This document shows, in pieces, positions 1 through 64,000 of a stretch of DNA of 64,000 bases (its first letter is position 1; each line of letters starts with the position of its first letter). Below the pieces are notes generated by a model. The model was given only the letters and a program-made list of their open reading frames with translations, made no database searches and was not told where the DNA came from. The translations under genes were made by a program, and so were the position numbers. Source of the stretch: Ceratodon purpureus (taxonomy: Eukaryota; Streptophyta; Bryopsida; Pseudoditrichales; Ditrichaceae); NCBI GenBank assembly GCA_014871385.1, contig CM026433.1, positions 6,149,585 through 6,213,584 on the forward strand. The letters run 5' to 3'.

Positions 1-1280
1 TACTACACTTCTCGGTATGACAATAAGCATATCAAACTAGTTGTTATCCATACTGGAGGCAAGAGTCAGGGAAACGACACTGCATTGCATCCTGCTTAAA
101 TAAATATAAATGATAGGATGCCTACGTGACAATGGGGAATTTGTTTTGTTCTGCGTAAAATATGTCCTTCGGTGTGCAACCTGGTTGTCTGGCCAGCAAA
201 TGGCTGTACTCTCCAAGCAGATATCCAGCCACCTGAACGAGCACCAGATACTTAGAAGCGTGGCAGAGGCGTAACATCAAAATCTTAGACTACAAAGCAA
301 CTCCAAATCTCTCGTAGAGGTCCTTTGCAAACTAGAAACTAATTACAAATCCTCGGAAGAAGTCAGTCTTGGGTCAGAAGTCTCGAGGACGAATGAGCCA
401 TCCAAGGCATGCGTCTTCTATCACTTTAGAAAATAAAATCACAGATTGCAAGTCACATGTGACATGTGACTCCACGACATGTTATGCTCACCTTCACCAC
501 CGTTTCATGTACTGCCGGTTTATCAAGATAAGCCAAAACCGTTGCGGCAGCATACGCCTGCAATTGCATGGATAAAATTAATACTTATCAATGAAAACAC
601 TTGCATTCTTCAGATTAAGGATCTTTACTAGAAGTCCTCAGATATTATGATTCCTTCAACAAATGCGTGGTATTAATTAAATGAAAACAACAAATAGCTC
701 GTTCTAAATTTAAAGAGCACGCAGAATTCCAAGTCAGACAAAGAAGAACATGAAGCTGATTTTCAAGTTTATTGCAAAAGAGACAAATTCAGCTTCCTGA
801 ACATCAATACCTGAAGGTCTTCACTGTTGGTTACAAACTGCAGAACTCGGTACCATATGTCGTCACTAACAAAATCCCCAGTGTGGATCCAATCACCTGA
901 TGTTGAAGCCAGATGACAACATACAATATGGTTAACGACAAACTGAAATCACCACCGGCATGCTGTATCAAGTCCAGCAAAAAATCAGTTGTCGAAAATT
1001 CTTTTCGAGGAGCAAACATATGAAGATCATACCTGATGTACCGACAAGCGCAGGATGAGGGCAACGCGGATCCAACGCAGGCTTCCTTTGAGAACGATGG
1101 TTCGGTGACGGTGATGAGATGGTCGATTATGCGACAGATTGTTGGGGGGCTTGGAGGCGTTGAAAGTGAGACAAAGAGAAGGACAAGTGCATGACAAGAC
1201 GCGATCACCTACATGGCGGGGGACAGCACCGACAACAAAACACACTGAATTCAGCGCAGAAAATCACAGTTTAGGTATGC
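1..1280. other. No supported gene; possible 3' flank of the orphan ORF
   Basis: Only short ORFs on both strands without recognisable domains. The part next to 1281 may be the 3' UTR of the minus-strand ORF that ends there. I see no RNA gene or repeat structure here. Confidence 0.4.
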
Positions 1281-1982
1281 TCACATTTTTGGTGCAATGG
1301 CGTTATTGTCAGCCTCGGCGACCTTCAACAGCTCAAGCACTCCAGACGTTTGTTCTTGCGAGAATCGCACAGCATCACAGGCTGCTCCGAATTGCCGACG
1401 TTGGCCGAATGAAGTCCCCTCCCCCGCAGTCTCCAGACCTCGCAGCTCGTCCCATTTCAGCCGACACGCTTCCTCCACCCTCCCATCCCTCTCCCACGAT
1501 GCATATTGTTTGCGGCAGATATCGAAGGCGAATCTGGCCCAATTAATCTTCGCCTTCCCCTCTCTCTCCGCCAACCAGCTCCTCAGGAAGTACCTCGCGT
1601 ACTCCTTGTTAGGAGGAGGGTGATTATACACCACCAGATACTGCTCATAAACCTTGGCACACTCCTCCTCTGACAATTGATCATTCGGCACAATTCGCAA
1701 ACCACTCCCTCCCTTGTTCGGAAAGACGCGCATCAGATGTGCGTCGGTGATGTGCCTGACACCGCACTCCGTCTTCCCGCAAATTCCGGCGTCTTCCAAG
1801 TTTAGCCGCTCCGCGAAGTCCTGCACAGTCCACTTGCTACGATCATGCAATGCCTTGGCAAACTTTATGCGTTCCACACCCTTCCTATTCAGCTCGACCT
1901 CCACCTTTGGCAGGACCTCCACCTTCGGCACGACCTCCACCTTCGGCAGTGGAGAAACCTGGTCACATATCTCTGATGCCAT
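1281..1982 (-). CDS. Orphan 233-aa protein with PKVEV repeats
   Basis: I do not recognise this protein. The first ATG in the open frame is at 1982; a longer reading needs a TTG start and meets a stop just upstream, so 233 residues is the supported size, unless an upstream exon is spliced on. Near the N terminus, around residues 10-30, the motif PKVEV is repeated three times (variants PKVEVV, PKVEVL, PKVEVE). The rest is charged and Trp/Tyr-rich, with segments such as KWTVQDFAERLNLEDAG, four cysteines in the first half, and a mostly helical-looking C-terminal half. There is no signal peptide or membrane segment. The frame has GC-rich third positions like a real exon, but a domesticated transposon-derived ORF or a lineage-specific gene are both possible. 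Its upstream side faces the TTC1 promoter about 1.7 kb away. Confidence 0.5.
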   Translation of the reverse strand: MASEICDQVSPLPKVEVVPKVEVLPKVEVELNRKGVERIKFAKALHDRSKWTVQDFAERLNLEDAGICGKTECGVRHITDAHLMRVFPNKGGSGLRIVPNDQLSEEECAKVYEQYLVVYNHPPPNKEYARYFLRSWLAEREGKAKINWARFAFDICRKQYASWERDGRVEEACRLKWDELRGLETAGEGTSFGQRRQFGAACDAVRFSQEQTSGVLELLKVAEADNNAIAPKM

Positions 1983-3099
1983 CAGGCTTGGCTGCGCGCT
2001 ACCCCCTTGCAAACAACTTAGTTTTCACGGTGAATTTTAACGGACCTTCAATTGCTTTGCTAACTATCGAACCCTAATCCCACTACCTCCGACTCGGACC
2101 CTTTCCAATATCCACCCCAAATCTGCCCGGCCTCCACCAGAACCCTCCAGACAACAAAACCTCTGTGTCGATGCTGATTTGTGAGGAGACGCAAATGCAA
2201 TGTGACCCCGAAACCCTAAACCCAGGGTTCGACAGTAATGCAGCAGCCCAGCAGCATGTGCAGCATCTCCCGCGTACCCCCCCACGTCCGTGAGTTTCAG
2301 AAACAGGTAGACACACAGCAAATTCTCAAAAGCAGCACACGTGAAACCCAAAAATCAAAACAACGAATTCAGCGTAACAGCGGACGGCGCTGCCCTCTCC
2401 TCTCCCGACTCAACCTGACGGTGCCCCTCTTCAATTCTCGACAGTGAAGTGTTTCGAAAGTGAAGTGATTTGGACACTGCGAAATCCATTCCAAGCACTT
2501 CCACCCTACACCCTAATCCTGAAACATAGACTCAGCATCAAATGCGAGTGGCAGCGCACCTGCAATCTCACTTCGTGTCCCTCGAAAACAGCGTTGCAAA
2601 GGATTGTGGAGAAACGGCTGCGGAGCATTCACAGCGGCCCTTCCCGGGAATTGTCACAATGAAGAGGCCTCGCTCGACTTCTGTGTCGACCCCAAAACCT
2701 CTGAACAAGTGTCACAGCGTTCCCTTCCCCTTCATGCGGTAGTTCAACTGCCTCCACGTTCCCAAAGTCCCCAAACATGGCACTTTTCTTTCACTACAAT
2801 TTGGTCACAAATTGCACTTTGTGGTCCACTTTACCATGCTTCCCCCCTACCATTGTCATGAGTTTCAAAACGTTGTCATTGGAAAGGGTTGGAGGAATGG
2901 TAATTATTTGACAAATCTCACAAATGCATTGTTTTTTTTTTCCATCCGAACAAGAAGAACAATCCTCTGAATACTCCTGATGATGCATACTTCGCAGACT
3001 CTTTCACACACTCTTACAACATGCCTGTTCAATGTTTCGGAATCCTATTTCTAAGCCGAACAGACAATCTTGATGATACAAATCCTAATGTCACCACTG

Positions 3100-3640
3100 G
3101 AAGGAGCCACCCAATATCCTTATTACCCGCCCATTACCCTCATATACCCCCACAGTACCCGCGAATACCCTAACGTATCCTCCCAGTGCCCCTTGTACCC
3201 GCCCAATACCCCTCGTATACGCTCTCAGTACCCTCCAATACACGTCCAGTACCCTTCAATCTCTTCGAAACTCTCCAATACTCAATCTACAAATATTCAA
3301 AATTCCACCTCCAAAATTTTACATGAACGTAGATTCATATGTGCAATTCATGCAAATTTTATATGCAATTTATATAAATTTAATATCAAATTTTTACCTT
3401 CAAAATTTTATGCGGAATTTATATATTTTTTTTATGCAAGGGTACTAATGAAATTGACAAAAAAAGATTTACGGACGTTTTTTATAAAAGGCTAGCTTGT
3501 CAAATTTTCACAGAATTCATATCAAATTTACTCCATCAGACTTTCTTCCAACACTTCCTCAATACCCCGAGATACTCCACCAATACCCGCCAATACCCTC
3601 CGAATGCCCTCAAAAACCTTCCAAAGCAGTCCAGAAACCC
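3100..3640. repeat. Degenerate CAATACCC-type pyrimidine repeats around an AT-rich core
   Basis: Two blocks (about 3100-3265 and 3545-3640) are made of irregular copies of motifs such as CAGTACCC, CAATACCC and GAATACCC spaced 10-15 bp apart. They are separated by an AT-rich stretch (3290-3500) with repeated ATGCAATTTAT/AAATTTTA words. This is non-coding low-complexity sequence upstream of the TTC1 leader; the rest of 1983-3640 shows nothing else I can support. Confidence 0.5.
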
Positions 3641-5307
3641 TCCCAAAACCCTGCTGACGGAAGAGAAAACCAAGCGAGGCTGAGCGTTGCAGCGTCGCCG
3701 TGTGCGATTCCAGCACCTTCACCTCTCTCTCGCTCACTCCCTCCCTCGCGCATCCTCCCTCGCCAACAATTCCTCCCCAACCAGCCCATCGCCATCAATC
3801 ACTCACTCACTCTCCCTCTCTCTCCCTCACAGGCGATTTCTCCACAATCCAGTACCCGAATCGCCACTTGCCCGCTCCTCGGATCGCCAAGGTAAGTCCA
3901 CTCGCTCATACATCACACTCCCCCTTCCTCTTCCGATTCACAATCCCATGTCTCCTCTCCCCGCCTATACTGCATTTCAATTCCTCACTCACTTTGCAAT
4001 TAGGGTTTTGACCATGCTCTGTTTTCGTGTTTGGTTCTAGATTTGGATGCACAACTCGCAGGAGTTTGGGTGATTTTTGAGATGCTGCTCTTGCTGTTGC
4101 TTGTGAATAGTGGCACTTGTTGTGGGCTGGGTTTTTTCTCGTATTGGGTTGATCGGATTTTGGTCTGGAATTAGGGTTCTCATTATCCCCTGTTTTTTGT
4201 CTCGTGTGTGGGTCTAGCCATTTTGAGGTTTTAGATTCAGACCGCGATGCAAAGCTTGCAGGTCATTTTGATTGTGGTTGCTCTCTCTGTTTCTTGTGAA
4301 CAGTGCGCTTGTTGTGCGCTGATTAGTTCTTTGAGATTTGGAGTTGGTTTTCTGGGAGTTTGGAAGCATTTCTTTGGGGCTTGGTGTTGAATGGCTGGTT
4401 TTGGTTTGTGTTCGATCGTGTTGCGGCGCAGTCTTGGTGGTTTGTTTTTCACGTTCCGGGTTCTCAGGTATGTCCAAGTGGCACTTCTGACGTGTGCTGA
4501 TGGTTTCAACGATTCCCAAGGTCTCGGTTCACTTTTGGTTTTTGTGTTTTTAATGGGTTTGTTGTTTCCAGGTTTTGGTTGCGTGGTTTTTTTGGTGGAT
4601 TGGGTATTGGATTTGAGATCGTTGGAGTGCATCGGTCTCTTGCGTGGTTTTTTTCTGATGGTTTTTGGAGGTTTTGGAGGAGTTGATGTTACTTGGTGGT
4701 TAATTTTTGGGAGGAGAGTTGGCTGAGGTTGTTCTGAGTGATGATTCGTTTTCGTACTCTGTGCAAGACTTGTGTTGTCCGATAAAGGATTGCTGCTGTG
4801 TAGTTGTGTTAGGGTTCTGGCTTTCCGGTGGCATTTAGGTGTTGTTTTCGGTTTGTAGTGCTTGGGTTGAGGATGTGTTGATTGAGGCTGGAGGTATGGT
4901 AATTATTCTGGAACAATCAGAATGGCAATTGCAGGGTGTCAATTGTTTGGTGGGACTTAGGGCTGGGGTTTTGGGTTCAGTGGCGTTGTCTGTAGGCATT
5001 CGAGTTAGTTATGTGAACTCTTTTCTCGTTATGATGTATTAGTTTGTCATGTCTTTATTTGTTATTTAGAGGCTTCTGGTATGTGTCACTAGTTGCAAAT
5101 CCTGCTTCTGCTTGAGTTGGATATTTAAGTGTATCATATCGTTTGTGCAAATCTTTCCATCTGGCTTGTGTTCTGCAGCAATTAATAAGTGAGCTGTTTT
5201 CTCTTGGAGTTGTTTATCATTGCGTGTGAGCTCATGATCACTTGGTGACGTTCCTTTTATGTCCATCAATCAGGGTATACTCTGCTTAAGGTTTGTGAGC
5301 AGAGAAA
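3641..5307 (+). promoter_or_regulatory. 5' leader of the TTC1-like gene with a 1.38-kb leader intron
   Basis: A CT-rich stretch (3700-3890; many CTCTC/CTCAC words) looks like transcribed 5' UTR. It ends in a strong donor, CCAAG|GTAAGT, after 3891. A plausible acceptor (ATCAATCAG) ends at 5273, leaving a short second UTR exon 5274-5307 before the ATG. The predicted intron 3892-5273 is T/G-rich, as plant introns are, and contains a long spurious ORF. Leader introns of this size often raise expression in plants; that role here is inference. Confidence 0.55.
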
Positions 5308-7904
5308 ATGGTGCTTATTGAGCTTGCAGAAGATGACGCTCCTGAATATGAGCAGCGGAAACCTAAGAAGAATCTCAAGTCGGCTTCTCCTATCACCCAA
5401 GAAGCTGCGTCAATCAGAACGGATAGCACACCAGCAGAAGGAAAGGGCCCCACTGTTCAACCTACCTCGGGAGGTGCACAACCGCAGAGCAATGAGTCCC
5501 TAACAGAGACTCCTGCTCAAGCTGCCCAACCCACTGGCCATCCCGATGACACGCTGAAGAAGTTGAGAACGGGTATTTATTTATTCTTTCCTTAAACCCA
5601 TATCTGTAACTTCACTATAAATTAGATTCATGTAAGATTTTCGGTAGAATTTGCTTGTGACTCACAAATAGAAAAACAAATGAGCTAAGCACTTTTGTGG
5701 TACACTTTATTGTGCTTCCCCCTGGTGCAAAGAATTCAAAACCTAGTCCATGCTGCAAAGAATTCAAAACACTTTATCTATGCTGCTTACGGGAGACTAA
5801 ACCAAAATATAGGAACACTCATTAATGATATCGGACCATACTTTCGAATCTTCTTGCAACTGAAGCCATGAACTCTACTAGACAACTGTCTCTGTTGATC
5901 ACGTCGAGGTGATAAAGCATATTTTAGAAACAGAGGTGCATAGAACATGTGTTATTCTGAACATCTGAACATGTGTTATTCTGAACATCTGAACATGTGT
6001 TATTCTGAACATCTGAACATGTGTTATTCTGAAGTACCATTATGATGATATGTTCATGGAATCGTGACACCAACTTCAAAATGTGTTGACGTTGATTTCA
6101 TAGAAGGTGCACGACAAGCCAAATCCAAAAAGAAAGGCGACTCGCATGCTGATGGTGAAGGAGATGGATGGGAGACTGCTAGCGAAGGAAGTGAAGAGGC
6201 GGACGATGTTTCTCACAGTGGCGACCCTGCAAGTTCAGACGAGAAAGCAGCTACTACATCAGAAAACAATGAGGATCATTTTGAGGACGCTTTGACAGAG
6301 GAGGAGCTACGAGCGGTGAGTGAACTATAGGTTACAGCTTTCCTTTTGATATGTGGTTAGTAATTCACTAACTTTTCAAATACCTTTTTGCTCGTGTGAA
6401 GTCTCTGTTGCAGAATTGGCGGGCTCTTGTTGAAGAAATCATAGAACTTTTTTGATTGTTCATATTAACAGATAATCAAATAAGAAATGGTTCTCCTGAT
6501 CACATATAGTGGTGCCATATTAGATTATACGATCTTGTGCGTCGTGCTTATCCTTTTGGAAATTCTGATGAAGTGTATTTGCGATGAGTGAATACAGAAG
6601 GCTTTATCGTTAGCAAATGAAGCGAAGTCACAGGGCAACTCTTTATATGTTGCTGGCAAGTACTCGGAGGCCTTGGAATGTTATGCTAGTGCATTGGAAG
6701 GTGTTGCCAATGATCCAAGTGCAAATGAGCTGCGTGCACAATGCTACTCAAATCGAGCTATCTGTGAAATCAATCTGGTAATATACCGAAAGTCTTCACA
6801 ACTCTAGACGTGTACATGTCTCAGTTACACTCTCGATGTACTCACAATCTGTCTCTTCTCAAAGTCTCAGGTAGTTATTGATGATAATTAATTAAATGCT
6901 ACAGCTATCTGTGATGTGGCATTTGTTTGAACGACGCTATATTGTCCCTCTTGTTTTCTATGAGAATATGAAGCTACTTTGTATGATTGAGCTGTGGGTG
7001 TGGAATTAGGAAAGTAAATACATGGTTGTTGAGCAGATCTTAGTGCCTTGGAAATATGTTGATCATTGAAGTGCTTGGGTTTCGTTTCTATTTTGCAGAA
7101 AAATTACAAGGATGCAGTGACGGAGAGCACAAAAGCTCTAGAACTTGATCCGAACTATGTGAAAGCTTTAATGAGGCGTGCTCAGGCTAATGAGAGTCTT
7201 GAAAAGTTTGAAGAAGCTCTTTCTGGTATGGATAATGAGACTTGAAAGTGAGACTGAATGCCCATGTAGTGTATATCTAGAGTATGATTTCTCCTGCCAT
7301 TGTGGTTGTGATGAATAGGGCAGCTATCTTAAATATGAAGTTGTTTTAGAGTTGCCTGGAATGGATGTAACTTTCAAAATCAGTGATGTAGGGTTTATGA
7401 TGAATTATTATGGGGCAAAGTGCAGCTCATAGTAACAAGTGGTTCTGTTACAGACTTGAAGAAAGCCCTTGAACTCGATCCTTCCAACAAAGTCGCCCGC
7501 GTGTCCATTATCAGGCTGGAACCAATCGTCGAAAAGAAAAGAGAGGAACTCAAAGAAGAAATGATTGGTAAGATGGACTCCCAACCCTTGAGTGAACTGT
7601 TATCTCTCAAGCCTGGTTGAATTTTATGTTAAATGTAATCGCACTGTTTCTGTTCAGTGGGCTCTTTATTGCTCTTTTTTCCCCTAGTGATCGGGTGCAC
7701 CCAATGCACTTGATGCAGATGTCTTTCAATCGGTTCTCACTTGATCCAAGCGTAGTATTTACTCCTTGACAATGTCTTTGAGCAGGTAAGTTGAAGGAGC
7801 TTGGTAACAATGTGCTCGGAAAGTTTGGTATGAGCGTGGACGATTTTAAGGCAGTGAAGGATCCTAATACTGGAAGCTATTCCATCTCTTTCGGCAAAAG
7901 CTAA
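5308..7904 (+). CDS. TTC1: TTC1-like tetratricopeptide repeat protein
   Basis: TPR co-chaperone-type adaptor resembling animal TTC1 and its plant homologues. Six coding exons keep frame: 5308-5572, 6104-6315, 6598-6777, 7099-7225, 7454-7567 and 7786-7904, giving 338 residues. The first roughly 155 residues are acidic and Ser/Thr/Pro-rich, so probably disordered. Residues 160-275 hold TPR helices: KALSLANEAKSQGNSLYVAG starts repeat 1, and NYKDAVTESTKALELDPNYV, then LKKALELDPSNKVAR, follow. The C terminus, with LGNNVLGKFGMSVDDFK and a final GSYSISFGKS, is the hallmark of the TTC1 family. TPR domains of this type bind the C-terminal tails of Hsp70/Hsp90 or G-protein partners; the partner here is not visible. 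Probably cytosolic, with no targeting signal. The gene is convergent with the GIL1-like gene. Confidence 0.9.
5943..6033. repeat. 24-bp minisatellite, 3.8 copies, in TTC1 intron 1
   Basis: Unit GAACATGTGTTATTCTGAACATCT (24 bp) repeated head to tail without visible mismatches from 5943 to 6033. It lies in the intron 5573-6103. The perfect identity suggests recent expansion and a likely length polymorphism. Confidence 0.9.
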
Positions 7905-8649
7905 ACCAAGCCAGTCTGCCCACTTTTGTTACTTGCGATACTCATCGACTCTACCTGGATCATACACCTACAAGTAAATCAGCAGAGGCTCACGTTTATA
8001 AGTTCTGCTCCTGTATAGCTCCTTCCAAATGTGTACCTGCAGAGCTTAGTTAAAGTGGCCACATGTACTAATCGAGCTGGATTGTTGCTGACAAACATGC
8101 AGTGACGTTACAGTATCTTTTTTTGGGAACGTAGGGAATCTATGTTTTGTTCACAAATCTTTATCTTGAGCTACAGATAGAACACAATCATGCAACTTTC
8201 TTCACTATGAACTTCCTGTTATGTTCAAATCTTTCGGGACTGCTGTAATCATGCATCTCCTGGAGCCGTCAATAAATCTCATTGAAATTGTGAGAATTAC
8301 AGTGCTGGTGCCAGTGTGATGTTTCGGTTTATTACAGTACATGCTTTAGGTGGAGCAATCCTTTGGTATGGTCGAGACACCACATGGAATCAACAGGTTG
8401 AATGGTTTTGAACGAATCTCAGAAACAAGTGAGATAGGAGTACCCAAGGTAGGAAGTCTCAATGGACATCTTTTGGTTTTACAGTTCTGACCTACTGAAT
8501 TGTATCACTACCGATAATTGACGATTCATTCTTCCAGACTACAACCAACCGGAAGACCTAACTCTAAACACTACTCATCCGTGTGTCTCTCTTGCACCTC
8601 CCTCGTCTATGTCACAGTTCTTGATCGGGCAGATTTGGAAACTTACATC
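7905..8649. other. Convergent 3' ends of TTC1-like and GIL1-like genes
   Basis: No ORF of interest. This should hold the two 3' UTRs; AATAAA-like signals such as 'caataaat' near 8270 are present, but no cleavage site can be fixed. Confidence 0.4.
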
Positions 8650-10603
8650 TTATTCTCTTGATTCACTCCAGCCTATACCTGGCACTACATCGGGATGTTC
8701 TCGAGATGAACTAGCTTCCACCTTGTCTTGTACGTCAACGTGAACATCGTCGGAGTTTTTGCATACCTCTACATCATCAGAGGGAGCTGTAATGTCGTTA
8801 TTCACGGCCTGCTCAGAGTGTGGTGGCTGCAACACTTCTACAGCCACATGCAGCTCTGACTCTGAAGAGTTAATACTATCTGATACAGGTTGATTGCACT
8901 CTGGTTGTGGTTCTAATTCCTGGAGCTCTCCTGAAGAACTCTGGTCCTTTAAGAGCGGCTGGCATAAATCGGAAGTCTGACTCTCCATGACCTCGCATAT
9001 TTGTCCGCGAGACCGAGACTGGAAGTGGGAAAGAATTGCCTTCCAGAGGATTCGAGACATACTGATGCGCAACCTCCGAAAAGAATTATGAATTATACCC
9101 CACAAGACGAAAGGATGAAGTGGAGGAGTATCAGTCACTGGATGCTCTTCAGAGGTTAATGTTTCAACTCGAATAATGTCCATACTGACGTGATGGTGAT
9201 CCGTTCCTGGACGCTCTTCACTAGAAGCTACCGTTTCCACATGATCAGTATCGGCCATGTTCGGAGGTTGATCTGGCCCATTCATAGCACATCCAGCTTC
9301 GTTACCAGGCTGTGAAGTGCAATTAATTTCCTGATGAGCTTGTGATCCAAGAAAGACATAACATTTGAAAATGCTGCCGTTGATCCATAGTCCGGGCAAA
9401 ATAAGGTGTTGTACCACTAGTGCTGACGTCCCCAGCAGCTTGTGCTCCTCCTCATCCTGGCGCCCAGGAACAGTCTGCATAAACTCCTTGTTGAATGCTT
9501 CACCACGCGCCACCCTCATGATCCTCACATTTCCCTTGTCAAAAGACAATGTCAATTTGTGCAATACCCACACAGACATTGCTAAGTTCCAAAAACAAAG
9601 CTTCAACCCATCATTAACCTCCATATGGCCGAGTGGAATGAGGTTATTCATGTCTGTAGCCACCATTTGACAGAATACACTAAACTTTCCCCAATATGGC
9701 TCCACCGCTGCCTTGTTACGGCAGTCCTCCTGGTTTTCGATGAAGGCATCGAAAGCTTTATACTCTTGGAAAGAGAGTTCTGGCAGCAGGGCAGGAGGAA
9801 TGAACTTGGCCGCATCCTCAACTCCCAGGTCTACTCGCTCAAACCTGGAGAAGAATATCGATGACACAAGAGCTTCATCCTTACTCAAGTTCACAATGTC
9901 TGTACTATGTTTCCCAGCTGCGATTCGGAATGACAAGACGAAATTGTGCAAATCACGAGATACTCTTTGGACAGCGTTTTTGAGAAGATATGGGTTGGGA
10001 CCAGAGACACAGTAAGAGCCATAGGGAGCAAGAAGTTTCTGAATTTCTTGAGTTTTCGAGTGTAATTGCTTCTGAAGGTCTCCGATATAGGGCTCCAAAA
10101 TATTCGTGAAATGCCTACTCCATTCTTCTTTTTCAGCTTCAAGCTTCCGTAAAATCACTTTGAGTTTTTCAACTTCGTCGGTAGCCGCAAGAAGTCCAGT
10201 TTTCAGTTTTGAGTTTGCATCCAATAAAATGTTAATATTCACAGGATCCACATGACTCAAGTGTCCTGAATAAGCACCGCTTTGCCTTCCTCCTTGTCCA
10301 CCATTCGAACTACCTGAAAGTACAAGAATTCATATTGCTCACTACCAATCCCTCACCGCAAGGCCGATAGCAGTAAAGAATCTACTTCAGGAAGTTCACA
10401 AAACTAACTCCCACACTGAAATTTTCTCCAGAACGTTTATCTCGATGCATGCTATCAACTGAAAAGTTACTAGATTTTAAAGAAACTGTGTGGATTTTTT
10501 AATCAAGTACTAAATTTCATCATCGATAAATTCAACAATCTCAGGGCTTCAAACTTCATTCACAAGTATACTCAAAGATCAACAAGGTAAGGCAAGTACC
10601 CAT
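8650..10603 (-). CDS. GIL1/IRKI-like (DUF641-related) plant protein with long C-terminal extension
   Basis: Member of the plant family that includes GRAVITROPIC IN THE LIGHT 1 and IRK-interacting protein, linked to light and auxin/tropic growth signalling. The coding sequence is one large exon (8650-10313) plus four bases (10600-10603). The start codon sits at the end of the upstream exon, so ATGG|GT is split by the intron 10314-10599; the large exon alone has no upstream ATG. Product about 555 residues. Residues 30-90 form a coiled coil (Leu/Lys/Glu-rich). The family signature is AMSVWVLHKLTLSF at about 246-259, followed by IMRVARGEAFNKEFM and then LILPGLWINGSIFKCYVFL at about 305-323, matching the usual VWLLH.LAFSF and MPGF..GN..I.C.VYL blocks. 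The last roughly 225 residues are polar, Ser/Glu-rich and unlike the family, so low complexity or a lineage-specific tail. No membrane segment is clear. Confidence 0.75.
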
Positions 10604-11594
10604 TATGAACACTCCGCACGATACGTGAGCCCTTTCGCCCAGGTACGGACGCTGGCCTTGCAAGCTCCACCTTCGTCTGATGAAGCCGACCCGGGATGAT
10701 CACCTTTGCGAAAGCCTGCAAATATACATAGTCTAGTTCATTTACGTTGAATATCAAACAACCAAGTGATCAAACGTCTGTTGGTACAGAATAAACTCTA
10801 TCACAAAGACGTATATATCATGAAACGCCAGACATACTTTGCTACAGACAAGCATCAAGGAACTAGCTAGCACGGCAGGAGCAGTACTCGAAATGCCCCA
10901 GACTGAAAACCGCATACCTAAGATCTGTTTCTTCGAGGATTTACTCAGCTGGGTCAATACATCGGAAGAAAAAGGCTCTAAGCTCATGAGTCGAGCGCAA
11001 CCGCTGTTCCCAATCTGTCCCAAAATGTCTGCACAAAACCTTCCTGCCCTTTGCCGACGACGTTACCGGGTGTCCAACGCGCATCTAGTCGGGATTTAGT
11101 CGGGATTTAGTCTGCTTGTAGGAAGCCTGGTAAACAGTGGACCCAATCTTCCTGGTTACTCACTCCTTCCGGTTGCAGTTGGCCACCCACAAAATCTTTG
11201 TGGATATTCCATAAAGCAACTCTAAGCTGCCGAAATTCGATTCGCCATCCGCGTCGGAAGAATAAAACAGCTGTGAAACTTATCGTCGGAAGGCAATTGT
11301 TACGACCGACAATTTTGTCTGCTGTCACTTATTGTTACTCAAATATCCCAACCCACCAGTCGGTAGTCACTATGATGCAAACGAAGCATAGTGTAGCGAT
11401 TTTTTGATGTGGCCTCCCAGGTAATTCCCTCAATGACATTGTCGGCCACAACATAGTATAACTAAGTCACGCTAGTGCCCTTCGAAAAATATTTTGGAAC
11501 AGGACGGAGAACCATCAAGTGTGGTATTTATTAACTTGCTAGGTTCGGCGTCTCGGATTGTTCCAGACGAGCAGGTCGCTCCTCCTCCATACGT
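10604..11594. promoter_or_regulatory. Divergent upstream region between GIL1-like and HSPA12-like genes
   Basis: On the minus strand a non-coding exon 10600-10715 (acceptor TTTGCAG at 10716) precedes the split start. An earlier leader exon may end at a donor near 10917 (ATCTTAG|GTATG). The remainder up to 11594 separates two divergently transcribed genes. The direct duplicate GTCGGGATTTA at about 11088/11098 is the only local repeat noticed. Confidence 0.45.
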
Positions 11595-13741
11595 GTGATG
11601 TTTAGTCAAATTACGGACGAGCCTCTGCTTGGTCAAGTTTCTCCAGTACACATCATGGGTAGTTTTCTCACTCCCAAGAGTTCCAAACTCTTGATGAGTT
11701 CTCCAGAGGCAGATGTGGTGGTGAGTATAGACTTCGGGACGACCTTCTCCGGCTGCGCGTACGCGACAAGATTAAATCCTTCCCAAGTGTTCTCACCCTT
11801 TCTGTGGCCGGATACTGATGGTCAGTATCCTAAGACCAAGTCTGAACTGTATTACTCCAGGGATGCCAAGGGGGAGCTCGTGTACAAGAGCTGGGGGGCC
11901 ACGGCTCTGGTGGATTTTACTCAAGCTGCGTCTGCATCTTCCGGCGAGTTGATCCGTGAGTTCAAACTCCATCTTGCGCCCAGTTCTCACTATGAAGAGC
12001 CACCTACTCCCCTGCCGGCTGGTTTGACAATCGACACTGTGATCATAGACTACTTGCGAGAGATTTCTAGATTTTACATCGAACAGCTGCGAGAGACGTT
12101 CGGAAGCCAGTTCAGTATGCAAGATGTGCAGTGGTGTTTGACAGTTCCTGCCATTTGGGACGACGGTGCCAAGCAACTCATGCAGTCCTATGCAGAAGCG
12201 GCGGGGATGGTTCAAACGTGGAACTCTGACGGATCAACCAGTGAGGGTAGCCCGTATCCACTCATTATAGTTTTGGAACCGGAGGCCGCAGCTGTGTGCA
12301 GTCTTACCCATTTCAATCAACTTAAGTTCGACAAAGGAGACAAGTTTATGACTGCCGACCTCGGCGGGGGAACTGTCGATATCGTCGTCCACGAGAAGGT
12401 CTGGCAGAGCACCAACGACGAAACAAATCTTGAGGTAGCTCCTTCATCATTTCCTTCGAAACAATGCTTAGTATCTGATGGCTGGACATTAGATTCATTT
12501 GCTAATAACATTTAAAATCTCCCTGCTGCGCCATCTGAATATATCTAAAGTACTGAACTTAGCAAAAGTTCTCCGTCGATATGTGTAAGGACGCAATTGG
12601 TTTTTTGATCCATATGTAGATGAGGGAAGTAACCAAGAGCTCAGGCGGACTCTGCGGGGCAACCTATGTCGACAGACAATTCCTCCGCCATCTTCAGGAA
12701 CGAATTCCCTGCCTTCGATCTTTTGCGGAGGAACATCCAAAGGAGATGATCCAAATCCTAAAGTGGTGGGACAGTATCAAGATTCACTTCAACGGGACTT
12801 TGTCTCAGTGGTGGTCCACACCGACTAATCTGGCGGAAGCTTGGAGGCTCCACAACGGAAGAACAGGTCGCCCTGATCCTGCACATGGCTATGGCCATGT
12901 GGAGTTCACCAAGGAGGATTTAATCAGCATCTTTGAGCCTGTGGTGAAGGATGTCATTCAACTTATAGACGATGCACTTCAACCATTCGCTACCGGCGAG
13001 GTGAAGACAATCATGGCCGTCGGGGGCTTCTCTGGAAACCCGTACTTGAAGAAGAGACTGCGAGAGACTTTCATACCACGCCATGTGAAAGAAATCGTGG
13101 TCCCTCCCAATCCAGGCGCTGCGATTTTTGAAGGCGCCGTAATGTTGGGAATCGCACATAAAGACCTGATTACATCCCGAGTGTCCAGGAAGACTTATGG
13201 TCAAGCGATATCCAGAAAATGGAAGAGGGACGATCCAGAAGAACTTCAATTCATGGATGACGACGGAATTCTCAAGTGCAACGACGTCTTCCAGACCTTC
13301 GTTCGGAATGGAGAGGAGGTGCTCAGCGGCGATTCGATAACCAAGGTACTCACTCCATTACACCACCACGCAACAACCATGACATTCAGTATCTACAGCT
13401 CGGAAGCAACCGAAAAGCCCAAATACACAACAGATCCAGGGATGGTGTTGGAGAGCCAGTTCGAGGTGGACATCTCCTCAGGACTGCACCTGGACAAAGA
13501 CAGGATGACGGCGGTGACCATGTACTTCGGCCGGACCAGCATCCAGGTAACTGCCAAGGGCTTGAACTTCGAGGCCAGCGGCGGAGCAGACAAGGCCATC
13601 CCTGTGGCCGTCAAACCGGTTCGCCCCTCCATGAGTTCGTGTAATGCCAGACCACTCAAGTCACCGATGACAGATGATTTGGAGGAAACCATGTCCAGGA
13701 TGCGAATCATGTCACTTCCTCGCGCCTTTGAATCGTTTTGA
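11595..13741 (+). CDS. HSPA12-like HSP70-superfamily ATPase
   Basis: Divergent HSP70/actin-fold ATPase of the HSPA12 type, found in animals, fungi, algae and some lower plants. Two exons: 11595-12434 and 12620-13741, with intron GAG|gtagct to tatgtag|ATG in phase 0, giving 653 residues. The intron is needed, because the open frames stop inside it. Phosphate-1 motif VSIDFGTTFSGCAYA at about 43-57; phosphate-2 motif FMTADLGGGTVDIVVHE at about 251-267; connecting segment SSGGLCGATYVDRQF at about 287-301, typical of HSPA12; adenosine motif IMAVGGFSGNPYLKKRL at about 411-427. No EEVD tail, and the substrate-binding part is short and unlike canonical Hsp70, so chaperone activity should not be assumed. 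No signal peptide. Alternative starts at Met 21 or Met 34 would leave the ATPase domain intact. Convergent with the carbonic anhydrase gene. Confidence 0.88.
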
Positions 13742-14459
13742 AATGAGGATTCCAAGTCCTTGGCATATCTGCCCACAACAGCCAACTAGATTCTAGTGAA
13801 CTCGTAGAAACTTCGATTGCATAAATTTGTAAACCAAGATTCAGAACAACGAGAGTTAATGATATACCTACACAATGCCTCCAGAGTGAGTTGTAGATGT
13901 TTTCAGTATCTCAATGGAGAGCATGTGTACATGCAGTCCTAGGAATTGACAAGATGGACTGATCAAAACGTTATCTCTTCTTCAACAGATTTTATGTTGT
14001 CATAGTAGCACAAGCACAGGTCCACGAGAACAGTGATAAAGGATCGTCTCGATGCTCTGCAAAATGTACATGTTAGATCTAACCCATTCAAGATTATGTA
14101 CACTCAATTTTATTGTTACAATGTATCTCTTACACTTTGAACGCACTTGATTGATTGTTTGTAATACATCAAATCTGTCGTATGAGAGACCATAAAACTG
14201 TAAGAAAATGGGCGCGCCATACAGACAGTGTTAAACGCTGTGCACAAAGACAAACATGGGATGACCGTGTAAATAGCTGCGGTCCCAATATCGAATATCA
14301 AACTGCCAGCAGAATTAACCATGTAACCTGGTTTATGAAGAAAAATCTTATTAGAATGTTGCTGCATTGGTAGTGCTGGTACAGAACCTTGAAAAACTCT
14401 CAACAGTTCAAGTCTGAAACTTTCTTCGCACACAGGACCCTCCACAATCCAGTGGTATC
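13742..14459. other. Convergent 3' regions of HSPA12-like and carbonic anhydrase genes
   Basis: No supported gene. Short ORFs here do not resemble proteins. It probably contains both 3' UTRs. Confidence 0.4.
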
Positions 14460-16694
14460 CTATGCATGAATAGGAACTTCTTCTCGCTCAATTTCCCAGC
14501 TAGTCAACTGCCCTTCAATAAAATCATAGTGCATACCATAAATATGCAATTTGCCAGTCTTGACACGCTCCTCAATGAAAGGAAAGGTCAGCAAATTAGC
14601 AAGTGATACATTCACTGCTTCCTGCATTCCAAACAATCCTTCTAAATGAGAAAACCTTCATTTTTAGCAGCCCAGACCCAGAGCTAAAGAACATCTTTGC
14701 TAAACCTCGCAAAATAAATATCTTTGAATTGATGAGGGATGGCACACGAGGTTGATGCCAAAACTCCCTTGTTGAGTCAATCACTTTTCACAAAAGAATG
14801 ACAATAGGAAATTAAGAATCTTACCTGTTCACAAAAAGTACATTGTTCCTGGAACGGCTTTCCTGAGAATAAGGACAGTGTCTTCTTCTTTGCAGGAAGC
14901 CCAATCCTAATCCAGCTTCCAACGAAGTCGCTGCGAGGATAACAAGCTATGAGTAGAGCAACAATAAGTAAAATTTTGAAATTCAGTATATTTCAGTGAC
15001 CAATTTTAGGAATGTCCGAAAGTAGCGGAAAGACATAGTACCCTGAGTAGGTGTCTCGACTCATCAGCGCTTTTATACCTCCACAGTTGCTATGACCCAT
15101 AACTACAATACGTTCCACCTGCAAATTATGGATGTAATCACAGTCACAGTAAAGATATGAGACTGAAAATCTGCAACTCAGTCAGCAGACCAAAACTTTT
15201 TGATGTAAAACACCAATAAAATTAAGAAGTACATGACATGATCTGAAGATTAGGGATAAGTTCGAACCAAACAGAAACTATTCATATTGCATTTGATTTT
15301 CCCTTGCGTACCTGAAGAACTGTAACAGCAAACTCTATAGCAGCACTTGTGCCGTGATGCTCACCCTACACAACCATCGGTACCCAAGTCCCCATTCAAA
15401 ACTTAACAAGTGACGGTCGAAAATATTTCATCACCGAATGCCTAGGCTTTCAACGATCATAACAAGATAGAGCATGCAGGTTGGGAAAAAATGCCAATGC
15501 ACATACCGATCCTTCACAAGGGGGAACCAAATTGGCAACATTCCGGACAATGAAAGCCTCACCAGCCTCCAAACCGTGCAGCATTGTGGGGCACACCCGA
15601 GAGTCTGCGCACGTGATCATCATCACCTGTGCATGTAACCCAAAGCTAAGTATTGCCACTGCAATTCATTGCACACACAAGGCAAGGTTAAGTATAACTC
15701 AAACATAATTACACATGTATGAAAGTTACTTATTTCAAGAGATGTGAGGCACCTTTGGCTCTTGCCCTTCTGCAAGTTTGGCGTAAAGATCCGGTTTCTG
15801 GCTGCAAAAAAAGACTCAGTGCATTAATACTCGACCATGGATGATACACAACCCTGTGTTGATAATTGATATCGTTAAGGACATAACAAGAGAAGAGAGC
15901 TAGAGAATGTGCTTTATGACCTAATCCACGTAAATGTGTTACATACATGGATTCGAAATAACAGATAAATGCACAGTTCCAAATAGGGATGTTGAGATCG
16001 TGCCTGTGAGCTCACAGGAAAAAATAACTACAAAACACTAGACCATTTCTGACAATACACTAACCCGACTAGGATATTAAATCGGCAGGGATGTTTTGAA
16101 CAGGGTATCCAAACACTTGAATCGAAGCAGCAACAATCTACTCTAACCCGGTGGTATGATCAAAACGACAAGAATAAGGGGTCTAAGCAATGTTTTGGAA
16201 AAATTCTTAGCAACACCCAGGGCTTGCTTGGTACATGAAACGACATTACAGGTGATGCTTCTTTCATTGGAAGGATAGGAAACGACTTACTTATACTGGG
16301 TATCCTTGAAATGCTTGAAGCCCTTTTTAAGCTTCTCAATGACATCCCCCGTGCTCTCCACTTCCGTAGTCTCATCCACAATCCCATGGTTCTTCAACAC
16401 ATAGCCCTCCTTGAGCGACCCGCCCAAACCTTGCAGCAGGGAAGCTCTAGCAGTCACAGACCGAGGACGACTAGAAGAACACCTCCCTCCCTCCACTCCA
16501 CCACTCTCCTTCCCTCCAACCCGCCGCCTCAACCCCCCGCGATCACTCACACGCAGAACACACTGCCGAGCAGTACTAGTCACCTTGACTGACCCCACTC
16601 GAAACTCCCGCAAGCTGCCATCGACACCATCAAACCCGGGGGTGAACCCACTCTTACTCACCACACCATAGCCCTGCTGCAACGCCAGGTTCAT
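14460..16694 (-). CDS. Beta-carbonic anhydrase, probably plastid-targeted
   Basis: Catalyses reversible hydration of CO2 to bicarbonate. Seven exons: 16291-16694, 15753-15801, 15507-15626, 15312-15365, 15042-15118, 14825-14930 and 14460-14621, all GT-AG and in phase, giving 323 residues. Zinc site of the plant beta class is complete: TCADSRVCP (Cys157, Asp159, Arg161) and MGHSNCGG (His218, Cys221). Also seen: GEAFIVRNVANLVPP, GTSAAIEFAV, and the C-terminal block LTFPFIEERV followed by LHIYGMHYDFIEGQLTSW. Residues 1 to about 85 are Ser/Arg/Gly-rich with almost no acidic residues early on, like a chloroplast transit peptide, followed by the helix FKHFKDTQYNQKPDLYAKLA that precedes the core. A cytosolic or mitochondrial location cannot be excluded. 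The ATG at 16694 is the only one giving this leader. Confidence 0.93.
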
Positions 16695-17040
16695 CCTGCT
16701 CTAGATAGTATCCGAACACCACAACACCAACTCCGAAATGATGGACCTAGCAACGATCAACTCCTCCGAGACCCAAACAGGGACTGGACTATGTTAGAAT
16801 TACTATCTAGACTAGTACTATGTCGATGATCTCCGAGCATGAATCGATCACCACAGTGAGACGTCTTCCAGATCCGATGGTTGTGAATATCATGCACAGA
16901 AGTTGAAGCTGAGGTTGGGATGCAGGTGATGGAAGATCTAGCTAGATGCTTGCTAGACGAAGGTGGAGTTGGATTTGGTAACTGTGCTCGAAGTGCAAAA
17001 CATCGCCGTCATTTAGACACATGGAAGGGACGTGTTGAGT
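16695..17040. promoter_or_regulatory. Upstream region of the carbonic anhydrase gene
   Basis: About 350 bp between the CA start and the first dispersed repeat (R). No ORF; contains CTAGATCTAG-like and CTAGACTAGT-like words, but no element I can name. Confidence 0.35.
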
Positions 17041-17650
17041 GTGAGTGGAATGGAATCTAGAAGATGTGAGTTTGGTGTTGAAGTGAGAGTGCAGGTTGTT
17101 GGATGGATGGACAGAAGTTTTGAGGTTGTTGGCAAGTTAGTGGAACAAAATGTCGACCTTGAACAACCCTTCCAAAGCCCTAAAAGTAATTGACTCGTTT
17201 TAAAACCGGTAGTTTGCAAGCCCATCCGCACTCAATGCCTAGGTTAAGTGTTTTTGAGTTCCGAGAGACTTTGGGCGCCTTCACAGATTAGGGTTACAAA
17301 TGGTGCAGAGTGTGTCCGCGATTTATATATTAGGACCCCCGATTTAATGCTTTTGGAGCTCCACACTTTTGGAATGTGTGTAACATGTTTTGGTTCTAAG
17401 GTAGAGGTGCCTATTTTGGATGGAATAAGTAGATTTTTGTATGAGGAAATAAGACATGGTCATGAAAATGACTTAGGCCTGTTGTGATAAGGAATAGTAG
17501 TATTTGAAATAGAGTTCAATCCAAGATATTTCATCATTTTGAAAGTTGAATTGAATAAGTTATGAATTGTTGATGTATAGAATAAAAGTTGCAAAAATGT
17601 GAATTGTAGAGATGTTAAAAATGGATTTGATAATCTAATGTAACCAATAC

Positions 17651-18748
17651 TTAACTCCTAAAGCATTTTGCCATAAAATCCCAAATTCTGCCTCAATTCT
17701 GCTCTGTTTTAGTTCAAGGTAGAATTATGCAAATTTGAACATATTTTAAAGAATCTAACCGTAGGATCTAGTACCTAACTTGTACATGTATGTGTACACA
17801 AAATTTTAGATTGTAACTCTTGACCGTTTGGAAGATCGTAAGATTTAAACTCGAGTGAAAAGTTTTTTTTTGGTACTCTTTAGCAGGGACAATCACCCTT
17901 TGGAGAGTGAAACAGCCAATTTTTTGAGATTGTGTGGTTGGAGGCTCTTCAGTTTTGGATTCTAAAGTGAGTTGGAAGTATGCTCAAAAAAATTGAAGAC
18001 AATACAACACACAGAAGCATTGGAAAACCACATTTCCAATGACGGGAGTCAAATGAAATGCATATACACTAGCTCTTTTTCCACACTACAAATGCCTGAG
18101 AAGATCATCTATTTTTTGAAATCCGAACAGTGTATACATGCAGTTGTATGGAAAAGAAATTGTAGATGAAAGAAATCCAAAAAATAAATAAATCCAAAAT
18201 AGATATGAATTTTACAGCATATAGTGTGGTTTAGGAGGAGAAAATAGCTAGTGAAGGAAAAATGGGTAACGAAGGTCACCCAATCACTGTTGATCTGTCT
18301 GCAAGTTTTTATTAAACTTGGAATTTTGACTCAGTATATCTCAAGATCCGTACGGTCAAAAATTACAAAACTTTGAAAGTAGATCAACTAGATGGCTCTG
18401 AACAAGATCTTACGGTTGGAATTTTCAAAATCAAGTTTTTTAAAAATTTGTTAAACAATTTCAGAAAAGATCATGAGGAAGTCACTATAGACTGTCATAG
18501 ATTTGGCACACCACTCCCATCGACCACAAAACTGCCCTAGCTGCCTTGAATTGAATTTTGATCTTTAAACACCAATTATTTCTTAACTACTGGCCCGATG
18601 GAAGTAAAATTTGGTCTTGTTGAAAAGATATGACAATTTCCCATGATGTGCCAAAGTTACAGCCGCATCTGATAAAATTTGACTCATAGGTAGCCTAATT
18701 GGACCCTAAATCATACCAAAACTATTGAGTTGATGCTTTAGGGGTTAA
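17651..18748 (+). mobile_element. TTAA element A (about 1.09 kb, piggyBac-like ends)
   Basis: Flanked by TTAA on both sides (17651-17654 and 18745-18748). Ends: CTCCTAAAGC on the left and GCTTTAGGGG on the right, inverted. The unoccupied target is seen at 25513-25516: both loci share ACCAATAC-TTAA-GAATCAAAATTG, with element A between two TTAAs here. No ORF long enough for a transposase. It lies inverted relative to element B, 78 bp away. Confidence 0.8.
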
Positions 18749-18826
18749 GAATCAAAATTGAAACTTACAATAAATATAGATGTAGGTTCTATCACAACTT
18801 TTCAATATGTGGGGCATTTTTTTGGA

Positions 18827-19857
18827 TTAACCCCTAAAGTATCAACTCAACAGTTTTGGTATGATTTAGGGTCCGGTCAGGCTCCCTATGAGTCAAATTT
18901 TATCGGATGTGGCTGTAACTTTGGCACAGCATGGGAAATTGTCATATCTTTCTAGCAAGACCAAATTTTACTTCCATTGGGCCCGTAGTTAAGAAATAAT
19001 TGGTGTTTAAAGATCAAAATTCAATTCAGGGCAGCTCGGGCAGGTTTGTGGCCGATGGGAGTGGTGTACCAAATCTGTGAAAGTCTACAGTGACTTCTAA
19101 ATGATCCTTTCTGAAATTGTTTCATAATTATTTTTTAAATTTGATTTTGAAAAATCCAACCGTAGGATCTTGTTCAGAGCCATCCAATTAGTCTATGTAC
19201 CAAGTTTTGTAAACTTTGACCGTACGGATCTTGAGATATATTTAGTCAAAGTTTCAAGTTTTATAAAAACTGTCAAGACAGATCAACAGTGATTGGGTCA
19301 CCTTCATCACCCATTTTCCCTTCACCATTTTCTCCTCCTAAACCACAGTAAATGCTGTAAAATTCATATCTATTTTGGCTTTATTTATTTTTTGGATTTC
19401 TTTCCTCTACAATTTCTTTTCCACACAAATGCATGTATACACCGTTCGGATTCCCAAAAATTGATGATCTTCTTAGGCATTTGTAGTGTGGAAAAAGAGC
19501 TAGTGTATATGCATTTCATTTGACTCCCGTCACTAGAAATGTGGTTTTTCAATGCTTTTGTGTGCCTCCACCCATGCGATCTTCAAAAATGGACTCTTTT
19601 ACTCTCCGAAGTCTGGTTGTCCCTGCCGGGCAGGGCCAAAAAAAACTTTTTACTCAAGTTCAAACATTATGATCTTCCAAACGGTGAAGAGTTACAGTCT
19701 AAAATTTTGTGTACACATACATGTACAAATTAGGTACTCGATCCTACGGTTAGATTCTCCCAAATACATTTAAATTTGCATAATTCTACTTTGAACTAAA
19801 ACAGGGCAGAATTGAGGCAGAATTTGGGATTTTATGGCCAAATACTTTAGGGGTTAA
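18827..19857 (-). mobile_element. TTAA element B, inverted partner of A
   Basis: Flanked by TTAA (18827-18830 and 19854-19857). Ends CCCCTAAAGTATC and ATACTTTAGGGG are inverted repeats. By eye about 90 percent identical to element A in reverse orientation over its whole length. The sequence corresponding to its target in R copy 2 reads TTAG at 25595-25598 inside matching flanks. Together A and B form arms of more than 1 kb around a 78-bp spacer. Confidence 0.78.
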
Positions 19858-19945
19858 GAGTTTCACCTTCTTGATTCTTTGTACATTTGTAAACTTTATG
19901 GGGCATGGGTTTTTAGAGAGGGTATTTTACCACCCTTTGAATTTT

Positions 19946-20875
19946 TTAACCCCTAAAAATCCAGGAAAGCTGAAATGGGTTTTTGCTGTTTTGGGCAGCC
20001 AAGATGAAGGGGTTAAAATTCATAATTTTGCCTAAGATTTTTACTGGATGCTCCCTATAGTGCAAAGTGTATGTGGTAAAATTTTCAAAGCCAAATTCCA
20101 ATTTTAAGACCTTCATCGAGAAATTTTAGGTTTTAGGTCCAAAACGGGCAGCTTAAAATTAGGGTTTTTTCAAAAAAAAATTCGTGAAATATTTTTATAA
20201 CCAAACCACCACTCAAATTCCAAAGAGACCCAAGTCAAAAAATCAACCAATTTTACAAGGGCAGCCTCCAAAAATTACAAAGACAAGCTTCAAATTTTTG
20301 AATTATTTCTTTCAAAATTCGTCAAAATTTGAGATTTTGAAATTTTTCAAAAATAATTTCGCCCAAAAATAAAAAATGTATAAAGGCACCTACCTAACCA
20401 CCGTTTAGATTTTTCTAAAACCAAGTATACGTAACGTCATACATGTTTTACGATATCAACGTTTTTAGACCCGCTTCTAGAAAATAATTTTTATGAAGGT
20501 TCTAAGAAAATAATAAGTCTCTAAAACTTTGCATGGAGGTACCCAACTTGATTACCTACATGGAAAAAAATATGAGCAAAATGTTTGCGATAATGAACAT
20601 CAAGTCTTCATTTTCACCATTTACCCTATGTCGTTCAGTTAATACCCAAAAAAACTTTTGCTGCAACTTTGAACATTATAATCTCAAAAATGGTAAACAT
20701 CCAACGGTTGAAAATTTCATCAGTACTTCTAAAGAGAGTAAAGTACAAGATCTTACGGTTTGATGTCTAAAAAAAAGAAAAAAAACTGGTCCAAACCGTC
20801 ATTCTCACAAAGCGGTCAAAAATGACAGTTTTGGAACTTGGAGCTTCCAAAAACGGCTGGATTTTTAGGGGTTAA
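19946..20875 (+). mobile_element. TTAA element C
   Basis: TTAA at 19946-19949 and 20872-20875; ends CCCCTAAAAATCC and GGATTTTTAGGGG form a 13-bp perfect inverted repeat. Length between TTAAs 922 bp. Internal sequence is the same family as D, E and I (for example GGGCAGCC.AGATGAAGGGGTTAAAA near the left end). Non-coding. Confidence 0.78.
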
Positions 20876-21804
20876 CCCCTAAAGGTTCTGGAAATCCAAA
20901 ATGGCTCTCAGCTGTTTCGGGCAGCCTAGATGAAGGGGTTAAAAGTAATATTTTTGCCTAAGAATTTTACTGGATGCTCCTTATACCGCAAAGTGTATGT
21001 GGTAAAATTTTCAAAGCCAAATTTCACTTTTAGAACCTTCATCTAGAAATTTTAGGTTTCAAGTCCAAAACGGGCAGTTTAAAATTAGGTTTTTTTAGAA
21101 TTGTTTTTTTGGAAATGTGTTCATAACCAATTCACTACTTAAAATCCAAAGTGGCCTAAGTCAAAAAGCTTACCAATTTTACAAGGGCAGCCTCCAAAAA
21201 TCACAGATACAACCTTCACGGTTTTGGTAATTTTACAATTTTTTCTTTCAAAATTTGTCAAAATTTGAGATTTAGGATTTTTTCAAATTTTTTTTTTCGA
21301 AAATTCAAAAACTCATGGAAGTAACTTTTTACCGTTTACTTTTTTAAAAAACCAAAAGCATTTCACGTCATTTAAGTTTTACCAGATTGTGGTTTTTGTA
21401 CCTTCTTCTCGAAAATAATTTGCATGAAGGCCAAAAAAGTGTAATGAGACTCTAAAATTTTGCATGGAGGTGCCCAACTTAGTTACCTACATGGAAAAAA
21501 ATATGAGCAAAATGTTTGAGGTAACAATAATCAAGTCTCCCTTGGCACCATTTAGAGTATGTCTTTTGCGCAAAGCCAAAAAAAAAAACTGTAAACTTTG
21601 AACGTTATAATCTCACAAATGGTAAAGATCCAGCCCTTGAAATTTATCATGGTATTAGTGCACGTAGCAAGGTTTAAGATCTTACGGTTGGATGTATCAA
21701 AAAGATAAAAAATTAAAAATCATATTTCAACTTCTATAAGGTTGTCAAAAATCACAGTTTCTGGTTTTGGAGGCCCAAAAACGGCTTGAACCTTTAGGGG
21801 TTAA
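20872..21804 (+). mobile_element. TTAA element D, joined to C through one shared TTAA
   Basis: TTAA at 20872-20875 (shared with C) and 21801-21804; ends CCCCTAAAGGTTC and GAACCTTTAGGGG, a 13-bp perfect inverted repeat. 925 bp between TTAAs, exactly the same as element E. The shared TTAA means one element inserted into the TTAA flank of the other. Confidence 0.8.
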
Positions 21805-22877
21805 GTTGTCTTTAATATTCTTTCTTTTAAAGTGTTTGCCTATTTTGATTTAGATGGCATATTTTGATTACATGTCACCGACTATTTTTAATTTTTCCAA
21901 GTATATGCTAATATCACCCACCTCAGTTGAAAATCTACATAACATGTCACCTTATAATAAAATATTTTATATAAGGGGATATAACAAGTTCAAGGAAGCC
22001 TCAATACCAAAAAAATGTGTCTTTTAACAAGTGGATCTAAATAAAAGATGCACAACTTTTGTCTATTTTTTGATATCGACATTTTTGACAGATATCTTGT
22101 GAAAATGAATGATGTATTTACATCATAAACAAATCACTATGCCACGATAATAATAAAGCTAAACAAATCACTATGCAACGATTATACTAATGCTATTGAG
22201 TTCTTTCTCCTCTGCAAGTATAAAAACCTACAAATTAATTTAGTTTGTATCACAAGGTGATCTGGATTTGGAATACCAGGACTAGAAGCTATTGGCCATG
22301 TGAAAATCGTGAGCTAGCATCCTTGCGATCCCAGGTTCAAGTCTGCTTGTCCACGATTCTCATATGCCAATTGATTCAAATTTTAATATTACATTAGTTT
22401 TTATGATAAAGTCGTGTCTTTTTACAAAAAGACCTGAATAAAAGATCGATAATTGACGCTATTGTATCCACACAAAGAATAATAGATCTTTTGTAATGTA
22501 GAATGATGTCTATGCATCATAAACAAATCACTATGCCATGAAGATACTAGTGTTCTTGTGACCTTGTCTTCTTTTATTACTATGAGTGGATTAACCTACA
22601 AATGTACTTTTTATGTATCACTCGTCATCTAGGAAGTTACAATTCAAATGTCGAATCATTAGAAAAGGTGGGTTGTTGGACTAGCATATATGAGGTCTTA
22701 GTTTCAAGGCCTAGTACCTCGTTCTTATGAGCTTGTAAATTTTGGGCCGGGAACCATCTCTTCCCAGTGATTCGGCATCATCTGCAACATTATATATCCT
22801 TCCCCAACACGATCATCAAACATTGACTTGTCAAATATTTGTATTCCATCGTTTTTTAGAGATTGCTAAGTAGTGTA

Positions 22878-23018
22878 CACTAGTAGAAATATGGTCCTTA
22901 AGGACTCGTCCGTGATGACTTAAATGGTCCAAAATCACTCAAATTGAGTGAAAATGAGTCATTTTGGACCATTTAAGTCATTGCGGACGAGTCCTTAAGG
23001 ACCATATTTCTACTAGTG
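22878..23018. mobile_element. 141-bp palindromic CACTA-like MITE
   Basis: Starts CACTAGTAGAAATATGG and ends with its exact reverse complement. The arms are nearly perfect over roughly 60 bp each, with a small central loop around CTCAAATTGAGTG. The CACTAGTAGAAA terminus is typical of CACTA/CMC elements. TGTA precedes and follows the element (22874-22877, 23019-23022); CACTA elements usually duplicate 3 bp, so the exact target site is uncertain. Inserted in repeat R. Confidence 0.75.
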
Positions 23019-23938
23019 TGTACTTTCCAAATAGGATCAATACAATTCAACTGGTGAAATTTATGTATTACATTACCTTTTAGATATTGCAAAGTAGTAT
23101 AACATGGTGAACAACCGTAAAAGGGAAATGAATACTTTGTAATACTGCCAATTGACATTTTAATTTTTTGTTGATGCAATTTTTGATGGAATTTGAATCC
23201 ATACAATCAAAAAAGGATAATGTCTATTCTTCAAATAGAAAAGATGAAAAGGAATAAGTTAATAAAACCTCGTCTTGTTGTGTGATAAATAAAAGCGTAA
23301 CTTTCCATCTTGAATAAAAAAGGGTGAAGAAACTTTGACTTTCCATCAAACAAAGATTTTCCACCATAGACTGAGTTTTTTGTGTTTTCTAATTTTTGGA
23401 CAACTTCAAAGACAATCATGATAGTTTATTACATAAAAATCGCAAAGATTGTAAAACCTCGCAGCCTATGATATCATGGAGTTGCCAAAAATTGTGAGAA
23501 AATGATTTAAAGGAGCATAACTATCTTCTCAGATGCCCTATGCAAACAAATAACATTATATTCCCCAAAAACTCTTGTAATAACCTACGTCCTCAAAATT
23601 TTCCAAAAAACCACATTCAATACTTACATCAGACGAACCTGGCCAAAATCACAAAATCATAATCATCTACCGAATCCACAAACAACACTCTTAAATCAAA
23701 GGTTAAAAATCATGTTTAGAAATTTCAAAATGAGAGTTTGAGAATGTTGCTTGTCCTGATATACTACATAATCTACATGATTTTGATGACGTGCTAAATC
23801 TACAAACTTAACTAACTAATTCTCTTACAGGCACAAGAAACTCTTCTCACAAGCACTAATGAAATATGCTCCAACCGAAGTCACAAGAATAAGTGACGTC
23901 CATCACTTACGAAATCATGCCTCAAGTGACCAGTTTGA

Positions 23939-24755
23939 TTAGAATGGACTGACTCTCCGGGCAAGTTGCAACAGAATTTCTGGCACAAACCGTCGACGAA
24001 AGTAAGCATTCTTCACATCTTCAGCCCTGGCTTCCTCGTCACTACCATGCACTACAGCTAAAATGACCGCTAACAACTCGTCTTTCCCACCTCGCATGGG
24101 GTCCTGCATAGCATCCAAAATTCAAGGTGGTTTAACAGAAATGGAGGACCAGAGAAGATGAAATAGAGAAGAAAAGAAACATACAAACAAACAGAAAGAA
24201 AACAAAAACAAGAAACAAAAACAAAACAGACAAGAGCGAAGACAGAACTTAGTTTTCAGATGTTGGAATTGCCAGGAGCACAGGTGACATGTAAAACTGG
24301 TTCCAACAGATACACACAAGTGAGTGCCCACGATATATGGCTTTCAGAGTCTATTCAGATGAAGGTAGAGACAAAACCTGCAGAAACAAGTCTGTGTGTG
24401 TCTTGTCTGGGTACAGGACTGTGTTAACTTGTGCACTCACTGATCGTAGGGCATCCGCAAACGCTTCACTGCACATACATAGCACATTTTGCTAAAGCAA
24501 GTTTTATGTCCGATCGATTATTGTTAGGGGTTTCTTTGTTAAAATGCGAGTTTTGCTGAGTGGATTGAGCTCACAGATCCTTGACTAAGAATGCTGAGTG
24601 CAGTGCCTGGCTTCATGGGGAATCGAGTGATCTCCTGATCCGTGAAACAAAGTAATGGGAGGGAGCAAAGGGACAGCTTTGTTAAAAGTTGGTGTTAACT
24701 TTGCACCATATATTATGGAGAATAAGTTGGCAATGATTTCTCTCCCTCCATCACC
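23939..24755 (-). pseudogene. ICME pseudogene fragment (last three exons), inverted duplicate
   Basis: Reverse-strand copy of exons 10-12 of the ICME gene at 46131-47040, with introns. The wider duplicated block runs about 23231-24775 and matches about 46120-47690. Exon 12 copy (23939-24104) is about 97 percent identical to the source and keeps the stop. It is broken: in the exon 10 copy a CCC-GAA to CCA-TAA change gives a premature stop at 24713-24715, a 5-bp insertion nearby shifts the frame, and the donor is GC instead of GT. About 110 bp of intron 10 are missing, joining TATGTAT directly to GTGCAG before the exon 11 copy. It has no promoter or first nine exons. Repeat R flanks both the pseudogene and the source gene's 3' side, which suggests the fragment was moved with R. 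Confidence 0.9.
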
Positions 24756-24869
24756 CTAAATTCAACCAAAACAAGCACAATGGAAATTGCGAGGAAAACT
24801 CAGAGACCAGATATCAGTATTGCCTAGAAACAATGAATATAAATGTACCAAATATTTGTAGTATTTCTG

Positions 24870-26700
24870 TTGGAATGGAATCTGGAAGATGGGAGTTCGG
24901 TGTTCGAAGTGAAAGTGCAGGTTCTTGGATGGATGGACAGAAGCTTGGAGGTGGTTTAGGGGAACAAAATGTCGACCTTGGACATTCCTTCCAAAGCTCC
25001 AAAAGTAATTGAGTGGTTTTAAACCGGTAGTTTGCGAGCCCATCCGTGCTCAACGCCTAGGTTATCTCAGGGTTTTTATTTTCCGAGGTCAAAAGAACTT
25101 GACTATCCTGTAATTTGCACAGCGGAGAGAGGTAGGGTGGTCTCAAAGATTAGGGTTACAAATGGTTTAGAGTGTGTCGTCGCTTTATATACTAGGACCC
25201 TCGGTTTAATGCTTTTTCATCTACACACTTTTGAGATAGGTGTATCATATTTTGGTTCCGACATAGAGGTACCTATTTTGGATGGAATAAGTAGATTCTT
25301 GTATCAGAGAACAAGGCATGGTCATCAAAATGAGTGGGACATGTTATGATAAGGAGTGGTAGCATTGGAAATGGAGTTCAATTCAAAAGATTTCATCATT
25401 TTGAAAGTTGATTTGAATAAGTTATAAGTTGTTGATGTATAGAATAAAAGTTGCAAAAATGTGAATGGTAGAGATGTTAAAAATGGATTTGGTATTCTCA
25501 TGTAACCAATACTTAAGAATCAAAATTGAAAGTTGTAATAAATATAGATATAGGTCCTGTCACAACTTTTCATTATTTATGGCAATTTTTAGAGTTAGGA
25601 GTTTCATCTTCTTGACTCTTTGCACATTTGTAAACTTTATGGGGCATAGATTTTTAGAGAGGGTATTTAACCACGCTTTGAATTTTGTGAGTTTCCTTTG
25701 GTATTTTTTGATTCAAAGTGTTTGCATGTTTTAATTGCGATGGCATGTTTTTATTGTATGCCACCGACTATTTTCAGTTTTACCAAGTAAATTCTAAAAT
25801 AATTGACCTTAGTTGAAAATCTACATTATATGTCACCTTGTAATAAAAAAATTTAATGTAAGGGGATAGAACAAGTTGAATGAAGCCTTATTACCAAAAA
25901 AAATCATATCTTTTTACAAGAGGATCTGAATAAAAAAAATGCAGAAGTTTGGTTTATTTTTTGATATCGACATTTTTGACAAAGTATATTCTTCAATAAT
26001 TGTCGCTATTGTATTAATATAAGGAATAGTAGATATCTTGTGATAAAGAATGATGTATATAAATCATACACAAATCACTATGCGACGATAATACTAATGT
26101 TCTTGTGTTCTTTCTCCACTGTGAGTATATAAACCTACAAATAAATTTATTGTGTATCACATGGGTGATCTAGGATTTGGAATGCCAAGCCTAAAAGCTC
26201 TTGCTATGTCAGGGAATTGATCTAGCTTACATGACGTCCCGGGTTCAAGTCTGCTTGCTCGAGACTCTGATATCGCAAGTGATTCTGGGTTTCCAGACTG
26301 AATCAGCAGACAGTGACTTGTCTAATTTTTATATTCCATCAGTTTTTATAATAAAATCGTGTCTTTTTACAAAAAGACCAGAAGAAAAGATGCACAAGTT
26401 TTGTCTACTTAATCGTACAGGCATTTTTGATAAAAAAAATATATTCCATAAATTGTTGCTTTTATATCTACACAAGGAAAAGTAGATCTTTTCTAACATA
26501 GAATGATGTATCTATATCATAAACAAATCACTATGCCATAATAATACAAACGTTCTTGTCTTGTTTTGTAACTATCAATATATGAACCTACAAATATATT
26601 TTTTATGTATCACTCGTGATCCGGGAAGTAACAATTCAAACCTGGAATCATTAGGAAGGGTGGGTTGTTGAACTAGTAATTATGAGGTGACATGTCTGGA
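24870..26700 (+). repeat. Dispersed repeat R, copy 2 (unoccupied reference copy)
   Basis: Direct copy of the R sequence at 17.0-22.7 kb without elements A-D; it supplies the empty target for A (TTAA at 25513) and near-empty target for B. Another single TTAA at 26014-26017 (GTATTAATAT) corresponds to the target of element E. Contains two GATGTA..ATC palindrome segments (about 26048 and 26501) and a GGGTTCAAGTCTGCTTG B-box-like motif near 26240. Confidence 0.7.
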
Positions 26701-27018
26701 ACATGTGGATCTGTCTATTTACCCCCATCAAGCGGTGCTTGGGGGGTGGGTCGGATGCTAGGCTTGGAGGGTGGGGAGGGGAGAAATCTCTGCCCTTATT
26801 ATTTGCCTTGAGTGGGGGTCCTAGTGATCACATGGGGACCTCTCTCAGGTAATTTGGGGCCTACAGCCCCAAATTTATAAAAAAAAACAATAAAAAGACC
26901 CCATGACCCCAAAACGGGGAGGGGCAGCAAAATGGAACCCACCGAGCCTAGCAACTGAACCAGCGGTTGTGGTTCGATAGCACCTCTTGATGGGGGAAAT
27001 AAAGAGACCCGGAACATG
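26698..27018. mobile_element. hAT-like MITE, copy 1, with 8-bp target duplication
   Basis: The 305-bp core 26706-27010 is flanked by the perfect 8-bp repeat GGAACATG (26698-26705 and 27011-27018). Imperfect terminal inverted repeats: TGGATCTGTCTATTTACCCC at the left and, reversed, GGGTCTCTTTATTTCCCCC at the right, both continuing CATCAAG.GGTGCT. Eight-bp duplications are typical of hAT elements. Interior is G/C-rich on one strand and contains no real ORF. The outer flank (TTTTGGTTCT..GGTGGAATAAG) is R head sequence. Confidence 0.78.
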
Positions 27019-27713
27019 TTTTGGTTCTTGTGGAAGTACCTATTCTAGGTGGAATAAGTAATGATTTGGGGTTGTTATCGTATGTATATGCTACTATCGA
27101 GAAAGATATTTTATAGTTAATGTAACATAAGTCTTAAAAAAGATTTGGGTGTGTCATCATTTGGGTATGCTACTATTGCTGAAGATTATGACCCATTTCG
27201 TAAGACCTCTATTGCATAAACTAAAATTTTAAAATGGTCTTTAGAATGACGTCACAAATTTTGGGAGTATAAAAATCTCAAAACGTTACAACGTCAAGAG
27301 TCTACGCATACATCACACCGACAGAGGGGAGAAAGCATCAAACCAAAAAGATGAACTGCATTATTACAGAAGAGCCATTAAATGAGAATCCAGAAACAGG
27401 GCATGCTGTGAAGAACGAGAGACTTTTTAAAACCTCCTGGTTCTGACTCTCCTGTACACAACCAAGATTCATAAGAAATCCACGATACGAGTCAGAAGCG
27501 TCTCGAATAGGAAAAAAAAACAAAACCCTATGAGATAACAATTCCTGAGTCCATAATGTACACCGCATCGATCCAATGTGGATTTCTGCAGAAGAAGCCC
27601 CAAAAGAATTCACAAGGCTCAGTTCGGGGCGCCAAGCTGATTGCATGTTCACGTGTGCACATCATTGCTGAGATCGTGAACAGCAGAGTATGTGCTATGA
27701 ACATGGGAAATTG
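27019..27713. other. R remnant and TAF12 3' UTR region
   Basis: 27019-27060 is a remnant of R. The part from about 27300 to 27713 probably holds the TAF12 3' UTR on the minus strand. The ORFs here do not resemble proteins. Confidence 0.4.
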
Positions 27714-28334
27714 CTACACCCGTGGTATTCTAGGCATTCCTGGGGATGGCGTTGGAGACGCCGTTGGACCAGTGCCCAAGCCAGACTTCACAGGAGTAGA
27801 AACATTTGTCGCTGGTGCTGCAGCAAGTAAGTTCGAAGCCTTGATCTCGGCAGCTGCCTGTCCAGCCGCAGCAGACTTCCTCACAACAGCAAGACGCTGC
27901 TTGTGTGTTTCACTAACGGTGGGGCGTTTGTAAGAACGGTACTCGTCTCCGCCAAAACCGGGAACAGTTATGTTATAGGCCTTGTCCAGGTGAAGTAATA
28001 CATCTTTTGCTTCCAGAATTTTTGACTTGCGATGTTGAGCTATTTTACAAGAAAAGGAAGCCACATTTTCGATGAAATCATCTGCGATTTCAAGAAACAC
28101 TTCTTCCACATCAGGATCAAGGCGTTCTCGAGGGTCAATCTGTGCGAGTAAGTCTTGTATACTCCGTTTGCCAAGAATGCTCCCAGTTGCATTAACTGGC
28201 TCTGTGTTCGCAGCAGTGGCGGGCGCCGAAGAAGGAAGTGCACTGTTCGCCTGAGCTGCGCCAGGTGTAGCAGGCCTCGCTTGGCTGGTGGCCAGAGATG
28301 CAGTGACCATCGGTGGTCGTGCCGGCTGCGGTGT

Positions 28335-28389
<55 letters not shown>

Positions 28390-29994
28390 GGTTGCTGCTG
28401 ATACTGAGCAGGTTTCCCCTGCCATACCTGTTGCGGCTGACCTGCAGATGCAACACCTTGCATCTGAGCTCCTGTTGAAGTTCCCCTCGCAAGCATAGTG
28501 CTCCCTTGGTTCTGCAGCATCTGCTGGCTCTGAGTCTGTCGAGCCATTGCCTGCTGCTGCTGTTGCGGCACCAGCCGTTGGGCGTTCATTTGTTGTTGTT
28601 GTTGCTGCTGCTGCTGCAGAGCCTGTTGCTGCTGCTGCGAGGTAATGCTAGCACCCTGTCTGGCAACACCAAGTGCCTGCTGCTGACCTGCGGTAACTCC
28701 TACATATTGAGTTCCAGCTGTTTGCCCCTGAGTCGGCTTTTGTCTGGCCTGCAGAGAGAACTTATATCAGATCAATGTAAAACAAAGTGCGTAACAAAAA
28801 TCTGGAATAACTTAACACGAGAGTTACAAAAAAGGGATCAAGATGTTACATTGAAAACTCTACGAACTACTTCTCATTCCAAAGAGATTGCAAATAGATT
28901 AGAACTACTGAACGTGATATCCCCGTTCAAGCCTCATACGAAGATATTACTCAAATTCAAATAAAACCAAACGTCTCCCCATGTGACTTGAATGCTTAAC
29001 CTAAGCCCTAACCAGGAAGGGAAACATGCCTGCATGTTATGTTGTTGCGCCACGGCCAGGTTTTGCATATTCCCATAATGTGGTGTCGTTGTGGCTGGTG
29101 CAATGGACCCTTGTACCCCTGGTCTCGCTGCATTCATGTTAGTCATAGGAGCAGAACTCATATGATGTACAAATTGAGTCGGCGGATATTGCTGGGCCTG
29201 CTGCAAATAACTCCCACCTCTGACTTGAGTACCTTGACCAGCAACAGCGGGCCGCTGCTGTGGCATCTGTCCTGGCCTCTGCGCCATCATCATCGGAGAC
29301 GCCGTAGTCCCGGCAGAAGAAACAGCTGCACTAGTGGCCATAAACTGCGGGTTGTAATGAGGTGTCGGTACCCCGGCAGTAGGAGGTCGCCCCGCCATTG
29401 CAATCCCCGGCGTTTGCTGGTACTGAGGCAACCTCTGCCCAGACAGCGAGCGGTTCAACGTCGCGCCAGGCACCCCTGTCGGACCCGCTGTCGGTGCCCT
29501 GATTTCCTCCTACACAAGCCGAACACGGCAAATCGTCTCACCACGAAAGCGTCTCACCACGAAAGCGCCTCACCAGAGCTTATCAGAAGCTCAAACACCA
29601 AACCACCCCCAATGCCTTCCCCAATAAACCCCCAAAACCCTGTCAACCTAAAAATCTCCCAAAACCCAGGAAACCCCACGAAACAAAACACCTCCTGCAC
29701 CATTAAGCTCCAAAAACAACACCTTAAACGCAAATCAGACACCAAAACACCCAACAAACGCCCAAAACCCTAATTCCCAAACTCGAAACTCTCCCCCAAA
29801 ATTCTCAGAAACCCATAAAAACCCACGAAACAACCCAACTCCCTCAACCACTACACTCCAACAGCAACACACCTGACGCAAATCAACCACCCAATACCCC
29901 TCAAAACCACCCAACAAAAACCCAGCAACCCAAACTCTCCCCAAAACCCCCCAAACCCATGAAAACTCATGAAACAACCCACCTCCTGCACCAT
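27714..29994 (-). CDS. TAF12: TAF12, TFIID/SAGA subunit with glutamine-rich N-terminal region
   Basis: Histone-fold (H2B-like) subunit of TFIID and SAGA that pairs with TAF4 or ADA1; nuclear. Exons: 29983-29994 (ATGGTGCAGGAG), 29030-29509 and 27714-28748; all junctions are phase 0, giving 508 residues. The histone fold begins LGKRSIQDLLAQIDPRERLD and continues PDVEEVFLEIADDFIENV, then KILEAKDVLLHLDKAYNITV and PGFGGDEYRSYKRPT, all diagnostic of TAF12. The roughly 270 residues before it are Gln/Ala/Pro/Met-rich with long CAG/CAA runs (about 28340-28400 and 28590-28640); plant TAF12 proteins (EER4 type) have similar regions. The second intron appears to use a GC donor (ATGCAG|GCATGT) with a normal AG; no GT donor there keeps phase. 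The ATG exon is inferred from frame and from an adjacent GT; a second candidate copy of it lies at 29692-29703. Confidence 0.9.
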
Positions 29995-30040
29995 AGTGCG
30001 CTCCGACGGCGACGCCCGCAACGCGAATCAGGCGCCGAGA
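29600..30040. repeat. Triplicated block of about 145 bp around the TAF12 start exon
   Basis: Three tandem diverged copies span about 29618-29760, 29760-29905 and 29905-30040. Each has, in plus orientation, a run of CCCAAAACCC-type sequence, then CACCTCCTGCACCAT or a decayed form of it, then a CTCC..CAACGC..AATCA block. The first and last copies keep ATGGTGCAGGAG|GT intact (ATG at 29703 and 29994); the middle one is decayed. Confidence 0.65.
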
Positions 30041-30760
30041 ATCGCACAAGAGGCGCACGAAGGTGGCATCCAGGCACCGCTCCTCCACCTCCTCGCCCCG
30101 ACTTCCAGCACAGTCCCCAATCAACAGTCCTCTCTCAATACTTCTTCCCTGCCTGAATGCCGCAGCAGCAGTGCAGCGATTGTTAACTTACTGCTCCTTC
30201 TGATGCCTGATCGCGTTGGTTACGTGCAGGATCTGTCGAGCGATGGTGGCGTCGATGTTTTGCTCCCGCGCAACTTGTCTGTGCTCTTGGCTTCTCTCTT
30301 CTTCTCTTCCAGTGAAGGCGTTTTGTTTTCTAGGCGAGTGGGTCTGGTTTCTGCTTCGGGCATCTTCACCGGAGCGCATCAACGGGCACTGCAAACGGTA
30401 AAGCTAACCTACAGCGTGTTAGAAGAGAGAGAAACTCCTTCTCTCAAGGAGACCATCGTGAATTGAGTGTTTGTTTGTTTTATATTTAAAATTTGGTTCT
30501 ATAAGACATACAATTAGATGTAAATAATTAGTTCACCTTTCAAAAGTGGGCTTGTTGTGTGAAAAAAAAAAAAAGTGGGTTGTAATGAATTATTCATTAA
30601 GTTTTTTGCTTTTGCATGAATTGGTGCCAGTAAATTTCAATATGCATGTTATAAAGTTTTACTTTTGTATTTGTCTTTTTTAACTTTTTCACTTAAAAAC
30701 TTGGGATTGACCTTGTCCTACTGGTAAAGGATTAATGAAAGGACACGGGTAGTCAATTCA
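29995..30760. promoter_or_regulatory. TAF12 upstream region
   Basis: 30000-30200 is GC-richer and probably TAF12 5' UTR; the open frames seen across it have no recognisable content. From 30470 onward it is AT-rich flank without features except a short A run near 30562. Confidence 0.4.
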
Positions 30761-31015
30761 TTCCAGTCAAGTGAGACAGGTTTTATACTCCTAATGATTG
30801 TGTTCTCATAGTTAGATACTTAAAGTACATGAGCTTCCATAATCACTTCACAGTCAAGAAGTGAGCCCAGACGGACAACTAGTGTGTCATTCACTCTAGT
30901 CAGGTCCTATGTTCCTAATGATTATGTTCTCATGGTTTGATGCCTCAAATACATGATCTTTAATAATCACTTCACAATCAAGCAATTTAGCCCAAACAGA
31001 CAGCAAGTGTGCATT
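30760..31015. repeat. Tandem duplication with 124-bp period
   Basis: CCTAATGATTRTGTTCTCAT begins at 30790 and again at 30914. The following sequence (TCACTTCACARTCAAG, GCCCARACRGACA) repeats in step. Two copies, about 80 percent identical by eye. Confidence 0.7.
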
Positions 31016-31079
31016 CGCATGTGAGTAGGATATGTGATACTTTTACTTCTAAAAGTCATATGTTGACTTTCTACTCAAG

Positions 31080-33300
31080 CTAATTATTTGAGATATTACA
31101 AATATACTTTTATTTATTCTTCTAACTATAAACTCACAGTCCAATTCATAAGTCTTGGGAAAGGATATATAAAGTTGCAGATGATGCCGAATCACTCGAA
31201 AAGAGGTGGTTCCCTGCCGAACATTTACAAGGTCATATGAACGAGGTACTAGGCCTTGAAACTTAGGCCTCATATATGCTAGTCCAACAACCCACCTTTC
31301 TAGGTTTGAATTGTTACTTCTCGGATCACGAGTGATACATAAAAAATATATTTGTAGGTTTATATACTCATAGTTACAAAACAAGACAAGAACATTAGTA
31401 TTATCATGGCATAGTGATTTGTTTATGATGTAAATACATCATTCTATGTTACAAAAGATCTACTTTTCCTTGTGTGGATAGAATAGCGACAATTTATGGA
31501 AAATATTTTTTTAACAAAAATGTCAGGTTCATTCAATAATGGTGGCATGTTTTTATCTTTTGGAATATTGGATCTCGATAAACATTCTACTCAGACTCAA
31601 TCATGTAACATAACTTGTGCATCTTTTATTTTGGTCTTTTTGTAAAAAGATACATTTTGTAAAAAGACATGATTTTATAATAAAAACTGATGGAATATAA
31701 AAATTTGACAAGTCAATATCTAATGATCCTATTTGGGAAGGATATATAAAGTTGTAGATCAGGCCTAGTGCTGAATCACTTGCAAGATTAGAATCGTGGG
31801 CAAGTAAAAATATGACAAAGTTGCAGATCACGCTAAACACCAAATCAGTTGCTGTATCAGAAATCTCGAGCAAGCAGACTTGAACCAGAGACCTCATGTA
31901 TTCTAGATCAAGACTCTGATATCGCAAGAGCTTCTAGGCTTGGCATTCCAAATCCCATATCACCTTATGATACATAGTAAATTTATTTGTAGGTTCATAT
32001 ATTCACAGAGGAGGAAGAACACAAGAGCATTGGTATTATCGTAGCTTAATGATGTGTTTATGATGTAAATACATCATTCTTTATCACAAGATATCTACTT
32101 TTCCTTGTATTAACCCCTAAATTTCCTTGTGTTTTTGAGAACTTGAATCCTCAAAACTGCGATTTTTTACCGTTGTGCCATCCCGAGGATATGAAACAAA
32201 TTTTTGAACTTTTTCTGGAATTTCAACTGTAAGATCTTGTACCTAGTCCAATTTGGAAGAACTGATCCAAATTTCAATTCTTGGATGTTTTTGATTAGTG
32301 AGATCTTAGTGTTCAAAGTTTGAGCACACATTTTTTTGGGCCTTGGTGGAGAGGCATGGTGCAAATGGGCTAAAGGGAGACTTGATGATTATTACTTCAA
32401 GTTTTTTGGTCACATTTTTTTCCATGTAGCTAACTAGGTTAGGTATGCTCATGCAAAATTTTTAGGGACTCAAAAAGCTTTTTAGACCTTCATGCAAATT
32501 ATTTTCTATAAGAAGGTATAAAATTGACAAAATAGTAAAACATGCATTACAAAAACAATTTGTGAGCTAAATAAAAAGTGAACGGTGAAAAGGTACCTTT
32601 ATAAATTTGTGATTTTCAGAAAAAAAAAAAATTAAATTCAAAAATCCCGAATTTTGACAAATTTTTGAAGGAAAAATTCAAAAATTACTAAAAACTTTGA
32701 AGCTTGTCTTTGTAAGTTTTGGAGGCTGCCCTTGTAAAATTGGTAAACTTTTTGACTTGGGTCACTATGGAATTTGAGTTGTGATTTGGTTATGAACATA
32801 TTTCAATTTTTGTTTTTTTAAAAAGACCTAATTTTAGACTGCCCGTTTTGGACTTGAAACCTAAAATTTCTAGATGAAGGTTCTAAAATTGGAATTTGGC
32901 TTCAAAATTTTTACGACATAGACCTTACCGTAAAGGGAACACTCAGTAAATCTTAAAAAAATATATTACTTTTAATCCCCCCATCTAGGCTGCCAGGGAT
33001 TGCAAAAAACTATTTTGGGTTTTAAGGATAGTTAGGGGTTAATACAACATCGACAATTTATAGAAAATATTTTTTAACAAAAATGTCAAGTTCATTCAAT
33101 AAAGGTGGCATGTTTTTATCTTTTGGAAAAATGAATCTTCATAATCATTCTACTCAGATTCAATTAAGTAGACAAAACCTATGCATCTTTTATTTGGGTT
33201 TTTTTAAAAAAGACACAATTTTATTATAAAAACTAAAGGATTATAAAAATTTGACAAGTCAATGCCTAATGATCATGTTTGGGAAGGTTACGCCAAACGC
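31080..33300 (-). repeat. Dispersed repeat R, copy 3 (reverse orientation), containing element E
   Basis: Reads opposite to copies 1 and 2. Landmarks: CAGACTTGAACCAGAGACCTCATG near 31874, GTTTATGATGTAAATACATCATTCT near 31416 and 32056, and ATCTACTTTTCCTTGTATTAA at the insertion point of element E. Confidence 0.68.
32110..33042 (-). mobile_element. TTAA element E, with two unoccupied sister sites
   Basis: TTAA at 32110-32113 and 33039-33042, 925 bp between. Ends CCCCTAAATTTCC and GATAGTTAGGGG. Flanks read CTTGTA-TTAA-[element]-TTAA-TACAACA. The same R position without the element reads CTTGTATTAATACAATAA at 33569-33572 and TTGTATTAATACAATAA at 34475-34478. Homologous to D in reverse orientation along its length. 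Non-coding. Confidence 0.88.
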
Positions 33301-34990
33301 CAAATCACTTCCAACATCAACATCGTGGGCAAGTAGACTTGAACCTGAGACCTCAAGTATATTAGCTCACCATGTTGACTTTGCAAGAGCTTCTAGGTTT
33401 GGCATTCCTAATCCCAGATCACTTTGTGATACACAGCAATTTTATTTGTAGGTTTATATACTCATAGTGGAGGAAGAACATAAGACCATTTGTATTATAG
33501 TTGCATAGTGATTTGTTTATGATGTAAATACATCATTCTTTATCACAAGTTATCTACTTTTCCTTGTATTAATACAATAATAACAATTATTGAAGTATAT
33601 TCGTTGTCAAAAATGTTGATATCAAAAAATAGACAAAACTTGTGCATTTTTTAAATTCAGATTCATTTGTAAAAAGACACAATTTTTTGGTAATGAGGCT
33701 TAGTTGAACTTGTTCTATCCCCTTATATAAAATCTTTTATTACAAGGTCACATATAATGTAGATTTTTAACTGAGTTTGTTATATTAACTTTACTCGGTA
33801 CAATTGGATCTCCACATATATTATACTCAGACTCAATCAGGTAGACAAAACTTGTGTATCTTCCGATGAGGGTTTGTATTGTGTTCTTTCTTTGCAATGA
33901 ATTTCTCTTCATTTGCTTAAAAAAATTAAAAATAAAAATAAAAAAATAAAAAAAAAAAAAAAAAAAAAAAAACTTGTGTATCTTTTATTGTGTAGACACA
34001 ATTGCCACAATTTATGGAAAATATTTTTAATCAAAACACTCAAGATCATTCAACAAAGGTTGAATGTTTTTCAAAAAATTGCAGATCATGCCGGAGGCAA
34101 AGACATGACATTACTATAATAACTGATGGAATATAAAAATTTGACAAGTCAATGTCTAATATTGTGTTTGAGAAGGATATATAAAGTTGCAAATTACACC
34201 GGAGACCAAATCATTTGCAATATTAGAATTGTGGGCAAGCGAACTTGAAGCTGGGACGTCATGTCTACTAGCCCACAATTTCGACATTGCAAGAGCTTCT
34301 TGGCCTGGCATTCCAAATCCCAGATCACCTTATGATACACACTAAATTTAATTGTAGGTTCATATAGTCACAGTGGAGGAAGAACACAAGAGCATTAGTA
34401 TTATCGTCGCTTAATGATGTGTTTATGATGTAAATACATCATTCTTTATCACAAGATATCTACTTTTTGTTGTATTAATACAATAACAACAATTATTCAA
34501 GAATGTTCTTTGTCAAAAATGTCAATTTCAAAGAATAGACAAAACTTGTGCATTTTTTTTATTCACAACCACTTGTAAAAAGACACATTTTTTTAGTAAT
34601 GAGGCTTCGCTGAAATTGTTCTATTCCCTCACATAAAATCTTTTATTACAAGGTGACGTATAATGTAAATTCTTAACTGAGGTGGGTTATGTTAGCATAT
34701 ACTTGGTAAAATTGAAAATAGTTAGTGACATACAATCAAAATATGCCATCTAAATCAAAACAAGCAAACACTTTAAATCAAGTAATATTAAAAGCAACTC
34801 ACAAAATTCAAAGCGTTGAAAACAAAATCAAAAAGACATCGATGTAATTTTAATAAATATGCGGTTGAAACACTTTTCTTACAATACTCTTCAGAATCAA
34901 GAGCCATGTACTTTGAGTTATTACAAATATACTTTTATTTATTCCGGTAACTATAAACTCACAGTCCAATTCATAAGTCTTTTTTAAAAG
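33300..34990 (-). repeat. Dispersed repeat R, copy 4, partly duplicated within itself
   Basis: Two successive R bodies (palindrome landmarks near 33520 and 34421; B-box-like TTGAACCTGAGACCTCAAG near 33340 and a weaker one near 34246). Holds two empty TTAA targets equivalent to the site of element E. Contains a poly-A tract (33948-33972). 34700-34990 matches the end of the R copies near 49.5 and 56 kb. Confidence 0.68.
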
Positions 34991-37900
34991 TATAATCTTT
35001 AGGTATATAATTTTTATCTATACTTAATTTTGAGTTCCTTTAAGTTGCTACTAGATTGTAATAAAATGAAGTTATCGGTTGCGCTTTTAAATTCAATCCT
35101 TCTAACAATCTTATCTTATTTTTGTATATATCTTATTTTTATCTTATCTTATTTCATCATCAAACTAGAGCTTCAACAAATGTCTACAAGACATTCACCA
35201 TCTCCATTGGTGGAAAACAATATAATTTACCAAAGCATTAACATGTTCAAATTCTTTTATCATTATATGTATAGGGCCATATGTGGAGTGGAGTCTCCAA
35301 ATTAGACATGCTTTTATCAAAAAGTTCCAAATGCATTTAGAACATGTCATTTTCACCAATCATGATATAAATGATGATTACTATGTTTTGTTGTAATTTG
35401 TTAACATACACAATGATGATTACATTTGATTGACTAGTAAAATTAAAAAAATGCTTATAAACCCATGCATTGAGCTTTGGTGCTTATAGAATTTTTGATA
35501 GGCATATGCTATTTTGAAAAATATTGTGAATTTGTTTTACGATGCTTTGTAACAAGAAAAATGATTTTCTAAAAACAAAATCACAGATATTCATCATGTC
35601 TAATATAACTATAGTAATGCCCAACTAAACTCTCATATTTTGATGGAAACTTGGAATATAATTTAAAAATGTTTAATTGTCCAACTGGACAATAAAACTA
35701 TCTCTCATTACTAAGCATGTTCTTTAATACACTCTAGTTTCATTTCTACACTATCCACAAGACTTCTCAATTAAGATCCTTGTCCAACTTCACTTACCCT
35801 TCACTATACACTAAAGTGAAATACATTGTCTTCCTAGTAGAGTCTAGACATGATAGTGAAAAGTCAATTGGATAAAAATACAATATTGTAAACCATCCAA
35901 TTTTACCCCTAAAGGACTGAGAGACCCAAAATGGATCTTTAGTAATTTTGGGCAGATAACTATGATTACAATAAACATTTTATTTTTCTATATTTTCTTG
36001 TGAAAATAAAGATTTGTAAAATCGTCTAATCAAAATTTGAGAAAGTTATAAAGTTTCTAAGATTTCACCTTGAATTTGGGCAACAAGGGTAGGGCTAAAA
36101 ATTTCTCAAATCGTTTTTTAATTTAAAAAACAATTAGAATCATATTTTGCAAGGTTTTGTGAATGTGGGAAGATTTAATTCATTGCATTCTGATAAGTCA
36201 AGCAAATGATATAAAAAGTCATTTTTTGTGGTCACCTGCCAAAAATATTTACAAAAACAAACTTTGAGGAATCATCTTGAATTCAATTTTAACAAATTTT
36301 AAATAATAAAAAATAAATAAAAAATTACAATTGATTCATACAATACTCTCACAGATGGGATTAACATGATTGTATTTTATGTCAACAAAATTAGTGATTT
36401 AGGTTTAACTTTCATTTTATACCTCTATCCTCTTTATATTCTTTTAAAAGGCAAGTATTGAGGTTTTTTATTTTGAATTTTTTTTGGTGAATCTTCATAG
36501 CATTTATCTATTACAATACCAATTTCTTCAATTTAGAATACATAGCCATATTTTTTGAAAGTTATATACACTTAAATTTCAGCTTCAGCAAAGATTGAAA
36601 ATTACTTGTTCTTGGTGTTTAGGGGCTAAGATTCCACAATATATTTTGTTCCTAACTCTAAATTTTGCAGAATAAGTTTTTTACTATGTTAGCTATAGGA
36701 TCCTATGGTTGAATTTATTGGAAAATGTCACAATGTCAAAAAATTAGCTTGTTTTACCTAGTGGTATTAAATAATAGTTTTGAGGTGAAAAGAGTCTTAG
36801 TCCTTTAGGGGTTAAAGTTGTGGCTCATTTCTAAAATTTGAAAATGTATACAATAGTTATAGAAATCATACATATATATTTTTTGGATTCATTAATTCCA
36901 ATTTAAAATGAAGATTAAAAAAAATAACAAAAAAACATACAACCACTTTCATTCCCTCAACTATACATCTCTAGAATCTTTTGTTCTTTTTTCATAGAAA
37001 TATGATAGAGCATTTAGATTGCTTATTTTACAAAAAAATAATAATTTCATATAGTATGCAAAGTCTCTACTTTTGTTGTTGCTACTGCTATTGCAAATGA
37101 ATGATGTTGTATCTATATATGTCTGACTTTCAAGAACATCATAAAGAAGGCTGCTAAACAACAAACTTGACAATTCCTCTTTTGGTTAAATGCAGAAAAC
37201 AATAACATCGACAAAATGGACCATCCAATGAACTACCATCTTTAAGAAAATGGTTTCAGCCAAAAGAAATTTCTATCCCACAAATCAATGAAGTTTTGTA
37301 CATTGAAGTACATATCACTTCAACAAGAATGGACAACTTCAAAGCAAACTTAACTAGTAAGTATATACAATAGCCTCAACAAGGTCAATTTGATTTTGGT
37401 CAAACTTGTGGTTACTAAATATAGTTTGCATGAAGTTAGATTTTTTTTGGAGATCGTGGATTTTCCCAAATTTATATGCCTTTCTAGCTATCAAAGACAC
37501 TGGGCGTTTGTATTTGAATTTCAACATACCTTCCTGTGAAAAGTCAAGTGATTCTTTAGGTTCTATAGGTCTTATGAGGGTAAAGAGTGCACAGATATAT
37601 TCCTAACCTAGGAACAAATATTTGAAGGGCCTAAAGTCAAATTTACTTTTGAATTTGATTTTTTTGGCTCACAAAACGCTTCAAACCCATTTTGCAACAA
37701 AAGAAAAAATATTTTTTCCAACTTTGAACATTACGATCTCACATACGGTAAGGAGTTTGAATCTAGGATTTGGGTACATGTAAATGTACAAGCAAGGTAA
37801 TAGATCCTATAGTTATCCCCAAAATACATCAAAACTTGAAAACTTTCACCTTGTATTGAAAGAGTCTAGTTTTGAGGGTTTTTGGCAGTTTTGAAGCTTT

Positions 37901-38366
37901 TCGACTATAGGGGTTAATTTTCATCTAGCAAATTCACATCATTCAAAAATATTGGAAAGTTTAATAAAAAGCAGCTCCATCTACAAGTACTCCTGATAAG
38001 ATTAAACAAAGGGTCATGGCAAATGACAGCTTTGTCTTATTGAGAAAACACAAGGTTATATGTACAGTTTGGAAAAGTCTACTCCTCATGTTCTATAAGT
38101 ACCATACTAGCTGAAAGTCATTAAAATCATTCAAGAAACAAGTTCCATCAATTCATCATCACCTTCTTTCAGCAATCTTCAGTCTCATAAGACGGAGAAT
38201 AACAAGTTCCAGTAGATAGTGATCTAAGAACAAAAAACCTTTACTTCGGTGATCTGATGTTGTTTTACTTATGCAATGTCCTGTGCAATCCTCCCAATGC
38301 AAAGCTCCCTGTACAAGCGTTCAGAGCATGGGTAAGGTGGTGATGAAACGGCAATCAAGCAATGAA
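34991..38366. other. AT-rich gene-free region with decayed elements
   Basis: No gene supported. Holds TTAA element F (listed separately) and, at about 37620-37917, a truncated relative ending ACTATAGGGG-TTAA whose left end I cannot find. The part next to 38366 is probably GDH 3' UTR. Confidence 0.45.
35902..36815. mobile_element. TTAA element F
   Basis: Ends CCCCTAAAGGACT and AGTCCTTTAGGGG form a 13-bp perfect inverted repeat; 906 bp between. Right flank TTAA (36812-36815); the left flank reads TTTA, a presumed point change. More diverged in the interior than C, D and E. No ORF. Confidence 0.7.
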
Positions 38367-42616
<4,250 letters not shown>

Positions 42617-45600
42617 ATGTTGCCCGCTGAGGATTTATACGAGAATTTGTCGCGGATGGGTGGCAAGTCGGAGGTTGACGGGGAGTGGGTCATGTCTGGA
42701 ATGAGCGGATTTCGGGTTGAGAAATTGGGAGGGGATGATGAGGCGATGGTGGATGTGAGGAGGGTGGCCATGTATGACTCGGAGGCTCAGAATGGTGCCA
42801 GTAAGCGTGATGTTTCGAAGTTGCAGTCGGAGGATGTCAGGCCTCGACTGTCGTCGCCATGGGTATGAGAATGCACATCTCTCTTGCTTTGTGTCGGGTT
42901 GATGGTTGTGTCTGTGAACGTAGAGGAAGCATTTACAAGAGATTTTTGGATGCTGCTAACATATTAGCAGTGGGCAATAACATCATCGGAAGATTGTTGA
43001 AGCACTTGATTTGAGGGGTTAGAGAGGGGTTGGGTTGAGGGGAGTTTAGTGGAACTGGTGATGGAGGTAGTTGCCGCTTCTAAGCTGGCTGTAGGATTGC
43101 AACGGAGTGTACTGCTGATGTAGTGAATCCAGTGTTAGTTTTTCACACCGTTGCAGAGATTCACTGATACCGGTAGGCGTGATAGTAATTTACAAGCGTG
43201 GAACATCCGTTTGGACTCTCTCGTTCGGAGAATTAGGCGTTGTTCAATCGGTATGCAATGTATTGTGGAATCGGTGGAATCAGAGGCTGACAGCAAGTGG
43301 GTTTGAGGTAAAACGTAGCCAGGAATGATAGTTATTGTAGTGGCAGTGGTGGAAGATGAGTCCAATTGTCTATTATATATGTTTGCGCATGTGACATGTA
43401 TTTGATTATGATTGTGTTCTGTGCGTTTATTTCTTTTTGAGGTCTTGATGATTCCATGAATGGTTGTGCAGAATCCTTTAGCTGGTCCTGCAGAGTACCG
43501 GCGGCGAAGAACAGTCTTTGACCGAATTAGATTTGGAGGGGATGGCCCTCATCGTCATAGCTCTTTGAGGGAGTTTTCGCACCGCGCAGCCAGTGAGACC
43601 TACCTGATCACCCGTCTAGCGTTCACGCTTTTGAAGTTCCTCGGGTAAGTTGTCTCTTTCTTCGCCCTTTTATGTTTTGTTTTAGAGTTGGTTGGAAAAC
43701 ATAAAATCAGTGAAAGGATTGTGCGGTTTTGCTGTTTTTTAGTGTGATGTTAGGTTTTGTAATTCGTGAAGCATTGAAGGTTGGAGGAGTATAGAATATG
43801 TTTCTGTGTAACATTAAGTTGATCACCTGTTTGAGTTCTGTATATTTATCTTGTTCACTGCATTTTACAACGTGATACTGATGTCGATTAGTCTCGTGTA
43901 ACAGGATTGGAACGCGATGGATTGGCAAGTTCCTCCGACTGGGTCTGTACGCAGTTTTCCTCATGCCAGGCTTTATTCAGGGTGAATTTGACAACTTTGC
44001 TCTTTACTTCTAGGTCCATACTCAACCTCCGGGCCTCCTAATTCACCAATGTTGGTGAGGGTGGTTTCGTGATTCCTATGAGGACTGTATCATCACCCTC
44101 GTGCTTGTCACTTCTGCAAATCACAGTAATTGTAGATTGTTGGTTGCAGCAAAATTCTCATATCCTGAGTCTGCTGAAGGTATTGCGATGTTTGTGATGA
44201 AGCAAATAGTGCATGTGACTCCCAACAGTTCCACGTGAGGTCTTCATAGAGTAGATTAGGTTATGTCTTCAAATGAGGAGGCATTCGTTCTCTTGTATGC
44301 CTAGAGTTTCACCGATCTGACAACGGACTTTCTCATAACTGCAGTTGGATACTTTTATTATTTTGATAAGCGTATATATCGAAGTATCATATATGGAGAT
44401 CAACCTCGGAACAGGTTAGGGAACTTATTTGTAATTGTTGATATATTAGATAATGTGTCAGGAATGAAATATCGTAATACGTTTTCTTCCTCCCTTTTTT
44501 CTTGTTTTGTAAACTTCTTGTTGATCTCTATTTGGTACTTCCTGCCGGGCTTTCTGCTTCCTAACTGTTGAAAATAATGAAACAGGTTTGACTTGTATTT
44601 ACCACCCGATAGTGACAAACCAAAGCCGGTAGTAATATTTATTACGGGTGGAGCTTGGGTCATCGGGTAAGAATACCTACATATTTTGGCGTTGTTTCCC
44701 GTTTCAAAGTTCTTTTTAGCTTACTAGCTTTCGTATGCTTCGACTAATTCTTTCTCTTTTTAGGTACAAAGCGTGGGGATCCTTGTTAGCACAGCAGCTA
44801 GTAGAACGAGATGTTATCGTGGCCTGCATTGATTACAGGTGCGACCTCAAAGATTCTTGCTTAATTTCATTAAAAGATGCACTTCATTTCTATAACTGGA
44901 GGCATCATATAAGGCAGTATCAAGCAGTTTTGTGGCATGCTTTTGCTTTCGCTTGGTGATTGTCGACCATTTTTTGATGAGACCATTTACGAGAAAAGTT
45001 GTGACTGTTTTAGTCTTGCAGTGAAATCATTTCTAGTGGCCGCAAGTTTTTCTTATACTATTGTAGTCCTAGGTGTAGTTTTCGACAGCAACACATGTAC
45101 ATCCAAATAGCGTTTGACAGATATGTTGTTTTGTATATTGCAGAAACTTCCCTCAAGGCAGCATTAGTGATATGATCGCTGATGTTTCGAGAGGGATAGG
45201 TTATGTATATAAGAATATTGAGAGCTATGGTGGGGATCCAAACATGTGAGTTTCCCATATTTTTCAGTGATTTCTGAGGGGCATAGGTTTTCAAGTCTAT
45301 GGCTTTGTTGGTTAGGAACTCGGTGGATGTTAAACCCTTATTGCAATTCTCGATTCAGTTCTTCCGTTGTTGAATGTTCTGCTGAATGCTTCTATCTCAA
45401 GGCATTTTGTACTTGACATGATATCTGGACTCCTGCAATATGGAGCAGGGTTTATCTAGCAGGTCAATCTGCCGGAGCGCACCTTGCTGCTTGTGCTTTG
45501 TTGATGCAAGCTGAGAAAGAGATAAGTGAGGACGCAGCAGAGCTCGTTTGGAGGTCATCTAAACTCAAATCATACATGGCGATTTCAGGCGGGTGAGTTG

Positions 45601-47040
45601 GTGATGAATGATTCTAAGGGATACGTGGATGTATTGTTACTTTTATTTTTCTGCCAAATCGTAAGTTTCCAAAAATTGAGCTATTTGCATTGAACTGCTT
45701 TACACAGATTAACAGCTGGATGATCTCGGAATTTCCCAAAAAAATTGACGTCCTGTTTTCTTGATTAATGTGTCAAAACTAATCTCTACATACTTGGGAA
45801 CCGATACTGGATATCTGAGATTTTGTCCCTCCGGATTTACAAATGGTGCAGATATAACTTGGTAAAGCTTGTGGAATATTTTCATACAAGGGGTCTTGAC
45901 AAATCAATTATGTTAAGGTTTTCTCTTACCCTTCTTCTGCTAAGCGCCAAGTGATGTAGGTTGAGAAGGTTGTCAATGCAAATATTGCTTGAGTTAAATA
46001 CAATTATGTCGGTATTATAGTCTTACTACTAAAAATGGTTCATTCTAATTCATAGTTCCAGGCAATAGTGATATCTCGTTTCTGAGTTTTCCTTGCTAAT
46101 ATTTGTTGTGATTGTTTTGGATGACTTTAGGGTAATGGAGGGAGAAAAATCATTGCCAATTTATTCTCCCGAATATATGGTCCAAACACCAACTTTTAAG
46201 AAAGCGGTTCCTTTGCTCCCTCCCATTACTTTGTTTCATGGAACAGGAGATTACTCGATTCCCCATGAAGCCAGGTACTGTTCTCAGCTTTCTAAGTCAA
46301 GGATTCGAGAGCTCGATTCAGTCAGCAAAACTCACATTTTAACAAAGAAACCCTCTCAATAATCGATCAGACATAAAACTTGCTTTAGCAAAATGTGCTA
46401 TGTATTCCAGCTTTACCTGAGAAAAAAACTAGGTACGTTTATGAATGTTTTAGTTTTCTATGAAAGCCCCTGCTTTGCAATCAAATGACACACCTTGCCA
46501 CGTGCAGTGAAGCGTTTGCGGATGCCCTACGATCAGTGGGTGCACAAGTTAACACAGTCCTGTACCCAGACAAGACACACACAGACTTGTTTCTGCAGGT
46601 TTTGTCTCTACCTTCATCTGAATAGTCTCTGAAAGCCATATATCGTGGACACTCACTTGTGTCTATCTGTTGGAACCAGTTTTACATGTCACCTGTGCTC
46701 CTGGCAATTCCAACATCTGCAAACTAAGTTCTGCCCTCGCTCTTGACTGTTTTGTTTTTGTTTCTTGTTTTTGTTTTCTGTCTGTTTGTTTGTTTGTTTC
46801 TTTTCTTCTCTATTTCATCTTCTCTGGTCCTCCATTTCTGTTGTTAAACCACCTTGAATTTTGGATGCTATGCAGGACCCCATGCGAGGTGGGAAAGACG
46901 AGTTGTTAGCGGACATTTTAGCTGTAGTGCATGCTAGTGACGAGGAAGCCAGGGCTGAAGATGTGAAGAATGCTTACTTTCGTCGACGGCTTGTGCCAGA
47001 AATTCTGTTGCAACTTGCCCGGAGAGTCAGTCCATTCTAA
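42617..47040 (+). CDS. ICME: Isoprenylcysteine alpha-carbonyl methylesterase
   Basis: Removes the methyl ester from prenylated C-terminal cysteines; membrane-associated alpha/beta hydrolase acting in ABA-linked signalling in plants. Twelve exons: 42617-42862, 43472-43644, 43905-43981, 44345-44414, 44586-44666, 44764-44838, 45144-45245, 45449-45592, 45852-45917, 46131-46274, 46508-46598 and 46876-47040; 477 residues. Family landmarks: [20 protein letters not shown], a hydrophobic span [34 protein letters not shown], oxyanion motif [20 protein letters not shown] with nucleophile Ser282, HGTGDYSIP with Asp385, DKTHTDLF with His417, and a C terminus ending ARRVSPF. The start is uncertain: the frame is open back to an ATG at 42218 (133 more residues), but that part has no family similarity. 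The gene's 3' end was copied to 23.9-24.8 kb. Confidence 0.93.
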
Positions 47041-47690
47041 TCAAACTGGTCACTTGAGGCATGATTTCGTAAGTGATGGACGTCACTTATTCTTGTGACT
47101 TCGGTTGGAGCATATTTCATTAGTGCTTGTGAGAAGAGTTTCTATGCCTGTAAGAGAGTTTGGTTAGTCTTTGTAGAATTAGCACCTCAACAAAAACATT
47201 TAGATGTGTATCAGAACAAGCAAGAATTAGCAAACTGTAATTTTTACATTCTTAACATGATTTCTATCCTCTAATTTAAGGATGTTGTTTGTGGATTCTG
47301 TAGATAATTATGATTTTGGGATTTTGGCAGGTTTGTCTAATGTCAATATTGAATGTGATTTTTTGAAAAAAATTGAGGACGTAGGGAGTTACTAGAGTTT
47401 TTGGGGAATATAATGGTTTTTTTTTCATTGGGCCTCTGAGAAAAGAAGTTGTGCTCCTTTAAATCATTTTTCGACAACTTTGGGCAACTCCATTAAATCA
47501 TTTGTTAGAAGGTTTTAGTGTCTTTGAGATTTTTATACAACAAACTATCATGATTGTTTTTGAAGTTGTCTTAAAATTAAAAAATTAAAAAATTGAGTTT
47601 GTAGTGGAAGATCTTTATTTCATGGAAAGTCAAGGTTAATTCAAGATGCAAAAGAACACATCCTTTATCACACAATAAGAGAAGATTTTA
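47041..47690 (+). other. ICME 3' flank, also present in the inverted duplicate
   Basis: No ORF. Matches 23231-23938 in reverse, with more differences than the exons. Probably 3' UTR followed by intergenic sequence. Confidence 0.6.
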
Positions 47691-47699
47691 AAAAAAAGA

Positions 47700-49600
47700 C
47701 AGTGATCATGTTTGGAAAGTTGCAAATGACGCTGAATTACTCAGAGATATCTCATCTAGCAAAAATGCAAGCCCGAGGTTCAAGCTTAAAGAGGACTCCT
47801 GGATGGATGGAGCTTGAACCTGAGACCCCATGTATGCCAAGCGAGACTCTTCCGAGTAATTCTAGGTCTGGCTTTCCCAATTTCAGATCAATTTCTGATG
47901 CATAGCAAAAATATTTGTAGGTTTATATACTCTTTCTGGAAGAACAACGCATCACCATTAGTATTACAGTGGCATGGTAATTTGTTTATGATGTAAATAT
48001 GTCATTCTATATTACAAAATATCTACTTTTCCTTGTGTGAACATAAGAGTGACAATTAATGGAAAATATCTTTTGTCAGAAATGTCTGTATCAAAAAGTA
48101 GACAAAACTTGTACATCTTTTATTCAGGTCCTCTTCTAAAAAGACACAATTTTTTGGTGATGAAGCTTCCTTGAACATGGTCTATTTCCTTACATAAAAT
48201 CTTTTATCACAAGGTGACATACAATGTGGATTATAATGTAGATTTTTAATTCAAATGGGTTATATTAGCATTTATTGGTAAAATTGAAAATAGCGGGTGA
48301 AGTGTAATCAAAATCTACAACTTAAAATCAAAATCAAGCAAACACCTTAAATAAATAAATAAAACTATGGTAAAATACCCTCTCTAAAAACCAATGCCCC
48401 ATAATGTTACAAATATGCAAAAAGTCAAGGAGGTGAAATTCTTATTTCAAAACAATGCCACGCAGAATGAAAAGTATATGAAAGTGCGAGGTCTAAAACA
48501 AGCATTTTTGTCTTCAGAGGCTCTAACCAAGCCTTAAATTCTAAACAAAATCAAAGGACAGAACAAGTTAATTCCTATATGCACGAGAAACAGAAATGTG
48601 GTCGCATTCTACCTTGGGTAGGCTGCTACAATGTCAAAAATAACCATTAAGCTTTGGAATTTTTAGTGTAGATTCTTTAAGTCATTATATACACGTCGAG
48701 CTTTGTTTCATAAAATTTTAATATGTAATGCAAGAGTTATAAAGGATTGAAGGTTTTAAATCTCAACAAGGGTAGCCAAAAAAGAATTCATATTTTTTCT
48801 AAAAAACTAAATAATTATATCATTATTTTCTAGGATTTTATATTTACATAAAAAGCTTCAAAACTTTCCAATCCAATAAATAAGGTACAAGATATGAAAA
48901 GTCTTAATATTTTCGGGCAATTTGGTCAACTATTCATCAAAAATAACTCTAAGAACTGATCTTGAAGTTGATTATAACAATTTTCCAAAAATTAAAATTA
49001 ATTTTTTTTTTGTTTACTTGATACATGATTTTCACCGTTGGAATCGATATAATCTATTTTTACGTGGATATAGTTAGCAATTTAGTTTTTCTTTCTATTC
49101 TACGTCATACTCTAATTTACATATGGTTTGAAGATGAAAAACAAGGTTCAATCTTTGAATTTTTTTGTGGAGACTCTCTAGTCATTTTATAAATAGAATC
49201 TGCAGTTTTCCATTCTAAAATTGTAAAACAAAATTTTTGAAAATTCATTGTTGAGTTTTTTGAAGGATTGAAATAAACTTGTTTTTGAAGTTTAAACATT
49301 ACGATCTTGCGATTGATTTTGTTTATGACTCTAAACATTTGGAATAAAATATTTTGATAAGTTAGTTATAAGACCTTACGGTTGAAATTACAAAAGAATG
49401 TTATTATATATTGAAAAAATAGCTTGCTTTACAAGAAGGTATTGAAAAGTAATTTTGAATTTGAAAAAAACAATTTTGAATTTGAAATCATCAAGAGCAT
49501 TTAGAGGTTAACATGCGGATGATATTTTAATAAATAAATGGATGAAACAATTTTCCTACACTACTATTTGGAATCAAAAAACTGAGTATTTGCAATGCCT
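47700..49600 (-). repeat. Dispersed repeat R, copy 5, containing element H
   Basis: Landmarks GCTTGAACCTGAGACCCCATG near 47812, GTTTATGATGTAAATATGTCATTCT near 47984, and ATCTACTTTTCCTTGTG. Collinear with copy 6 at 55.1-56.1 kb except for element H. Its far end runs into the leader of the DOHH gene. Confidence 0.68.
48568..49512. mobile_element. TTAA element H, with an unoccupied sister site
   Basis: TTAA at 48568-48571 and 49509-49512, 937 bp between. Ends are worn (TTCCTATATGC and GCATTTAGAGG). Flanks read GACAGAACAAG-TTAA-[element]-TTAA-CATGCGGATGATATTTTAAT. The empty site at 55991-55994 reads GACATAACTCG-TTAA-CACATGGATGAAATTTTAAT. Older than C-E, judging by end decay. Confidence 0.78.
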
Positions 49601-49922
49601 ATTCCCTAGAATCAAAGCCAATAAAAGAAGAAGAAAGCACAACGTCAAAGCAAAAGTATGAAAAAGCAAAAGTATGAAAAAGCAAAAGTATGATAAGCAA
49701 AAAGTAAAAGCGAATCCACAGGAGAAGGAGAAAGCAGTGGAGTCAGAAAACACAGCAAGTTGCCAACCGAAAGCACCGAAGCGACGATGGTGCGGAAGCA
49801 CAGGCGAAAGATTTTGTAGCAAACCCGCAAATCTCACCCAAAACCACACGAGGAAGAATTCCACACAAGCACGCTGCGGCGGTGAAGCAGCAGCAGCAGC
49901 GGGAGCAGGAGCAGGAGCAGCC
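49595..49922 (+). promoter_or_regulatory. DOHH upstream/leader region shared with repeat copy 6
   Basis: 49595-49700 matches 56051-56130 (CCCTAGAATSAAAG, CAATAAAAGAAGAAGAAA, AGCAAAAGTATGAAAA). It includes a short tandem AAAGCAAAAGTATGA array (49650-49700) and ends in a GCAGCAGCAGCAGCGGGAGCA run before the ATG. The DOHH frame is open back to 49674, giving a possible 83-residue extension, but the family start fits 49923. Confidence 0.55.
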
Positions 49923-51096
49923 ATGGCGGAGGCGGAGGCCAACATGGTGGCGTTCCTGCGGGGGTGCCTGCAGGACTCGTCGCTCCCCGTGCAGCACCGA
50001 TGGCGGGCCATCTTCTCGCTCCGGAACTACAAGGGGGAGGATGCGCGACAAGCCCTCATTGACGCCATGTCTGATGAGTCCAACTTGCTGGCGCACGAGG
50101 CTGCGTTCGCGCTCGGGCAAATGCAGGACGCGGAAGCGGTTTCCGCCTTGCGGCGTACCTTGAAGGGCGTCGAAGAGTTTCACCCGATTGTCCGCCATGA
50201 GGTGAGTTTTGGTTTCGCAGGGATTGGAGTTTTGGGTTTTGGAAGAAATTAGGGTTTTGGTGCATTTAGGGTTTTGAGGGTTTTGCTGGGTTTTGGAGTT
50301 TGGTTTGGATGGGTTTTGGATATTGTAGTGGTTTTTTTGTTTAATTGAGATTGAGTTTGGGGTTTTTGTTGAGGTGAGGGGATTTTTATGGAGTTTGGGT
50401 TGATTGCAGGCAGCAGAGGCTTTGGGTGCAATTGGGAGACCGGAGTGTTTAGACTTGCTGAAGGAGGCTCTTGTGAGTGATCCTGCCCCGGAAGTACGGG
50501 AGACTTGTGATTTGGCTTTGCACCGCATTCAGCAAGTGCAGGCGGACGACTTGGAAGAGTCTCCGTTTCGGTCGGTGGATCCTGCTGTGGCAGCTTCGTC
50601 GTCTTCCTCGGTTGCTGAGATGAGGTATAGCAATTTTTGTTTATTGGTTTCTGTCGAGCTGTGTTACATTGCTGTTTATCTAGAATGGCCATGATTTAGC
50701 GCAATGGAGAGTTTTTCTCAGATTGTGTCAGTCGTTAAGTATTTTAATCGGGTTGACAAATATGGTGGGGCTGGTATTTCTAGGGAATGTTTTTGGTTCC
50801 TAAGTTATTGCCTAAAATGTGTTGTTTTTCCTTTTTCATGATGGTGATAAAGGAAGGTGCTTCTTGACGAGAACGAGAAAATGCATGAGCGGTATGCCGC
50901 CTTATTCGGCCTTCGTAATCGTGGGAGTCCAGAAGCTGTAGATGCTATTGTTGCCTCTTTGCAATGCGAAAGCGCTCTATTGAAGCATGAGGTATGCATT
51001 ATTAGCAAATAATTCTGTGTTAGGGTTTGTTTTGTGACTTTTGAACGGCTAGAGTTTACAAGGTGTGGAAAGTGTTTCCTCTGCTGCTCTGGTTTA

Positions 51097-51147
<51 letters not shown>

Positions 51148-51781
51148 ATTTTAACGCCTTTCTGGGTTTGCAGGTAGCGTATGTTTTAGGACAGCTTCAA
51201 GACAAAGCCTCGACGGAGGCATTGGTAACTACTTTGAAGGATGCCACAGAGCATCCCATGGTTAGACACGAAGCTGCTGAAGCTTTGGGCTCCATTGCTG
51301 GTATTGTCTCGTGAATCGAAGTCATCTAATTTGAATTTCCATATATTATGCGCAGAAATCGTGAATCCAAGTTGGTCTTGTGTCATACTTTTAGAGATGT
51401 CCTTGTTGTGCGGTGCTTAAGTGTCTGGCTTGAGGAAATATTTTGGAACTACTGTTGAACCTCTCAGATTTTAGAGTAGATTTGAGCGAAGCATGTTCAG
51501 AATGTCAGCTTCATTCGAAGTGATGTAGAGAAATGCAGACATGATTAAGTGTTAGCTTGGCATACATGCATCCTGACGTACAAGTGACCATGGCAGATGA
51601 ACGCAGTGTGGCGCTGCTGAAGAGTTTCTCGACAGATGCTGAACCTATTGTGGCACAGAGCTGTGCTGTTGCGCTTCATATGTTAGAGTTGGAGCAGCAA
51701 GGCAAATCATTTGAGGTTGGTTGTACCAATCCCGAATGCGGGGGAGTAGACCACTCCAGTACATGCGTGTTGGTATGGTAA
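49923..51781 (+). CDS. DOHH: Deoxyhypusine hydroxylase (HEAT-repeat di-iron enzyme)
   Basis: Completes hypusine formation on eIF5A by hydroxylating the deoxyhypusine side chain. Five exons: 49923-50201, 50410-50624, 50853-50991, 51174-51300 and 51597-51781, giving 314 residues, the usual length. Four His-Glu iron-binding pairs are all present: [13 protein letters not shown] (58-59), [15 protein letters not shown] (92-93), [13 protein letters not shown] (210-211) and [15 protein letters not shown] (243-244), in two symmetric groups of HEAT repeats linked by an acidic/Ser-rich region. C terminus [20 protein letters not shown] is typical. The last 22 residues (from [10 protein letters not shown]) read through a potential GT donor after 51715; an alternative spliced tail to a downstream exon near 52200 is possible. 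Cytosolic. Confidence 0.94.
51099..51141 (+). repeat. 43-base T run in DOHH intron 3
   Basis: Uninterrupted T tract within the intron 50992-51173, about 30 bp upstream of the acceptor. It extends the polypyrimidine tract; length is likely variable and may be a sequencing estimate. Confidence 0.85.
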
Positions 51782-53186
51782 ACTCCAGGATTCAAATGTG
51801 TACCAATTCCGGGAATCTAATAGTGATTTATCCACCATTTATATGAAATTTTTGGAGCTGAGTTTGGATGTAGCTGCATAGATGATGTCCAAGAAGCTAA
51901 GAACCAGAAGAGAAATTTTTACATGATGCAACAAAGTTCATCTAACAATTTTTTTTAGTAGAAGCAGGACTTTGGAGTTCTGGCTGCCACGGCTACGAAA
52001 TTGTTTAGAAATTGCTTCAAAATTGAATGGTTAATATGGCCATTGATGTCTGGAAGCAGATTAGTAAGCAACATACTTGGCCATGTAGTAGTGTACAACA
52101 ATATTAGTGAAGTTACTGAAGTATTGGCTTCAGTGCATTTTCTGGCGAAACAATGGCAAGCATTGGGATATTGATGAATGGGCAACCTTTCGCACTGCAG
52201 TTTGAGCTGTGTTTCCTGAGTTTGTCTAGAAAGCGTTGTTTGGGTTAATATTGTTGTTACTGGTATGTAAATTCCTATCTCGTGGCATGGTGCACAATTT
52301 CACTGCATGTATCAAGAGAAATGATGAGAATATGTGCAAGGGCTGCACGCATGGCTTAATGAATGGGAGCAATGGGAGAACTCCTCACCCCTTCCCAATG
52401 CCACATTGTCGCCTAAGGTATGACAGAATTTCGCATTGACCTCATTTGCAGGTATGTTACATTAGAGTTGGTGTTGAATTCTGAACTCATCTACTGTAAT
52501 TTAGATTGTGCAAGTACTTTTGAATGATGAAGATGTTGGGCTTGCTTACCAGCTTATATATACAAAGCTCAATTAGAAGTTTGGACACTACTTTGATCCA
52601 AGAAGCGCCTTGAAACGGAAACTAAGTCTTCTGCACGTACACTTGCATTGCTGTGTACGTTCTGTCATCTTTTGATCTCATCTTATTCTTAAGTTCATAT
52701 ACATTTATATTTGGAGTACAAACTTCAATGTTATGATAGTTGATCCACTTGATTGTAGCACATGTTTCAATGCAAGCATTTTCGGTTCCAATGCATTGAT
52801 GCAAACATTTTGGAAGCATTTTGGATTTTGATGCAAGCATCTTTGGTCACTCGTCCACTTTCTAATAAAACATGGTGCATTTACAGATAATTCTATCATC
52901 TTTATTCTTTCTCCTTTCAAAATATACCAAGAATAGTTCATTTGAAACAACAATTGGCAAAAACGAACTGCTTTACTGAAGAGGTGCTTAAATCCATTAT
53001 TCTGATTTCCCTTCATGAATATGTGAGCATACACTCGTATATTCAAGAAGTACAGAAGCTGCAGGACCACCCGGATTTCGTCCGCATCATTCAGCTTCAG
53101 TAGCTTTGGTAAGTTCTCCTTCAAACAAGTACTGTAATCCTCAATTCCAAAACCCAAGGTAAGCAATTGCTTCATCAGACTCATCC
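51782..53186. other. DOHH 3' region and an unassigned minus-strand ORF
   Basis: DOHH 3' UTR or a last alternative exon probably extends to about 52500. On the minus strand 52705-53184 is a 159-codon ORF starting MSLMKQLLTLGFGIEDYSTC. Its first roughly 75 residues look protein-like; the rest is His/Cys/Lys-rich and overlaps imprecise ATGCAAGCATTTTGG repeats (52765-52840). I cannot assign a family; it may be a decayed gene or transposon fragment. Confidence 0.35.
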
Positions 53187-53478
53187 AGGAACACGGGTCT
53201 CTTTATTTCTTCCCCAACGAGCATGGCTCGGATATCAGGTTTGGTTGGGTCTATTTTTCTAGCCCTCCTCATTTTTAGGTCCCAATGTATTTTTTTGGTT
53301 TTATTTTATTTGGTTGCTAAATTGGAGGCTGGCGGCTCCAAATTACTCTATGGAGATTCTTTTGAGATCAAGAAGGACCCCACTCAAACATAATAATAGG
53401 GGCAGACATTTTCCCCCTCCCCGAACCTGAGCTCCTAACCACGCTCAATGGGGGGATTTAGACAGTTTTTAGGAACGC
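53187..53478. mobile_element. hAT-like MITE, copy 2
   Basis: Starts GGGTCTCTTTATTTCTTCCCC at 53195 and ends GGGGGGATTTAGACAGTTTTT at 53470, with the same terminal inverted repeat as the copy at 26.7 kb. Flanks AGGAACAC and AGGAACGC match at 7 of 8 bases, an aged 8-bp target duplication. Interior includes GAGATC.AGAAGGACCCCACT and TTATTATTAGGGGCAGA-type sequence related to copy 1. Confidence 0.75.
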
Positions 53479-55080
53479 ATTGTTTCTTTCAAAAGTGCAT
53501 AGTTGTACTACTGGCGGGATTGACGACCATAATTGACCAATGTTACTCCTGAATTGAAATGAGCACAGGCTCCACATGACGGGCACTTAGCCCTGCTCTA
53601 CCAGGCTAGGTGGTCCAACCCCATGAAGCACCATACTCATTGCTTTGTTCCAAATACCAAAAAGTATATTCAAACAGTAACTGGTAACATTACATTGTGC
53701 GCAACCTGCAAGTCTCGTGTGGGCCATGACGGGAGGGCGCCCTTCCATTCAGATGTTCAAATCACTCATGCGTCTCGAAATTTGTCATGGATTCAGATTT
53801 GGAGGTTGTGCAAGAACCTGGTCACTGCTCTGTATTTGAAGCAATGGCATTCTATGGACCGGTATTGGAACTGTGTATTATTTCCAGCCCCACCAACCCG
53901 ACAAAAGAGCCGTCCACTTTGATCGTATGTTGGTAATGATTGGACAATGGAGTAGTTTAGTTCAGTCCTTGGAAGTCCGTGCAGTGGCGCAAATCCTTGG
54001 CATGTGCATGTGTTCATGAAGCCCAGAGCTTAGACTCTTCACAAGGCGCTTCTTGTCCCACACGACCAAATTATAGACCTGCATCAAAATGCTTGAAAAA
54101 CATAGTTGCCTTACACATACTGTAGGTTACTAGCAACTTGGGCAGAAAATAATTATTTTCAGGTCTGCCTAAATTTTTTGGAAATTCTTGATTTTGTTTG
54201 CCTAACTTTGAGATATTGTTTGCCCGACTTTGAGATACTACTGCTCTATAATACTTTGAGAAAATTTACAATGTTCAACTTCGAGATACTATTTTGCAAA
54301 ATTCCCGAACCACTTTTTGTACTTTAATTAATTATTAGGCAAAACAGTGCCCTAGTTGTTAGTAACCTACCATATCTAACAATTCTATTATTCGTGAGTA
54401 ATATGAATGTGTTTTTCTATGCAAAAACTTAAAATTAGATATCATAATTTACTAATGATGATCATGTCTTCATTTGACCAAAACATATTTACTTTTCTAT
54501 AGTGAAGAATGATTTTTGATTGTTGTAATTTTAATAATCACTCCTTATGCATTTAATACTATATAGCTTTATCATTCTAAATACTGGGCATAGTACTTTG
54601 CATATTCATGAATTAATGTTTTTTTATTGACTTTTCATTACATGGATTATAAATACAAAAAAATCAAAATTATATAAAATTCTAATTTTGTTTTGATAAA
54701 AACCTATAGATAGAAAACATATTCAATAATTATGTCTAATTGAAACTTTTTTATCCCAGATGCAAAAAAATGCTCCTTATTATCACACAATAAGAGGAGA
54801 TTTTGTTGATTTTTTTCTTTACTTTTTTCCACTTGAAGAAAAAATAAAAACATTTTTTTTGATAGTATGGATTCAAGTTCCATTAGAAATTGCACTAACA
54901 AAAACATAGAAAGTCTATAACAAAATTTTAATTTCTCTTTTACAATTTTTTCACAATGTTATACTACTTTGCAATCTCTAAAATTGATGGACTACAAAAA
55001 TTTGACATGTTGATCGACTACAAAACAAGCATTTGACATATTGATGGACTACAAAACAAGCATTTGACATATTGATGGAC
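53479..55080. other. Gene-free AT-rich region
   Basis: No supported gene. ORFs at 53623-53922 and elsewhere have no recognisable content. 54.7-54.95 resembles the sequence next to the ICME duplicate (TATCACACAATAAGAGGAGATTTT, also near 47667). Confidence 0.4.
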
Positions 55081-56130
55081 TACAAAAATATGACAAGTTG
55101 ATGTTTCATGATCATGTTTGGGAAGGATATAGAAAGTTGCAGATGACAACGCCAAACGCCACCAAACGCCAAATCACTGAGGAGTGACGATCCTCGGCTA
55201 GCATACTTGAACCTGAGACCTCATATATACTAGTCCAGGATCCTACAGTCCCTAGCAATTTAGGGTTTGGGTTCTCAAATCCCAGATCAACTTGTGATGC
55301 ATAGTAAATATATTTATAGGTTTATATACTCATTCTAGACGAATAAGTTATGAGCATTAGTATTATTCAGGCATCAAGATTTGTTTATGATGTGCATACA
55401 TCATTCTTAGTTACATAATATCTACTTTTCCTTCTGTGTACATAAGAGCGACAATTAATGGAAAATAATATTTGTCAAAAATGTCTATATCAAAAGTAGA
55501 CAAAACTCGTGCATCTTTTATGTAGGTCCTCTTGTGAAAAGACACAATTGTTTTGGTAATGAAGCTTCCTTGAACTTAGTCTATTGTCTTACTTAAAATC
55601 TTTTATTACAAGGTGACATACAATGTAGATTATAATGTAGATTTTTAATAAATGTGGGTTACATTTGCATTTATTGGTAAATTTGAAAATTGCTGGTGAC
55701 ATGTAATCAAAATCTACCATCTAAAATCAAAATCAGGCAAACATTTTGAATCAAAAATGCCAAAGGCAGATTACAAAATTCAAAGCTTAGTAAAATAATC
55801 TCTCTAAAAATCCATGTCCCATAAAGTTTACAAATGTACAAAAAGTTTAGAAGGTGAAATTCTTGATCCAATAAAATGCCAAACACAATGAAAAGTGTAT
55901 GAAAGTGCCAAGTTAAAAACAAACACCTACGTTTCAAGAGGCTCTGATCCAAGCCTAAAATTCAAAACAAAACCAAAAAGACATAACTCGTTAACACATG
56001 GATGAAATTTTAATAAATAGAAAGATGAAACCTTTTTTCAACAATACTATATATTTGCAATGCATCTTCCCTAGAATGAAAGTCAATAAAAGAAGAAGAA
56101 ACACAGTGTAAAAGCAAAAGTATGAAAAGC
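55080..56130 (-). repeat. Dispersed repeat R, copy 6
   Basis: Landmarks ACTTGAACCTGAGACCTCATA near 55207, TTTGTTTATGATGTGCATACATCATT near 55382, and the empty TTAA target of element H at 55991-55994. Right end matches the DOHH upstream region. Preceded by a short tandem of GACATATTGATGGACTACAA (about 54985-55090, three to four copies). Confidence 0.68.
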
Positions 56131-57146
56131 AAAAAGTAAGGTGTTTTTCTATTGTAAAGTATGAATTTAGATTCTTATAATTTTATTAATCAAAGCTTAT
56201 GTGTTTAATAATATATAACTTTATCATCCTAAACATTCAGCATTGTACTTTTGATATTCATGAACTAATGTTTTCTTTTTTTCTTTTTAATTACATCAAT
56301 TGTATATACAATTTTTTTTTTTAAATTAAAAAAATCAAAATTACAAAAATACAAAAAATCATAATTTTATTATAAGAAAAACCAATAAATAGAATGCATA
56401 TTTAATAATTATGTATGATTGAGCTTTTTTCAATCCTTTTTTTAGATGGATGTCAAATAATATTTGAACATTTGTGTGATATTTTGATTTTGGTATGGCT
56501 CTTGAAGTTGTTTGGAAGAATATATCATTAGCAAAACATGTAGATATTTCAAATATTTTTATAATATTCAAAAAGAGGACAAAGGAAAAATTAACATCAT
56601 TATAGATTTTAAAAAATCGCATATACACAATATATTCACATTTCCATTTAAATGGTTGTAAATTGGAACTTGAAATGATGAACAAATATAAAACTAAATC
56701 TAAATACCAAATATTCTATAACCCACAAACAATGTTTAGAAGAAAAGCTAAAATAAAATATTGGCTTTAAAAATAAGACTGTTGACATTGTTAGATATTA
56801 AAATGGAAGATACAAATTCCTCCCAACTTGAGATTCATTATAGCCATTGTTATTTAAAAACAAACTTTTTTGACACGATTTTTGAATAGGTTGACACACT
56901 CTAACTTTTTTTCTTTAGGTTTTTTGCATTATGAATTTTAGAGGTTTTGGTGCGTAACTAAGACCACTGAGTTAGCTAATTCTAAAAATAAAAATAAAAA
57001 ACACACAAGACAAGTGTAGCATGTTGAAAACAATATTTTTATTAAGTTGAATACAAAAGAATGTGATTCATATTTCTTTCCCAGAAATTCCCTTATGGTA
57101 TAAAGTTCCAATCCAAATAGTCAAAACCAATATTGATATCCATTCT
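56131..57146. other. AT-rich intergenic sequence
   Basis: Nothing I can support beyond simple A/T-rich tracts. 56150-56420 is a diverged repeat of 54440-54740 (TTTAATAATATATAACTTTATCAT, TTTGATATTCATGAACTAATG), so part of a larger direct duplication. Confidence 0.4.
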
Positions 57147-57377
57147 TTAACCCCTAAAGGATCAAGCCGATTCTCGACCTTGAAAACCAAAAACTATGAT
57201 TTTGACAACCTTGTAGAAGTTGGAGTTTGAATATTATTCTCTTACTATTATGGTACATCCAACCGTAAGATCTTGAACCTAACTACCTGCACTGATACCA
57301 TGTCAAATTTCAACGGTTGGATCTTTACCATTTGTGAGATTATAACATTCAAAGTATACTTTTTCTTTTTCTTTTTT

Positions 57378-57425
<48 letters not shown>

Positions 57426-58129
57426 GGCTTTGTATGAAAGGCATACTCTAAATGGTGCCAAGGGAGACTTGATGATTGTCACTCCAAACATTTTGCTCAT
57501 ATTTTTTTCCATGTACATAACTAAGTTGGGCACCTCTATGCAAAATTTTAGAGTCTCATTACGCTTTTTTGGCCTTCATGCAAATTATTTTCCAGAAGGA
57601 GGTACAAAAACTACAATATGGTAAAACTTAAATAACGTTATATTTTTTTGGTTTTTTTAAAAAGTGAATGGTTAAAACCTGCGTTTATGAGTTTTCGAAT
57701 TATTGGAATAAAAAAATAAAAAAATTCCTAAATCCCAAATTTCGATAAATTTTGAAAGAAAAAATTGTAAAATTACCAAAAACTGTGAAGGTTTTTTTTG
57801 TAATTTTTGGAGGCTGCCCTTGTAAAATTGGTAAGCTTTTTGACATAGGCCACTTTGGATTTTGAGTAGTGAATTGGTTATGAACACAATCCCAAAAATT
57901 AAAATTGTAAAAAAGCTAATTTTAAACAGCCCATTTAGGACTAGAAACCTTAAAAATTCTAGATGAAGGTTCTAAAAGTGAAATTTGGCTTTGCAAATTT
58001 TATCACATACACAATATGGTATAGTGATCACCTAGTAAAATTCTTAGGCAAAAATACTTTTAACCCCCTCATTTAGGTTGCCCAAAACAGCCGATAGCCA
58101 TTTCGGATTTCCAGAACCTTTAGGGTTCA
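57147..58129 (-). mobile_element. TTAA element I, interrupted by a 45-base T run
   Basis: Left TTAA 57147-57150 with end CCCCTAAAGGATC; right end GAACCTTTAGGG followed by TTCA (58126-58129), a one-base decay of TTAA. Reverse-orientation relative of D over its full length (for example AAACCAAAAACTATGATTTT and GTAAAATTCTTAGGC). A T tract (57380-57424) lengthens it to 975 bp. No ORF of its own; the long Lys run read on the minus strand is the T tract. Confidence 0.75.
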
Positions 58130-58719
58130 AGTGAAAAAAAATAAAAATCTATAAAATAAAATTCTAGTTTTTATGAAGGAAAAAAGAAGTATTTTAGTAT
58201 ACTACTCGAAACCGTGAGAAAACTTTGATATTTTGTAGAGTGAACACTTTGTAGTCAAAGAAATTTAACATGGCTGCCTGAATTGCCCAAAAACAGAAAA
58301 TTTCACTTTGGGTACCATACATATTTTTTGAAATGCCTAAATGAAAAAAAAATAAATTAGATTCTATCAAAGTCCTTATAACGGCAAGTATTTACAAAAA
58401 AATTCAAAAAATCTTGGTTTAAATTGAAGTCACAGGTTCATGCCTAAATTCTATAAAAGCTCCCAACGGCCAATTTGTCCTTCATGGGTTAAATAATTAA
58501 GTACATATTTTGTTATAATTTTTTTTTTATCTTTAATATTCACAAGTAATATCCATGTATTCATTGTAATTTGTGTTGTCTATGGCTCATTGATTGTACT
58601 TCTTCTTTCTTTGTAACATTCACATATTGCCTACTACTCATTGATTATCAAGGATATTCACCATATACATTCTTCTTTTCATTATGTTGTTATTATTCAT
58701 CAATGGTCAACTTCTAAAA

Positions 58720-59512
58720 GTTTTTTTCTTTTAATGACTTCACCATAGTAACAACCCTCCAAGTTTTATCAATGTATTTTTATTGTTGTTTCTTCTTTTG
58801 ATGATTAAATCGACGTGACTGCCCAACAAATTTTATCATCTTGCTTGCATTATACATTAGTGGTCCACTAGAGCAAGTTTTATCTTTTCATGATTAGATC
58901 AAAGTGACAATACACCAAGTTTTATCACCTCAGTTATACTATTTAGGAATGGTCCACTCTAGTCCAACAACTTTATTCCTTTTATGACTAGATCATACTG
59001 ACAATCGAAGAAGTTTTATCACTTCAGTAGATGGTCCACTCAAGCAAGCTTCTTCTTTTCATGACTAGATCAAAATGATAGCCCAACAAATTTTATCATC
59101 TTACTTTTGTTATTGGTCAATGGCTTATTCCAGCATGTTTCTTTTTTTTCATGACTAGATTGAAGTGACAACACACCAAGTTTTATCACATTAGTTGTAT
59201 TATTTATGAATAGTCCACTCCACTTCAATACGTCTCTTCTTTTCATGACTAGATCATAGTGACTGTCCAACAAGTTTTATCGCCTTCTCCATATTATTCC
59301 TAGATGGTCCATTCTTACCACCTTAGGTGTATTATTCTTGAATGGTCCACTCTTGTCCAGCAAGTTTTTTATCTTCATGACTAGATCAAAGTGACAGCCC
59401 AACAAATTTTATGACCTCACTTATATTATTCCTAGATGGTCCACCTCAGCAAGTTTCTTTCCTTCATTACTAGATAAAAGTGACAACCCAATAAATGTTA
59501 TCATCTTATGAG
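58720..59512 (+). repeat. Satellite-like array, about 90-bp unit, 8-9 diverged copies
   Basis: Unit contains TCATGACTAGATCAAAGTGA, then CCCAACAAGTTTTATCACCT and TATTATTCCTAGATGGTCCAC, ending AGCAAGTTTCTTCTTTT. Copies of the GACTAGATCA motif lie near 58812, 58887, 58976, 59052, 59145, 59247, 59378 and 59468. Spacing varies (75-130 bp) because of internal losses. Non-coding. Confidence 0.8.
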
Positions 59513-59999
59513 CAACATTCATTTATGACATTTGTCAGTAGCATTCATAAGTTGCATTGATCATTTTCATTCTATTCTCTATAATTTGCTGATTATACAA
59601 TATCAAAAGGTTTTTTTTAAAAAACAAAAACCAATATTGAATGTTGTAAAAATTGTCAATGCTTTGAACCTGCAATTTTCCAACGCAAAGTACAATTTTA
59701 CAAAACATAAACAACTACATCTAATTTATGCAAATACATCTTTGGTTTTTCTCCTATAAAACTTCGAAGCATCACACTTTCTTTATAAAAAAAATTACTA
59801 TTAATATTCATCAATTTCCCTATAGGTTCAGACAACATTATATCACAAGAAAAATTTGATTAATTCCAGAAATATCTCATTAAAATTTTAATATTTCTTC
59901 AAAGAATAATATCCTTACATCATGGACCCGAACAATTTGGAGGCTACATTGTATTTCCTCAAAATCCCAAAAACTAAAAATAGATGAAAAAAGTCAAGG
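59513..59999. other. AT-rich intergenic sequence
   Basis: No supported feature between the satellite and the R head copy. Confidence 0.4.
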
Positions 60000-60375
60000 T
60001 TTAAACCAAGAGTCATAGTATATAAAGTGGGGACACACTTCGCACCATTTGTAATCCTAATATGTGAGAGCGCTCCACCTCTCTCGGAGCTCTTTGCGAA
60101 TCAGGGGAGTAATCAAGTTTTTTTGACTACGGAAACAAAAACCATGAGGTAACCTCGGTGTTGAGCGCGGATGTGAGCACACACTTCCGGTTTAAACCGG
60201 GAGTCCAAGAATATAAAGCGGGGACACACTTTGCACCATTTCTAACCCTAATCTGCAAAAGCTTTCCACTTCTCTTAGAGCTCCTTGCGAATCACAGAAT
60301 AATCACCAGAAAATGGAAACACCAAGATAACCTCGTCGTTAAGCATGGATGGGCTCGCATCCTACCGATTTAAGG
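60000..60375 (-). repeat. Repeat R head, copy 7, as two tandem units of about 180 bp
   Basis: Two adjacent units (about 60000-60180 and 60185-60372), each holding GTTTAAACC-type start, TATAAAG.GGGGACACACTT, CACCATTT.TAA.CCTAAT and AACCTCG..GTT(A/G)AGC..GGATG. In reverse they match the R head at 17.15-17.35 and 25.0-25.2 kb. Confidence 0.65.
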
Positions 60376-60479
60376 TGTACTTTCGTACATACGTGCCAGA
60401 TTGGGGTGGACATCCAATAAACGGAGCGTGCACGGTTGCACCGCAATCCTCCCTCGCTTCCCAACCACGCCAAAACTTA

Positions 60480-60760
60480 CCGTGCGGCCCCATCCTCCCC
60501 ACGGTCATAACCCCCATGACCTGCCATTCCAATCCCACGGTCATAAACCCTCTCACGGAAACCCCGAAGGTCCATATAACGGTCTTAGAACTCACCGCAT
60601 GTCGCGACTCCCAGGTCCAATCCACCTCTCTGACGTCATAGGCAATCATAAAGCTAGATCCACGGTTATAGATCGCACTGAAATTATCCCACGGTCTCAC
60701 CCGAACCCTTCATCGCACGGTCTTGAGACCTCGCCCTCTCATCCCACGGTCGCAAGGCCC
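60480..60760 (+). promoter_or_regulatory. Cluster of CCCACGGTC motifs upstream of DEG15
   Basis: CCCACGGTC occurs exactly at 60498, 60534, 60688 and 60743, with variants (ACGGTC at 60579, CCACGGTT at 60659, GCACGGTC at 60715). The region is C-rich and probably part of the DEG15 upstream sequence. Any factor binding is unknown. Confidence 0.5.
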
Positions 60761-60959
60761 GAGCCCACCTTGTCCATCGTCGTCGTTTATTTGCCTTGTT
60801 TTGTAGCCTAAAACGAGCAGCTCCAGCATCACCAAACGCAAAGCCAAAGGCGTCGCGAGCCTCGCTCGCTAGCTCGCACTCTCTCTCGCAGCAACGCTCA
60901 CACCCACGCACACGGGCATGCTCTCGCAGCCGCAACCTCGCCTCTCAATGTAGACTAGC

Positions 60960-62599
60960 GCACTGCACTCACTAGAAGCGAAGTCTGGTTGCTTGTCTGT
61001 GGATTGCGAGGAGCTGGAGTACCTGGAGTAGTAGCTGGAGGTTGGAGCGCGGAGGCGGGGAGAGGACGGGAGAGGAGGGGAGGCCGGGAGGGGCTCCGAT
61101 GGTGATGAAGCGCTACAGTCATTGATTCGACCATGGACGTGCTTCTCCGATTGTGTTTTCTCGACGTCGCCGCTCGCGCTTCGTGCACCTGTCTGCCTTC
61201 CATGCAGGTAAATTTTGTTCGAATTGGAGGTTGTGTCGTTCTTGGAGTGGTGGAGTGATGGAGTGATGGAGTGATGGAGTGGTGGATTGGTGGATTGGTG
61301 GAGTGGTGGAGTGATTAGCGGGTGTCGGTTGCCGCGTGGACGCGGTTTGCGTTTGTGGAGTTTTTTTTTTGATTTTTTGGTTTTTGGTTTTTGGTTGTGG
61401 AGGGAGTTTTGGTGATGGTTGAAGTGCAGAGTGGAGAGAGGCGTGGTTTTGGTGGTGATCGTGAGGGGGAGGGGGAGGTTGTGGAGGCGAATTCGTGTGC
61501 ATCGTAGGGGGCTGCAGCTTTGGACTTGTTTTCTGTTCCGTGGCTGTTTTCATTGAGGTTGTGGTTTTAATGTGCTGAGAGAGTTTTGCAGCGTCGTTCG
61601 GTTGTTGTGTGTTCTTGAGGTGGAAACTCGGTAGGTTGCGGAGAATTCGCGAGGTGTCAATGAGATTAATATTGTGTCTCTTTGTTTAAGGTTGTGGAGA
61701 AATTCTCAAGTCACGATGCGCAATTGACTTCGTGGTTAGTTCGAGATTTTTTAATTTTAATTTTAACTTAATTTTTTTTCTCGTGACGAAAATGCAGGAG
61801 AGAGGAGGAGTGTGTACACATTGGTAAATAATCTCGTGACGTTTATGAGAAATTTTAGCATTACATTCCTTGCAGTTCTGTGCCATGCAAATGGTTGCAG
61901 CTTGATGTATAGGAGTGTTGGATGTTTAGCAGCACTGAGCAGTAGGAATTTGAGATGTCGGGGCTTACGGTTTCTGCGAAGAGAAATGTACGTTGCTGCT
62001 GCTGCAGGAGCTCGATCTTACGCTCTTTGGCACACGAAAATTTGATATATTCGCAGAATTTAGGCCGATCGTGTAATTTATTTGAAACTAAGAGGGTAAT
62101 GCTTAGGCAATGCCGAGTTGGCTTTGAATATAATTGAAGTATAAATATTTGTCGATACCTTTTCATTTTGGTTATCGGTAGTTTATAGTGAGTTCACATG
62201 CGGAGTTGAGGTTGTATTGCTCATATTCTTACACTGATTGGAAGTATTAATTTGATTCTTCAGTTCATGAAGTGGCAAGGAGCTTCTGCGTGGCCGCGGC
62301 GTTCTACTACAAGATGATAGGGCATTAAGAACTTCAATTCTTCTTTTGTACACCGCTTGTATTTATGGGTATGGGATAGCTGCAGTTGCATAAGACCCGG
62401 AGACTAGCGGGGGAGATTTTATGACGTCGTCAAATTTTTACGAAGCCAGCTAGAAATATGGAAAGCATTATTGGAAGAATCTGCATGGGTCTTTGTAAAG
62501 CCTGCAACAATATGGCTCGGGCTTTTATTTTAGAGAGTGTAGTGACGGAGACAATGGCGTTTGGAGGCTGAGTTGACTTTCGAACACTTTTGCATAGAT
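60960..62599 (+). promoter_or_regulatory. Probable DEG15 leader with 5'-UTR intron(s)
   Basis: A donor CATGCAG|GTAAAT after 61207 ends a likely first leader exon containing a short upstream ORF (ATG at 61132). The sequence between is T/G-rich like an intron; an acceptor AATGCAG occurs near 61798. The exact leader splicing cannot be fixed. Confidence 0.4.
61244..61315. repeat. 9-bp minisatellite, 8 copies
   Basis: GGAGTGATG / GGAGTGGTG / GGATTGGTG variants in perfect 9-bp register, inside the predicted DEG15 leader intron. Confidence 0.85.
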
Positions 62600-64000
62600 A
62601 TGGCAGCTAGTGCAGCCATGGACGCAGCTCGCCTTGCTGCAGTGATGGTTCGCGTACACGGTCCGGTAAGTGACTTGCCAACCTAGCTACTTTGGAATAA
62701 AAGATCATTTTGTGTATATATTCCTCAAATTTTGTGTGATTTTATAATAGGATGAGTTTACATGCTTACATTCAAAAAGCTTGAGTATACTTGAAGAAGG
62801 ATTTCTATCTTGAAGTAGTCGTGGATACTTGTGGACACCCTTCATGCCAAATTTTGAAATGATTTTGCTCTATTGTGACCTCAGGATCCGAAGGGACGGA
62901 AAATGCGTCGACATGCCTTTTTCCACTCAGAGTGAGTTGTTTTTTTAATTTTTAATTTTAATTTAATTTTTAATTTTTAGTTCAGAGAAGAGTATTCGGA
63001 AGCTGAAAGTCTATTCTTCTAGTTTTCAAATCTTCATTACGACCGAAACATAGCTTTGGGTAAAGCTATTGACAAAAACTTCAATATCAAACATGACTCC
63101 TTTGAAATTACACAAATCAACACCAAAACTTCTCAGCCTCATAACAGAGCTGATCAGGCGCCGCTGAATGTTTAAAGTAGTGGATTACAGTAGCCATTGC
63201 TTCTTTGGTAGATTTAAGTATCGACAGTGCTTTAAGTATGAATTCTGGCTAATACTTGGAGACTCTTGGCAGGTCAGGTGACACTACTTTGTCTGCATCG
63301 GGGTTTCTCGTTCCTTGTGTCATGAACATGGAAAATGTAGGAAGTTCTGCTCCAGATCACGCAGACATGTACGAGACAACAACTTCACCTGAACCCTCGG
63401 TGGTTGTCATCACCTGTGCATCCATTGTGGAGCCATTTCTTGCTCCAAAAAAACACGGAATATCGTCTCAGGAGGTTTAAACCGTACCAAAACAATCTGG
63501 TTTGCAGCAGTTTTTTGCACTTTTTGTGCAGTGGATTTTAGGCTAGGCTTATTATACACTGATATTTGAAACTTTGGTGTAATTCTTATGTATGAACACC
63601 TAATGCTGTTGCTACATGGTGTGAATGCTCTTGTCGCTACATATGGAATAAATTCTTATGTGTGTATACCGTTGATGGTGCAGGATTTTCCAAAGTTGAT
63701 TCGTGGCGCAGAGGTGGACATCCTGGTGGAGGTTAGGATGGGAATATTAACTTAACATTTAATCGAGTTTATTAACCACTTGCGATTTATTAACGTATTG
63801 ATTAGGTTTTACTATTTAATTACATAGTTAATTAATTATGAAGATTTGTAAATTGTTTTGATTTCAGGTGCCTGACATTTCTCAAGATGGCTTGGGATGT
63901 TCAGGAGAACATTCTGTTTGTTGGTTACCGGGCCAGGTTCTCACTGTGGTATGTCTTCTAACCTGAATTCTTTTAAGCTTGGTGTAGTAGAGTTGACACT
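62600..64000 (+). CDS. DEG15: Glyoxysomal/peroxisomal processing protease DEG15, N-terminal part (runs off the window)
   Basis: Trypsin-like serine protease that cleaves PTS2 targeting peptides of peroxisomal proteins. Five exons seen: 62600-62665, 62885-62931, 63273-63474, 63684-63731 and 63868-63948, in phase, then a GT donor; the gene continues past 64000. The start MAASAAMDAARLAAVMVRVH leads into GPDPKGRKMRRHAFFHSESG and DTTLSASGFLVP, which match the N terminus of plant DEG15. Later blocks KLIRGAEVDILVE and PDISQDGLG also fit. The catalytic triad and the C-terminal peroxisomal signal would lie beyond the window. The start ATG is in frame with the family start; a second Met at residue 7 is the only alternative. 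Confidence 0.88.

Follow-up and report, generated by a model that had tools for sequence, protein, structure and literature searches.

The TTAA-flanked elements described here from the moss Ceratodon purpureus almost certainly belong to the piggyBac superfamily, and the copies in the 64,000-nucleotide stretch of DNA analysed (the window) are very probably non-autonomous cut-and-paste elements mobilised in trans by longer transposase carriers in the same genome; we hold the whole statement less firmly than superfamily membership because none of the eight window copies aligns directly to either source element, L009 or L010, at E≤1e-8. The original prediction, that a piggyBac-like mobile family is present in a plant genome, is upheld by TTAA joins exact to the base and by these source elements, and the presumed plant host is indeed one, a moss, as a 99% protein match shows.

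Eight elements, A to H, lie in the window with CCCCTAAA...TTTAGGGG ends, some of which are decayed (in H, and on one side in F; Table 1). The strand of element A was taken from the subterminal motif described below. Element B begins 78 bp beyond A within the same host repeat, C and D stand head-to-tail with one TTAA in common (20872-20875), and this copy of the host repeat (17046-22696) is thus interrupted by A, B and C+D. Element E has 72-73% identity to C and D. Exact copies of the end sequence TTAACCCCTAAA, counted on both strands, number 10 in the window, and 16 when up to one mismatch is allowed, against means of 0 and 0.45 in 20 shuffles. In the window's list of open reading frames, no stop-to-stop frame of at least 120 codons overlaps any element, and the window held no tRNAs and no RNA families at the gathering threshold. 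An HSPA12-like frame in the window, considered as a host marker and rejected, had nine matches, one of them fungal at 25% and none to a named plant.

Table 1. Elements, subterminal motif copies, empty target sites and uninterrupted host repeat in the window.
Feature	Position	Strand	Remarks
Element A	17651..18748	-	non-autonomous, 1,098 bp including both TTAAs; left end TTAACTCCTAAA (1 mismatch)
Element B	18827..19857	+	non-autonomous, 1,031 bp; 83% identity to A
Element C	19946..20875	+	930 bp; 12-bp ends perfect
Element D	20872..21804	+	933 bp; 12-bp ends perfect
Element E	32110..33042	-	933 bp including both TTAAs; orientation opposite to C/D
Element F	57147..58130	-	984 bp; 82% identity to D; one end degenerate, TTTAGGGTTCAA
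Element G	35902..36815	+	914 bp; left target TTTA (mutated)
Element H	48568..49511	+	944 bp; ends diverged, TTAATTCCTATA / TTAACCTCTAAA
Motif in A	17754..17770	-	1 mismatch; 103 bp inside left end
Motif in B	19738..19754	+	2 mismatches; 103 bp inside right end
Motif in C	20747..20763	+	112 bp inside right end
Motif in D	21676..21692	+	112 bp inside right end
Motif in E	32222..32238	-	2 mismatches; 112 bp inside left end
Motif in F	57258..57274	-	111 bp inside left end
Motif in G	36697..36713	+	3 mismatches; 102 bp inside right end
Motif in H	49370..49386	+	2 mismatches; 125 bp inside right end
Empty TTAA for A	25513..25516	no strand	paralogous-site alignment
Empty TTAA for E	33569..33572	no strand	paralogous-site alignment
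Empty TTAA for E	34475..34478	no strand	paralogous-site alignment
Empty TTAA for E	26014..26017	-	paralogous-site alignment, reverse orientation
Empty TTAA for H	55991..55994	no strand	paralogous-site alignment
Host repeat, uninterrupted copy	24871..26688	+	

We fused the flanks of each element at one TTAA and aligned them across the join to element-free counterparts. For E, the join was exact to the base, as had been claimed, with an intact TTAA at all three empty sites in Table 1 (left, 120 of the 120 bp given; right, 44-61 bp); the range first assigned to this feature, 32110-34478, does contain E but also spans two of its empty sites. The claimed pairing of A with its empty site held over 120 + 74 bp at 91% with the single TTAA intact, and that of H over 120 + 120 bp at 74%, again with an intact TTAA, although H ends at 49511 and not at 49512. 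Five more element-free counterparts of E have target letters other than TTAA, as do three of B (TTAG, TCAA and ATAA) and four of the C+D tandem (GTGA, GTAA, GTGA and TTA-); the B and C+D counterparts are evidence that the element is absent, not that the target is intact. Within the window, G and F had no element-free counterpart. PiggyBac excision restores TTAA with no footprint, and at one site an excision product and an unoccupied target look alike; that the empty sites are excision products is nonetheless improbable, the never-occupied reading being simpler because E has eight paralogous element-free counterparts, and the element is mobile under either reading.

The family extends well beyond the window: the 362-Mb genome holds 9,407 exact copies of TTAACCCCTAAA, against 128 for a reversed-pattern control; at two ends per element, this would amount to about 4,700 elements. 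One subfamily, searched without requiring TTAA, was found at 198 places (control, 0). Among 20 copies taken from these places (all on the + strand of C1-C3, omitting the first two + places), TTAA precedes 18, and the next base outward is variable (T 8, A 8, G 3, C 1); TTAA begins at 0.5% of window positions. These letters bear on whether the copies could instead be PIF/Harbinger, Tc1/mariner or other elements that duplicate TAA or TA and whose ends are slightly longer (ACCCCT or AACCCC). Because TTAA is palindromic around TA, a TA duplication with ACCCC ends is indistinguishable at any single site. In 18 of the 20 copies, however, the T and A on the outside are preserved, and the source elements carry a piggyBac transposase. 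We therefore rejected PIF/Harbinger and mariner on termini, target letters and transposase, and regard this alternative as very remote; the duplication is the 4-bp TTAA and not a 3-bp one. A 3-bp TAA/TTA duplication is the PIF/Harbinger rule, as described for Tourist MITEs.

The short inverted ends start with CCC and are flanked by a duplicated TTAA, just as had been proposed. Ends of the Trichoplusia ni piggyBac likewise start CCC. The same three bases are given as the conserved first bases of piggyBac ends in the available text of PMC10813416, and CC[C/T]T is described as the general end motif in that of PMC2872659; the fourth base of the moss ends is C (CCCCT), unlike the T of CC[C/T]T. We do not take a fourth-base T as defining because PMC10813416, as excerpted, lists CACTA and CCCAT among piggyBac ends.

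Two source elements combine a piggyBac (DDE_Tnp_1_7) transposase with these ends and TTAA flanks, the kind of element that the original prediction proposed to look for. L009 is 5,337 bp and L010 5,871 bp end to end, and each is bounded by TTAACCCCTAAA on both sides; their open frames span 1,023 and 1,050 codons and score 270 and 272 bits for PF13843, respectively. In L010 no in-frame Met precedes codon 233, and the part upstream may therefore not be translated as read. Its C-terminal zinc-finger PF13842 scored E 0.0055, below the cut-off, and none was reported for L009; cysteine pairs are seen in the transposase alignment consensus. A third candidate, L011 (6,981 bp between two ends), had no large frame and was taken as the ends of two elements.

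A genome search with PF13843 gave 116 scored matches from 998 candidates, and none in 14 control genomes. Of 12 further transposase loci, 11 have the same 3' end 1.5-2.0 kb beyond the transposase domain (0-1 of 12 in shuffled pieces), and 10 of those 11 carry the subterminal motif 101-102 bp inside it; L060, a top-scoring locus outside this set, has the same end and motif. Other top-scoring loci show no motif within the stretch that was read, namely L041-L043, whose ends are TTAACCCCCTAA-like, and L046 and L054, whose ends have one and two mismatches. Also among the 20 best-scoring loci, L048 (read as L064) showed no end, and L059 (read as L071) an end without the motif. We found 53 relatives of the transposase, one of them a scallop protein at 29%; 20 of the 53 entered the model alignment. 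In a tree of 18 of the 20 moss cores (L045 and L055 excluded) and 34 of the 53 relatives (at least 440 residues), several transposase lineages coexist in the moss.

DDD is present in all 20 best-scoring transposase cores (stops are masked by X in four), and these Asp residues, which we take to be the catalytic ones, align to those of the T. ni piggyBac (6x67). By phmmer, piggyBac gave E 7e-28 and the piggyBat of Myotis lucifugus (9c0f) 2.7e-27; Foldseek with the modelled transposase ranked piggyBat first (5.3e-26) and piggyBac next (6.1e-25), and these two are its nearest solved structures. Moss elements and T. ni piggyBac are alike in TTAA target, fold and DDE_Tnp_1_7-type core with three Asp; structure alignment of the model suggests 22% identity, and the moss open frames of 1,023-1,050 codons compare with 594 residues in the solved 6x67 chain. 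PiggyBat, from an animal host, has 22-23% identity to the moss transposase.

The transposase also separates the family from Kolobok, whose transposase differs from that of piggyBac. Kolobok-type elements share the TTAA duplication (PMC9587614, in the passages available), but there their termini are 5'-RR...YY-3', against 5'-CC...GG-3' here, and the plant-side hosts named are algae. Kolobok examples from frogs begin AG. With PF13843 domains closest to piggyBac and piggyBat, L009 and L010 are ruled out as Kolobok by termini and transposase alike, and the likelihood of a Kolobok-type origin is next to nil.

The motif, AAGATCYTACGGTTNGA, is 17 bp long and marks the 3' side of the element. In 34 of 38 elements, one end and not the other has it at a depth of 95-130 bp, which none of 20 shuffled sets showed; the four elements without it at the expected place are L014-L016 (229-249 bp) and L021, and A-type elements have extra copies deeper inside. 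Lacking a direct alignment, we link window and source elements through their ends, the motif and bridging copies: L012 (2,027 bp) matches the L010 end over 208 bp at 79%, and A, B, C, D, F and H over 110-288 bp at 62-70%. The window copies share the ends and subterminal signal of source elements and, by the list of open frames, are without a transposase, as non-autonomous elements would be. They might have been moved in the past by another, or a now-lost, moss piggyBac lineage and not by that of L009 and L010, as the coexisting lineages, the missing direct alignment and the decayed ends of H and F would allow; we consider this rather unlikely, given that all eight window copies and the L009/L010 lineage have the motif 102-125 bp inside one end, whereas it is absent from the stretch read in L041-L043, L046 and L054.

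Under mobilisation by the L009/L010 lineage, longer piggyBac elements elsewhere in the C. purpureus genome would supply transposase in trans, recognition presumably relying on what source and window elements have in common: TTAA-CCCC(T/A)AA ends and the 17-bp motif at ~102-125 bp, inside whichever end is 3' of the transposase frame. The transposase would bind this motif and these ends and would move the window copies in particular; excision would be seamless, and movement may continue today.

PiggyBac elements have been studied mainly in animals, in which piggyBac is a standard transgenesis tool. Our literature background comes from parts of PMC10619864, PMC10004981, PMC10794571, PMC9587614, PMC6004289, PMC10813416, PMC2872659 and PMC6890710. 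In these parts, two reviews include PiggyBac in their lists of plant superfamilies, one abstract speaks of piggyBac isolated from plants and a fern repeat table gives an automated PiggyBac count, none of them with a described source element. We found no paper pairing piggyBac with Ceratodon in the open-licence literature, outside which the Ceratodon genome paper may lie; the only open-licence paper in which "Ceratodon purpureus" and "piggyBac" occur together means expression piggybacking by the latter. We infer that the family is new; it belongs to a known superfamily, in a host unusual for it, and may still be active. Similar in form are the piggyBac-derived CMITEs of Acropora corals (PMC2872659, as excerpted), which are also short, gene-less TTAA elements with empty and occupied alleles, tandem arrays and internal sequence shared between families; CMITEs are ~100 bp, against size classes of 229-249, 823-934 and 1,031-1,098 bp in the moss, and slippage is the origin proposed for their arrays, whereas in the moss a single TTAA serves both C and D.

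With its intact transposase frames, so abundant a family in a haploid moss would make it possible to study natural movement, silencing by the plant and descent versus transfer of piggyBac into plants, and it might give plant genetics a native transposon that leaves no footprint. It is possible, though somewhat short of probable, that C. purpureus has an endogenous, still active, long-resident piggyBac system in which a one-sided docking motif defines the cross-mobilisation of thousands of short elements; if so, a land plant would offer a native piggyBac platform. Long residence in the moss lineage is suggested by silent divergence above 1 between selectively constrained copies and by the several transposase lineages. 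Related transposases bear the sequence signature of purifying selection (median dN/dS 0.09 over the 17 pairs, of 120, with dS<1.5). A transposase-bearing copy has, moreover, moved recently: an alignment of 4,008 bp between copies on the C10 and C9 contigs shows 98.5% identity, which on the 3' side extends as far as the TTAA; the 3' flanks beyond are unrelated.

The family has moved in the past, into copies of another repeat: the exact empty sites claimed by the original prediction for A, E and H, three of the eight short, transposase-less elements in the window (A to H), were borne out, the joined flanks aligning over the join to intact single TTAAs at paralogous positions. Further element-free counterparts, whose target letters are not TTAA, exist for E (five), B (three) and the tandem C and D pair (four, each without both elements). 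The host repeat, ~1.8 kb long and unclassified, contains A, B, C and D, E and H within its copies. In their head-to-tail arrangement, C and D have a single TTAA (20872-20875) in common, as if one element had gone into the TTAA that borders its neighbour. The eight elements sum to 7,767 bp and form three subfamilies, namely A and B (83% identity), C, D, E and F (69-82%), and G and H (63% over 765 bp).

Short elements, their empty target sites and the host-repeat stretches in the window
Feature	Position	Remark
Element A	17651-18748	TTAA-flanked
Element B	18827-19857	TTAA-flanked
Element C	19946-20875	TTAA-flanked
Element D	20872-21804	TTAA-flanked
Element E	32110-33042	TTAA-flanked
Element G	35902-36815	TTAA-flanked
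Element H	48568-49511	TTAA-flanked
Element F	57147-58130	TTAA-flanked
Empty TTAA for A	25513	
Empty TTAAs for E	33569, 34475, 26014	
Empty TTAA for H	55991	
Host repeat	17046-22696	one copy, housing A, B and C+D
Host repeat	24871-26688	uninterrupted copy
Host repeat	31152-34822	
Host repeat	47813-48571	
Host repeat	55073-55994	

Across the assembly (362.5 Mb, 151 contigs; the window is G000:C13:6149585-6213584), the end sequence TTAACCCCTAAA has 9,407 exact occurrences, against 128 for its reversed control. The first 100 places, all on contig C1, gave 36 consecutive inward-facing end pairs, 28 spanning 229-2,027 bp (three of 229-249, 19 of 823-934, four of 1,075-1,094, one of 1,364 and one of 2,027 bp) and eight spanning at least 5,337 bp; all 28 short pairs and three of the long ones were fetched for reading. 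Because TTAACCCCTAAA itself includes TTAA, the target letters were checked separately with CCCCTAAAGGTTCTGGAAAT; TTAA precedes 18 of the 20 copies read from 198 places, with ATAA and TTTA before one each, so that the predicted target holds in copies picked by a sequence without it. The end CCCCTAAA (for example, 32114-32121) looks like the plant telomere repeat, CCCTAAA, probably by coincidence.

Two of the three long stretches are source elements, confirming that elements with these ends can contain a piggyBac transposase: L009 (5,337 bp) and L010 (5,871 bp) carry stop-to-stop frames of 1,023 and 1,050 codons that score 270 and 272 bits, respectively, for DDE_Tnp_1_7 (PF13843), and the third, L011, has no such frame. 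A genome search with PF13843 gave 116 scored matches, L009 and L010 included, from 998 first-look candidates, and none in 14 control genomes. By our reading of the matches listed, one or two stops interrupt the match in 23 of the 116, and the other 93 are free of stops, a figure biased towards intact copies since scoring was limited to the best candidates. The 20 best-scoring loci comprise L009, L010, 12 that were read past the domain (1 kb, 1.2-2.2 kb beyond it) and six others left out of the 12 because an end-like site was already visible within 1.5 kb. Past the domain, TTTAGGGGTTAA with at most one mismatch was found at 11 of the 12 loci (0-1 of 12 in shuffled pieces), and at 10 of these 11 the 17-bp subterminal motif AAGATCYTACGGTTNGA lies 101-102 bp inside the end. 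Among the six others, the end at L060 is exact and is accompanied by the motif (two mismatches) 103 bp inside; L046 and L054 have ends with one and two mismatches, respectively, and no motif. L041-L043, with a TTAACCCCCTAA-like end ~1.1 kb beyond the domain and no motif, are a second piggyBac lineage.

The motif also links the short elements to the long ones. Allowing three mismatches, it occurs 13 times in the eight window elements and nowhere else in the window (0-2 in ten window shuffles). In 34 of 38 elements (the eight, the 28 short fetched pairs, L009 and L010) it reads outward 102-125 bp inside exactly one end, a placement seen in none of 20 shuffled sets; in L009 and L010 this is the end 3' of the transposase frame, and A-type elements have extra copies further inward. 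It is absent from the expected place in L021 and in L014-L016, very short members (229-249 bp) with the same 12-bp ends. We infer that the motif is a putative transposase-binding site. At E<=1e-8, no direct alignment joins any of the eight window elements to L009 or L010, which counts against an origin as simple deletion derivatives; a bridging element of 2,027 bp, L012, aligns to the L010 end over 208 bp at 79% and to A, B, C, D, F and H over 110-288 bp at 62-70%. The long elements would make a transposase that binds the ends of the short ones, excises them, presumably seamlessly, and joins them at TTAA; each subfamily may be cross-mobilised in this way, perhaps still at present.

The closest solved chains to the transposase are piggyBac 6x67 (E 7e-28) and piggyBat 9c0f (E 2.7e-27). 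A 600-residue structure model (mean pLDDT 80.6, pTM 0.73) matched 9c0f (E 5.3e-26) and 6x67 (E 6.1e-25) best, with TM 0.56-0.58 by query and 0.68-0.72 by target, followed by Tn5, and the three catalytic Asp are conserved in 20 of 20 cores. Among 120 pairs of 16 stop-free cores, the 17 with dS <1.5 have a median dN/dS of 0.09; the two closest have higher ratios (0.66 at dS 0.017 and 0.36 at dS 0.08), as expected of young copies. The two copies of the former pair, one on C10 and one on C9, share 98.5% identity across 4,008 aligned positions; on the 3' side their similarity ends at TTAA. A protein search returned 53 relatives, among them a scallop protein at 29%; in a 52-row tree the 18 moss rows require six label changes (with a tool warning of long branches meeting), so that several transposase lineages appear to coexist.

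The usual piggyBac end motif (PMC2872659) has T as its fourth base, whereas the Ceratodon elements have C; other end departures within piggyBac are described in PMC10813416. For plants, piggyBac is named as a superfamily in two reviews and mentioned in the abstract of PMC10813416, and a fern table gives an automated piggyBac count. Since the elements have the tested features that we take as defining piggyBac, and a search of open-licence papers returned none linking piggyBac to Ceratodon, we regard this as a new member of a known superfamily, in an unusual host.

In the places listed, the D-type left end is rare on contig C6 (10, versus 59 on C1-C3, 80.8 Mb together), which by our reading holds 19 of the 116 scored transposase matches; at 110.5 Mb, C6 is presumably the sex chromosome. 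Elsewhere in the window, a 559-codon frame (8650-10329, minus strand) matches M758_12G075800 from the moss Ceratodon purpureus at 99% identity, its sole Pfam match being the GIL1/IRKI plant domain, scoring under the family cut-off. Two adjacent open frames at 11535-13741 (plus strand) had no Pfam match and look Hsp70-like (HSPA12-like is our own naming); one of nine relatives of the second contains PF00012.
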